A stretch of DNA of 64,000 bases from Lineus longissimus (Eukaryota; Nemertea; Pilidiophora; Heteronemertea; Lineidae): assembly GCF_910592395.1 (NCBI RefSeq), contig NC_088308.1, forward strand, positions 868,001 to 932,000, read 5' to 3'. The notes beneath the pieces were generated by a model. It made no database searches. It saw only the letters and a list, made by a program, of their open reading frames with translations, and was not told the origin of the DNA. The stretch's first letter is position 1; every line of letters starts with the position of its first letter. Below are positions 1-64,000 of the stretch, piece by piece. Made by a program: the position numbers and the translations under genes.

Positions 1-121
1 GGACTCCCAATACTCTATGACGGGCTTACACAGTTACAAGTACATGCTTGTACACAATTGAATGCACTTATGCGTGTGTGTACTTGCATGTACATGTTTA
101 TGTATTTGATTACAACATACC

Positions 122-127
122 AATAAA
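122..127 (+). terminator. AATAAA poly(A) signal (end of the unit left of the window)
   Basis: AATAAA lies within ACCAATAAAGACC and recurs at the same place in every unit. It would serve the gene A copy located before base 1, whose last exon is cut off by the window edge. Confidence 0.5.
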
Positions 128-694
128 GACCATTAAATTGAAAGGATTGTTTAGTGTTCATTATTCGTCGTGCTTAACCTGAATCGAAAGCATGTTGCAA
201 TTACTATCAGAATCCAACTAAATGGAATGCCCTCGAATGCCTGTAGATTCATAAGGTCGGTGAATCTCAACTCTGAAATGTCTTACAGAAATGTATAGAG
301 GCAATTTTTCCCTCTTTACTTGCACTCAGCATGGGCCAACCCAGCATGGGCTAACCCAGCGCTGTTCATGATCAGGATTTTAGGAAGGGGGAGTCTGAGC
401 CTCGGTGAGCCGTATAATGAGGCTGGATTTACATTCAATTCACGTTTGATATACGTTTCACATATGCCACCTGTAATTTACTAAGTCACCATGTCATGAC
501 ATGACGAGAGGATGGAAAGTGACAGCATCATGTAGACCTAAGCAGTGACGTGCTCTCCCGTTGATCAAACGGCGAGAGAACCCCGACCTCCCCTGCATGC
601 CCGCGCATCTATCGGAGGTCGCGACTATCGTCAGGTATGACAGGTAGGCTGGGGGCAATCTCCAGGCTGACATTGAATATATCCTCTGATGCAG

Positions 695-1688
695 ATACTT
701 TCCTCGGCACTTTGCAGGGCAGCCTGCTCGGTCAGTTAAAGTCCTGCTTTGAATACACAAGAGTAGGTAAGTTCTCGGTCATTCTCTGGTTGGTTCCCAC
801 AACAGGGCACGTCATATTACGGGTCACTCAATTATCGACGAATTGGTCAAATCAGTAGAATGAATATGATAAGACTGAAGGCCAGTCTTATCATTCCACA
901 AGTGAGGCGTAGACTTTAAAACTGACCTACCAAGCTAAATCAAGCATTTACGCGGTCGCTACAAGTGCAGAGGGTTAGAAGCGTCGATATCCACCACGAA
1001 AATGTCAGTTGCGAACGAAGGTAGGTCTGCATCCGCACCCCGAGGGGAGCTCATCTCGCCGAGGGATCTAAATTCATAAAATGAACGTTTTCTAGTAACT
1101 TCCTAAATTTGGCCGACACATAATCAAGTTTCCTCAGCTAACGTAACTCCCCATTCCTCATTCACTACTTTCTTGAACCAGCAGTTTGAAAACTTCATGT
1201 GGCGAGTCGAGCATTCGACAAGAGAAAACTTGATTCTGATTATCCATTCAATGATTCGCCAGATCCTCATTTGAATATTCTTGCATACGTCATGATTACT
1301 TCGTTTCCCTCCGTAAAGGTCTTATTGCTTGGAAAGAGCATGGGTGGAATTCACCAAGGCATTTTAACGTGCGTGCAATTAAAGACCGATTATCTGATAC
1401 ACGAAGGATAAAACAGTGTAGTATTCTACATCACATTAACCCCCTCTCCCCGCAGTTCCTCATCCGCCGATCATATCATACTTTGAAGGTAGTGATAGAT
1501 TAGAAAAAAACACGATGAAAAAAACCTTTGGGAAGAGCGTCACATCACAGTGAATAAACAGCCCCTACGTCTAACCCACCGACCCATGAACTCCCTACAG
1601 TGGACGTATATGTTCTCTTGTTTGTTTCTTGCCTCTCATCATTCTCGTTTTGTTTGTTTTTTTAGCGACGGACACGTGCCAATCGTAA
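695..1688 (+). pseudogene. Gene B copy 1, truncated: exons b, b2 and shortened c, no LDLa exon
   Basis: Exon b is 695-766 (acceptor CTCTGATGCAG, donor GTAAGT, 72 nt), exon b2 is 1456-1488 (acceptor CCCCTCTCCCCGCAG, donor GTAGTG, 33 nt), and exon c starts at 1666 after a T-rich acceptor. Exons b and b2 both run phase 1 to phase 1. The last 19 nt of exon c seen in units 3 and 4 are missing here: after ACG TGC CAA TCG comes TAA (1686-1688), so any product stops six residues into exon c and has no LDLa domain. It may be a broken copy or a short isoform. No first exon is assigned. The splice model is inferred from consensus sites and phase agreement only. Confidence 0.5.
1422..1685 (+). repeat. 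Repeat X, single copy in unit 1
   Basis: This 264-bp segment, from TATTCTACATCAC to CACGTGCCAATCG, contains exon b2 and the first 20 nt of exon c. It is present once here and twice, flanking the LDLa block, in units 3 and 4. Confidence 0.9.
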
Positions 1689-2146
1689 AAAGCGAGGAGC
1701 GAGCAAGTGGAATAAAACCACTTATCCAAAAAAGGAGAGTCTTGATTTCCCTGTACCTGAACAGTCACATGATTAAACCCTAATTCAACCGAGTTTGTGT
1801 TGTTTTTCTTTTTGATATGATGATCGCCACTGGTTGGTGGTATAAAGGAACAAGACATAGACCATCTGATAGACCTCTGTGTCTGTGGATGACTTGGAAG
1901 CAGTTGGAGTCGCGTCCTATGCCCATCTGACGCCATTCCCCGCTCTTTACATGTGTTTTCCACACTGCGTGTGTCTCCATTGTCAAGGTCCACACCTGGT
2001 CAGCTGATTGAGATGAACTGAACGAACCTGTTCCTATCACTGCTGCTCTGCGGTAGATCTCAGAAAGCCTTTAAAACATATCGTTACTATCATCGGCTGG
2101 TCATACAATCGTTAGACCTACCCCCAATGTGGTCAGTTCGTTCGCT

Positions 2147-2153
2147 TATAAAA
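2147..2153 (+). promoter_or_regulatory. TATAAAA box in the unit spacer
   Basis: TTCGCTTATAAAACACCCC is conserved in all four units (10438 in unit 2). A short ORF begins about 50 bp downstream but stops after 20 codons, so the transcript it would drive is unknown. TATA-like strings are common in AT-rich DNA. Confidence 0.25.
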
Positions 2154-2308
2154 CACCCCTGGGGTACTCTAGCCACTCACTGTAAGAATTGCATATCATG
2201 CATACTTACACGGAATTGACTACGCAGGACAATTCCTGCCAGGAGCTCCGGCGATTATGATTGGGACATCCATTTGAATAGCATCTGTTCCCCGGAGTTT
2301 ACACTTTA

Positions 2309-2463
2309 GGGCGGGTTTACACAGGATTCACGTTGTCACGTGTCAGGATAGTCACGTGTTACCTGTCACGAACATAGTCGTTAATTGACTTAGGCTGAAA
2401 ACATGTCATAACAGGACCTGGGGAAAAAGTGAAATCGTAAATCATACGTGTGGCCCGCTCTTC
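2309..2463. mobile_element. MITE-like inverted repeat (unit 1 copy)
   Basis: The left arm GCGGGTTTACACAGGATTCA (continuing CGTTGTCAC) is matched, inverted and imperfectly, by a right arm that reads GTGAAATCGTAAATCATACG and then TGTGGCCCGC. The arms are about 30 bp and the interior about 90 bp, with two CACGTG motifs. The same element sits in units 2-4. Related arms occur at 3164-3210 and about 15288-15325, and a complete relative is at 53840-53980. No target-site duplication could be assigned. Confidence 0.5.
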
Positions 2464-2755
2464 AGAAATGACTTGTTTGTTAAAATAATATTTACACATT
2501 ACATGTAATAATCATTTTAACTCTACTCTATGTAAACCCAAAATATTCTATGTAAACCCATCCTTGATTACATTTCTGGTAATAATAGTTACACTTGGAT
2601 GTTTGTTTAACCAAAAGTGCATTCGGCTTGCTAATCCGCAGTCACCCTGCGTCATAATAAAGACGGCGATCTACATGTACATGTACAGGCCCGTCGCATC
2701 AGCGTTGTTTTTGTATTTTCGCCGTGCTGCGTAGTTACGCACTGGAGCGACAAAA

Positions 2756-3163
2756 TAAACAGAGATTTTGCGTTCGAGGCTCAAGAACACGTCGTTGCCA
2801 CGTTCTTGACATGCTCGCCAATGGTGTGGAACGGGGTTAAATACAGCCTTCCTGTAACAATAAAAAATATTGTTTACACCGCTTGTTCTCAACTCATCGC
2901 AAAGGACCGAATTAACTTTTTGAGTTGAGTCCTCCGTCTGTCAGCTGACCATGTCCAGATTATTTAGACATTCAGTAAAGTTGTTTCTTTTACCGACATG
3001 TTAACACCGGTAACCAAGGTAACAACATGGCAGCAGATGATTAGTTACGGTGAAAGTAATATTGTTTTAAAGGTGCAATTCTTCATTGAAATTGACGTTT
3101 CGGACGGCCGCTGAAATTTTCTGAGTTCAAATATGAAATGGCTAAAATGGCATAACATGAAAA
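2756..3163. other. 408-bp segment present only in unit 1
   Basis: Units 2-4 join GCGACAAAA directly to GATGCAAGGG. Unit 1 has 408 bp between them, bounded by AAAA on both sides. This fits a microhomology deletion in the ancestor of units 2-4 or an insertion in unit 1. A 73-codon ORF on the minus strand is not recognisable. Confidence 0.7.
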
Positions 3164-3309
3164 GATGCAAGGGTGAAAAGTGACATCGTAAATCCTATGT
3201 CGCCCACTATTAAGAATATTCTTAGCTTTACACAGTACAAAATGCACTCTCTGTTAACTCGACGGAGGATTTCAACAAATACCGGTGTAAAAGAAATGCA
3301 AGTCCGCCC

Positions 3310-3377
3310 GGAACCAAGGTCCTACGGACCTTGGTTCCCAAGGAATGGGGGCCCTACGGGCCCCCATTCCTTGGGAA
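3310..3377. repeat. Two overlapping perfect hairpins near the Ginger left end
   Basis: The first has 13-bp arms, 3310-3322 and 3326-3338. The second has 20-bp arms, 3335-3354 and 3358-3377. Each has the 3-nt loop TAC. They overlap by four bases, so both cannot form fully at once. No mismatches are seen in either. Confidence 0.9.
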
Positions 3378-3602
3378 CGGTTGTCCTAACCGGACTTCCC
3401 TTCCTGGGCTACGATTCCTATATATATAAAAGGAAGGTAGGACTTTGATTACTGGGGGACTTAGATTTCTTTTATAACAGTGACAGAAATTGAGGTCCCC
3501 GTAACCAATGTCCGTACCCACTTAAATTACATACGCATGTACTACGGTATATAATAGAACATGCGTTCAAACATTTAAAGTTTTGAGATATCTGCCAGCC
3601 AA

Positions 3603-3684
3603 TCCCCCATAGTGTAGTGGTCATGGTCCCTGCCTAGTAAGCAGAAACCGCTGGTTCGAGTCCCGCTCGGTCTATTCTTTTTTT
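3603..3684 (+). tRNA. tRNA-Thr(AGT)-like pseudogene or SINE head
   Basis: An A-box-like TAGTGTAGTGGTCA is followed by a CCTGC-CTAGTAA-GCAGA anticodon arm (anticodon AGT), then a B box GGTTCGAGTCC and a run of seven T about 20 nt downstream that fits a Pol III terminator. The T stem has one mismatch and the acceptor stem pairs poorly, so it is unlikely to be a working tRNA. It lies inside the Ginger element upstream of its TATA box. Confidence 0.5.
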
Positions 3685-3774
3685 GTTTATTTCTCTACAT
3701 TACATCTTGCATAATCGATTACAATCATTCGAGTGACTCAACATTCAATCATGATCATCAGTGTAGCCAAGGCC

Positions 3775-3781
3775 TATAAAA
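3775..3781 (+). promoter_or_regulatory. TATAAAA box of the Ginger integrase gene
   Basis: GGCCTATAAAACGC lies 46 bp upstream of the ATG at 3821, a spacing that leaves a short leader. Confidence 0.55.
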
Positions 3782-3820
3782 CGCAAGTGGAAACTTGTAT
3801 TGGCCTTCATTCCTGCCGAG

Positions 3821-5449
3821 ATGTCAACCGAAAGAACACCTCATGACCCGCACATTATTTTTCGCTATTTACGGGACCATGCCTATCCAGCTCGTTGCAG
3901 TCTTTCGAGGAAGCGGTCCATCCGCCGAGCAGCAAAGAACAATTTTAAGGTAAGTTTGGACTTGGATTCCTAGGAAAGCAGATCTGAGGACTTAGATTCC
4001 AAGGAAAGCTGGTCTGGGGGACTTGGATTCCGAGGAAAGCAGGTCTTGGGGACTTGGATTCCGAGGAAAGCTGGTCTGGGGGACTTGGATTCCTATAGGA
4101 AAGCAGGTCTTGGGACTTGGATTCCTAGAAAAGAAGGTCCGGGGGAGTTAGATTCCTAGGAAAGGAGGTCTTGGGGACTTTTTTTCCTAGGAAAATAGGT
4201 CCGGATGACTGGAGGAAGCTTATTTTTGAGAAGGCTATTGATGCGCTGCGTAGGATTTTGGTTATGATGTTTCAAATTCAATCAATATATAGACCCCATG
4301 CCATAGCATAGGCCTTTTCCTCTCCAGCGCGAAATCTAATGGTACACTTTTTCGACAAATATGTGCAACAAATTCGGTGTTGCTGATCTAGATTTCAATA
4401 CATTTTAATGCGTGTACGCACGACTACAGTGTTCATCCCAAACAGGCAATTTTGTTGCAAGCAAAAAAATTTCAAATTTCTAAAAAAAAACTAGACTGGG
4501 AAGCAACAACCATGAATGCTTTCACTGTTAACACCAGCATACGTCTTTTTACAGCTTGAACGCGGTGAACTCATGTATCGGCGACTGAAAAAGAAGATAA
4601 ACGACGTCCCAGGCACTTACGATGATGCTGACCAAGATGGGGAATTACACGAAAGTCCTTGGCGCAAGGTCCTTATGACGCCAAAACAGATCGATGACGC
4701 GCTTGCGAATCTCCATTCGTCGGCCTTAGGTAAGCGATGGATGGTTAATTTATGCGTAGTGTTTACTGATGTGCTTACTGTTCTAAGGATACACTTGAAC
4801 ACTTATATCAAATAATCAATCATTATTCATTTTAGGGAACCCATTCTTCCTGAAGATGTGGATGAACCTGAGGGAAACGCCGAAGCAGACGAACCCCGAC
4901 CAAGTGGGAGTGAACAACATGCAGAGGTCAATAAGAGAGTTACTAGAATGCGAGAGTCTATAGGGCAGAAAGTGCTTAAAAACATCAAGAAGGCCCAGGG
5001 GCGACAAGAAACGCATTACAACAAGAGGAGGATCTCTCAAAACGTGTTAGACAAAACGTATTCATGTATTATTCATGAAAATGTTGCTTCATTTGACCAT
5101 GCGAAGATGACGTCACTGATCTGAAGAAGGGAAATGTTGCAAAGAAGCTATTGTCTAAGGCAAGTGGCACCTTGCATGTATTGCAAACTTCTGTTCTCAA
5201 ACTTCATATTTCTTTTTGTTGCAGGATATCCCCGTTGGAACTAAGGTCCTGAAGAAAAATTTGGTACGATCGGATCGAAAAGGGGGAAAATCTGCGTTAC
5301 CTTGGCTGGGCCCGTATGTCATAAGGAGCAAGACCAAGAGCGGGGGATACTTGTTAACGAACGAGGATGGTATCCACTTGAAATCCTCAATAAACGGGGC
5401 GAACTTAAAGATATGGCATGAGGGGCCGTCTGAGAATGAAAAGAAATAA
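3821..5449 (+). pseudogene. Ginger/Gypsy-type integrase gene with catalytic core deleted
   Basis: Exon 1, 3821-3949 (43 codons, ATG after a TATA box, donor GTAAGT), has the IIFRYLRDHAYP and KRSIRRAAKNNFK segments typical of the N-terminus of KRBA2-like/Ginger integrases. Exon 2, 4555-4729, continues in frame as LERGELMYRRLK and ends in DDALANLHSSALG, the start of the integrase zinc-binding (H2C2) domain. The next recognisable exon, from 4836, already encodes the post-catalytic linker (NIKKAQGRQETHYNKRR). Exon 4, 5225-5449, encodes the C-terminal PWLGPYVIRSKTKSGGYLL and INGANLKIWH fold. Exon 2 leaves in phase 1, but the linker frame needs phase 2. With no DDE core visible, exons have been lost, so no active integrase is expected. 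Family assignment is from recall of the motif pattern. Confidence 0.75.
3957..4207 (+). repeat. About 33-bp tandem repeat inside Ginger intron 1
   Basis: About eight imperfect copies of GGACTTGGATTCCKAGGAAA followed by GCAGGTCTGGG. Related GGACT/AGTCC motifs are dense near the right end of the element (5830-5985), suggesting subterminal motif arrays. Confidence 0.85.
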
Positions 5450-6099
5450 ACTACGTTCCAGTCTTCATGTCACTGTCAACACATTATCAATACCACAATA
5501 TGTATCAATTCTGGTTAAAAACAGAGTGATTTGAGAGCCCAATTCAAGAGCAGGGTATGATACTAGTATTTATGTCAACCCTTGTGAATACTTGCATTAA
5601 ATACAGAATCTGGTTAAACAGAATGACTTGTTGATTTCTTTATGTACATACATGTACAGTACAAGGCGAATGAAATTGTAAAAGCCATTGCCATAGAAAA
5701 TCGGTAAGCTGCAACACCTCACTGCGAATGAAAATTAGGTGCAGGCACTTTGAGTAGAGTAATGTATCTTCCTTGAAAATCTACTGTAGTTTTGCATAGG
5801 ACTTGGAATACTAGTTTGTTCTAGTAATGGAAGTCCACCTAGGACGGAGATTACTAGATTTTGGACCTACATTCCAAGGAGTCGCGGTCCAAGGACATTG
5901 GTTGCTAGTAACCTAAGTCCTAGGACTCCAGCTCCTAGCCGTCCAGGACCGTAGGACTTAGATTCCCAGGAGTTAGAGTCCGGCGGACTCCAGCTAGGTA
6001 GGTCGTGGGTTACTTTTACACCGGTATTGGGGGAGTGCTGCACCTTTAGTGCAAATACCGTTGAATGACCGCCCATCAATAAGTCGATATTTGGGCCGA

Positions 6100-6136
6100 T
6101 ATATGGAAGTTTCAGGCAATAGATTTCATCAGTTGC
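6100..6136 (+). promoter_or_regulatory. Gene A core promoter, copy 1
   Basis: GATATATGG (TATAT at 6100-6104) lies 31 bp upstream of the A of TCAGTT (6131), a spacing that fits TATA plus Initiator. The predicted leader is about 57 nt. The motif is conserved in all units. In this unit the Ginger element ends 79 bp upstream of the TATA box. Confidence 0.5.
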
Positions 6137-6187
6137 TGCTACAAAGTTGTCCAGTGTCTGTCTAGTATCTACCAATCACCGACGAAG

Positions 6188-7359
6188 ATGAAGAGTACCC
6201 TTGTCATCGTGCTGTTGGCGACTTGCGCCAGTCTCTGGATGGTTCATGCCGGGCCGGTATTTATCGACGATGGATGTATGTACACGTATGATTTCAAATC
6301 CTTAGTGTTATTTTGGACACCATCACTCCTCCTGATCCCTCCACCGTCAGAGGACAGAAGTCCTCCCGACCATTATCATTTTCGTTCATTACAGCTTTGA
6401 GCTGTATTCGAGATATATGAAGTTTTTCGCTGTTTTCGAAAATTTATGAGGGCTTATTCCATACCAAAATGTTATTTACATGTTCAACCATTTGGAAGTA
6501 TCGCCACGCAGAGAATTGTATACAATTCCCTTGTCTAATCTCATATGCAGCCAACGTGCAAGCAAGAAGTAGTGACCCCGTCATTGGGAATTGGAAGAAA
6601 CGATCAGATACCAATGTGCCCGAACCGGCGTAAGTCACTTTTTTCACATGTTTATTCTGAAAAATCATCCAACACATTTCAAGATGGGAGATTCAAAATA
6701 CGATAATACTTTTGGTCAATCGGAATGACCGGAGATACATGTAAATGTACATAAACCGAAACTTTATAAAGGTGTTCCATCGGCTTCCCGCCTCGCGTCC
6801 GTCACGTTCCTGCATGCTTCCCGTCAAAGCCTCCACGGACGTTTCTCGTTACCGTCTTGTCACGTATAAAACATCGTTATTCCCGTCACGTTACGCCAAC
6901 GTGTTGTCATTCTCTTCCGTTTAAAAAACGGTTGATATGAGGTTAATCCCAACCAGAGATGTAGAAAAATTGTTTTATATCTGGTGTGACATACACAGCG
7001 CAATGTGTAAATCCCGTTTGAACCCTATCCGACGCACGGCTATGTCCGCTGGCTAGTATCACTCTAAGCTATCATCATTCGTGGAGAAGGTTGAAAAGCA
7101 GTGCAAATACTAAGGTTGTTTACGCGATATTAGACCCAACCCAACCAAACCAGACCAGATCAAACCAGATCACCTTCGTGCGCGTTTACACGGCAGAACA
7201 ATCTAGAACGATCCGAATCGATAGATCGGTTTAGTCCCGCGTAAGCGGGCGGCCCTGTCGAAAAACGCAATTTCTTGTTTTGTCCAGTTGTTAAAGTCAC
7301 TTCGTCTTTTTTTCCACAGGAAAACTAAATTTGGTTGGTATTACCCCCGACCACATTAA
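6188..7359 (+). CDS. Gene A copy 1: small secreted peptide with diversified C-terminus
   Basis: Three coding exons: 6188-6275 (phase 1 donor GTATGT), 6551-6629 (acceptor TCATATGCAG, donor GTAAGT, phase 2) and 7320-7376 (acceptor TTTTTCCACAG), with TAA at 7357-7359; 68 aa. Exon 1 encodes a signal peptide of about 21 residues: start MKS, hydrophobic VIVLLATCASLW, likely cleavage after MVHA. Exon 2 encodes NVQARSSDPVIGNWKK and then a proline-bearing stretch. The mature part has no cysteine. Exon 3 gives a 12-residue tail rich in aromatic, basic and proline residues (W, YYPRP). This copy alone has three extra bases at the end of exon 2 (one added Ala, frame kept) and KKR where others have KKP, a possible dibasic processing site. 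Function unknown; I do not recognise the family. Confidence 0.78.
7130..7172 (+). repeat. CCAACC/CCAGACCAG short repeat in gene A intron 2
   Basis: CCCAACCAAACCAGACCAGAT-like repeats vary in copy number between units (about 12271, 19009 and 25728 in units 2-4). This is ordinary length variation in a simple sequence. Confidence 0.7.
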
Positions 7360-7672
7360 AGACCTATGATGAAATAGTGAGTAATTTCATGTTACGCTGA
7401 ATCCTGGCAAGGTAATTTTTAAAGTCAAGGTCAGAGCATGCCGATCTACCGGCGTTGTGCGTCCTGTGAAAAGGAGGAGACTTAAGGATTATGTGGTTGG
7501 AGACTTCTAGCGGGTCATAAGCTTATTTGGTTAAACAATTTTGAAGATTTCGACTTGGGTCCTCGCTAAACTTTCAAACCCCACATGGACGTCAAGGAAC
7601 TTTTCCAAAACCGATATTTTTTTCCAAAGACCATATTTCATATACCCCAAAGCTAAACCTCGGCTATGGGCA

Positions 7673-7798
7673 CATTGGGTGATATGAATAAAGACTAGCA
7701 AATGCTTTTACTTCAATTTTGTACAGAAAGACCTGGTGTATATGTACATGAAGTTTTAGATAAAAGCATTTGCTAGTCTTTATTCATATCACCCAATG
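7673..7798. repeat. 38-bp perfect inverted repeat (hairpin), unit 1
   Basis: The arms 7673-7710 and 7761-7798 are fully complementary, starting CATTGGGTGATATG and ending ATGCTTTTA, around a 50-nt loop. The left arm contains AATAAA (7687-7692), so it could also carry an early poly(A) signal for gene A. The hairpin sits 314 bp past the gene A stop and is kept in all four units. Confidence 0.95.
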
Positions 7799-8245
7799 TC
7801 TACAGCGCCCTTTGCTTATGCATCACAGTGCATTTGCAATGCATTTACTGTGCTTCATTGAGGATTTTGGGGCGGGATGTTGCACTAGTGACGGAAGGGC
7901 CAATAAGTCCGGCATAGCTGGTAATTGCCAAACTCTGAGGGAAGAAGCTGGAACACGCTTCAACGCTTCTCTTTATTTCCGACTGAATTTGACTGTGCAT
8001 TTGATGTCGAACACAAAAGAAGAAGAATGAAAATAAGCAGGATATGTCATCTATACTTAATGAAGTGACCCGAATACCAAGTGACTCTATGCCACATTAT
8101 TTGCTAGCGTATCATACACACCTTGATTTGTTCAGGTATTTATGGCTAAGGAGGCAATGCGATCGTACAATATGAAATCTGATACGAGTAGTGTATTTTA
8201 CATCTGTCGCTTGGGACATGTAGAGTCTCTGCTTCTATCTTTCAG

Positions 8246-8445
8246 GTCATGAGTATCGGGTAGAGAAAATTCCCACAGCAAGCTGAGGACACGCGTCTCC
8301 TGGACTCCCAAATACTATATAACGGGCTTACACAGTTACATGTACATGCTTGATCACAATTGAATGCACTTATGCGTGTGTGTACTTGCATGTACATGTT
8401 TATGTATTTGATTACAACATACCAATAAAGACCATTAAATTGAAA
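8246..8445 (+). other. Putative 3' UTR exon of gene A copy 1
   Basis: The strong acceptor TGCTTCTATCTTTCAG (ending 8245) is followed by AATAAA at 8424-8429. Gene A exon 3 ends at a good donor (GTGAGT, 7377) just past its stop, so the transcript may splice to this untranslated exon. The alternative is polyadenylation at 7687. Confidence 0.4.
8424..8429 (+). terminator. AATAAA poly(A) signal for gene A copy 1
   Basis: Same conserved context as at 122; about 180 nt after the putative terminal acceptor. Confidence 0.5.
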
Positions 8446-8996
8446 GGATTGTTTAGTGTTCATTATTCGTCGTGCTTAACCTGAATCGAAAACATGTTGC
8501 AATTACTATCAGAATCCAACTAAATGGAATGCCCTCGAATGCCTGTAGATTCATAAGGTCGGTGAATCTCAACTCTGAAATGTCTTACAGAAATGTATAG
8601 AGGCAATTTTTCCCTCTGTACTTGCACTCAGCATGGGCCAACCCAGCATGGGCCAACCCAGCGCTGTTCATGATCAGGATTTTAGGAAGTGGGAGTCTGA
8701 GCCTCGGTGAGCCGTGTAATGAGGCTGGATTTACATTCAATTCACGTTTGATATACGTTTCACATATGCCACCTGTAATTTACTAAGTCACCATGTCATG
8801 ACATGACGAGAGGATGGAAAGTGACAGCATCATGTAGACCTAAGCAATGATGTGCTCTCCCGTTGATCAAACGGCGAGAGAACCCCGACCTCCCCTGCAT
8901 GCCCGCGCATCTATCGGAGGTCGCGACTATCGTCAGGTATGACAGGGAGGCTGGGGGCAATTTCCAGGTTGACATTGAATATATCCTCTGATGCAG

Positions 8997-9979
8997 ATAC
9001 TTTCCTCGGCACTTTGCAGGGCAGCCTTAAAGTCCTGCCTTGAATACACAAGAGTAGGTAAGTTCTCGGTCATTCTCTGGTTGGTTCCCACAACAGGGCA
9101 CGTCATATTACGGGTCACTCAATTATCGACGAATTGGTCAAATCAGTAGAATGAATATGATAAGACTGAAGTCCAGTCTTATCATTCCACAAGTGAGGCG
9201 TAGACTTTAAAACTGACCTACCAAGCTAAATCAAGCATTTACGCGGTCGCTACAAGTGCAGAGGGTTAGAAGCGTCGATATCCACCACGAAAATGTCAGT
9301 TGCGAACGAAGGTAGGTCTGCATCCGCACCCCGAGGGGAGCTCATCTCGCCGAGGGATCTAAATTCATAAAATGAACGTTTTCTAGTAACTTCCTAAATT
9401 TGGCCGACCCATAATCAAGTTTCCTCAGCTAATGTAACGCCCCATTCCTCATTCACTACTTTCTTGAACCAGCAGTTTGAAAACTTCATGTGGCGAGTCC
9501 AGCATTCAACAAGAGAAAACTTGATTCTGATTATCCATTCAATGATTCGCCAGATCCTCATTTGAATATTCTTGCATACGTCATGATTACTTCGTTTCCC
9601 TCCGTAAAGGTCTTATTGCTTGGAAAGACCATGGGTGGAATTCACCAAGGCATTTTAACGTGCGTGCAATTAAAGACCGATTATCAGATACACGAAGGAT
9701 AAAACAGTGTAGTATTCTACATCACATTAACCCCCTCTCCCCGCAGTTCCTCATCCGCCGATCATATCAAACTTTGAAGGTAGTGATAGATTAGAAAAAA
9801 ACACGATGAAAAAAACCTTTGGGAAGAGCGTCACATCACAGTGAATAAACAGCCCCTACGTGTAACCCACCGACCCATGAACTCCCTACAGTGGACGTAT
9901 ATGTTCTCTTGTTTGTTTCTTGCCTCTCATCATTCTCGTTTTGTTTGTTTTTTTAGCGACGGACACGTGCCAATCGTAA
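8997..9979 (+). pseudogene. Gene B copy 2, broken: exon b with 11-bp deletion, no LDLa exon
   Basis: Exon b (8997-9057) is 61 nt instead of 72 because TGCTCGGTCAG is missing, which breaks the phase 1-1 frame. Exon b2 is 9747-9779, with a Tyr-to-Asn change relative to other units. Exon c starts at 9957 and meets TAA at 9977-9979, as in unit 1. With both a frameshift and loss of the LDLa block, this copy is the most damaged. Confidence 0.55.
9713..9976 (+). repeat. Repeat X, single copy in unit 2
   Basis: 264 bp, same content as in unit 1. Confidence 0.9.
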
Positions 9980-11332
9980 AAAGCGAGGAGCGAGCAAGTG
10001 GAATAAAACCACTTATCCAAAAGTGGAGAGTCTTGATTTCCCTGTACCTGAACAGTCACATGATTAAACCCTAATTCAACCAAGTTTGTGTTGTTTTTCT
10101 TTTTGATATGATGATCGCCACTGGTTGGTGGTATAAAGGAACAAGACATAGACCATCTGATAGACCTCTGTGTCTGTGGATGACTTGGAAGCAGTTGGAG
10201 TCGCGTCCTATGCCCATCTGACGCCATTCCCCGCTCTTTACATGTGTTTTCCACACTGCGTGTGTCTCCATTGTTAAGGTCCACACCTGGTCAGCTGATT
10301 GAGATGAACTGAACGAACCTGTTCCTATCACTGCTGCTCTGCGGTAGATCTCAGAAAGCCTTTAAAACATATCGTTACTATCATCAGCTGGTCATACAAT
10401 CGTTAGACCTACCCCCAATGTGATCAGTTCGTTCGCTTATAAAACACCCCTGGGGTACTCTAGCCATCCACTGTAAGAATTGCATATCATGCATACTTAC
10501 ACGGAATTGACTACGCAGGACAATTCCTGCCAGGAGCTCCGGCGATTATGATTGGGACATCCATTTGAATAGCATCTGTTCCCCGGAGTTTACACTTAAG
10601 GGCGGGTTTACACAGGATTCACGTTGTCACGTGTGAGGATAGTCACGTGTTACCTGTCACGAACATAGTCGTTAATTGACTTAGGCTGAAAACATGTCAT
10701 AACAGGACCTGGGGAAAAAGTGGCATTGTAAATCATACGTGTGGCCTGCTCTTCAGAAATGACTTGTTTGTTAAAATAATATTTACACATTACATGTAAT
10801 AATCATTTTAACTCTACTCTATGTAAACCCAAAATAATTCTATGTAAACCCATCCTTGATTACATTTCTGGTAATAATAGTTACACTTGGATGTTTGTTT
10901 AACCAAAAGTGTATTCGGCTTGCTAATCCGCAGTCACCCTGCGTCATAATAAAGACGGCGATCTACATGTACATGTACAGGCCCGTCGCATCAGCGTTGT
11001 TTTTGTATTTTCGCCGTGCTGCGTAGTTACGCACTGGAGCGACAAAAGATGCAAGGGTGAAAAGTGACATCGTAAATCCTATGTCGCCCGCTATTAAGAA
11101 TATTCTTAGCTTTACACAGTACAAAATGCACTCTCTGTTAACTCGACGGAGGATTTCAACAAATACCGGTATTGGGGGAGTGCTGCACCTTTAGTGCAAA
11201 TACCGTTGAATGACCGCCCATCAATAAGTCGATATTTGGGCCGATATATGGAAGTTTCAGGCAAAAGATTTCATCAGTTGCTGCTACAAAGTTGTCCAGT
11301 GTCTGTCTAGTATCTACCAATCACCGACGAAG

Positions 11333-12532
11333 ATGAAGAGTACCCTTGTCATCGTGCTGTTGGCGACTTGCGCCAGTCTCTGGATGGTTCATGCCGGGCC
11401 GGTATTTATCGACGATGGATGTATGTACACGTATGATTTCAAATCCTTAGTGTTATTTTGGACACCATCACTCCTCCTGATTCCTCCACCGTCAGAGGAC
11501 AGAAGTCCTCCCGACCATTATTATTTTCGTTCATTCCAGCTTTGAGCTGTATTCGAGATATATGAAGTTTTCGCTGTTTTCGAAAATTTATGAGGGCTTA
11601 TTCCATACCAAAATGTCATTTACATGTTCAACCATTTGGAAGTATCGCCGCGCAGAGAATTGTATACAATTCCCTTGTCTAATCTCATATGCAGCCAACG
11701 TGCAAGCAAGAAGTAGTGACCCCGTCATTGGGAATTGGAAGAAACCATCAGATACCAATGTGCCCGAACCGTAAGTCACTTTTTTCACATGTTTATTCTG
11801 AAAAATCATCCAACACATTTCAAGACGGGAGATTCAAAATACGATAATACTTTTGGTAAATCGGAATGACCGGAGATACATGTAAATGTACATAAACCGA
11901 AACTTTATGGAGGTGTTCCATCGGCTTCCCGCCTCGCGTCCGTCACGTTCCTGCATGCTTCCCGTCAAAGCCTCCACGGACGTTTCTCGTTACCGTCTTG
12001 TCACGTATAAAACATCGTTATTCCCGTCACGTTACGCCAACGTGTTGTCATTCTCTTCCGTTTAAAAAACGGTTGATATGAGGTTAATCCCAACCAGAGA
12101 TGTAGAAAAATTGTTTTATATCTGGTGTGACATACACAGCGCAATGTGTAAATCCCGTTTGAACCCTATCCGACGCACGGCTATGTCCGCTGGCTAGTAT
12201 CACTCTAAGCTATCATCATTCGTGGAGAAGGTTGAAAAGCAGTGCAAATACTAAGGTTGTTTACGCGATATTAGACCCAACCCAACCCAACCAAACCAGA
12301 CCAGATCAAACCAGATCACCTTCGTGCGCGTTTACACGACAGAACAATCTAGAACGATCCGAATCGATAGATCGGTTTAGTCCCGCGTAAGCGGGCGGCC
12401 CTGTCGAAAAACGCAATTTCTTGTTTTGTCCAGTTGTTAAAGTCACTTCGTCTTTTTTTCCACAGGAAAACTATAATATTTGGTTCGTATTACCCCTGGC
12501 TATTTGTATTTTCAAGACCTATGATAAAATAG
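11333..12532 (+). CDS. Gene A copy 2: small secreted peptide, longest tail
   Basis: Exons 11333-11420, 11695-11770 and 12466-12531; 76 aa. The signal peptide is identical to copy 1, and exon 2 has KKPSD where copy 1 has KKRSD. The variable exon encodes a 21-residue tail with IIFG, SYYPW and LFVFSRP elements, more hydrophobic than the others. Its stop is TAG at 12530-12532. Here the exon is open right up to the GTGAGT donor, so if that donor is used the stop is rebuilt as TA plus the first G of the next exon. The unit has no Ginger insertion, so the TATA box (about 11245) keeps its ancestral upstream DNA. Function unknown. Confidence 0.78.
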
Positions 12533-12827
12533 TGAGTAATTTCATGCTACGCTGAATCCTGGCAAGGTAATTTTTAAAGTCAAGGTCAGAGCATGCCGGT
12601 CTACCGGCGTTGTGCGTCCTGTGAAAAGGAGGAGACATAAGGATTATGTGGTTGGAGACTTCTAGCGGGTCATAAGCTTATTTGGTTCAACAATTTTAAA
12701 GATTTCGACTTGGGTCCTCGCTAAACTTTCAAACCCCACATGGACGTCAAGGAACTTTTCCAAAACCGATATTTTTTTCCAAAGACCATATTTCATATAC
12801 CCCAAAGCTAAACCTCGGCTATGGGCA

Positions 12828-12953
12828 CATTGGGTGATATGAATAAAGACTAGCAAATGCTTTTACTTCAATTTTGTACAGAAAGACCTAGTGTATATGT
12901 ACATGAAGTTTTAGATAAAAGCATTTGCTAGTCTTTATTCATATCACCCAATG
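12828..12953. repeat. 38-bp inverted repeat, unit 2
   Basis: Arms 12828-12865 and 12916-12953, identical to unit 1. The 50-nt loop differs at one or two bases. Confidence 0.95.
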
Positions 12954-13579
12954 TCTACAGCGCCCTTTGCCTATGCATCACAGTGCATTTGCAATGCATT
13001 TACTGTGCTTCATTGAGGATTTTGGGGCGGGATGTTGCACTAGTGACGGAAGGGCCAATAAGTCCGGCATAGCTGGTAATTGCCAAACTCTGAGGGAAGA
13101 AGCTGGAACACGCTTCAACGCTTCTCTTTATTCCCCAGACTGAATTTGACTGTGCATTTGATGTCGAACACAAAAGAAGAAGAATGAAAATAAGCAGGAT
13201 ATGTCATCTATACTCAATGAAGTGACCCGAATACCAAGTGACTCTATGCCACATTATTTGCTAGCGTATCATACGCACCTTGATTTGTTCAGGTATTTAT
13301 GGCTAAGGAGGCAATGCGATCGTACAATATGAAATCTGATACGAGTAGTGTATTTTACATCTGTCGCTTGGGACATGTAGAGTCTCTGCTTCTATCTTTC
13401 AGGTCATTAGTATCGGGTAGAGAAAATTCCCACAGCAAGCTGAGGACACGCGCCTCCTGGACTCCCAATACTCTATGACGGGCTTACACAGTTACATGTA
13501 CATGCTTGTACACAATTGAATGCACTTATGCGTGTGTGTACTTGCATGTACATGTTTATGTATTTGATTACAACATACC

Positions 13580-13585
13580 AATAAA
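13580..13585 (+). terminator. AATAAA poly(A) signal for gene A copy 2
   Basis: Conserved context. The terminal-exon acceptor CTATCTTTCAG lies about 180 bp upstream (near 13402). Confidence 0.5.
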
Positions 13586-14152
13586 GACCATTAAATTGAA
13601 AGGATTGTTTAGTGTTCATTATTCGTCGTGCTTAACTTGAATCGAAAGCATGTTGCAATTACTATCAGAATCCAACTAAATGGAATGCCCTCGAATGCCT
13701 GTAGATTCATAAGGTCGGTGAATCTCAACTCTGAAATGTCTTACAGAAATGTATAGAGGCAATTTTTCCCTCTTTACTTGCACTCAGCATGGGCCAACCC
13801 AGCATGGGCTAACCCAGCGCTGTTCATGATCAGGATTTTAGGAAGGGGGAGTCTGAGCCTCGGTGAGCCGTATAATGAGGCTGGATTTACATTCAATTCA
13901 CGTTTGATATACGTTTCACATATGCCACCTGTAATTTACTAAGTCACCATGTCATGACATGAGGAGAGGATGGAAAGTGACAGCATCATGTAGACCTAAG
14001 CAGTGACGTGCTCTCCCGTTGATCAAACGGCGAGAGAACCCCGACCTCCCCTACATGCCCGCGCATCTATCGGAGGTCGCGACTATCGTCAGGTATGACA
14101 GGTAGGCTGGGGGCAATCTCCAGGCTGACATTGAATATATCCTCTGATGCAG

Positions 14153-15972
14153 ATACTTTCCTCGGCACTTTGCAGGGCAGCCTGCTCGGTCAGTTAAAGT
14201 CCTGCTTTGAATACACAAGAGTAGGTAAGTTCTCGGTCATTCTCTGGTTGGTTCCCACAACAGGGCACGTCATATTACGGGTCACTCAATTATCGACGAA
14301 TTGGTCAAATCAGTAGAATGAATATGATAAGACTGAAGGCCAGTCTTATCATTCCACAAGTGAGGCGTAGACTTTAAAACTGACCTACCAAGCTAAATCA
14401 AGCATTTACGCGGTCGCTACAAGTGCAGAGGGATAGAAGCGTCGATATCCACCACGAAAATGTCAGTTGCGAACGAAAGTAGGTCTGCATCCGCACCCCG
14501 AGGGGAGCTCATCTCGCCGAGGGATCTAAATTCATAAAATGAACGTTTTCTGGCAACTTCCTAAATTTGGCCGACACATAATCAAGTTTCCTCAGCTAAC
14601 GTAACTCCCCATTCCTCATTCACTACTTTCTTGAACCAGCAGTTTGAAAACTTCATGTGGCGAGTCGAGCATTCGACAAGAGAAAACTTGATTCTGATTA
14701 TCCATTCAATGATTCGCCAGATCCTCATTTGAATATTCTTGCATACGTCATGATTACTTCGTTTCCCTCCGTAAAGGTCTTATTGCTTGGAAAGACCATG
14801 GGTGGAATTCACCAAGGCATTTTGACGTGCGTGCAATTAAAGACCGATTATCTGATACACGAAGGATAAAACAGTGTAGTATTCTACATCACATTAACCC
14901 CCTCTCCCCGCAGTTCCTCATCCGCCGATCATATCATACTTTGAAGGTAGTGATAGATTAGAAAAAAACACGATGAAAAAAACCTTTGGGAAGAGCGTCA
15001 CATCACAGTGAATAAACAGCCCCTCCGTCTAACCCACCGACCCATGAACTCCCTACAGTGGACGTATATGTTCTCTTGTTTGTTTCTTGCCTCTCATCAT
15101 TCTCGTTTTGTTTGTTTTTTTAGCGACGGACACGTGCCAATCGGTTGAGTTTACGGATGCAGGTATGTTTCCCCACTCTTAGAAATGAAGCTTTTGAGCT
15201 TTTGAAAACACTATAAAGGCGGCGATTATATAGAAGTTCACGTTTTCACATAACGTGTCACTGCTCATGAGAACAAACAATTTCCAAAGAGCGGGCTACA
15301 TACGATTCACGATGTCACCTTTCAACCTCACGTCGTCTCTTCAAACCTCAGTCACAGAGCTGACTTGTGACAAGTGAAACGTGAACAGTAACAAGATGAA
15401 GCCTGACATGTTATTCAGCCGACCCAAACTTGCAAAGAGGTTTTCCGTGAAATGAAAAGCCTTCGGAGGTTCATTTGAAAATCTCAAAAAACCTTTTGAC
15501 CTTTTCCATTTTTCCAAAAACCTCTCCGGCCGGGATGCGTTTCGTGTTGGCTGAAAAACCTTTAAATCTTTCAAATGCTCAAGAAACTTTATTTCTGAGA
15601 GTGCTCAGGTTTATTCCCTTATTTGCCGTCGGACAATTTCCAGACTGTTGTTGTTCAGGTTTGATGTGTAGCGTGCTGGTGAGAGCAATCGCTGTCGTTA
15701 GTGCCTTAGGGGATCAGGGGGAAAACAGGAGACAATAACCTACCAACTACCCTTTATTCAGATGAAGTCCCTGATTTACACTCCTTTCTCATTCTCTCCT
15801 ACTTTTAGATCCATGTTTAACCGGGGAAGTCGTTCTCGCTGGAAAAATGCAATGTAAAGTATTTGGTCAAACCGTGTCGTGTCTGTCGAAGTCGTTTATT
15901 TGTGACGGAGAGTGCGACTGCGAGAGCGATTGCCAGGATGAGCTCGAGGGGAACTGTAAATGGAAGAACTAA
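14153..15972 (+). CDS. Gene B copy 3: cysteine-rich LDLa-domain protein, 3' exons
   Basis: Candidate exons: b 14153-14224 (acceptor CTCTGATGCAG, donor GTAAGT), b2 14914-14946 (strong CCTCTCCCCGCAG acceptor), c 15124-15162 (T-rich acceptor, donor GTATGT) and d 15809-15972 ending in TAA. All introns are phase 1 and the frame runs through unbroken. Exon d carries an LDLa-type module: spaced cysteines, FICDGECDCESD, and acidic QDELEGNC, the calcium-cage pattern of this family, with two more cysteines than the canonical six in the module core. LDLa domains are extracellular ligand-binding modules, so a secreted or surface protein is likely. No first exon with a signal peptide of its own was found. 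The phase-1 signal exon of a neighbouring gene A would be frame-compatible. AATAAA occurs at 16578. Confidence 0.6.
14880..15143 (+). repeat. Repeat X, first copy in unit 3
   Basis: Direct repeat with 16447-16710. It contains exon b2 and the start of exon c. Confidence 0.95.
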
Positions 15973-16446
15973 AAGGTGAAGTGTTTTTTCAGACAGATCT
16001 GGCCAAAGGTACTTGGCAGACCTCTTGTCACTAATCTGTAACCGTGTGATCACAAATAGTAATGTTACACAGCCCTGGGCAGCCGGTGTCATAGTTGACC
16101 AGGTTTTGTTGACGCCGTGAAGGACCGTTGATTAGGCCTACCTTAAGAAGATTTACTTTAAGTTGTGACACGCCACTATCTTTTGGTAAATGTGATCTAG
16201 TCACATTGCCGAGTTCAGCAAAGTACCTTTGGCCGGAACGATATGAGAAACACTATAAGAGACAGTTATCAGGTTATGCTAAATGCGGTATCTAGTTATC
16301 AGACAACAGCTGTACCTACGGATGGTGACCAAATCGGCGTGTCGTAAACACGCTCATCACACAAGGACAGCGCTCTTTCAAACCACCTGTCAACTTTACC
16401 ATTCGTGCTAGTTTTTACAGCGCCGTCAGGAGCAGTAGGGACCCGG

Positions 16447-16710
16447 TATTCTACATCACATTAACCCCCTCTCCCCGCAGTTCCTCATCCGCCGATCATA
16501 TCATACTTTGAAGGTAGTGATAGATTAGAAAAAAACACGATGAAAAAAACCTTTGGGAAGAGCGTCACATCACAGTGAATAAACAGCCCCTACGTCTAAC
16601 CCACCGACCCATGAACTCCCTACAGTGGACGTATATGTTCTCTTGTTTGTTTCTTGCCTCTCATCATTCTCGTTTTGTTTGTTTTTTTAGCGACGGACAC
16701 GTGCCAATCG
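16447..16710 (+). repeat. Repeat X, second copy in unit 3
   Basis: It carries a second exon b2 (16481-16513) and a shortened exon c (from 16691) running into TAA at 16711-16713. This offers a short alternative 3' end without the LDLa domain. Confidence 0.95.
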
Positions 16711-18066
16711 TAAAAAGCGAGGAGCGAGCAAGTGGAATAAAACCACTTATCCAAAAAAGGAGAGTCTTGATTTCCCTGTACCTGAACAGTCACATGATTA
16801 AACGCTAATTCAACCGAGTTTGTGTTGTTTTTCTTTTTGATATGATGATCGCCACTGGTTGGTGGTATAAAGGAACAAGACATAGACCATCTGATAGACC
16901 TCTGTGTCTGTGGATGACTTGGAAGCAGTTGGAGTCGCGTCCTATGCCCATCTGACGCCATTCCCCGCTCTTTACAAGTGTTTTCCACACTGCGTGTGTC
17001 TCCATTGTTAAGGTCCACACCTGGTCAGCTGATTGAGATGAACTGAACGAACCTGTTCCTATCACTGCTGCTCTGCGGTAGATCTCAGAAAGCCTTTAAA
17101 ACATATCGTTACTATCATCAGCTGGTCATACAATCGTTAGACCTACCCCCAATGTGATCAGTTCGTTCGCTTATAAAACACCCCTGGGGTACTCTAGCCA
17201 TCCACTGTAAGAATTGCATATCATGCATACTTACACGGAATTGACTACGCAGGACAATTCCTGCCAGGAGCTCCGGCGATTATGATTGGGACATCCATTT
17301 GAATAGCATCTGTTCCCCGGAGTTTACACTTAAGGGCGGGTTTACACAGGATTCACGTTGTCACGTGTGAGGATAGTCACGTGTTACCTGTCACGAACAT
17401 AGTCGTTAATTGACTTAGGCTGAAAACATGTCATAACAGGACCTGGGGAAAAAGTGGCATTGTAAATCATACGTGTGGCCTGCTCTTCAGAAATGACTTG
17501 TTTGTTAAAATAATATTTACACATTACATGTAATAATCATTTTAACTCTACTCTATGTAAACCCAAAATAATTCTATGTAAACCCATCCTTGATTACATT
17601 TCTGGTAATAATAGTTACACTTGGATGTTTGTTTAACCAAAAGTGTATTCGGCTTGCTAATCCGCAGTCACCCTGCGTCATAATAAAGACGGCGATCTAC
17701 ATGTACATGTACAGGCCCGTCGCATCAGCGTTGTTTTTGTATTTTCGCCGTGCTGCGTAGTTACGCACTGGAGCGACAAAAGATGCAAGGGTGAAAATTT
17801 ACATCGTAAATCCTATGTCGCCCGCTATTAAGAATATTCTTAGCTTTACACAGTACAAAATGCACTCTCTGTTAACTCGACGGAGGATTTCAACAAATAC
17901 CGGTATTGGGGGAGTGCTGCACCTTTAGTGCAAATACCGTTGAATGACCGCCCATCAATAAGTCGATATTTGGGCCGATATATGGAAGTTTCAGGCAAAA
18001 GATTTCATCAGTTGCTGCTACAAAGTTGTCCAGTGTCTGTCTAGTATCTACCAATCACCGACGAAG

Positions 18067-19257
18067 ATGAAGAGTACCCTTGTCATCGTGCTGTTGGCGA
18101 CTTGCGCCAGTCTCTGGATGGTTCATGCCGGGCCGGTATTTATCGACGATGGATGTATGTACACGTATGATTTCAAATCCTTAGTGTTATTTTGGACACC
18201 ATCACTCCTCCTGATCCCTCCACCGTCAGAGGACAGAGGTCCTCCCGACCATTATCATTTTCGTTCATTACAGCTTTGAGCTGTATTCGAGATATATGAA
18301 GTTTTCGCTGTTTTCGAAAATTTATGAGGGCTTATTCCATACCAAAATGTCATTTACATGTTCAACCATTTGGAAGTATCGCCGCGCAGAGAATTGTATA
18401 CAATTCCCTTGTCTAATCTCATATGCAGCCAACGTGCAAGCAAGAAGTAGTGACCCCGTCATTGGGAATTGGAAGAAACCATCAGATACCAATGTGCCCG
18501 AACCGTAAGTCACTTTTTTCACATGTTTATTCTGAAAAATCATCCAACACATTTCAAGACGGGAGATTCAAAATACGATAATACTTTTGGTAAATCGGAA
18601 TGACCGGAGATACATGTAAATGTCCATAAACCGAAACTTTATGGAGGTGTTCCATCGGCTTCCCGCCTCGCGTCCGTCACGTTCCTGCATGCTTCCCGTC
18701 AAAGCCTCCACGGACGTTTCTCGTTACCGTCTTGTCACGTATAAAACATCGTTATTCCCGTCACGTTACGCCAACGTGTTGTCATTCTCTTCCGTTTAAA
18801 AAACGGTTGATATGAGGTTAATCCCAACCAGGGATGTAGAAAAATTGTTTTATATCTGGTGTGACATACACAGCGCAATGTGTAAATCCCGTTTGAACCC
18901 TATCCGACGCACGGCTATGTCCGCTGGCTAGTATCACTCTAAGCTATCATCATTCGTGGAGAAGGTTGAAAAGTAGTGCAAATACTAAGGTTGTTTACGC
19001 GATATTAGACCCAACCCAACCCAACCAAACCAGACCAGATCAAACCAGATCACCTTCGTGCGCGTTTACACGGCAGAACAATCTAGAACGATCCGAATCG
19101 ATAGATCGGTTTAGTCCCGCGTAAGCGGGCGGCCCTGTCGAAAAACGCAATTTCTTGTTTTGTCCAGTTGTTAAAGTCACTTCGTCTTTTTTTCCACAGG
19201 AAAACTATAATATTTGGTAGGAATTACCCCCGACGAGGTGTATTTTCAAGACCTTGA
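18067..19257 (+). CDS. Gene A copy 3: small secreted peptide
   Basis: Exons 18067-18154, 18429-18504 and 19200-19264, with TGA at 19255-19257; 73 aa. Exons 1 and 2 encode the same residues as copy 2. The tail begins KTIIFG like copy 2 but then reads RNYPRRGVFSRP, giving three Arg in place of aromatic residues, so the charge is very different. A one-base deletion near the exon end creates the TGA stop. Splice sites are unchanged. Function unknown. Confidence 0.78.
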
Positions 19258-19560
19258 TGAAATAGTGAGTAATTTCATGTTACGCTGAATCCTGGCAAGG
19301 TAATTTTTAAAGTCAAGGTCAGAGCATGCCGATCTACCGGCGTTGTGCGTCCTGTGAAAAGGAGGAGACTTAAGGATTATGTGGTTGGAGACTTCTAGCG
19401 GGTCATAAGCTTATTTGGTTAAACAATTTTAAAGATTTCGACTTGGGTCCTCGCTAAACTTTCAAACCCCACATGGACGTCAAGGAACTTTTCCAAAACC
19501 GATATTTTTTTCCAAAGACCATATTTCATATACCCCAAAGCTAAACCTCGGCTATGGGCA

Positions 19561-19685
19561 CATTGGGTGATATGAATAAAGACTAGCAAATGCTTTTACT
19601 TCAATTTTGTACAGTGTATATGGTGTATATGTACATGAAGTTTTAGATAAAAGCATTTGCTAGTCTTTATTCATATCACTCAATG
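19561..19685. repeat. 38-bp inverted repeat, unit 3
   Basis: Arms 19561-19598 and 19648-19685, with one mismatch (CACTCAATG in the right arm). The loop differs (GTGTATATGGTG repeat). Confidence 0.93.
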
Positions 19686-20310
19686 TCTACAGCGCCCTTT
19701 GCCTATGCATCACAGTGCATTTGCAATGCATTTACTGTGCTTCATTGAGGATTTTGGGGCGGGATGTTGCACTAGTGACGGAAGGGCCAATAAGTCCGGC
19801 ATAGCTGGTAATTGCCAAACTCTGAGGGAAGAAGCTGGAACACGCTTCAACGCTTCTCTTTATTCCCGACTGAATTTGACTGTGCATTTGATGTCGAACA
19901 CAAAAGAAAAAGAATGAAAATAAGCAGGATATGTCATCTATACTTAATGAAGTGACCCGAATACCAAGTGACTCTATGCCACATTATTTGCTAGCGTATC
20001 ATACGCACCTTGATTTGTTCAGGTATTTATGGCTAAGGAGGCAATGCGATCGTACAATATGAAATCTGATACGAGTAGTGTATTTTACATCTGTCGCTTG
20101 GGACATGTAGAGTCTCTGCTTCTATCTTTCAGGTCATTAGTATCGGGTAGAGAAAATTCCCACAGCAAGCTGAGGACACGCGCCTCCTGGACTCCCAATA
20201 CTCTATGACGGGCTTACACAGTATACATGTACATGCTTGTACACAATTGAATGCACTTATGCGTGTGTGTACTTGCATGTTCATGTTTATGTATTTGATT
20301 ACAACATACC

Positions 20311-20316
20311 AATAAA
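20311..20316 (+). terminator. AATAAA poly(A) signal for gene A copy 3
   Basis: Conserved context, as at 122. Confidence 0.5.
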
Positions 20317-20868
20317 GACCATTAAATTGAAAGGATTGTTTAGTGTTCATTATTCGTCGTGCTTAACCTGAATCGAAAACATGTTGCAATTACTATCAGA
20401 ATCCAACTAAATGGAATGCCCTCGAATGCCTGTAGATTCATAAGGTCGGTGAATCTCAACTCTGAAATGTCTTACAGAAATGTATAGAGGCAATTTTTCC
20501 CTCTTTACTTGCACTCAGCATGGGCCAACCCAGCATGGGCTAACCCAGCGCTGTTCATGATCAGGATTTTAGGAAGTGGGAGTCTGAGCCTCGGTGAGCC
20601 GTATAATGAGGCTGGATTTACATTCAATTCACGTTTGATATACGTTTCACATACGCCACCTGTAATTTACTAAGTCACCATGTCATGACATGACGAGAGG
20701 ATGGAAAGTGACAGCATCATGTAGACCTAAGCAGTGACGTGCTCTCCTGTTGATCAAACGGCGAGAGAACCCCGACCTCCGCTGCATGCCCGCGCATCTA
20801 TCGGAGGTCGCGACTATCGTCAGGTATGACAATCTCCAGGCTGACATTGAATATATCCTCTGATGCAG

Positions 20869-22689
20869 ATACTTTCCTCGGCACTTTGCAGGGCAGCCTG
20901 CTCGGTCAGTTAAAGTCCTGCTTTGAATACACAAGAGTAGGTAAGTTCTCGGTCATTCTCTGGTTGGTTCCCACAACAGGGCACGTCATATTACGGGTCA
21001 CTCAATTATCGACGAATTGGTCAAATCAGTAGAATGAATATGATAAGACTGAAGTCCATTCTTATCATTCCACAAGTGAGGCGTAGACTTTAAAACTGAC
21101 CTACCAAGCTAAATCAAGCATTTACGCGGTCGCTACAAGTGCAGAGGGTTAGAAGCGTCGATATCCACCACGAAAATGTCAGTTGCGAACGAAAGTAGGT
21201 CTGCATCCGCACCCCGAGGGGAGCTCATCTCGCCGAGGGATCTAAATTCATAAAATGAACGTTTTCTGGCAACTTCCTAAATTTGGCCGACACATAATCA
21301 AGTTTCCTCAGCTAACGTAACTCCCCATTCCTCATTCACTACTTTCTTGAACCAGCAGTTTGAAAACTTCATGTGGCGAGTCGAGCATTCGACAAGAGAA
21401 AACTTGATTCTGATTATCCATTCAATGATTCGCCAGATCCTCATTTGAATATTCTTGCATACGTCATGATTACTTCGTTTCCCTCCGTAAAGGTCTTATT
21501 GCTTGGAAAGACCATGGGTGGAATTCACCAAGGCATTTTAACGTGCGTGCAATTAAAGACCGATTATCTGATACACGAAGGATAAAACAGTGTAGTATTC
21601 TACATCACATTAACCCCCTCTCCCCGCAGTTCCTTATCCGCCGATCATATCATACTTTGAAGGTAGTGATAGATTAGAAAAAAACACGATGAAAAAAACC
21701 TTTGGGAAGAGCGTCACATCACAGTGAATAAACAGCCCCTACGTCTAACCCACCGACCCATGAACTCCCTACAGTGGACGTATATGTTCTCTTGTTTGTT
21801 TCTTGCCTCTCATCATTCTCGTTTTGTTTGTTTTTTTAGCGACGGACACGTGCCAATCGGTTGAGTTTACGGATGCAGGTATGTTTCCCCACTCTTAGAA
21901 ATGAAGCTTTTTGAGCTTTTGAAAACACTATAAAGGCGGCGATTATATAGAAGTTCACGTTTTCACATAACGTGTCACTGCTCATGAGAACAAACAATTT
22001 CCAAAGAGCGGGCTACATACGATTCACGATGTCACCTTTCAACCTCACGTCGTCTCTTCAAACCTCAGTCACAGAGCTGACTTGTGACAAGTGAAACGTG
22101 AACAGTAACAAGATGAAGCCTGACATGTTATTCAGCCGACCCAAACTTGCAAAGAGGTTTTCCGTGAAATGAAAAGCCTTCGGAGGTTCATTTGAAAATC
22201 TCAAAAAACCTTTTGACCTTTTCCATTTTTCCAAAAACCTCTCCGGCCGGGATGCGTTTCGTGTTGGCTGAAAAACCTTTAAATCTTTCAAATGCTCAAG
22301 AAACTTTATTTCTGAGAGTGCTCAGGTTTATTCCCTTATTTGCCGTCGGACAATTTCCAGACTGTTGTTGTTCAGGTTTGATGTGTAGCGTGCTGGTGAG
22401 AGCAATCGCTGTCGTTAGTGCCTTAGGGGATCAGGGGGAAAACAGGAGACAATAACCTACCAACTACCCTTTATTCAGATGAAGTCCCTGATTTACACTC
22501 CTTTCTCATTCTCTCCTACTTTTAGATCCATGTTTAACCGGGGAAGTCGATCTCGCTGGAAAAATGCAATGTAAAGTATTTGGTCAAACCGTGTTGTGTC
22601 TGTCGAAGTCGTTTATTTGTGACGGAGAGTGCGACTGCGAGAGCGATTGCCAGGATGAGCTCGAGGGGAACTGTAAATGGAAGAACTAA
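20869..22689 (+). CDS. Gene B copy 4: cysteine-rich LDLa-domain protein, 3' exons
   Basis: Candidate exons: b 20869-20940, b2 21630-21662, c 21840-21878, d 22526-22689 (TAA 22687-22689). All are phase 1-1, with the splice sites of copy 3. Exon d differs from copy 3 at two codons, both changing the residue (Val to Asp in the leading segment, Ser to Leu just before a conserved Cys), and b2 has a His-to-Tyr change. All cysteines and the CDGECDCESDCQDE acidic core are kept. The first exon is not identified. A second b2 and shortened c' lie downstream in X2 (stop at 23429-23431), as in unit 3. Confidence 0.6.
21596..21859 (+). repeat. Repeat X, first copy in unit 4
   Basis: Direct repeat with 23165-23428; 264 bp. 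Confidence 0.95.
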
Positions 22690-23164
22690 AAGGTGAAGTG
22701 TTTTTTCAGACAGATCTGGCCAAAGGTACTTGGCAGACCTCTTGTCACTAATCTGTAACCGTGTGATCACAAATAGTAATGTTACACAGCCCTGGGCAGC
22801 CGGTGTCATAGTTGACCAGGTTTTGTTGACGCCGTGAAGGACCGTTGATTAGGCCTACCTTAAGAAGATTTACTTTAAGTTGTGCCACGCCACTATCTTT
22901 TGGTAAATGTGATCTAGTCACATTGCCGAGCTTCAGCAAATTACCTTTGGCCGGAACGATATGAGAAACACTATAAGAGACAGTTATCAGGTTATGCTAA
23001 ATGCGGTATCTAGTTATCAGACAACAGCTGTACCTACGGATGGTGACCAAATCGGCGTGTCGTAAACACGCTCATCACACAAGGACATCGCTCTTTCAAA
23101 CCACCTGTCAACTTTACCATTCGTGCTAGTTTTTACAGCGCCGTCAGGAGCAGTAGGGACCCGG

Positions 23165-23428
23165 TATTCTACATCACATTAACCCCCTCTCCCCGCAGTT
23201 CCTCATCCGCCGATCATATCAAACTTTGAAGGTAGTGATAGATTAGAAAAAAACACGATGAAAAAAACCTTTGGGAAGAGCGTCACATCACAGTGAATAA
23301 ACAGCCCCTACGTCTAACCCACCGACCCATGAACTCCCTACAGTGGACGTATATGTTCTCTTGTTTGTTTCTTGCCTCTCATCATTCTCGTTTTGTTTGT
23401 TTTTTTAGCGACGGACACGTGCCAATCG
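23165..23428 (+). repeat. Repeat X, second copy in unit 4
   Basis: Followed directly by TAA (23429-23431) in the exon c frame. Confidence 0.95.
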
Positions 23429-24784
23429 TAAAAAGCGAGGAGCGAGCAAGTGGAATAAAACCACTTATCCAAAAAAGGAGAGTCTTGATTTCCCTGTACC
23501 TGAACAGTCACACGATTAAACCCTAATTCAACCGAGTTTGTGTTGTTTTTCTTTTTGATATGATGATCGCCACTGGTTGGTGGTATAAAGGAACAAGACA
23601 TAGACCATCTGATAGACCTCTGTGTCTGTGGATGACTTGGAAGCAGTTGGAGTCGCGTCCTATGCCCATCTGACGCCATTCCCCGCTCTTTACAAGTGTT
23701 TTCCACACTGCGTGTGTCTCCATTGTTAAGGTCCACACCTGGTCAGCTGATTGAGATGAACTGAACGAACCTGTTCCTATCACTGCTGCTCTGCGGTAGA
23801 TCTCAGAAAGCCTTTAAAACATATCGTTACTATCATCAGCTGGTCATACAATCGTTAGACCTACCCCCAATGTGATCAGTTCGTTCGCTTATAAAACACC
23901 CCTGGGGTACTCTAGCTATCCACTGTAAGAATTGCATATCATGCATACTTACACGGAATTGACTACGCAGGACAATTCCTGCCAGGAGCTCCGGCGATTA
24001 TGATTGGGACATCCATTTGAATAGCATCTGTTCCCCGGAGTTTACACTTAAGGGCGGGTTTACACAGGATTCACGTTGTCACGTGTGAGGATAGTCACGT
24101 GTTACCTGTCACGAACATAGTCGTTAATTGACTTAGGCTGAAAACATGTCATAACAGGACCTGGGGAAAAAGTGGCATTGTAAATCATACGTGTGGCCTG
24201 CTCTTCAGAAATGACTTGTTTGTTAAAATAATATTTACACATTACATGTAATAATCATTTTAACTCTACTCTATGTAAACCCAAAATAATTCTATGTAAA
24301 CCCATCCTTGATTACATTTCTGGTAATAATAGTTACACTTGGATGTTTGTTTAACCAAAAGTGTATTCGGCTTGCTAATCCGCAGTCACCCTGCGTCATA
24401 ATAAAGACGGCGATCTACATGTACATGTACAGGCCCGTCGCATCAGCGTTGTTTTTGTATTTTCGCCGTGCTGCGTAGTTACGCACTGGAGCGACAAAAG
24501 ATGCAAGGGTGAAAAGTGACATCGTAAATCCTATGTCGCCCGCTATTAAGAATATTCTTAGCTTTACACAGTACAAAATGCACTCTCTGTTAACTCGACG
24601 GAGGATTTCAACAAATACCGGTATTGGGGGAGTGCTGCACCTTTAGTGCAAATACCGTTGAATGACCGCCCATCAATAAGTCGATATTTGGGCCGATATA
24701 TGGAAGTTTCAGGCAAAAGATTTCATCAGTTGCTGCTACAAAGTTGTCCAGTGTCTGTCTAGTATCTACCAATCACCGACGAAG

Positions 24785-25963
24785 ATGAAGAGTACCCTTG
24801 TCATCGTGCTGTTGGCGACTTGCGCCAGTCTCTGGATGGTTCATGCCGGGCCGGTATTTATCGACGATGGATGTATGTACACGTATGATTTCAAATCCTT
24901 AGTGTTATTTTGGACACCATCACTCCTCCTGATCCCTCCACCGTCAGAGGACAGAAGTCCTCCCGACGATTATCATTTTCGTTCATTACAGCTTTGAGCT
25001 GTATTCGAGATATATGAAGTTTTTCGCTGTTTTCGAAAATTTATGAGGGCTTATTCCATACCAAAATGTCATTTACATGTTCAACCATTTGGAAGTATCG
25101 CCGCGCAGAGAATTGTATACAATTCCCTTGTCTAATCTCATATGCAGCCAACGTGCAAGCAAGAAGTAGTGACCCCGTCATTGGGAATTGGAAGAAACCA
25201 TCAGATACCAATGTGCCCGAACCGTAAGTCACTTTTTTCACATGTTTATTCTGAAAAATCATCCAACACATTTCAAGACGGGAGATTCAAAATACGATAA
25301 TACTTTTGGTAAATCGGAATGACCGGAGATACATGTAAATGTACATAAACCGAAACTTTATGGAGGTGTTCCATCGGCTTCCCGCCTCGCGTCCGTCACG
25401 TTCCTGCATGCTTCCCGTCAAAGCCTCCACGGACGTTTCTCGTTACCGTCTTGTCACGTATAAAACATCGTTATTCCCGTCACGTTACGCCAACGTGTTG
25501 TCATTCTCTTCCGTTTAAAAAACGGTTGATATGAGGTTAATCCCAACCAGAGATGTAGAAAAATTGTTTTATATCTGGTGTGACATACACAGCGCAATGT
25601 GTAAATCCCGTTTGAACCCTATCCGACGCACGGCTATGTCCGCTGGCTAGTATCACTCTAAGCTATCATCATTCGTGGAGAAGGTTGAAAAGTAGTGCAA
25701 ATACTAAGGTTGTTTACGCGATATTAGACCCAACCCAACCAAACCAGACCAGACCAGATCAAACCAGATCACTTCGTGCGCGTTTACACGGCAGAACAAT
25801 CTAGAACGATCCGAATCGATAGATCGGTTTAGTCCCGCGTAAGCGGGCGGCCCTGTCGAAAAACGCAATTTCTTGTTTTGTCCAGTTGTTAAAGTCACTT
25901 CGTCTTTTTTTCCACAGGAAAATTAAATTTGAATGGAATTACCCCCCGCTAGTTGTATTTTAA
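24785..25963 (+). CDS. Gene A copy 4: small secreted peptide
   Basis: Exons 24785-24872, 25148-25223 and 25918-25980, with TAA at 25961-25963; 69 aa. Exons 1-2 encode the same protein as copies 2 and 3. The tail, KIKFEWNYPPLVVF, differs at most positions from the other three and is the only one with a Glu. Only the leading Lys, an aromatic/hydrophobic segment and a Tyr-Pro pair are shared by all tails. Splice sites and flanking intron sequence are as in the other units. Function unknown. Confidence 0.78.
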
Positions 25964-26275
25964 AGACCAATGATGAAATAGTGAGTAATTTCATGCTACG
26001 CTGAATCCTGGCAAGGTAATTTTTAAAGTCAAGGTCAGAGCATGCCGATCTACCGGCGTTGTGCGTCCTGTGAAAAGGAGGAGACTTAAGGATTATGTGG
26101 TTGGAGACTTCTAGCGGGTCATAAGCTTATTTGGTTAAACAATTTAAAGATTTCGACTTGGGTCCTCGCTAAACTTTCAAACCCCACATGGACGTCAAGG
26201 AACTTTTCCAAAACCGATATTTTTTTCCAAAGACCATATTTCATATACCCCAAAGCTAAACCTCGGCTATGGGCA

Positions 26276-26405
26276 CATTGGGTGATATGAATAAAGACTA
26301 GCAAATGCTTTTACTTCAATTTTGTACAGAAAGACCTAGTGTATATGTGCATGAAGTTTTACTGAGATAAAAGCATTTGCTAGTCTTTATTCATATCACC
26401 CAATG
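26276..26405. repeat. 38-bp inverted repeat, unit 4
   Basis: Arms 26276-26313 and 26368-26405 pair perfectly. The loop has a 4-bp insertion (ACTG), so the arms are better kept than the loop. Confidence 0.95.
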
Positions 26406-27030
26406 TCTACAGCGCCCTTTGCCTATGCATCACAGTGCATTTGCAATGCATTTACTGTGCTTCATTGAGGATTTTGGGGCGGGATGTTGCACTAGTGACG
26501 GAAGGGCCAATAAGTCCGGCATAGCTGGTAATTGCCAAACTCTGAGGGAAGAAGCTGGAACACGCTTCAACGCTTCTCTTTATTCCCCAGACTGAATTTG
26601 ACTGTGCATTTGATGTCGAACACAAAAGAAGAAGAATGAAAATAAGCAGGATATGTCATCTATACTCAATGAAGTGACCCGAATACCAAGTGACTCTATG
26701 CCACATTATTTGCTAGCGTATCATACGCACCTTGATTTGTTCAGGTATTTATGGCTAAGGAGGCAATGCGATCGTACAATATGAAATCTGATACGAGTAG
26801 TGTATTTTACATCTGTCGCTTGGGACATGTAGAGTCTCTGCTTCTATCTTTCAGGTCATTAGTATCGGGTAGAGAAAATTCCCACAGCAAGCTGAGGACA
26901 CGCGCCTCCTGGACTCCCAATACTCTATGACGGGCTTACACAGTTCATGTACATGCTTGATCACAATTGAATGCACTTATGCGTGTGTGTACTTGCATGT
27001 ACATGTTTATGTATTTGATTACAACATACC

Positions 27031-27036
27031 AATAAA
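27031..27036 (+). terminator. AATAAA poly(A) signal for gene A copy 4
   Basis: Conserved context; the last array feature before exon b of unit 5. Confidence 0.5.
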
Positions 27037-27588
27037 GACCATTAAATTGAAAGGATTGTTTAGTGTTCATTATTCGTTGTGCTTAACCTGAATCGAAAAC
27101 ATGTTGCAATTACTATCAGAATCCAACTAAATGGAATGCCCTCGAATGCCTGTAGATTCATAAGGTCGGTGAATCTCAACTCTGAAATGTCTTACAGAAA
27201 TGTATAGAGGCAATTTTTCCCTCTTTACTTGCACTCAGCATGGGCCAACCCAGCATGGGCTAACCCAGCGCTGTTCATGATCAGGATTTTAGGAAGTGGG
27301 AGTCTGAGCCTCGGTGAGCCGTATAATGAGGCTGGATTTACATTCAATTCACGTTTGATATACGTTTCACATACGCCACCTGTAATTTACTAAGTCACCA
27401 TGTCATGACATGACGAGAGGATGGAAAGTGACAGCATCATGTAGACCTAAGCAGTGACGTGCTCTCCTGTTGATCAAACGGCGAGAGAACCCCGACCTCC
27501 CCTGCATGCCCGCGCATCTATCGGAGGTCGCGACTATCGTCAGGTATGACAATCTCCAGGCTGACATTGAATATATCCTCTGATGCAG

Positions 27589-27660
27589 ATACTTTCCTCG
27601 GCACTTTGCAGGGCAGCCTGCTCGGTCAGTTAAAGTCCTGCTTTGAATACACAAGAGTAG
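27589..27660 (+). pseudogene. Gene B copy 5: exon b only
   Basis: Exon b has intact splice sites, but the array ends at 28313, before b2, so the remaining exons are gone. Confidence 0.55.
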
Positions 27661-28513
27661 GTAAGTTCTCGGTCATTCCCTGGTTGGTTCCCACAACAGG
27701 GCACGTCATATTACGGGTCACTCAATTATCGACGAATTGGTCAAATCAGTAGAATGAATATGATAAGACTGAAGTCCAGTCTTATCATTCCACAAGTGAG
27801 GCGTAGACTTTAAAACTGACCTACCAAGCTAAATCAAGCATTTACGCGGTCGCTACAAGTGCAGAGGGTTAGAAGCGTCGATATCCACCACGAAAATGTC
27901 AGTTGCGAACGAAGGTAGGTCTGCATCCGCACCCCGAGGGGAGCTCATCTCGCCGAGGGATCTAAATTCATAAAATGAACGTTTTCTGGTAACTTCCTAA
28001 ATTTGGCCGACCCATAATCAAGTTTCCTCAGCTAATGTAACGCCCCATTCCTCATTCACTACTTTCTTGAACCAGCAGTTTGAAAACTTCATGTGGCGAG
28101 TCGAGCATTCGACAAGAGAAAACTTGATTCTGATTATCCATTCAATGATTCGCCAGATCCTCATTTGAATATTCTTGCATACGTCATGATTACTTCGTTT
28201 CCCTCCGTAAAGGTCTTATTGCTTGGAAAGACCATGGGTGGAATTCACCAAGGCATTTTAACGTGCGTGCAATTAAAGACCGATTATCTGATACACGGAG
28301 GATAAAACAGTGTTGTCCACGGACGGATAAACGATAGTCTGAACAGCTATTCTGAAGACACGATGATCGATGTTTTATCCGCACGCGGACAAGGCTGGTT
28401 TAATCGGTCAATAAATGCGTGTCGAACCATTGTTCGTTCAACCGCGCAATGGAAATACGTAACTCGCCGCATATAAAAGTAGGTCTTGATTCAAGTACTC
28501 ACACGCTGCCAGC

Positions 28514-28795
28514 ATGGTAAAAACGGAGAGGGCTGAAAATTTCGCTGCGGAGCAGAAGATGGGCCTCATGGAAGCGATACGATTGCGGGAGAAGGTCATT
28601 GAAAGTAAGCGGTTGATGCAACCTTGATCAAGAATAAACAGCTGGTATGGGTTGACATTTCCAACAAAATGGCTGCAAATTTCCCCGAGAGACCTGAGAG
28701 TGACCCAAAAGATCTCAAGAGAATTTTGGCGACGGATGAAAACCAAGGCCAAGGAAATAGCACGAGACAAAAAGATTGATAATTGCCGGGCTAGA
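28514..28795 (+). pseudogene. Myb/SANT-like DNA-binding protein of Harbinger, frameshifted
   Basis: From the ATG at 28514 the frame reads NFAAEQKMGLMEAIRLREKV and then IESKR, ending at a premature stop after 37 codons. Another frame continues the domain with KNKQLVWVDISNKMAANFPE, and a third with EFWRRMKTKAKEIARDKK. That order (NFT..E...LLELI..II..K, then W..I...FN, then L...W.N.K..AK) is the MSANTD3/4-like pattern known from Harbinger partner proteins. At least two frameshifts make it non-functional. Confidence 0.6.
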
Positions 28796-28804
28796 GTTAG
28801 CGCA

Positions 28805-29028
28805 TGATTCTTGTCTGTTGCTGGCATCAGGTAATTTTCTATCACGCCAAGCAGCCAGTGGAAAGTTTCTTTCGGGATCCTAAACCGTTTTATGAATTTC
28901 GTGTCGCTAAATTTCGTCACCGAGTCCAGCCGTTCCTCGTAAATACTCTCTGCACGAGGGTTGGGCAACTGCTCTTCTGCAGCTGCCTCTCCCTGTGCAA
29001 GCTCAACTATTCTGTCCATTATAGGCAC
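28805..29028 (-). pseudogene. HARBI1-like transposase, N-terminal fragment
   Basis: Read on the minus strand from 29028, the protein contains ERLDSVTKFSDTKFIKRFRI and then PKETFHWLLGVIENYL, matching the N-terminal part of Harbinger nucleases (F...FRM...TF..LL). Past about residue 72 the open frame no longer resembles a transposase and instead runs antisense to the Myb/SANT remnant. The DDE catalytic region is absent, so this is a truncated relic. Confidence 0.6.
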
Positions 29029-29045
29029 TGACGGCCTCGGAAATG

Positions 29046-29245
29046 ATCAAAGTATGCCTATGAGAAATGTTTTGGCCTTGTCGCAGATATAAACATGCCC
29101 TCACGGGCGATTAAGTTATCTTTTGTTGGCAAACACGCTTCTTGTCCGCACGCAGTATAATCACTTGGATTACCACATTTGTACGTGCAACACTTAAACG
29201 ACAGCTAAAACACCTTGGTAAATTCCACCCCGTTTGATTTATAGG
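29046..29245. other. Intergenic, nothing assigned
   Basis: AT-rich spacer between the Harbinger remnant and the palindrome cluster. No exon or repeat is supported. Confidence 0.5.
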
Positions 29246-29248
29246 AAG

Positions 29249-29481
29249 TGACTATTTGGCAAGCCCTTCTTACCAAACAGCGACTTTTTCTTGTCGTGAA
29301 TGGAGAGCCCTCCGATTGGCTAATGTGTTGTAAAGTCTCCAGCTCGCCAAACAGGGTAGATTTTTTACCTGTTTGGCAAGCCCGGCTGGCCGAACAGGGT
29401 GGCTTTTTAGTGCTGTTTGGCAAGCGACTCTCCAAACAGGACAAACAAAGATGCCTGTTCGGCGAGTGGCTTGCCAAATAG
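29249..29481. repeat. Cluster of short palindromes (TGTTTGGCAAG / CTTGCCAAACA)
   Basis: Four imperfect palindromes of about 27-31 bp (29252-29280, 29369-29399, 29413-29439, 29452-29481) plus a half copy at 29342-29357. Each joins CTGTTTGGCAAGC to an inverted GCCAAACAG. The pairs contain TTGGC/GCCAA half sites like those bound by NFI proteins. No coding content is convincing. Confidence 0.75.
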
Positions 29482-30250
29482 ACCCGGTGTAATGTTTTTG
29501 AGTGTTTCTGTTTTTGAGTGTTTCCCCTCATTGTTTGGGAACGCTCAAAAATAGATTGACAAGTTTTTCTGTGTATCCCCCCTATTGAAAAGTCGTGGTC
29601 TCTCTAGCTGCCTATTGTTTGGAAACACTGACACATGGGAAACAACCACAGATGTTACACCGGCCTTGATTGTAATACTGATGCAGGTTTTTCATTGTAT
29701 TCATAACTTATTACTTCAACGTGATTATGCCCCAGGTGAAAAGAATTAGCACTTACAAAGCGGTGATATTTAATCAATTGGCGTTACCACATGCATGTAC
29801 AAGTACTTGTATATTCAATTGGGTGTAATAGATTAAATCGAGAGTATTCAATTCGTTTGCGATGGACGGCGTAATTCCAGTATAGGAATATTCGGTCATT
29901 GACACGAGGCACGGCGACATTCAAATTGGCGCAGACAGTTACGACTTTGATCGGCTGGGTCATCCTTTCCTTTATCACTCCAAAGTCGACGGCATTTAAC
30001 CTTTCGCAGTTGACCCTTTAGAAAAAAGTGTTTGTGCGTTCGACCTTATTTGTCCAACACAGATATGCACCCCGTATAGATGGTTTTCGTTATCTCAAAG
30101 AAGAATAAAAAAAATCTTGGCATACATATTCCGCATTCAAGACTATTTTTTCAAGGGTTTTATCATCTGCATAAGAATCTTATTGTTTTCAAGATAGTGT
30201 CAGCACGCTACACTTGGTTAATGTTTCTATACATTCTGTTGCTTTTCCAG
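29482..30250. other. Spacer upstream of the SET gene
   Basis: No clear TATA box or coding exon was recognised. A good acceptor (TGTTGCTTTTCCAG) ends at 30250, so an upstream 5' exon of the SET gene may lie here, but I cannot place it. Confidence 0.4.
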
Positions 30251-30264
30251 CTCCGTTTGGTGTG

Positions 30265-30720
30265 ATGAAAACTGAATTCACGGACAGCAAGAAGTGCGAC
30301 GATGGCTTTCATCATGTCGCCGTTGCGGATATTCCCAAGGGGGTTTTCATATGCAGTGTCGCCGGACCGATCAGGTCGGACCGAACCCGCTACACAATGC
30401 AAACAAGCGATGATGAGCATACGGACCCGTTGATTCCTCTCCGTTATACCAATCACTCGTGCGAGCCGACAGCGAAGATCCTCTTCTCTTCTAAACCATG
30501 GAGATTAGTGGCTGTGCGTGATATTAAGAAAGGCGAAGACATCACCTTTGACTATCATACTTTCGAATACAAGATGGCGGAAGGATTTAACTGCGCATGC
30601 GGTGCTAAGGCTTGTAGGGGGAAGGTTCAAGGCTTTTATTATCTGCCTGAGAGTCAGAAGAATGAGTACGCAGATGATGTTTCGCCAGTCGTCAAGAAAC
30701 TGTGGGAAAGTGAACAGTAA
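30265..30720 (+). CDS. Small SET-domain protein (putative lysine methyltransferase)
   Basis: 151 aa from the ATG at 30265. The frame is open 17 codons further upstream and a strong splice acceptor ends at 30250, so an earlier coding exon is possible. The protein is almost all SET domain: HVAVADIPKGVFI near residue 16, the cofactor and active-site motif LRYTNHSCEPTA (about residues 62-73), VAVRDIKKGEDITFDY (about 83-98) with the catalytic-type Tyr, and a post-SET zinc cluster CACGAKACRG near residue 109 followed by GFYYLP. SET enzymes transfer methyl from S-adenosylmethionine to lysine. At about 150 aa this resembles the compact stand-alone SET proteins seen in bacteria and some eukaryotes rather than large histone methyltransferases. 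Substrate unknown. Motifs are intact, so it is likely functional. Confidence 0.85.
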   Translation: MKTEFTDSKKCDDGFHHVAVADIPKGVFICSVAGPIRSDRTRYTMQTSDDEHTDPLIPLRYTNHSCEPTAKILFSSKPWRLVAVRDIKKGEDITFDYHTFEYKMAEGFNCACGAKACRGKVQGFYYLPESQKNEYADDVSPVVKKLWESEQ

Positions 30721-31375
30721 ACTAAATGGTTGTAACTTTCCGCTTGAATTACTACGCAGATCACCGAGAACTCTTTATTTTAGCTTAATTATATCATTCA
30801 TGATTTAACGACTGAATTAATGCTCAGTAGTAGTGATGGTGAATTCAAATAATGCTTTTATCATTTGGAACAATTGGTCAAATACATACAGCGAACGCCA
30901 TCACACACTTGCAGGGTACCTCGGCTGTGATTACTTTTATGTAAAGACCGAGAGCTAAACACTAGTATATAGTGAAAAAAATCGCGAAATCACAAAATGT
31001 ACTGGACGATACCTTTCTAAAGTGATACGGATAGTGTTAAGGATCTGCTGACAATGTTACTCAATTGTAAAATACCCAACAGTAATAATATGAATATGTT
31101 TTAGTTGTAGGCCTAACTCTAATTTGGTAATACTGTGTCAAACCGCTTTTAACGGATATACAGGCTATGATTGTCGTCATTTAGGGACAGCCACAACAAG
31201 AGGGCTTGGTCGCAGATCCAAATTTCTTATAAAGAAAATAAATAATTGTTGTTTCAGTGATCCACAGACCTGGCCTACTCTAGTTTCACCGTACTAACCC
31301 AGCTGCGAAATCGAAACAAAGTCCATGCGGAGGCATGAGGCCATGGCAGTCGGATAATCAACTTGGTGTCGCCAA
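30721..31375. other. 3' flank of the SET gene
   Basis: AT-rich. An AATAAA within GAAAATAAATAATTG near 31236 could end the SET transcript with a 3' UTR of about 520 nt. Nothing else was recognised. Confidence 0.4.
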
Positions 31376-31377
31376 CC

Positions 31378-31635
31378 CATTGTCTATTCATGTTGAACAC
31401 AATGGCGTGGTAGAACGGCCATGTTCATTGTCTATTCATGTTGAACACAATGGCGGAGAACGGCCATTTTCATCGTCCATTCTTGTTGAACACAATGGCG
31501 GAGAACGACCATTTTTATTGTCCATTCTTGTTGAACACAATGGCGGAGAACGGCCATTTTCACTGTCCATTCTTGTTGAACACAATGGCGGAGAACGGCC
31601 ATTTTCATTGTCCATTCATGTTGAACCAAATGGCG
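31378..31635. repeat. 45-bp minisatellite, about 5.5 copies
   Basis: The unit runs CATTGTCCATTCTTGTTGAA then CACAATGGCGGAGAACGGCCATTTT. The period is a multiple of three, so frames stay open on both strands and look coding (a 15-residue VEHNGGERPF-type repeat). The first unit is 48 bp. Each unit carries ATGGCGG and the opposed GGCCATTTT, both resembling YY1 sites. Confidence 0.92.
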
Positions 31636-31639
31636 TTAG

Positions 31640-33080
31640 AATTACGGCCATGGCTTGCATTTGCAAATCAAGAACCGGCCTTTAACCCGACGATGATAAA
31701 AAGATTATAATCCGCATGTCCCACGACCGCGCCATCTGCAACAACACGAGGAAATACAAGGGAGGACGTTCAAGCGAATTCCTCATGAGCCATGCCCGCT
31801 GAAATGTGCTTCTAGTGTTGTCTGTTCAATCATGTTCTTCCCTCTCGCCCTATTTATCAACGTATTTATCGATACGATGTCTACGACAACAGATCTCTAG
31901 TGCTACCGGACCATTCACTCGCCCATCCAGTCGCCATCTGAAGCATGCTTCCTGCTCTCCCTCATTAGGAGGAGGCAAAAATCCAGTGGCCATTAAATTT
32001 ACCGGATTTGGTCGTGCTAATCGAGCGTGTAGTATCCTGATTACTTTGGCAGAGGCGGATCATGGCTGATTTGTGACCCAAATTCGCCAAGGGGACATGG
32101 AGAGAATAATTGGCCAAGGCAAAAATAGTCGACGAAAAAAAGCTCCTTTCATGAGGAGTTCGAATAACCGCCTTGGTCGGCAGAAACTAAAGCAAAGATT
32201 TCCAGATTTTGTATCCCGTTGCGCATGCGCTTACCAGACGCTTCTCCGGTTCCAATTTACGCCGCCTTCTCCTACTTAATTCCATTGACTTCAATAAGTC
32301 TCTACGTATATGCATGTAGATGCACTCATCATTGTCTCTATTGTGTGGAACAAACAACAAATCACCCTTATCTTTCCCAAGTTGAACGAAGAGATTCCGT
32401 GATATTTTTCAAAGGTGATTTCGAACACGAAGTCTTATGAATAAATTCGTGTTTCCATTCATCCTAAGGTGGTATTGGTCCTACGCAAAGGACAAGGTAC
32501 AACTAAAATATTGTAGAGTTTTTGAAACGTTCTCGTGAGGTAGAGGGGAGGGGGAGGGAATTTCTTTAAATTGCTAAATTTCTGATACTATTTGAGAACT
32601 TTCCTCAAGGTTTACAATAATTTTGTGCACACGACTCCCGGTAGCCTAGTGGATGCTCGACACCGTCCAGGCTATTTACATCATCAGGGACACAAATAAT
32701 ACCAGATAACACTGAAACCCCGCTCCGTCTGACAGTGTAGAAAATGAGTTAGGTCAGCGTGATCGGTCTCTTAAACTGTTACATCCCTAACCGATGACGA
32801 TTATTCATCCTGTGGCAAACACTTGAAAGTGACCCCACACCAGGACGGGAGGCATGCGGGTCAAGACAATTGCGCGCCCACATTCATTATCCTTACATTG
32901 TTACAACTAAACAACAATATGTACCAAGGAATTGCCTAGCATCCAGCCCCTCTCGTACACCCCATTTGGTTCTTTGCCAAACTGCAGTGATATTGTAATA
33001 CATCCCCTAATCACAGAGACAACATCAAAGCGGTCCAGAAGAAGTCGCTACACTTGGACCGCAGCAATTGCTCTTGAATG
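31640..33080. other. Intergenic, nothing coding assigned
   Basis: Short unrelated ORFs only. A weak tRNA-like GGTAGCCTAGTGGATGCTCG at about 32640 may be a decayed SINE head. Confidence 0.4.
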
Positions 33081-33084
33081 AAAC

Positions 33085-33180
33085 CGTTATCTGATTGGCC
33101 AACGCGGAGCGCGTGTGTACGCGGCAGCTGGCTGCATAGTTACTATCGAGCGGTCGAAACCGAGACAACCCAAGAAACGG
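33085..33180 (+). promoter_or_regulatory. CpG-richer promoter-like stretch
   Basis: CTGATTGGCCAACGCGGAGC gives an inverted CCAAT box next to several CpG dinucleotides, unusual against the AT-rich surroundings. It lies 250-300 bp upstream of the candidate first coding exon at 33404. Confidence 0.4.
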
Positions 33181-33403
33181 CCATCTAGAGTCCAGAACCG
33201 CGTATTACGGAATTTACATTGGTAATTGACGGTGATTCTTGTGGAACTTACCTTCAATATTTCATCAACGATGATTCAATGATTTGAAAGACATGGCAAC
33301 TTAATTGGGATTTCGACTTGACGATTTGCCACGGGATTGGTGCTTTTTTTCCTCGGTCATCGCCTCAAGATTTCTGCTGGATACATAAGGGGAAGGTAAC
33401 ACC

Positions 33404-33429
33404 ATGTCAACGTACCGGCGTATGGACTC
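33404..33429 (+). CDS. Candidate first coding exon of an unidentified gene
   Basis: AACACCATGT (A at -3, a good initiation context) starts MSTYRRMD and the exon ends at the strong donor TC|GTGAGT (phase 2). A CpG-richer, CCAAT-bearing stretch lies upstream with no splice needed between. The frame after the donor closes at once, as expected for an intron. The rest of the gene is not identified. If the model is right, a long first intron fills much of the window's right half. An acceptor at 35047 would add about 18 codons and then a stop, which I do not trust. Confidence 0.35.
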
Positions 33430-34655
33430 GTGAGTAATTCTTTATCATTCTTCTGCTAGTTTGTATGCACTTCGATACTGTCATTGCACATTATTGTAAG
33501 CAAAACTTTTTACATCTTGTAAGATCACATCTCTTTCATCAAACTGAACTAGCACAGACTGTCAGACTCCCAGGGGTTGGGCGTTGAAAATAAGATTTAG
33601 TAGTCGCTAACTTGGCGTTCACGATACCGTGATGTTATATGTACACATGCATTTCCACCAGTGATCTTCAACGCCAGTATCAACGCCAAAACGTGAATGA
33701 GTTGTTTTGAATAACGGGCTGTCCTCTGCAATCATCTCTCAGATATGACTACTATATCTAATAGAATTTAAAAGAGCCTTTTTACCAAGGGGATGACAAT
33801 ATTAGTGGACAGTTGTTTTTGGCTCTGTATGAGTGTTTGAATTGAGAATTGAATGATTGATTGTCATATGTGAAATGGCGCTTGCGACGCATGCAATCTG
33901 TCGAGCTCGCCGGCTGCTGCCGAAGCCATACTGCTGTCTGAGGGTCTTAAAGGTTTGCCTTATAGATTTCATCAACATGTAATGATTCAAGTTGGTAGAA
34001 TTATACCGAAGCAGTTGGTTGATGTGCCAATATTTGCCTCGAGATGACTGAACTACTTTCGATTGAGTTTGAAAGAAATGGTTGCGGTCACCAAGAACGA
34101 TGGCGCGACCATGTTGAATCACCTTGCACTATATTACTGTGGTCATTCAATGACAGCAGGATTTGGGGATTATAAAATTCAGACATCATGAGCAAGATCA
34201 TGTACACGCCTTCCAATGTTTCTCGGAAAACTTCCTGGAGTTCATGGAGTGCCACCCCTGTTGGAAAACTTAGTGCTTCCCTGGTTTGTATCGAATCACT
34301 CTTCGAATCGTACACACGCCTCCCTTAAAGGCAATCACTTCTCTTACACTACATCCCCTGTCTTTCGATAGGCTTTGACGTAGCCCAAAAAGTGACGATG
34401 AAACCAGGCCATATTTTAACCTTTCTTCCAATCAGACCTGTTCAGACCTGAGACAACCCACGGCTGGACGAGAGCAGTCAAGGAATTCCAAGTCGATTTT
34501 TAATTTGATTTCAGAACTGGTTCATTGCCTGACGTGTTAAATGAGGCGCGGAATGTCCGATTAAGTGTATGATGGTCTGTTCGGTGATGCTGATGTTTTA
34601 CCTCCGAGTTTTGTCATACATCAGTTATTGATCGCTTGATTCCGTACTGCAGGGA

Positions 34656-34732
34656 AGCGCGGTGGCTCAGTAGAAGAGCGTCGAACTTGTGATCGAGAGG
34701 TCGTGGGCTCGAGGCTCGACAGCCAGTGCCAT
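34656..34732 (+). repeat. tRNA-derived SINE-like head
   Basis: GCGCGGTGGCTCAGTAGAAG is an A-box-like start, followed by GATCGAGAGGTCGTGGGCTC and a degraded B box. This matches the general head pattern of tRNA-derived SINEs. The tail was not delimited. Confidence 0.5.
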
Positions 34733-36365
34733 TCCCAACCTTTATTTCTAAGAGTGTGCACAATATGAATTCTTCCCCAGTTGGTTCTCCCACTGCCAAA
34801 CACAAAACGTCAACTCTTATTGACTGGTAACAGGTGTTTTATTGACCAGCGCTGTATATCAATAACAATCATTGCTGCGTCTCGCAGATTAACATGCCCT
34901 TTCTTTTATCATTGATACTACAATGTACTTGGCAATAACAGTCAGATATCGACGAAACACGGTTGTGGGTGTATAGTTTTACAGGTTATTGCTTTTGCGC
35001 AGCTCAAGCAAATAATGAACACTGTCTTGTTACACACTATATTTCAGAGAACCACAAGTCGGATGCAAGCAGATTTACTCGCTGTCGAATGACATCGATC
35101 TGTAGACGCACAAACAATGTGTTTACTTGCAAGTGACATGACTGGGTGAATCATATTATATCATCTTTCTGTCGAGAGTAATACGCCACAGCGGGCAGAC
35201 AGGGAGAATCAATCCACAAACACAGAGTTTCGTTCCATTGAACCTCGCCATGAATGAAAACGCTGTCCCAATGCACCGCAGTGTACATATACATACATTG
35301 AGAATCAATCCAACGATCACTGGTCATGTTGCCTGTAATTAGACGTGTTAGAGTGTCGCTTTCGTTCTAATATCTCTATTTGCGGATAACCATCCAACGA
35401 TTTTATATCTATGTGGTGTAGTGGCTTTCTGTGGTTTGATACTATGTAGTGATGAGTATTTTATGGTGGTCCAATCAACACTTTGACACCAGGCGTCCAG
35501 GCGAACGAAGTCCGTATCATTTATATCGTACATGTATAAGAAATATTGCGCTCAGGAGGTAAAACATCCCCAAAACTCCATCGGGGGTGATGTAAAATAA
35601 ACATGCTTTCATTAACGCAGTTGATATTGACTGTTGCAGTGCTGCTAATTTTTGTTTGAAGAAAATAACTCCACGCTGTTCGATCGTTTGATTTCGTGAA
35701 ACAGTTTCCCATTCGTGCTTTGTGAATATACACCTGTTAAATAGTGATGAGCATGTTATTGAACCACCGTGGGATCATCTTGTTCCCATAGATGATCGAC
35801 AATTTTTACTTTTTCTCATCGTTTTCATGAGAAAAGGTATGTTTGAAAATTGTTTATACTGCACAGTTTATCAGGTCGGGAAATTCCCTTCACTGATCTC
35901 GAAATCAACGTCAAATACTTTATAAATCTAGCATTATTTGTTACAGTTGTGAATATTCCCAAACTATAGAGTGACCTCTACAAGATCAAAAGTCTTGTTC
36001 TATCTTAGTTTAGGGCGTTCTCCCTTCAAACTAAGCGGAAAACTATAATACGAATCAACGATTCTAACATAGTCTAAGACTCCAACGCTCGGTGACAACT
36101 ACACCTGTTTCCTTTGACCATGAAAGAGAAATCACCATCAGACGTATTTCGGAATTGGATATCGTGTGAGGATCGAAGATGTATGCATTACCGCCAGGAG
36201 GTAAAGGTAGTGGAAAGACAGAGAAAAGGCAATTGCTGCAGTTAACAAAACATCTGATATTTTGGAAAGGGAAGATCAAATAAAAACAAACAAACAAACA
36301 AACATGTATAAAAAAGCTTTATTCCTTTATGTTATTAACTTGAAGAAAGTCCAGCAGAAGCGCTA

Positions 36366-36432
36366 ACCTAAAACCTTGGTGATTCAACGGTTAGAATGGT
36401 CAACGTCTCGTCCGAATCGGATGTCGAACCGA
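36366..36432 (+). repeat. Diverged tRNA-derived SINE-like head
   Basis: ACCTTGGTGATTCAACGGTTAG resembles the clearer copy 240 bp downstream; the B box is degraded. Confidence 0.35.
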
Positions 36433-36606
36433 CTGCCGTGTGCACTATTGTGATACCAGTGCCCAGTCTCCAAAGTAGCGATTCAAGCATATTATCTCTG
36501 CCAGTATCTGAACCTTGTGGGAAATAAGAATTCACTCTATTGCACACATGGTTCAGATCGCCAAACCTTGGCTATCAGACGCGAAGAAAATAGCCACCCT
36601 AACATG

Positions 36607-36690
36607 AAAGCCTTGGTGGCTGAACGGTTAGAATGCTCGACTTTCGTTCTGGTGGTCACGGGTTCGACTCCCCGTGAATCCACTACATTT
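36607..36690 (+). repeat. tRNA-derived SINE-like head
   Basis: GCCTTGGTGGCTGAACGGTT forms an A-box region and GGTTCGACTCC a canonical B box, with a near-complete T stem (CACGGG/CCCGTG). The anticodon arm is poor, so it is not a working tRNA. Confidence 0.55.
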
Positions 36691-37307
36691 CTTCATTTTC
36701 TTTGTATCTATTCATTCATGTACATATAGTATTTTTATTTTAAAATTGTGATAATTATTGTCATTATAAGGTAAATACGTCCAAATGTTTAATTCCAGCC
36801 CTCATGATATTTCTCTTCAAGTAAATTCCCCCAATGATATATGAGCATCACTGTGCTGGAAGCAATCCATTTATGACACTGTCATGTATGCTTCCGTGAG
36901 ATGTCATGTCCCCCTTTACAGCTGATGTTATGATCGTAGAGTAAACAATGACGAGCATGACATGTTGGGTCTACATCAAGCATCATGTCGCTAGGTTAGC
37001 CGTCATAGGGTGATATTTTGTAGATAACATGAACATCCTATGTCTTAGAGCGTGTGCAGTAATTTGCAGTCTGGGGCTGGGTGACATTAACTGCTTCATA
37101 TGGTAGCAGATGAAAGGTACTCTCAGCTGACAGTTTTACTTCTTTTAAATCTATGATACAACGAATCTAGAATAATCTACTCTTCAATACGTCAGACGCT
37201 TATGTAACAATCAACCAAGTAAATATTGGCGGCCAATCACTTCAGTCCTTTCAGTACATTTCATTTGACGAATCCTAGGTAGATAATCCAGAGAGTTATG
37301 AAGTTTT

Positions 37308-37394
37308 GTGTGTATGTGCATGTACATTCTTTGTTAAGATCTGAACTAAGAATCTGACAAGGATCATATAACGAATGTACATGCGCATGTACAC
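37308..37394. repeat. Inverted repeat with GCATGTACATTC arms
   Basis: GTGTATGTGCATGTACATTC near 37310 is inverted near 37373 (GAATGTACATGCGCATGTAC). Two or three mismatches. Confidence 0.6.
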
Positions 37395-39988
37395 GAAACT
37401 GGATGAGACTTAACTAATACATGTAGTCTTAAGAACGTTATTTGGCTCTTCGACCTGGCATGAAAATCATGCTACCTTGGTCCTTAGTTTGGGAAGCATT
37501 CTTCAGACATGCTATGTTTTGCTTTCTGTTAAATGCCCGATGCTGTCAATTATCGAACTCGCCCAAAACATCATACCACCTTAACACCCACGAGCTAGAC
37601 CGAAGGATGCCTCTGCTAAAGAAATAATAACCCAAATCCAAATTAGCCGTGCGCACCGTGGTTGTTGGCATCCAACAAGCAGCGCACATGCAATCATAGC
37701 TGGCGAGCTGTGTGAGATTCACTCGGTAAAGAGACATCGTCAGGTAAACTAAGAGTACCACTCAGTTTTTCATCTCTATGTCTAGCTGCCATTTATTTCG
37801 ACAAAGTCCCAGTCATATCAACATCGTCTATGTCTTTACTGTTATGATACGTACATTGTACATATCCTCTTTCCGATTTCGATTGAATGATATACTGAAG
37901 AATGGTTTGCAGTGACATGTTCTTCAATCAGCATTAACCTTCGTCGTAACCTTGATGTACGATATGACTTTATTTCGTGACTATAGCATCACTTCAAGGT
38001 CGTATCACGATCAGTGCCATTAATACTGCTTTATATCGATATTAACTCGTATAACAAATGGTGCAACATCTTCCCATGCGCTAACCCTAATCTAAAGCTG
38101 AGACTGGCTGAGTCTTTCCACCTCAACGACAGAAGTGCTTTCAAACAAAATGCATCGATAACTCCAACTATCATTTTCCACTCAATTCAAGCAAAGAACG
38201 CTTCCAAAGAACCTCGCATCTTTACATCATGTCGCCACAGCGAACAGAGGTCCTTCGTCTTGTCATGTTTTAACTGAACACGCAAAGAAATCATCTATTG
38301 ACATTTTTCAAATGACGGATGTAACGTCTTTTATTGCGAGTTTTGTGTACTCTCTTCGTTGTAAATGTTGCCATTGGGAGCGACTCCGCTTCAGACGATT
38401 AAGCTTGCGTTCTGTGCAGTATTTGCCAATCATTTTACATGTTTAACTACTCGATTTGTATTCATTCTGTTAATGCGGGCGAAGAGATTCCCAGTGTGGA
38501 TATCCGCACTCATTACTAAGGCAGCTCGATATGCAATGCCGAAAATGACAACCTTTGTTCGATTTCTTGTAGAATTGTCTTCAATCATCTTTTAGATGCA
38601 AATCACTATCACTATAGCTTATACTTTTTGGTGCATTTGACTTCAATCAGTTCGACTGACAGCTTCGTTTACATAAGGAATTGAACGCTCAGAGCTATTT
38701 TCTTGAATTAATGCAAACTCCACTGGATACAGAAAAAAAGACACAACTATGTTTTTATCTGATAATGATGAAATAAAATCCATCGACCCACAAGGCTAAA
38801 CTGGTTTCTGTCTTGAAAAACACTGACCAACTCACATGCATAAAATAAAAATGGTTTTAACTACCTGGAATGCAGCTCCTTGTCAATGAATTCATTATTA
38901 TTCATGAAATGTGGTTTCCTGAGATAAAACTGTGATGAGCTGGGAGCCTCTGGATGAACATGCAGTGTTGTCTAATGCAAGCGCAAAGAGGACAAACCGA
39001 GCAACTAATATTTACTGTGTTCTGCAGTAATTGATTTTTCGAGGGGAATCGTGACGTGTTTTTAATACACAAATATGGTATGAGCGATTTACACCGGATT
39101 CGAAGCGACTAATTGCTTCTCATATATCATTGGTTGAACACCATCTTAAACTTTCATCTCAGTCTGTTTGTTTTGACTACTTTACCAAATGCCTTTCTCA
39201 GGAAAGCAACTTTGCAGTCATCCTATTAAATATCCTGAGTATCGATGCTCCGATGTTGTACACAAACCTCGCCTCCCTTATAGCCGAGATTGCATTAAAT
39301 CGACCACTTATGATACATTATTCGTTTGTTGAAGCCGTCATATCGACCCAAAGGTTAAGTCGCGTTCAAATTTTTATTGATTTGTGTTCTATATGCTTAT
39401 CATTCACAGGTTAAGTGATTACCCAAGTGATAATTTCTGTTGTGTCTGAGAGGTTCTGACGCTTAATGTCTGCATCAAACATGGCATCAAAAACGTGCAA
39501 TCAAACCATCTTTCGGAGTCTTTTCAACAAGTAAATCGAAAGTGTGGCTGCCAGTGTATGATATGGCCCACCTGTAGTCAGTGAATTTGATTCGGATCAC
39601 TTCACAAATGATATAATAAATCTAATACCCCGGCTTTTATCCGCTATTCTGATTTGTTATCGACCTCATTGATTACCCGAGATACTACTTGTCTCCAAGA
39701 TGGAGAGCGGAACTGCGTCAATTCCGGGATTGAGAACGCGAAACGGTCCTCTACCGATCACGTAACATCAAAAACCCGGTCTAGCTCCCGCCATTTGTGT
39801 GATATTGACCCGATTGATTTTCCAATAATCCACCACCTAAACCATGAAATGTGTGTTTCAATCATGGATGGCATCGATTTCTGGCATGATAGGTCACACC
39901 TGTTTGGTATGGAGGTGCGGCACGTTTTAACATTGCGTCCTTGAACACATTTTAAAGCAAATGTTTTAGGTATGGTGAAACTTCATTA

Positions 39989-40455
39989 CCTATCGCCTTG
40001 GCGAACGTGACCTATCGCCTTGGCGAACGTGACCTATCGCCTTGGCCAACGTGACCTATCGCCTTGGCCAACGTGACCTATCGCCTTGGCCAACGTGACC
40101 TTTCGCCTTGGCCAACTTGGCCTATCGCCTTGGCCAACGTGACATATCGCCTTGGCCAACGTGACCTATCGCCTTGGCCAACGTGACCTATCGCCTTGGC
40201 CAACGTGACCTATCGCCTTGGCCAACGTGACCTATCGCCTTGGCCAACGTGACCTATCGCCTTGGCCAACGTGACCTATCGCCTTGGCCAACGTGACCTA
40301 TCGCCTTGGCCAACGTGACCTATCGCCTTGGCCAACGTAACCTATCGCCTTGGCCAACGTAACCTATCGCCTTGGCCAACGTAACCTATCGCCTTGGCCA
40401 ACGTGACATATCGCCTTGGCCAACGTGACCTATCGCCTTGGCCAACTTGGCTATC
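39989..40455. repeat. 22-bp minisatellite, about 21 copies
   Basis: Unit CCTATCGCCTTGGCCAACGT then GA. Variants come in blocks: the first two copies read GGCGAACG, three neighbours read CGTAACC, and CATATCG and ACTTGG variants appear near both ends. Each unit contains the palindrome TTGGCCAA. Frame stops make coding unlikely. Confidence 0.95.
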
Positions 40456-40459
40456 CAGG

Positions 40460-43400
40460 TTAGTCACCTCGTCAAATTGATTGATCAACATTCCAGCAGG
40501 TTGCATTATCATTCAGGACAAGTGGTCATTGTGCACAAAGGTGAAAAGCATGGACAGCTGGTCACTGCCATTGAGACAATATGTCAGAGGTGAAGTCGTA
40601 GTCAAGTTTCGTAGGCGTTCGCAATGAAACGATTACGATTACAACGTTAGACCACAAGGTGTATACCAATTGTCAAAGTTTATACATTCACTATAAAAAT
40701 TGTGCATTGGGTTGGTAGAGCTGATGAGTGATGATTATTCTTTTTTCATCTTCTGTGGTTATTGACACAGCTGAATTCAATTCAGTGTAAAAAATGTGTC
40801 ATGTGCTTGTATGATAAACATTCATATAAACGATCCACTCCAGTCCACTCCCAGATAGCTTTCTGTTACTGCAAATGCTTACCAAGCAAAGAAATGTTCA
40901 ATCATAGTAGTTTGCCATGATACCATTGAGCCCTCGGGATTGACAAAACTCTGACAGATACCCTAAGAAATGTTCAATCAGTACCATAAAGTGTTCGCGG
41001 AAACCACCTGGCCCCAGGAGACTTCAATGCTTGTTCCCTAACCTAGTCAAAGATTGATCAACAAATGACAATTGCTTTGCCCTCTCTTTATTAGCCTTGG
41101 ATCTGTATCATACTGTCCGGATCCATCCTGGCCGCCGGCAGGAAATTATTCCCGGCGCCCAGCCGATAGTGTCAAGAAGAAGAGCCGCGCAGTATTGTCG
41201 AACAATACACTGGTAAGCGCTGCAGCTGGCCTTACAGAGTAACACGATACAAACGAACACTCAGACCCTTGTCCATTTAATTGAAAAACAAACATTTTCA
41301 TTTTGCTGCAAGAGACGTTCATCAGTTCTAGGCCTAGTTGCATTCCCAGTTACCCGCACTCCTAGTAAGACGACTGGCAATTTATAAGGGCCGTTGTGGC
41401 TGTGATAAGGAGCAGTTAGGATTAATGACAGACAAGACTGAAGGTCTTAACAGGTAAGATATTATCCGTCATTTGAAAGCCTGCGTATCGCGACAAATGT
41501 TCAAGTTACAATTCGGCTCTTGCACGATTTTGGCACTGCAGGCGAAACGTAAGTGTGTTACCGACACTTTACAGTCAAAACCCATACCTGTGGTATACAT
41601 GTACATCTTGTAACAGATACAGCTATATCAACTGAAATCACAGACCTTTGGAGAGTTTCAGCAATCGTGAACTAGCTCATTCTGGCAACAACTCCCATCC
41701 CTGCCTGACCGGTATGGAGAACGGTTACATGTACTGTATCAGCCCATGAAAGAGACAAAACCAAGTGGGGTAACACAAGCGTTATTGCTTCTACGAAGCC
41801 CAGGTATCGGAATACTGATTCACTGGTAAGGACTAGAGGTCACACAAGGGCGTTGAAATTACGTCTGATAACAAAAGTATCACGCGAGCCTGTTATTCTA
41901 GAAAATATGTGCAGGAATCGAAACCAGATATGTGAGGATATTTCATTCATTTCATGTTATTTTAGAGATAGTCCACTGTGGCCACCATTTCACTATAATT
42001 TACAGTTATAAGAAGTTATGAGAAATATTCGGTGTGCTTGAGCATGTAGAGTGATGCACGACATTCTGTTATATCCGCTGTGTCTCAGTGCGCGAAGTGC
42101 AATGCGATACTACGGTTGTACATCACAGCTTAACCAAAAAGAAAAACATTCTAGAGTAACATTACATTTTTGATTAGAATATCCTATAGAATATAATACA
42201 TGTACCTCGAAAGAGGACGAACAGCTCGCTTCCATTATTTTCCCATTAATTCCATATCCACTAATTACAGAAGCGTTCTTGATGTGTAATCTTGTTAAAA
42301 TTAAGAATTCAAGGTGGTCTAATTGGTTAGCTATGTAAACATTTAATCTTCATTTGTGGGAATTTGATCAAGTTTGCTACATATATCAGGACACAAGAGC
42401 TTTTGCTGACATTTCGTGTAGAAATATGTTTTAGCCATTCAGGAAAAAACGCGATCATTGTTAGTGTTACTTTGTCACGCTTTATCACATAAAAATATGA
42501 TTGTTCATTAAAACTCACACAAAAACGTGATTGCGGAATCGGCTACCAAACGAATAGTTCGAGAATAAGGTTTTACAAATTGTCCTGATTTGTCAATTCA
42601 TAAACGGTCTAAATTATTTCCTGCAATCTGTCCGTATCCGTTCGTCGTTGAACTCTCCGCTGAATACATCCTGAAAGTGACAGGAGTGTTCAGTACATAA
42701 ATTCGACAGTAACGTCTCAAGCCACGCATAAATAAAACACTTGAAGCAAAATATTCATAAACTTATTCTCAGTAGTCCATTCTACAATTGCCTCGCCTCA
42801 AACAACCACAAATCCTTGCATGCCAAATAGAGATCCACTCCGTCCATTCTAATGCAAATACGTGGCTAAGGAAATCGAATCGACCATATGCCGAAAGCAG
42901 TGTTTCTTTATTGTTATTCCGACATGGTCTTGACAATTTGGCCAACAGAGAGTGGAACTGGCTAATTTACCCTAGCTTCAATTAGATACGATATTGTCAA
43001 GATATTTCCCTTTTCCGATACACGCCCTGAAGTTAGAATCGGGTGATACTCGTTTCCGAAAGTGCTGGATTTGCCAGACCTTTCCGAAGCTTCTCTTCAG
43101 CACCATACAAGGTTATTTGCCCATCAAATCCGAAAGAATTAAAAAAATATTTTTATTAAGACACTGGCGACAAAAGATACAATCAACCATGAGCTTTTGC
43201 TCCTTCTGAACTCAACTCGCATTTTAATAAACATCTTATAACCGTTGAAAACGGCGAAGGCGGTCGCAATGCAACTAGGGAAATATTACAGGAATAATGA
43301 TCGCTGTAATATCCACAAATTTGATGATTACTATCTTTCCATCTCTCATCAACTGCTCTAGCACTCCAAAGCTCGGAAATCAATGGCTTTTACCTTCGAT

Positions 43401-44040
43401 TTCCCGCCTACTTACCGCTGCCAATAACTAGAGGAAGTGGTTGACTTGCCTTCAGCGTGACACTTCATCTCCCGCTGACGACTGCAATCACCTCCCGCGA
43501 CAGTACCATTCTGCCAGAGCCCCACTCGATGTCACTCGCCATTATGTCTTCACTCGAAAGACGAAAGTATAGAGCGATATAACACAATGGCAAATACATT
43601 CAACGTCAATATTTCGGGGAAATACTTATTTGCTTCTTGAGGATGGCAATTCGTAGAGTAGATATTGGCGTGTTGACAAAAACATCGACTGAAGGCTATA
43701 GCAAGGCAGAATAACTTTAAGGTCATTCTATAGTTACCCCCAGCTGTTTTATCATTCTGCTGGAGAGCTTCACTCGATGCTTCTGTCATTTATGTCAAAC
43801 GATGAAACTAAAAAGTGGTTTCAGCAACGAGGAAAATAACGAGCAGAATAGTACAAGAGAAGAGCTCGGCCTCTTTGTTGGCCTATTTGAAAACATTGAG
43901 TAGAGCTGCTTGATTATAGAGTACTCTTTATAGTTTCGCCGATTTAAAGACGGTTTCTGTATAATCAAAAAACACACGTTAGGCATATGATCGTTTGATG
44001 CCGTTCAACGTGATCAGTGATTATACAGAGGGTGCAGTGT
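40460..44040. other. Non-coding, nothing assigned
   Basis: No supported exon, RNA gene or long repeat. Confidence 0.45.
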
Positions 44041-44041
44041 T

Positions 44042-44475
44042 TGGAATCACTAGCTTCGAGAGCTCAGCACAGAGAAAACAACGTTTTGGTTATGTACATA
44101 CATATCTGCTTTATTCTGTCAACAACACAGCCCGATTGGGGGTACACAATGATAATTACATACAAGCATATGGCGGACAAAGAAAATGAAACCAGAGGGC
44201 GCGTTCCAAGTATGCCAGCAACACGAATTCGTCCATTCTCATCCTGTGACAACAAGATACGAACGATACTGGGGCAGAAACCAACTGGTTTACTTATCCG
44301 GCCGCAAGAACCCAGGTTCAAATCCTGCTCACAGCCCAAATCTGGAATCCCCAGCTTCGTGAAGGCAGAGCATACACAAAACACACCTGAACGTTGGCTC
44401 TACATACACGTCTGGTTCATTCAGACAACGACACTGCCCAATTGGACACACGCAATAGTAATAACACACACGCCT
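44042..44475 (+). repeat. SINE-like unit with duplicated flanking segment
   Basis: A segment at 44042-44165 recurs, diverged, at 44343-44475 (TGGAATCMCYAGCTTCG, then ACGTT.TGG, then CCC.ATTGG and ACAC.AT). Between them is a tRNA-like block (about 44268-44340) with CCAACTGGTT and a B box GGTTCAAATCC. This fits a dimeric or tandem SINE whose shared tail is seen twice. Confidence 0.45.
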
Positions 44476-44559
44476 GTCGGGGCGGGACTCGACTCAATTG
44501 AAATACGGCACACAATTGAAGCCTACACAATGCGTGAATACAATAGAACGCTGCGGGCG

Positions 44560-47500
44560 TAGCGTCATGTGCCGCTTCGTTCTTTGTGTTGATGAGTTAT
44601 AAACAATGACGCGATCTTCGATTGGTCAAACCGTGAACACTGTAGATTTTTGTGTGGCGATGTTAAAAGAGCACACAAGCTTCTGAAGCGTTTTATTTCC
44701 TAATCTTGGTATGACTATGAAATGAATTTCTGGCGAAAACGAGTAGGTTTATTGACGGAAAGAGCCTTCTCCCCTGGGTGTTGAAACCCCCAAGTGCCAC
44801 GCATAATTTACGAAGTGAAGTGTCAAAGTCATTTGCATCGACTCAAAGCTTTGAAGCCACATTACATTCATTAGAATGCAAATCAAACTAAACGACAAAT
44901 TATGGCATATTTGTGAAAGCACGCTCTTCATTCCCCACTAGGTTAATGTCTTAGCAGCACGGTTCTTTTGAATTGAGCATCCGGCACACAGGTATGCCAG
45001 GATGGTCTTCGAGCTGTGTCAGCATGAACAAGAAGCAGAGAGGATTGGTAATATAATAGGGAAGACAGAGATGATGACACTCGCGTAATAAGATAGTCAA
45101 GTCAAAGTAAAAGTTTCCCAAATGTCATCACAATTCAGTTAATTGGATCCATTTTATCTCAGATGACATTATGAGTCGTTTTTGCAGAAGCACAAATTTT
45201 CGATTTCCGTCGCTCTATGCAAAGGAACTTGAAGTGAACGGCCAGTCAATACCCATTGAACTCATGGATTAAGTCATTTTACGGCAACCTCAGCTCTATA
45301 ATGTGCTATTGTGGAGTGCTTTCAGCGATGAAACAGCATTGGATTTAGAGATTTAGAAGTCACATCCCCATTATCATCATACTAGTGAAATGATGATACA
45401 TTCTGTACCCATGGGATCAATCATGTTTTTACCCTCGGACTTGCTGTTTATGAGAAAAACGAGATGATGACAGACCGAGTGTTGATCTTTCTGTCTACAT
45501 GTGCAGAACCTTGACAGCCACTCTGAATGGCCAGGACCATGATTATCCTATTTAATAATCATCATTCAATAGGCTAAAACGATAATTCGGACAACCTCAT
45601 TCGTGTCCATGCTCTCCCTTCGGAACGTCGGGTACTCATTAACTGATGTTGTTTTTCCGAATGTTTCAAGTTAAATTTATATATAAAGTGAGCGGTTTCT
45701 TCATCAAGTAGTGTCAAAGCCTTCTATTACTTTAATAGTAATTGGATTTGTACTTCATTACACCTCAAGGTTGACGATCAAATGATTCGGACATTTCGCC
45801 AAGAGCTCTTCCAAGACAACCACCCAGTGGTGATGACTTCTGATAGAGTGAGGGGAGTTGGACGATACTGTTGTTGCTAAATTGGAACGCTTTTTACTAT
45901 CAATTTGCTAGATCAGTTTCAATAATGATGTACGGATGATGTTAGTAAATTTATGGCTACTGCTACACGTAGCGGCACTAAAATTTCCTTCATCTTCTTT
46001 GCGCTCTTTGATACAAAATTTTATAACTTTTGCTCTTTTGAAAGCAACTTAACATGAAATTGTCGAAAGCACCATCTGAGCCATTGGCAGTTAAGAGTTG
46101 CACAAAATGCCATTTTATTCTAAATTCACAGATGGGCAAAGAATTAGATTTGTCTCGAAGCTTTTAAGTTCGTGTTTGCTGTTATATGAGGAAAGTGGAT
46201 GCATAATTGTGCTGTGCATCATCCTTTATCATGCTATATTGGCGATTTTCGGTGTAAATACATCATATCCTTCCCACCAGGTCCCTAAAAAATTGAAACA
46301 TGGCCATTACCCGAATCATTGGCTATTGCCGATATCCCGCTGACCCCGGCCATAAGCCTAGAGTCACATGAATCATGCTTGTCAACTCTATTTACAATCA
46401 GATCACGCGAGAAAGCTTTAGCGCCATCTTGACATTTTCATAATATTTGGCAAAACCCTTAAGATTTATGATATTTTGCGATATCATTATATCTCAATAT
46501 GTTTTACTGAACTAGTGGACGGCAATGGACACGTTGCAAGTACCATCAAGATCGCTTGTGATATTTCCGGGATGGGTATCCTACAGATGAAAATTCAACA
46601 CGTTCAAGGTCAAAGCTTTACTTTGTCTGATTAATGGTATTACTATTGATATTGGTATTGCCGAAGTGAAGGCCGCTCGTGGTGCGTTATCACTCACATA
46701 TGCGGATATAGTCTGCAGTGTCATTACTGTTGTGACTGTCCATTCAAGGCCTCTTGCTACAGTAATAATTGGGGTGAAAGACGGGTTGGACCTCTGAGGA
46801 TATTGTCCGAAATTAGGAGAAATCACCAGTTATCGCTGTATGGTAATCTAAGGCATGGCCTTTTGCCGCAGGAATACCTGTACCTGTCGTGAAAGAGAAA
46901 CCTTGTCATCACTGTTACGAATTATGATAGCGTTATTCCAAAAAAAACTCATAAATAATTATTCCTTTTAATAAGATGATCAATACAATTAAGACGATAC
47001 ACAAGCTTCGTAATTATTGAACTGTTAAGAATTAGAATAGCATCATTCACTTTAAGTCAATTCAAGGCGTTTTCATCTTAAATAATCATTCCCTTAAATT
47101 GCCCATCAAAGTCTTCATTAAGCGTCTTACTGATGAAACATTGTGATTATGCATCGCGTTCTTGGCGGGGGTCTGTTTGGTTAGAGAGATAGTCATGAAC
47201 GTACCTTAATCGATTTTACGACAGTACTAAGTAACTTTACTCTTCGCAGTTTTGACGAGGACAATAAATTAGGTCACATATTGGTGTTAATGTGGAAGAG
47301 CGCTTTTCCGATAGGAGATAACGTTGGGGCGATCTTGATAGAAGATGTTAGAACCCGTTCGTTAGGAAATGACTTTTGAAATGAAACACCTTGAGGACCT
47401 CTTTGTACTCGTCGAACACTTTGACATTTCGACACCCACGAATTGGGAAAAGGTACCTCACTGATGACATAAAGAGTATGAAGCCATGAAAAGCGTTCCG

Positions 47501-50500
47501 TGTCGCCGGGGATCACGACTTGACAACCTGATGATTGGGGTAATATAATTAGCCTAGCTTTGCCGGAGGCGTTTGGTTGCACACCTTGGCTGATGAAGCT
47601 GGTATTGGTATTACATTATCTGATGCAGAAGCACGCCATCGACCGTCATATGAAATCCTAGTATTAGTCTGATATCTGTTCATTCGATAGAAATAAACAA
47701 CAGTAGAGGATAGCTTGACAAAGATGAAACGATAACTTTTATTTCTAAGAGTTGGCTACTTATCCCTTTAATACTCAACTCGGCGTATTCCTGTAAGAGC
47801 AGAATCAGGATGAATTTCTCATCTACTATAATTATGACCCGGTGTACCTTATCTCTCTTACATTGCCCTTTGGCTCTTTCAGTTTTGAGTGACGTCTTGT
47901 CTGCGGCATCTAAGATCAGAATGAGGAGGAAAGTACCGTCATCAATATGGCAGTTCACCGTTTTAAGCTGTCGCCGCTCGGATATATAGATAAAAAGGGT
48001 CATACTGGTATTTGATATTCTTGTCAGATCTTATAAGATCAACCGCAACCATTTCTATATTTCCAGAAGGTTTCGATGATTAAACTCTGATGGTTTCTAA
48101 TCGCTTTGCCAAAATCAAAGGTGAAATGTTCTAGTCGCACAAGGGTGTGTCTGCCGTGGCTAGTGCTGTGGGGTCCGATGTATTGCAGACACTTTCAAGA
48201 ACTTTATGATGTTTTGTTTTGTACACGATTCCTTACCGTCCACCACTCATAGTTTAACGATTTTGGACAAATACCAGTTTGAGAAGCACACCTCTTACCC
48301 ACTAGCCCGCCTTTGATGATCCAGAAAATTCATAAACATCAAACTCCTCTCCATTATGAATAAATTGTTACATTTTAAAACCATGTCACTTCTGTCATTA
48401 AGATTAAAGACAAAATGTGGCAACTTAAATTAGGCTGTCAGGAATGGTGAGTGGACCATCCATCACTCTTCTTCACCTTGGCCGTGGGTCAAAATGCGGA
48501 CAGGAGGATTCACTGGCGTATTTCTGATTGTTGATAACCAATTCAAAAAATTATCCTCAGATTTCATCAACCTAATCGAGTTAGTCAAGTTTGAAGATAG
48601 GTGTTGGTGTTGATCTGAACGTTCATTGAGTCATATTGCAAGATTCTGGCACATGCTGTGAATTTAATTATCAAAGTTATTTCAGTGATGCTAGCCAACC
48701 TTCCTTGAGCTTCCTTGTGATACCCGCACACACTGTGAATTCAATTTTTGAAAGTTCGTTTAGTGTCAGCCAACGAAAGACGCAAACATCCTGAAATCCT
48801 TTCATCGCGATCAGTACGCTTGATAACCTGACACTCGATTGCTGAATGAGGATCGTATATGGATAAATCTTTGGTACCAACAATTTAAAGTTTATCATTT
48901 AATGCATCCGGCATGGCGTCTCTGCATTATTGGGTGCAAAAGCGAAGTATATGATATGAATGATAAAGGTCTACAAAAAAATTTTAACTCATACTTTCCA
49001 TACGTTATGCAAGCATGAAATATCACTGCCGCTACCATTCGGCAGTACTTCAATATTGCTTTTAGTCCGAATAGAAGCGAGACAAACTTAGCACCAGATC
49101 CTCACATTTCATCCCTGCCGCATCTTCGGAATAGCAATAGTGGCATTATCCTCGAGATGTGCCAACTAATCAAATAACCTTACTTATTGCCTGAGCTGCA
49201 TATAACATCATCTAGCCGTTTGTAAGCACTTCACTAGAATTACCCGCCAGTGTCTTCAAGTGGTACGATGCAGCGGTATTGAATCGAATTCAAATTAATC
49301 GTACATGAGCATAGTGTGTCGAAAAAATGCGTTTTTCATGTGTTTTTGCTACTTAGCATGTTTGTCGTAATCTTATACTATGTCATGTATAGCGATAATT
49401 GTGACGAGTCAAATAAACTAAGTCGGATGATTCTCATCGCGTACCTGTTGAGCATGCATTTGCAAAATTCAATCAAACATATTCTGTGTTTCTTTGATTT
49501 AAAAACGAATCAAACATGGAATAGTACATGTACTAACAAGCTTCTCAGTCACGACCTGTTTAGTGAAACTCTAGATACCTGGGAAATCTCAATCCACGCT
49601 TGTTACGGCAACCTGCTCATGAACTCTCACGATATACAGAAATATTGGAATTGGAAGGTACTCATGATAAGAGGGCAAACGGGGTGAAACTTGTTTGAAA
49701 CCTCTTGGAACCTTCCTCGATCACCCTGAACCCGGTATGCCAGCTGATAACAACTGATTGATGAAGAGTTCTATCTTGTCAGCTCCGTATCTTAGTTGAA
49801 TAACTACATTAAGATTTTGAGTAGAAGATTCAGGTTTATCTCCTGGCTACGTTGAAACCAATGTATAGAACTTACAATTGTAAGTCAATTGTGATGCTAT
49901 CACTTTCCCCTCTTGGCTATATCTGGTACAGGGCCGGGTATGAAGTGTATTGAATAGGATTATCAAATGAAAATGGATATATCCGGATCGGATTCCGAAG
50001 AGGAACTCCTCGTTAAGTCTGACTCGAGGTAGGTGGTTAAGGCTTAACGATGCTTTTACCAGCATACTTTTATATCACATTAATGTTAGCTCATCAGTCT
50101 ATTTTATCGAATGGAACCGTTAGATCTACTGTGTTTGCCAAAAAACATCATTTAAATGTTTGGTTTATAGAGATCGCGAACAGGTGCAGATTTCGAATTG
50201 CGAAGAACTGTTTTTTTTCTCTTTATCTGATTTATTTTCGTGATTTGACACCAGATTGCGAAGATATCACGGTTTACAACCACTCAAAACTATTGGCTTA
50301 TAATGTATATCTTCCATAACCTCATAAAAATGAATCAGCTCACCACACATTTCCCATTGGGGCATCGCAACTGACATAATAATAATTGTAATAGATATTT
50401 ACAGTAAACATATATCATACACTATTTGTCGCCGTCTGTTGCACTGTTGACAACAAACATTTAGCCTAACACAACACAGCAAAGTCTAATATTGACACGA

Positions 50501-53500
50501 AAAAAGGATTCGAAGTAAAACCTCGCCATGACACTGAGTGCACACTGTGAGCTGTGAAGCAACTCATTTCATTACGTAAAGGATTGTACAGCTTTCATTA
50601 CGGTCGTAACACCAGTAACTCCTGATCAAACGTCGTAAACCTGTATCGATCTCACGAATGAGAATCTTCAGAGAATATGAAATTGATATCAATGGCTGAT
50701 ACGACTATATTGACCGCGAATAACTTTACAACTTTGATTGGCCTTAACGATGCTGAATCCATGATGGAAGGTTACTGTGTTGTCCTAGAGGGATACCCAT
50801 GGCTACCCTATTGGAAACTTTGACCATTAGCCACTGCCGTAACGAGCTTGGGGATTTGTCGCCATGTAGATAAGGGCGATTGTATGGACCAGGCGGAGGG
50901 ATGGAATTCAATACAGTGCATGATCTGATATTGATATCTTCTTCAGTTTTTTTGAAATAATAGTAAGTAGCCAATGGCATAGATGTGAAGCTTTCTGATG
51001 AACTGGCCAGGCCTATGGGGAGTCTTCCTCATTGTTATGATTGTGTATCAACATGTGAACCAATATTTGTAGTCTGCTATGTCCGGATGGTTATTCTGTT
51101 TGATATAGGAGGGCGGGACTTGTTTGTAGAATACATGCGACAAGAACCAAATTGTTATTAGCAATTATTCAAAAACGCTTCGTGCATATTCAAGATACAT
51201 TTGCTTTAATTCAATTACACATCAGAGTAGCCTATGTTGTAGCCCGCTGGACAGTCGTCAATTAAAAGCTACCCTGAAGCCTCTGGAGGGTATAGTGACA
51301 CATTGGAACTCATGGATTCGTTACTGAGGTTGCAAGAGATTTCCGGGCGATCGTGGCAAGGCCATTTTGTACCAACTCTTTGATCCTCTACTGATTATAA
51401 ATAGAGTACACGTCCATCTCTTACCTCAGTCTGATTAAGAACGTTAATAGCTTGTCTCTAGAAATACCCGTCCCGTACTTTGATCTTTCATCGCTTTATG
51501 TTTACAGGAATATGAGGTAAGGGCTGCCTATTGCTTCTGATTAAAGTTAGATTATCAATGTCTTTCCCATCACGCCATTGTGTCATATCCTGACTTATGC
51601 AGGCCATTAATGTGATGGACGGAATGTATCAATTGGCATACGATCAAAGTCCTAAGAGAAGACATGACGAAATGATATTGAGACCTCAATGAAAGAACTT
51701 TTTGAGCTGTGGAAGAAATTTTTATTTAGCCGGGTAAATGATTCATAAAACGGTACCCTAAGTGGTTTCCACTTAGGCTTTAATCGTGGCATGTGTTTTG
51801 GCCTCCAATCTCTGATTACGATCAAATCGTACCAACAGTTGAATCACGCCGAATGAGAAGGAATATCTGCAGGAAATAAAATTATTGCGCTACCGTACAC
51901 ACAACCTGTCGAATGCAACCGTGAGTTTTCAACATAACTAACTTTGTTTGATCAGTATCAGTTTAGACCACTTGAATCCACACACGTCGATGGTAGACAC
52001 AATATCTATTTGAAACGAAATCATTGAGCTGCAAAAAGCGATGAATGTTTTCCTGGAAGCAATCTCAAGTGAGAATTGCTGATGACGGGAGCAAAGATAA
52101 ATCACTCATTGCTCTGTGTAGGCTGGGTATACTGCTCCCAAGAGGCTATCAATTTGTGCTGTCTGCTATCATAACAATGTACGTTACCATTGAATAACGG
52201 TAAGCCGTCATACGCATTACATCAATAGGTATAATTCGACCATTTTTACATCTTGACCATTGATCCCGCAACCATATTCGTTTTATGACCGATAGGGATC
52301 GATCCAGTAAAAGCAGCCATGTCTGATTTGGCGTATGATATACGGGTAGATATCGAAAGCAGAAGGAATTTCGGAGACTTCGAGAACAAACGTTCCCACA
52401 TTCCGTATATATGTGGGAAAATGTAGTAAAATACACGAAAATGCCCAAATAAATACTGAAACTGAATTTGGAATTTGGAATTAAAGATATAACGTCCTTA
52501 GGAAATGTAACGTAACACTTCGAACAATTGGGCACAATCGTGGTCGTATGGAAGTTGCCATGGCTGTTTTTTTTCCTTCAGCATGATTATGTCCTGGCAT
52601 TCCGCAGTTGCACATTAGAAAGTGCAAGCATGTTAATCAGCGATATAATGCCTCCTGCAGCTTGGCAGGTTATTAACTTCGTCCGTAAAGAAGGGGCAGA
52701 TGGTGTGAAGTCAACTTCTTTGAGTCTGTCCATCACTGCAATGGGAAAGAATAATCAAAACGTGTAAATGGCATCAGCCATTGGGGCACACTGATAAGGC
52801 TTCACTCCAGCATGTAGTAGTTGGTTTCAACTCTTTGACATGATTAAAGAAAGAGAAAAAGACATTTCCGATAAGATGTAAATACTCTCCGGTCATTCAA
52901 TGCTGCCCTGGCCTACCCATGACTAAATAAATGTCTGACAGTGAAGAACGGTTACCAAGAACAGAGTATATAATGTTCGTCTGTTGATGGAACAGATAGC
53001 ATAAATCAATTATAACATCACCATTTCTGTTGCTAGAAGAGATGGTAAGAGTTTCGCAGTTAAAGTAAAACTTCCAATGTTGTGTATGGTTTAAGAAAGA
53101 TTGAAACTAGGAATACCTTGGTGAGGTTGGTGTCAAGTTGAAATTTCTTGCCTATGATGGCCTTGATACGCGAAAGAAAAGTGTCTCAAGTGCCAGTGAC
53201 CATATTATGCTTGTTGATGCAAGCTATTGTTTGTCTAGACCTTAGCTGACGATATATCCAAGGGCTGCACTGCTTTTGAACTCAAACAGTTACACGTACT
53301 ATATACGTATTTCAGAAGGAAGGCAACTTCCAATCCATTGTAACAAGCAGATCACGTGCAATCTTAACGAGAAGGCAAAGGATGGGTGGCCAATTATCAA
53401 AGCAGTGGCTGGGATTTCAATGGGTGGAAAAGACATTCAGTGGTCAACTGATACTGTGCCAGTATTGGTGTGTATTTATGGCCTCGGTGATACAAGTGCT

Positions 53501-53835
53501 GTGTAAACCTACAGAAGAAAAATCACCAGAGGCAGAATATACAAAGTTGCCCTACACCAAAACTGCTACTCCATTAAGACATTCGATTTAACATATACAA
53601 TACTATTGTATCCAAGTGCCAGGAAGTACTTTTAGTGCTAAATGTTTTTGTTGGCTTGTCACTTGTAAAGGACCTGGTTATTTCGAAACCGCGGAAAACT
53701 CAAGGCTTCAGCCCGTCACTCTCAAAAGCTGCCATGCTGCATGATCTGCTGTTCGTCAAAATGATTGCGTGGAAATGAACTCACGATTTACCTCGACTCT
53801 GCCTGGTCATGGTAAAAATGTAAGAAATACACCTA
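44560..53835. other. Non-coding, nothing assigned
   Basis: Scattered short ORFs without recognisable domains. A small perfect hairpin (CCTAAGTGG-TTT-CCACTTAGG) sits near 51757-51777. Confidence 0.45.
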
Positions 53836-53839
53836 ATGA

Positions 53840-53980
53840 GCTTACATAAGATTCAAGTTGTCACTGCTCACGATTCACGACGTCATATGACATGCCGCAT
53901 GTTGCGAGTATGTTCATTGACATGACATGACAAGTAGATAAAAGGTGACAACATGAATCCTATATAGCCACCCTTTGGAA
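53840..53980. mobile_element. MITE related to the array's inverted repeat
   Basis: The left arm CTTACATAAGATTCAAGTTG then TCAC is inverted at the right as GTGACAACATGAATCCTATA then TAGCCACCC. The shared consensus GGGCTACATAGGATTCACGT then TGTCAC is also present in the array units (2309-2463, 3164-3210, 15288-15325). Confidence 0.55.
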
Positions 53981-56900
53981 ACGACTTTAAGATCTTTAAA
54001 GCGTCTCTTCTACGAGGTATCTATTCAAAACCAGTAGCAGTAGCTTGGTCAGCCAACATTAGTCATTCCAGCCGGGTCATATAAAGGGTAGTTGGAGACG
54101 GGGCAACGACTGTTTTATTACCATTTGCATTTGTTATGTGAGTTTGAATCGTTGACCAAACACAGAGCCTTAGAAGCCTGTCGAATGTATGTGCAATGTA
54201 GGCCGTGCCCAGTGAGATTGTACCACACATACGACACACACTTGCGTGTGTTTATCATTGATGACAGAGGCTTCCGTAACCTTTTCGCCAACGGACGCCT
54301 TCGTCATATGAGATTCAGTCAAATTCACTACTTTCCAAGATAACACATCCTTCGTTTTAGCAAAGACAAATTGGTAGACAAAGAGTATCACTTATGTATG
54401 TTCATGGTACTTCAAGAATACTTAGTAGCACCTGTTCTGACCAATTTATGTTTGGGATCATGACATCGGCTTTGTTGTGGCTAATACTTGTTCCATAGCC
54501 CTCCTTTTATTTGAGAACATTCCGGCAGCATTAGTCAGCCACTCTGTTGGTCGGATATCTTCTTTATCGAAACAACTTTTTTACGAATCTGGGTGGTTTT
54601 TTTCTTGTCACTGTGAAATTGATTGACACGCACAAACCCTGCTCGTAAAAACCGATCCAACCAATGTTTTCTCTTGTCCTTTTCTTAATGACTCAATGTG
54701 TGTGGGCGAAAGGACCAAAGCAGGATTTGCTCTGTACAGAAATCTAGCTCACTCCTCATCAAACTGGTAGTTAAACTGTTGTTTGAAATATTCAGATGAC
54801 TTCCAGGAACCCTCCCTCGCGATTCTAAATGAACACTGATTTGCCTTTTTTGCATAATAATCATTCCGATTGTATCCCTTATCTCGTGTTAAACGGAGCC
54901 TATTAAGCTCTTGTTAATCGATTCCAATGGTAATATTAAGCAGTAGATGCGCACGAGAGATGGTGAAGTGATTCGATGATTCAGAGACCGTGACTTGACA
55001 ACACATCGAATACCCTGCAACAGTGAAACTCCATTTCCATATCGGAACTCTTAAAAGGAATTTAGAACCAGGATCGTATCTTTGTTTTTTATGATTAGTT
55101 AAGGTTACATTTCATTAATCTTTTTTCCCTGGGTGGGGGTGGAGATTTGAATCGCTTTATCACTACTAATGGCGTTGTTGTCTTGGCATTTGCTACTCCA
55201 ATGTCACCTACGCGCCGGGTGTCATCTAGCTGAATTTTAACTCACGCTGATGCAATATATTGTCACCACGTTGGCTGATTCCGAATCCTGCATTGCCATG
55301 ATCTCTTTTAAAAATTGACTACTCGAGCTTTATAATCCGCTAGATTGATGAGGAATATGTGGGCATCCAGAAGACGCCAGCATCTACTCGGAGGACAACA
55401 TCACTTACTTATATACAGTGTTATATACAGTGCTATAATAGGCTGGTGGAAAAATTGGCTGGAGGTTTTTCCTAATTTTGCTGTTCGCTGACTTCGTATA
55501 TATTTCACGATCAGACTTGTTTTGTAAACCTTATCATTATGACCACAGAGACATACGAAGTTAAGGACGCTAGACACTAAGTACTCATAAGTAGCTTATC
55601 AGGATAATGGGGTGTCTGAAACAATTTCCAAGAGTACCTATGTAAGTGGAAGACAGAGTAGGTTGGCCATCTGGAAATCAAGTCCTATTCTCTCCTTGCT
55701 ACTGTTGAAACTCATTTAGCATAACCAATGGCTCGTGTCTTCGACCCCAGCCAGTAACTAGATACAGCTTAGACAGTGATTAGGACAACGACCTCACTTG
55801 GTCCATTGTCGACGTCTACCATGTCTGTATTCATTCCACGACGAATGGAGCAACGACATGGCCACATGCAGCTTAACTCTGCAGAAATACTGCACAGAGT
55901 TACCAAATAGTTTGTTGAGAAGTGACTTGTAACCGAACCTCTCTTTACTAATAACCAATTCTCGTTGTAGTTTCCTTGCTCGTAATAGGACATGACTGTT
56001 GTAAAGGCATCAGTTCGAAACTGTTCACAGCTTCCCTGAAGACCTTAATGATCGATGTGCTCTATCTCGTTTAACATAAAGACAATCAGTGGACCAGTTC
56101 CTCTCCATCAATGCCTGTCGTCTTCCTATTCATCCACGTACTTCTCCCTGATGCCATTCTCCATGTTCAGGTCAGGCTAACGAGTTAATTGCTGGAGAAA
56201 TAGTCAAGTTCCACCCCATGAAGTTTGATAGCTGCTGCTGGCGTTATATCATGCTGAACTCCTACCACATTTAGCTTATTCATTTGCGGAATAACGAAAC
56301 ACTCACACTGAGAACAACTGAGCAATTTTTCATAGGGAAATCTTATCATTTCGACATTCGAAAAGGCATGATGCAGGAATTCATAACAGTTTGATTCTTA
56401 TCAGTATCACGCACGGCAGCACGGGAATCTGTCATAATAGAGTGTGGCAGAAGTATAATGAATTTTGACCGGTGTTGATAACTGTTTCTAAAGGTATGAT
56501 AAAACCATACGGGTTAACATCCCGCTGCTTTATCCATCGGAGAGACAGCAGATCCACGCTTGATCAGTATAGAGTGGCCCTTGTTAGTCATGAGCAAATA
56601 TCGGCCAGGAAAGAACATACATTTGTACATGACGTATGGTCAATTCACATCAAAGTGTTTTCATACATGCTCCATATTACATTAGTACGTTATACGAGAA
56701 GGTTTACTTCGACCTTCTCGTCAGACTTTCATTGTCATGACTGTGAAACATAATCCCAGGCGAAAAAGCCCAGGTTAGCGAGATGACATTTAAGATCTGA
56801 ATTGATGGCTGTCTTACCACCTGTTAATTTTGGTTCTTGCACCCGTTACTGACACAGAGCATATTGGCCACACCGATCAATCTATCAATGTCTTAACCTT

Positions 56901-59900
56901 AATGTCGCATCAAATCCTTTGACTTTCCGTGCCAACTATTGGACATTTGTCACTATCATATACATCAAACATGTCATCCCTACCTTGGCTCCCATTGCGC
57001 TAAATGGTTCTCTTTATGATTTATCATTCGGTCAGGCGATAATTCTACCGGATATCACGTGTGTTGACACGTCTAATGCAGCAGAAAATGACGCAGTAAT
57101 GGATATTTTTATGTGTGTGGAAATAATTCCTTTTTATGTAGCTTGACCATGGCACTGGAACATTGTTTTAGTGGTCGCCTATATTGGAGATCAGTTTGCA
57201 CATTAGATCAGCCGTTCAATGGTATGGTACTTACAACTTGCAGTTTAAAACTAATTCTAGCGTTTATCCTGATCACCCAAAAGACAAGGATTCGAACAAA
57301 GAAAAAAAGGACGATATCTCTCCTGCATGTGAGTCAAAAAAGACTCAAAGCTGTGATTCTCTCGTCCTCATTACCTCGATTGCATCATAGTGGCAGTCAT
57401 TCCGGTGCCACTCAGGCGGAGGTTGCCGGTTCCACAAACATTGATTCGGATGTAGCTTTTTAAGTACAAGTAAACACTCGTCATGCCTTTTTACGTCACG
57501 AACCATTCACGTATCAACTCTAATGCACGTCATTCTTTATTTTACAAAATATTTGAGCAATCGCCGGATGGCATGGCGACGACTATTTTGGGAAGTGTAA
57601 TATTAAGTAGGCTCAATATGTAGTCAGGGTTATTGCTGAGAAACTTCTTTTTAATGTGAAAATATAAATCAAATAGCGTGACTCAATGCCAAGGTCGGCT
57701 CTGTCAATTCCATCATCTAATGTTCGAAAGTGGAACACATACTGTGACTTTTAGCAGCGTTATTTTAGCCTTAAAACTACTTTCGACCTTTGAAACCACT
57801 ACATTTTCGCTAACAAATCTCACATGAAATGCGCCTCCATTTCCAGGTGCCAAGATCTCACCAAGTTAATGCATGTCAATAGTTCCAAACCTACATAATA
57901 TCCGCCGCTTTTTACTGTCTGAGAGTCCCCTTTTAGCGTGTCACCTTGCCACTTATATCGACTACTGACATATTGTGGGTGAGGATATGAGAGGTGTAGA
58001 CTCCGGTGCTAACCGTCAGGCCACCCTACTTCCTCAGCATATATGACTCCTGACGTATGTGGTCCTATCTTTCACGACAACCCACATCTTGCTCAAGCCA
58101 TCAGAATACTAATGTCATGATCTCAAGCTCCAGATTCTACGGGACAAGATTTCGTAATACTTTCAAATCCGCCGTGAACAAGGATTTGTGGGGTCCACCC
58201 CATCGTCTCTAATCTTACGGGTTTCACAGTAACGTCATGCCTTGTGCAAATCAGCATAATGACTTTTCTGCAGTGTGATGTATCACATTCTAACACAGGG
58301 CAGAAATGCGATTTGCGAGACGGATGGGGATGTAGAGCTTTGGTGAGGTAGTTAGGATTGGTCGCTTTATTACGAAAATTGGTTCGGGAAGTGTATGACC
58401 AAAAAACCCGCTCCACTTGGCGCAGGCAGGAATGGCACTGGACATTTCGACTCCTCTCAACTCGGACGCAAATTGAAAACGTGGGTTTCAACTTAGAAAT
58501 CTAAAAAATACCTCAAAAATTGAATTTATTCATTTGGATTGGGATGAGATGATACGAAAATAATCAAAACCATTCAAGTTTCCTTTGTTCAAATATGGAT
58601 TTACACACTTTTGATCAAACGGGATAAACAGTTTCATTTCGAAATATCAAAATGGATAATACAATTGAAGACAATGGGACGGATTACCGATGCAATTGTT
58701 TTCAATTGGTGCTAAAAATTGAGGATTTATCCCCGATATTTTGACAATGGCGCTGCGAAACGGATTACGGAAATACACGCACAAGTACAGGTAGGACATG
58801 CTTTTGTTTCATGTAAAAAAACACTAATAGGTTATGTGGACTTGATGTTTCAGAGTTTGCAGATTGGCAAAATCTTAATTAAACATATTCTTTTTCGTTA
58901 GTGTGACGTTTGAGCGAGGACTGATGTATCAGTCTAAATGTCCCCCTGAAAAAGCGTCATTCCCTATTGCGTGTATTATGATGGATTAAGACATATTTAT
59001 AGATAGCGTCTAATGGAATCCTTTGTATTGGAGAAACTCTGTCCCACTGCCAGAATATTTAAAAGTGCTGCACCTATCGATCATTTTCAGTGAAAGGGCG
59101 CTACGAAGAGTTATTTTATCTTTTTGTAAGAAAAAATGAACTTAACGAAAAAAAACCCACAACAAGTCAATAGACTTTGTAATATCTGCTGCTAGTCCTT
59201 AACGACCTACAATACCTGTACCGACGATATACGTAGGTACATCATTTGAACCCGGAATAGACACCTAATAGTGGTGATATAATAACAATCAGATATATTT
59301 TTTCCCAGAAAGAGAGTACTGTCCTGATATGAAACATATAGAACATAACTTGATCAGCTCGTACGTAAACGACAAAGCTTACCACACTTCTGATTAACAA
59401 TGTGAAGTGGGCGATTGAAATACAAACGAATTTAATGGATACATCATCGAAGCTTACGCCAAAATATGTCACTCGTTCGTCCTGTGCAATTCGGTATCTT
59501 TATCCATACAGCTATGGATCACCGTAAAATTGTCATACCACGATACAGTCGTTTGTTATCATCCTTTGAACTGTCATACTGGACAATCAGAGTATTCGAT
59601 TTGGCGATGTGCGCCCGAACCAATAGGATAGGACTATCTTTACCCATACAAATTATTTCATTTTATTTAATTCGAACTGCATTATTGTCAATGTTGGATG
59701 TCTCGGATTGTGATCAAACCAGGTTGACAGTCCTCGCTCTCTCTCTAGTCAATATTGTCACGGTTTTGCGTCAGTCTTCATCGGTATAACACTGGGACAC
59801 AAAACTGTTTAAGCTGTATGAAGGCCTGGGCTTTGAAATGTTACCCCTCTTGAAACACGATCTACTATGCATTAGCATCAAATAGATTGACTTTTGCATT

Positions 59901-61555
59901 GATGGTAACTGGAGAGTGGTAAAACCTTTGGCTAAATCACTGGCCGACAAACATGAGAAAAAATTAGATTCAGCAGTTGGTGGGCGCCTATCTCCATCGT
60001 GGATGAGAACTGCATATGAGCAAGACCTTTTCACCCGGTACATGATCGATGTTCAATATGTACTCCGGCATATATTTAACATACACCACCCTCTGAACGA
60101 AATCTTCGAAACTCGTGTTCATGACTTTATTGATTGTCCGGGGGAGAAATCTCCCTAGTCGTATAACTCACGTTTTCTATCACCATTCGTTCGGCTGAGT
60201 GTCCCGAGTCCCATCGATATTCGCGGCAGCCCACAGGGGCCTTGTTCTCAGCGGCTGTCTGTCAACCATCAATAATTTGAAGAGGAGTTTCTTTGTTCCT
60301 CAGAATCAACCTGACTACGATTATAAGATAAGATTCTGTATCTAGATCTAATCCGTTTTTTATGAACATGCACGATCGTTACCAGGTTCTTTTAAGATTC
60401 AAGTTCTCATATAAGTAGGCCGGCAGTACGTTCCCTCTCAACATTCGTGTATGATTCTTTTAAACAAGATTGTGGTATCACTGACTTAAATATTGTCAGG
60501 AGCCGCTCAATACCATGTGGTGGCTACAACGCTCGTCTACTGGTCAAAGGGTCCCTGAGTCAAACCCAACAGTCGCCGCCAGGCTCCAGGCATGTAGTTT
60601 GGTAATTTTTTGCTTTGACTGTCAACATACAGTATTTTCGTTCTATTCACACGTCGTCCATGGGCTGCCCTTGATGCACTTTTAAAGCCTTCCTTATAGT
60701 ACGTTTACTTTTCGCTATTTTGATATATTGAGAAGATAACGTATTCAAGTCACACTTCTAAGAAGAAAAACGACCTAAATTATGATGTCTCCGTGGTAAT
60801 GGAAGATGCCTTTAATGGTCCAGCTTCACGTTGTTTACCCTGCTGCTAAATTGTGAGTCTTAGTTGATGAACCAACGCAGAAGGTACTTTACTGATGTTA
60901 GATAATACAGCGTTCGTTTCTTCAAGCATTGTTGAGTGTAGGGTCTTCAAACAGGACACCATCAATATTTAAATTTCTACAGAAAGTACGATATTGTGTA
61001 TGTTTATGTTTTGACAAGATATATGTGGTATGATCCGATTTAGAAGAATGGTCAACGGAATTTGTACTCAATGTCTTCTATACGGAGCTTATGAGTACAC
61101 TGAATGTTTAAAACAAAATCTTTTAACGGCGAGGAGCCGAGAGTGTACAGGTTCTTGAAAGTGTAGCGACTTCTCTCAACTGTATTCCTCTTGGAAGTGC
61201 AGTGACTTCTCGCCCGGCCCGCCGGTAATTCATCAGGATGCCGCACAGCGAACACGTTAACTGGGGCGAAATCCGCAAGATAAGCCCCATTACCCGTTTA
61301 CTTTGCATAGCGGAAATAAAAGCGAGGATATACACACTATGTCGCGTGTGTGAAATGCTCATATCATGATTGTGATCAGTGTTTGTGTGTCTGTTAACAG
61401 AAAGACGCTTAGGAGCGCTCACCAAATGGCTTAATGAGTTAGATTTCGAATCCGTAGTAGGATGAAAATTGTGACTTGTTTGCCTGTAGAGACCAATAGT
61501 TCATTGACTGTTGACTGGATCCAGTAGTCCACGGGGCCTGTTTGTTCAAAACAGT
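53981..61555. other. Non-coding, nothing assigned
   Basis: Scattered ORFs only. A splice-flanked open segment at 57231-57315 (acceptor AACTTGCAG, donor GTGAGT) stays open in two frames, but neither resembles a known protein. Confidence 0.4.
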
Positions 61556-61559
61556 CTTC

Positions 61560-61638
61560 GTCACAAACTTGGCGTTAACTTTAACTTTGTGTTACACGCT
61601 ACAGTTAAGCCCATTAGACTTAACGCCAAATTTGTGAC
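61560..61638. mobile_element. Small MITE-like inverted repeat
   Basis: Arms 61560-61578 and 61620-61638 (GTCACAAACTTGGCGTTAA) pair with one mismatch around a 41-nt loop. Confidence 0.5.
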
Positions 61639-61758
61639 AAACCTGTTTCGTGCAAAAGCTCTACGATTGTTCAACCTCTACTGTGAGATGAATTGTATTG
61701 TGGAGACCAAGTCAAGTTGGCCTTAAAACTAAGTGCCACAGTGTCATTTCTGTTCTAG

Positions 61759-61887
61759 CAAGATTCAAGCAATACGTCTTCCCAAAGTCCCGTGGCGATG
61801 ATCCCAGACGATGTCGTTCCCTCTTTTATCACATCGCCGACCGCCCCATCCGGAGACCTTGATTTATTAGCAACTCTACGGTCGTAA
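61759..61887 (+). CDS. Weak candidate exon, Ser/Pro-rich
   Basis: The acceptor TCATTTCTGTTCTAG is followed by an open phase-0 frame of 42 codons ending in TAA at 61885, encoding a Ser/Thr/Pro-rich tail that includes MIPDDVVPSFITSPTAPSG. The segment is richer in C and G than its surroundings. Another frame is also open for 33 codons, there is no known domain, and its phase does not match the 33404 exon directly. It may be chance. Confidence 0.2.
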   Translation, partial: QDSSNTSSQSPVAMIPDDVVPSFITSPTAPSGDLDLLATLRS

Positions 61888-62344
61888 AGGTGCAAGATCT
61901 TTCACTATTGATGTCTTACAGAGATCACAGCTTTCCTTGACACGCCTTGTCCGAGAAGAAATTATTCTTTTTTCATGCAGACGCTTTCAAATATGGCAAA
62001 CATCGACGTATCGATATGATGCCGTATTATATCGATGCTGTAGTTTCCTCGTAACACGTGTAAAGTGGAAGCCTAGATGGATGAGATACGCGATCAGTGA
62101 TGTGAATGAATACGATTTTGTTAATCCCGAGATGTCTTGGAATGTACGAACCTGTGCTTTTTGTACTGTGAATGTCTAAATCTGAAGCATTTGGCACGTG
62201 TAGGAAAATAGTGTTCGAGAACATGCATATTTGAAATGAACAGGACTTTCGAACGACCTACGTCTGAAAGTTTCTCGACCAAGCCACATACATACAGGAA
62301 CGCGTTCAGGATGTCAAGTCATGTCATCCATTTTGAGTAATGTG

Positions 62345-62490
62345 TACTGCTCCGCCCCATCCTAGAACTTTAGAGCACAGAAGCTTTAAGCTGGTTGTAT
62401 GTCGGAGGGCTCCGCCCCATCCTCGACCTTCAGTGCACTGAACCCCTGAACTAATCATATGTCAAAGGTCTCCACCCTAACACTGCAGAG
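62345..62490. repeat. About 61-bp tandem repeat, 2.5 copies
   Basis: CTCCGCCCCATCCT recurs at about 62349 and 62410, with a decayed CTCCACCCTAAC at about 62470. Interiors are diverged. Confidence 0.55.
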
Positions 62491-62895
62491 CCTGCTAATA
62501 AACATCACGATTTCCGTATCTATTCAAGCAATTCTATGAGCCAATTCCTGAGTTGACGCTACGAGCAGCTTAATCGTCTCAAATTTCAACTGGCAATTTT
62601 CTTTGGCTGGTTGATTTCAATCAATAGTTGGACGCCCTGTGTTTTACAGGCAGCTGGGTCTCTTCAACTGCTGCTTAGACTTGCGGGTTTCGGTGCTTGA
62701 CATTAACACAGTCCGATGCCCATATGGAGATTACAGCAACACCTATCCTGCTAGTTGGTAGAAAATCAGTGTACGTTTCATCAGATGGCTGAACACCAAA
62801 GTATAACTGTGTAACTTTTTGTGAGGTTGATACTTTTCCCATTGATGTCAAATTGTAATTGAATTTGAATTGTCCATTCACCGCTTAAAAAGAGT

Positions 62896-62945
62896 TTTGG
62901 TAGGTCAAACCATGGAGGTATTCCTCCATGGTCAAACCTACCAAC
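62896..62945. repeat. Short hairpin with CCATGGAGG arms
   Basis: TTGGTAGGTCAAACCATGG then AGG is inverted right after a 4-6-nt loop. About 22-bp arms with a mismatch patch in the middle. Confidence 0.75.
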
Positions 62946-64000
62946 CAACCGATGTCCGCCCAATATCCCCAAAGATAAGACCTTGAGCCTGAGTCACTTG
63001 TGCTTTTATCACGTTACATCCCAGGTCGGGTTCACCGGCCAAGCTTCCAGTAGGACTTTTTCATACGTGGTGCCTGTGTGCGCCGATCACTTATTCGGAT
63101 GTGAGGGTAAACATTTTACTTACATTACAAAATGTCTTGAACATCGTGCTCCAGCACTGTACGTGCTTGAGACTAACTTTGATGATGCACAGATCTCTTA
63201 TACATTGTGTTGGCGCCAATTGAAATAATTACAGTTTACGTTATTTACTGTTAATAATTGGACAAATATAAGGTAATAATTTCACTTCTTAATAATATGT
63301 TATTGATACAACTGCCTCATAAAATAAGATGCGCGAGTAACAGATCGTTTAAAAATCACCGTCGGTGTTAAACCTTGACAGATACAATGTATAATTCAGT
63401 GAAAGTGGCATATTTATCAACTATGTAAACGCCACAATGAGTTTTAGATGATTTAAAAAATGTCATCTGTTGAAGAGGCAAGCGATTGAAATAATGCCAA
63501 ACCTAGTTAACAAATAGCTCTGGCTTCTCGTGTTATCGCAGGTTCTGCTCACAGGGCGCTAATATGCTCTTTATCCGATCACATCATACCTATGCACATC
63601 ATACTTGCATTGTATTGAATACCGGCTAGACTCGGGCAAAGTTGACATACTCTCTTTTACACATTAAGAGGTAACACGATTGAAAGGTAACGCAGCCCAA
63701 TTCTATGTTCAATTAGCTACTAGAATTGTACATTTCCAATGGTGGTCATTACTATTTATCTTTGACCTTCTAATATTGATAGTGGGTGGTGTCACCAAGT
63801 TTACGAGGACTGACCTTTTAATGTGTAAAAGAGAGTATATCATAAGTCATGACCAATCGCCCCTTCGTCTTTTCCATACACATTCACACGTTTCCAGTTC
63901 CTAGCCATAGCAAGGCACTCACTATCAACGGTGTTTGAGTACGTTAATTACTAAGATATAGGAGCCAGTCATACAATGCTGGCTAACATAACCACAGTTA
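62946..64000. other. Non-coding, nothing assigned
   Basis: No supported exon or repeat up to the window end. Confidence 0.4.

Follow-up and report, generated by a model that had tools for sequence, protein, structure and literature searches.

The window analysed here, 64,000 nucleotides of the Lineus longissimus genome (contig NC_088308.1, positions 868,001 to 932,000), carries a tandem array whose units are 97-99% identical to one another by self-BLAST of the window and which contains four copies, c1 to c4, of a small gene called here gene A. Apart from exon 3, the copies are about 99% identical, introns included. Their exon-intron structure was deduced from splice signals and phase, the signal peptide was called by eye, and the resulting features are collected in Table 1. 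The exon 3 coordinates of the original prediction proved exact in all four copies. This exon had been described as the last one; it is the last coding exon, and a predicted 3'UTR exon with an AATAAA signal comes after it. Its acceptor TTTTTTTCCACAG and its donor GTGAGT are the same in c1-c4. Positions 48001-64000 of the window were covered by an ORF list, composition, self-comparison and a Pfam search of six ORFs.

Table 1. Tandem array, predicted gene A exons and intron 3 hairpins (coordinates of the window)
Feature	Coordinates	Strand	Description	Basis
Tandem array	1..28313	.	units of ~5.1-8.3 kb, four gene A copies; left part cut by window edge, right end 28313	self-BLAST
c1 exon 1 coding part	6188..6275	+	signal peptide and propeptide start	ORF from ATG, donor GAT/GTATGT
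c1 exon 2	6551..6629	+	propeptide with Lys-Lys-Arg	splice signals and phase
c1 exon 3	7320..7376	+	variable tail KTKFGWYYPRPH, then stop	
c1 hairpin	7672..7799	.	hairpin-forming inverted repeat, intron 3	self-BLAST, DNA fold (c1 copy), variation counts
c1 exon 4	8246..8429	+	predicted 3'UTR to AATAAA	acceptor CTTTCAG and polyadenylation signal
c2 exon 1 coding part	11333..11420	+		
c2 exon 2	11695..11770	+	Lys-Lys-Pro	
c2 exon 3	12466..12531	+	tail KTIIFGSYYPWLFVFSRPMIK; stop arises across exon 3/4 junction	
c2 hairpin	12827..12954	.	as c1 hairpin	as c1 hairpin
c2 exon 4	13403..13585	+	predicted 3'UTR to AATAAA	
c3 exon 1 coding part	18067..18154	+		
c3 exon 2	18429..18504	+	Lys-Lys-Pro	
c3 exon 3	19200..19264	+	tail KTIIFGRNYPRRGVFSRP, then stop	
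c3 hairpin	19560..19686	.	as c1 hairpin	as c1 hairpin
c3 exon 4	20133..20316	+	predicted 3'UTR to AATAAA	
c4 exon 1 coding part	24785..24872	+		
c4 exon 2	25148..25223	+	Lys-Lys-Pro	
c4 exon 3	25918..25980	+	tail KIKFEWNYPPLVVF, then stop	
c4 hairpin	26275..26406	.	as c1 hairpin	as c1 hairpin
c4 exon 4	26855..27036	+	predicted 3'UTR to AATAAA	

The predicted precursors have 68-76 residues, 47-55 of them beyond the 21-residue signal. In these predictions exons 1 and 2 supply an invariant signal peptide followed by a propeptide that is mildly acidic, and exon 3 adds the C-terminal tail, basic-aromatic in composition and 12-21 residues long; the net charge is -1 to -2 in the propeptide and +1 to +5 in the tails. 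Past the signal, none of the four precursors contains a cysteine, tails included. At 1% divergence, chance alone would leave the ORFs of exons 1-2 intact. Within the tails, the leading Lys and the Tyr-Pro pair, put forward as the only residues kept, are indeed invariant, but in the codon alignment so is a Phe; the corresponding codons AAA, TTT, TAC and CCC are unchanged at the DNA level. That the tail is a mature region set free from the precursor is a weak claim: Lys-Lys-Arg precedes the tail in c1 only and Lys-Lys-Pro, hence a bare Lys-Lys, in c2-c4, so a dibasic release site ahead of the tail is not conserved. The homologue search with the c2 precursor protein gave 1 candidate, none at E<=1, and the same precursor had no Pfam match at E<=1. 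A homologue search whose query was a hypothetical leader plus a cysteine-rich ORF likewise yielded 1 candidate, none at E<=1. With a neighbouring SET-domain sequence, 2 hits came out of 19 candidates.

Copies c1-c4 were aligned over 2302 columns around gene A. Substitutions were found in 19 of the 66 exon 3 columns and in 39 of the 2236 columns elsewhere (Fisher P 1.3e-16), and with gaps included 26 of the 66 exon 3 columns are variable, in line with the claim that about a third of its positions differ. In 5000 shuffles, 66-column windows reached at most 10 substitutions. A shared leader with a near-identical middle exon and introns was also confirmed: substitution columns amount to 0/88 in the exon 1 coding part, 1/79 in exon 2 (plus one 3-bp gap), 7/275, 10/695 and 18/875 in introns 1, 2 and 3, and 8/185 in exon 4, which is entirely predicted 3'UTR. 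The variation stops at the splice boundaries as predicted, both splice signals being invariant and the 120 bp upstream of exon 3 holding 0 variable columns, an unusually clean contrast in copies otherwise about 99% alike. Compared in pairs, the copies diverge by 12.5-19.1% over exon 3 and by 0.5-1.1% over the remaining aligned 2.3 kb, a ratio of 11 to 35; the alignment speaks against the possibility, raised with the original prediction, that exon 3 is no more divergent than its flanking introns. The gaps of 6 and 3 bp described for exon 3 are present and, in the core of the exon, keep the frame; a 1-bp gap also occurs in c3 near the tail end.

The codon-level tests were run on 48 exon 3 columns, that is 16 codon columns, with gaps positioned manually between codons and with the first base and the last ~18 columns of the exon left out; MAFFT places the 6-bp gap of c1 otherwise. 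Stop codons were excluded from dN/dS and retained in the codon-position counts. The 16 variable columns fall 5, 9 and 2 times at codon positions 1, 2 and 3, and no codon shows only a synonymous difference; both variable third-position columns lie in codons changed at several bases. In binomial tests, third positions gave P values of 0.059 and 0.044 and synonymous changes one of 0.082, and neutral simulation gave 0.045 for two or fewer third positions and 0.053 for one or fewer synonymous changes. The proposed dN/dS check put dN ahead of dS in all 6 pairs; dS, however, ranges from 0 to as much as 0.26 and is estimated on just 6.8-11.5 synonymous sites, so exon 3 by itself gives no proof of selection. 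With so few sites in four copies (P 0.04-0.08), dN/dS cannot prove selection, and the argument rests on the 11- to 35-fold divergence relative to the flanks. Protein-level selection nevertheless appears the favoured reading of the single open frame, the 3- and 6-bp gaps, the scarce third positions and the lack of synonymous-only codons. The dS values of this exon are not low; they would be expected of an old or mutation-prone segment and not of selection on new mutations alone.

A dispensable tail, with exon 3 being a neutral mutation hotspot or an old segment missed by conversion and free of diversifying selection, seems to us unlikely. Relaxed constraint by itself cannot outrun the intron rate, and the core gaps keep the frame, only 2 of 16 variable columns are third positions, no codon is synonymous-only and the edges coincide with splice sites. 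On the other hand, c1, c3 and c4 terminate within exon 3, each at a different place, which counts against a selected tail; the wandering stop and the tail lengths of 12-21 residues, the comparable magnitude of dS and dN in several pairs, stop-free codons 1-12 in 43% of neutral simulations, and a second hotspot of no known coding meaning in the intron 3 hairpin all suit neutrality.

It is highly unlikely that exon 3 is noncoding, an intronic sequence or RNA element whose tails are not peptides, even though it is only 57-66 nt long and the c2 precursor search gave no homologue. Acceptor and donor are invariant, the phases are compatible, every copy has a stop, and one of the six frames only, the predicted one, is open in c1-c4 alike through the first 12 exon 3 codons. 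The exon 3 regions fold unremarkably as RNA (z +0.60 to -1.67), with no stable structure among them, and a non-coding RNA reading was set aside on this ground; an Rfam scan of the window at the gathering threshold gave 0 matches. An ARAGORN scan of the window, run with the bacterial code, also gave 0.

Exon 3 had been said to differ alone. It is the largest hotspot, but the middle of the intron 3 hairpin is also variable, with 12 of 56 columns against 0/38 and 1/38 in the outer parts (limits set by hand); the DNA fold of the c1 hairpin has a z of -15. Across five units, 28 of 78 informative site pairs fail the four-gamete test, and this mosaicism supports indirectly a homogenisation of the array by exchange; the earlier idea that gene conversion homogenises everything but exon 3 fits to that extent. 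A mutator or patch-copying process aimed at exon 3, working by template switching, by short conversion tracts from unseen donor copies or by hairpin-provoked repair and leaving selection secondary, is in our view quite improbable. Selection on new point mutations usually yields less than an 11- to 35-fold divergence over the flanks, which speaks for such a process, as do changes grouped by eye in multi-base patches, third-position changes confined to multiply altered codons, conflicting site patterns inside exon 3 and the strong hairpin with its variable middle about 300 bp downstream. According to PMC4409773, targeted mutagenesis is among the proposals made for conotoxins. Against it stand the splice-site edges, the scarcity of third-position changes, the frame held through 12 codons in all copies and the unremarkable exon 3 RNA folds. 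Moreover, a search for an exon 3 cassette donor in the window outside the four exons, with 41-base cores and exact words of 13, 14 and 16 bases, found none. The idea that a germline mechanism rewrites exon 3 patch by patch, by template-driven replacement drawing on a pool of tail cassettes, in an array that otherwise stays homogeneous is a long shot; if true, the locus would generate heritable diversity in a secreted peptide of recognition or defence.

We therefore consider, with a probability of roughly 0.6, that gene A is an orphan family of secreted defence-type peptides whose tails have been diversified by selection, in the manner of conotoxins and citrus SCAmpPs, within a homogenised array. 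Unequal exchange and gene conversion would repeatedly even out the array, and selection for differing tails would keep old exon 3 variants separate and favour new changes; together they would leave exon 3 many times more divergent than the surrounding DNA. The original suggestion of secreted peptides under diversifying selection agrees with the fixed leader, the uniform flanks and a tail more divergent than the introns; for a nonsynonymous excess within the tail, the few sites give P 0.04-0.08. What the tail contacts would itself be variable, a microbe or some other non-self target being the likeliest, and a defence role may be proposed for the peptide, sexual recognition and venom being the next candidates. 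The array points to an orphan peptide family with tails that could be synthesised and assayed, and it allows selection and targeted mutation in hypervariable peptide genes to be tested against each other at one locus.

A conserved gene with a diversified tail exon is a pattern best known in venom and defence peptides. Conotoxins are mostly cysteine-rich, unlike the gene A tails, which have no cysteine framework. As described in PMC3862624, conotoxin genes spread their signal, pro-region and mature part over roughly three exons, with introns conserved within a superfamily, and gene A likewise has the three parts on successive predicted exons. The same paper gives Dn and Ds as highest in exon 3 for superfamilies I1, O2, O3, S and T; the accompanying rise of Ds is counted as a difference from gene A. 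Mussel CRP-I, as described in PMC10138031, resembles gene A in that signal and propeptide are conserved, the mature part is extremely diverse and encoded by the final exon, and gene copies are many; it is defined by six conserved cysteines, and the C-C-CC-C-C array of its last coding exon is absent from the gene A tails. The frog skin antimicrobial peptide cluster, according to PMC3731216, also consists of clustered small secreted precursors with a signal peptide and diversified peptides, which are nearly always flanked by RXXR, KR or RR motifs, whereas gene A has Lys-Lys-Arg in c1 only and does not show the dibasic release of frog-type or neuropeptide-type precursors. Finally, the citrus SCAmpPs, as they appear in PMC4409773, belong to a plant and have two exons and a variable part giving a cyclic peptide of 5-10 residues. 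The likeness is one of pattern: small precursors, clustered copies and a hypervariable peptide stretch in near-identical surroundings. SCAmpPs-3 and -4 agree entirely in their first exon and intron and by more than 99.9% over 2.5 kb, next to a peptide-coding stretch of 15-24 bp that is hypervariable.

The 64-kb window, with a G+C content of 39-46% (in 2-kb steps) and a gene layout of eukaryotic type, begins within a tandem array whose units, delimited by self-comparison, are about 5.1 to 8.3 kb long and share 97-99% identity. The right end of the array, at 28313, coincides with the left edge of a 265-bp repeat. Four complete copies (c1 to c4) of gene A, a small predicted secreted-peptide gene, were found in the array, and predicted splicing gave concordant models for all four. 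Exon 1 carries the ATG together with a signal peptide recognised by eye, and ends in GAT before the donor GTATGT; exon 2 comes next; exon 3, encoding the variable peptide tail, is flanked in every copy by the acceptor TTTTTTTCCACAG and the donor GTGAGT; the final exon 4 is a predicted 3'UTR with AATAAA at its end. The stop codon lies inside exon 3 in c1, c3 and c4 and is made across the exon 3/4 junction in c2, resulting in predicted precursors of 68, 76, 73 and 69 residues for c1 to c4, respectively.

The original prediction held that exon 3 diverges far beyond its surroundings and that this variation stops at its splice sites. Alignment bore out both points. Among the 2302 columns of a four-way alignment around gene A, 58 contained substitutions: 19 in exon 3, which spans 66 columns, vs 39 in the remaining 2236 (Fisher P 1.3e-16). 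Across 5000 shuffles, no 66-column window held more than 10. Pairwise differences were 12.5-19.1% in exon 3 vs 0.54-1.13% in the rest of the alignment, a ratio of 11 to 35 per pair. No column varied among the 120 to the left of exon 3, and to the right 1 of 50 and 3 of 120 did; exon 1 had no substitution in 88 columns. With 8 substitution columns out of 185, exon 4 is therefore somewhat more divergent than the introns and far less than exon 3. The unit starts, outside this alignment, differed by 0.7-2.5%. In a three-unit alignment of 5174 columns, the highest 60-column peak was again exon 3 (16 substitutions), followed by peaks of 9 (alignment start, within exon 4) and 7 (hairpin). Transversions were relatively commoner in exon 3 (7 transitions, 12 transversions) than elsewhere (26 and 13). 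An assembly mis-join would hardly yield four different exons between near-identical flanks. Relaxed constraint as the sole cause was rejected, as it cannot give 11-35 times the intron level.

The hairpin is an inverted repeat present in intron 3 of every gene A copy. Its outer parts are nearly invariant (0 and 1 of 38 columns) and its middle varies at 12 of 56, perhaps through mutation at the palindrome centre.

The predicted frame was the only one of six open through the first 12 codons of exon 3 in all four copies. In neutral simulation, codons 1-12 stayed free of stops in 43% of cases, which makes their absence as such unremarkable. Core gaps measure 3 and 6 bp; c3 has an additional 1-bp gap near the exon end, which immediately introduces a stop. 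When 16 codons were aligned by hand, variable columns numbered 5, 9 and 2 at codon positions 1, 2 and 3, a third-position deficit with binomial P of 0.059 (columns) and 0.044 (changes), and 0.045 in neutral simulation. Finding no more than one synonymous change among 17 had a binomial P of 0.082 and a simulated one of 0.053. An excess of dN over dS was present in 6 of 6 pairs, but the ratio itself is not decisive because dS lies between 0 and 0.26, estimated from just 6.8-11.5 synonymous sites.

Exchange within the array was assessed by the four-gamete test on a five-unit alignment of unit starts, where 28 of the 78 pairs formed by 13 informative sites failed. Unequal crossing-over and gene conversion would produce such failures, repeated mutation at some sites being an alternative. 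Inside exon 3 the copy groupings conflict (c1+c4 at two sites, c1+c2 and c1+c3 at one each), through either patch exchange or parallel change.

We consider it probable, at roughly 0.6, that the array is homogenised by exchange while selection keeps or favours different tails. Exon 3 variants would then be much older than the present flanks: exchange would even out the surrounding sequence as far as the splice sites, and any exchange crossing exon 3 would be selected against. The alternative is targeted mutation of exon 3. Selection on the peptide is favoured by the codon-position pattern, the frame-keeping gaps and the position of the edges at the splice sites. The multi-base changes, which by eye are clustered, and the non-zero dS speak for variants of old age and leave room for a patch-making process.

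Other elements of the array and window are collected in the table.

Features of the array and of the neighbouring sequence
Feature	Positions	Remarks
Gene A exon 3, c1 to c4	7320-7376, 12466-12531, 19200-19264, 25918-25980	
Intron 3 hairpin	7672-7799, 12827-12954, 19560-19686, 26275-26406	
Cysteine-rich exon pairs	15124-15162 + 15809-15972; 21840-21878 + 22526-22689	good splice signals
265-bp direct repeat flanking cysteine-rich block	14879-15143, 16446-16710, 21595-21859, 23164-23428	
2.7-kb insertion	3287-6019	169 bp upstream of c1 start codon
SET-domain ORF, outside array	30175-30717	PF00856, E 8.7e-11
Minisatellite	39988-40455	22-bp unit, ~21 copies by length
tRNA-derived repeat look-alikes	3605-3675, 36596-36685	by eye

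The cysteine-rich stretch resembles by eye an LDL-receptor class A module, an assignment that Pfam did not return at E<=1. Its exons are compatible in phase with gene A exon 1, and the gene A leader might therefore be spliced to an alternative, cysteine-rich end. Between the two copies, the second exon shows 2 substitutions, each of which alters an amino acid (V/D, S/L). In the remaining two complete units the 265-bp repeat is single (from 1421 and 9712) and the block is absent, as expected from deletion between repeats. By eye, the 2.7-kb insertion has inverted ends (ACCGGTGTAAAAG / CTTTTACACCGGT) and pieces like the tail of a transposon integrase; three pieces scanned against Pfam gave no match. 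The SET-domain ORF has relatives at 80% and 73% identity. Neither tRNA-like stretch was called by ARAGORN (bacterial code) or Rfam.

The tails are basic and aromatic, with a net charge of +1 to +5 and no cysteine, and follow a propeptide of net charge -1 to -2. Such properties would suit a defence peptide directed at membranes or microbes, but also a recognition signal. Lys-Lys-Arg precedes the tail in c1 only, c2-c4 having Lys-Lys-Pro; judging from these residues, the tail may therefore act without being cleaved from the propeptide. Searches using the c2 precursor as sole query gave no homologue in the protein collection and no Pfam family.

A near parallel is the citrus pair SCAmpPs-3/-4, >99.9% identical over 2.5 kb adjoining a hypervariable peptide stretch of 15-24 bp (PMC4409773), nearly the same picture as gene A. 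For conotoxin genes, introns are conserved inside a superfamily, and Dn and Ds peak in exon 3 in the superfamilies listed in that source (PMC3862624). Mussel CRP-I (PMC10138031) and frog skin peptides (PMC3731216) have in common with gene A a secreted-precursor layout and diversified peptides. Gene A is without the cysteines or processing sites typical of conotoxin, CRP-I or frog skin-type families; the resemblance is therefore one of working rather than of demonstrated membership: by analogy, gene A appears to operate as known diversified-peptide families do.
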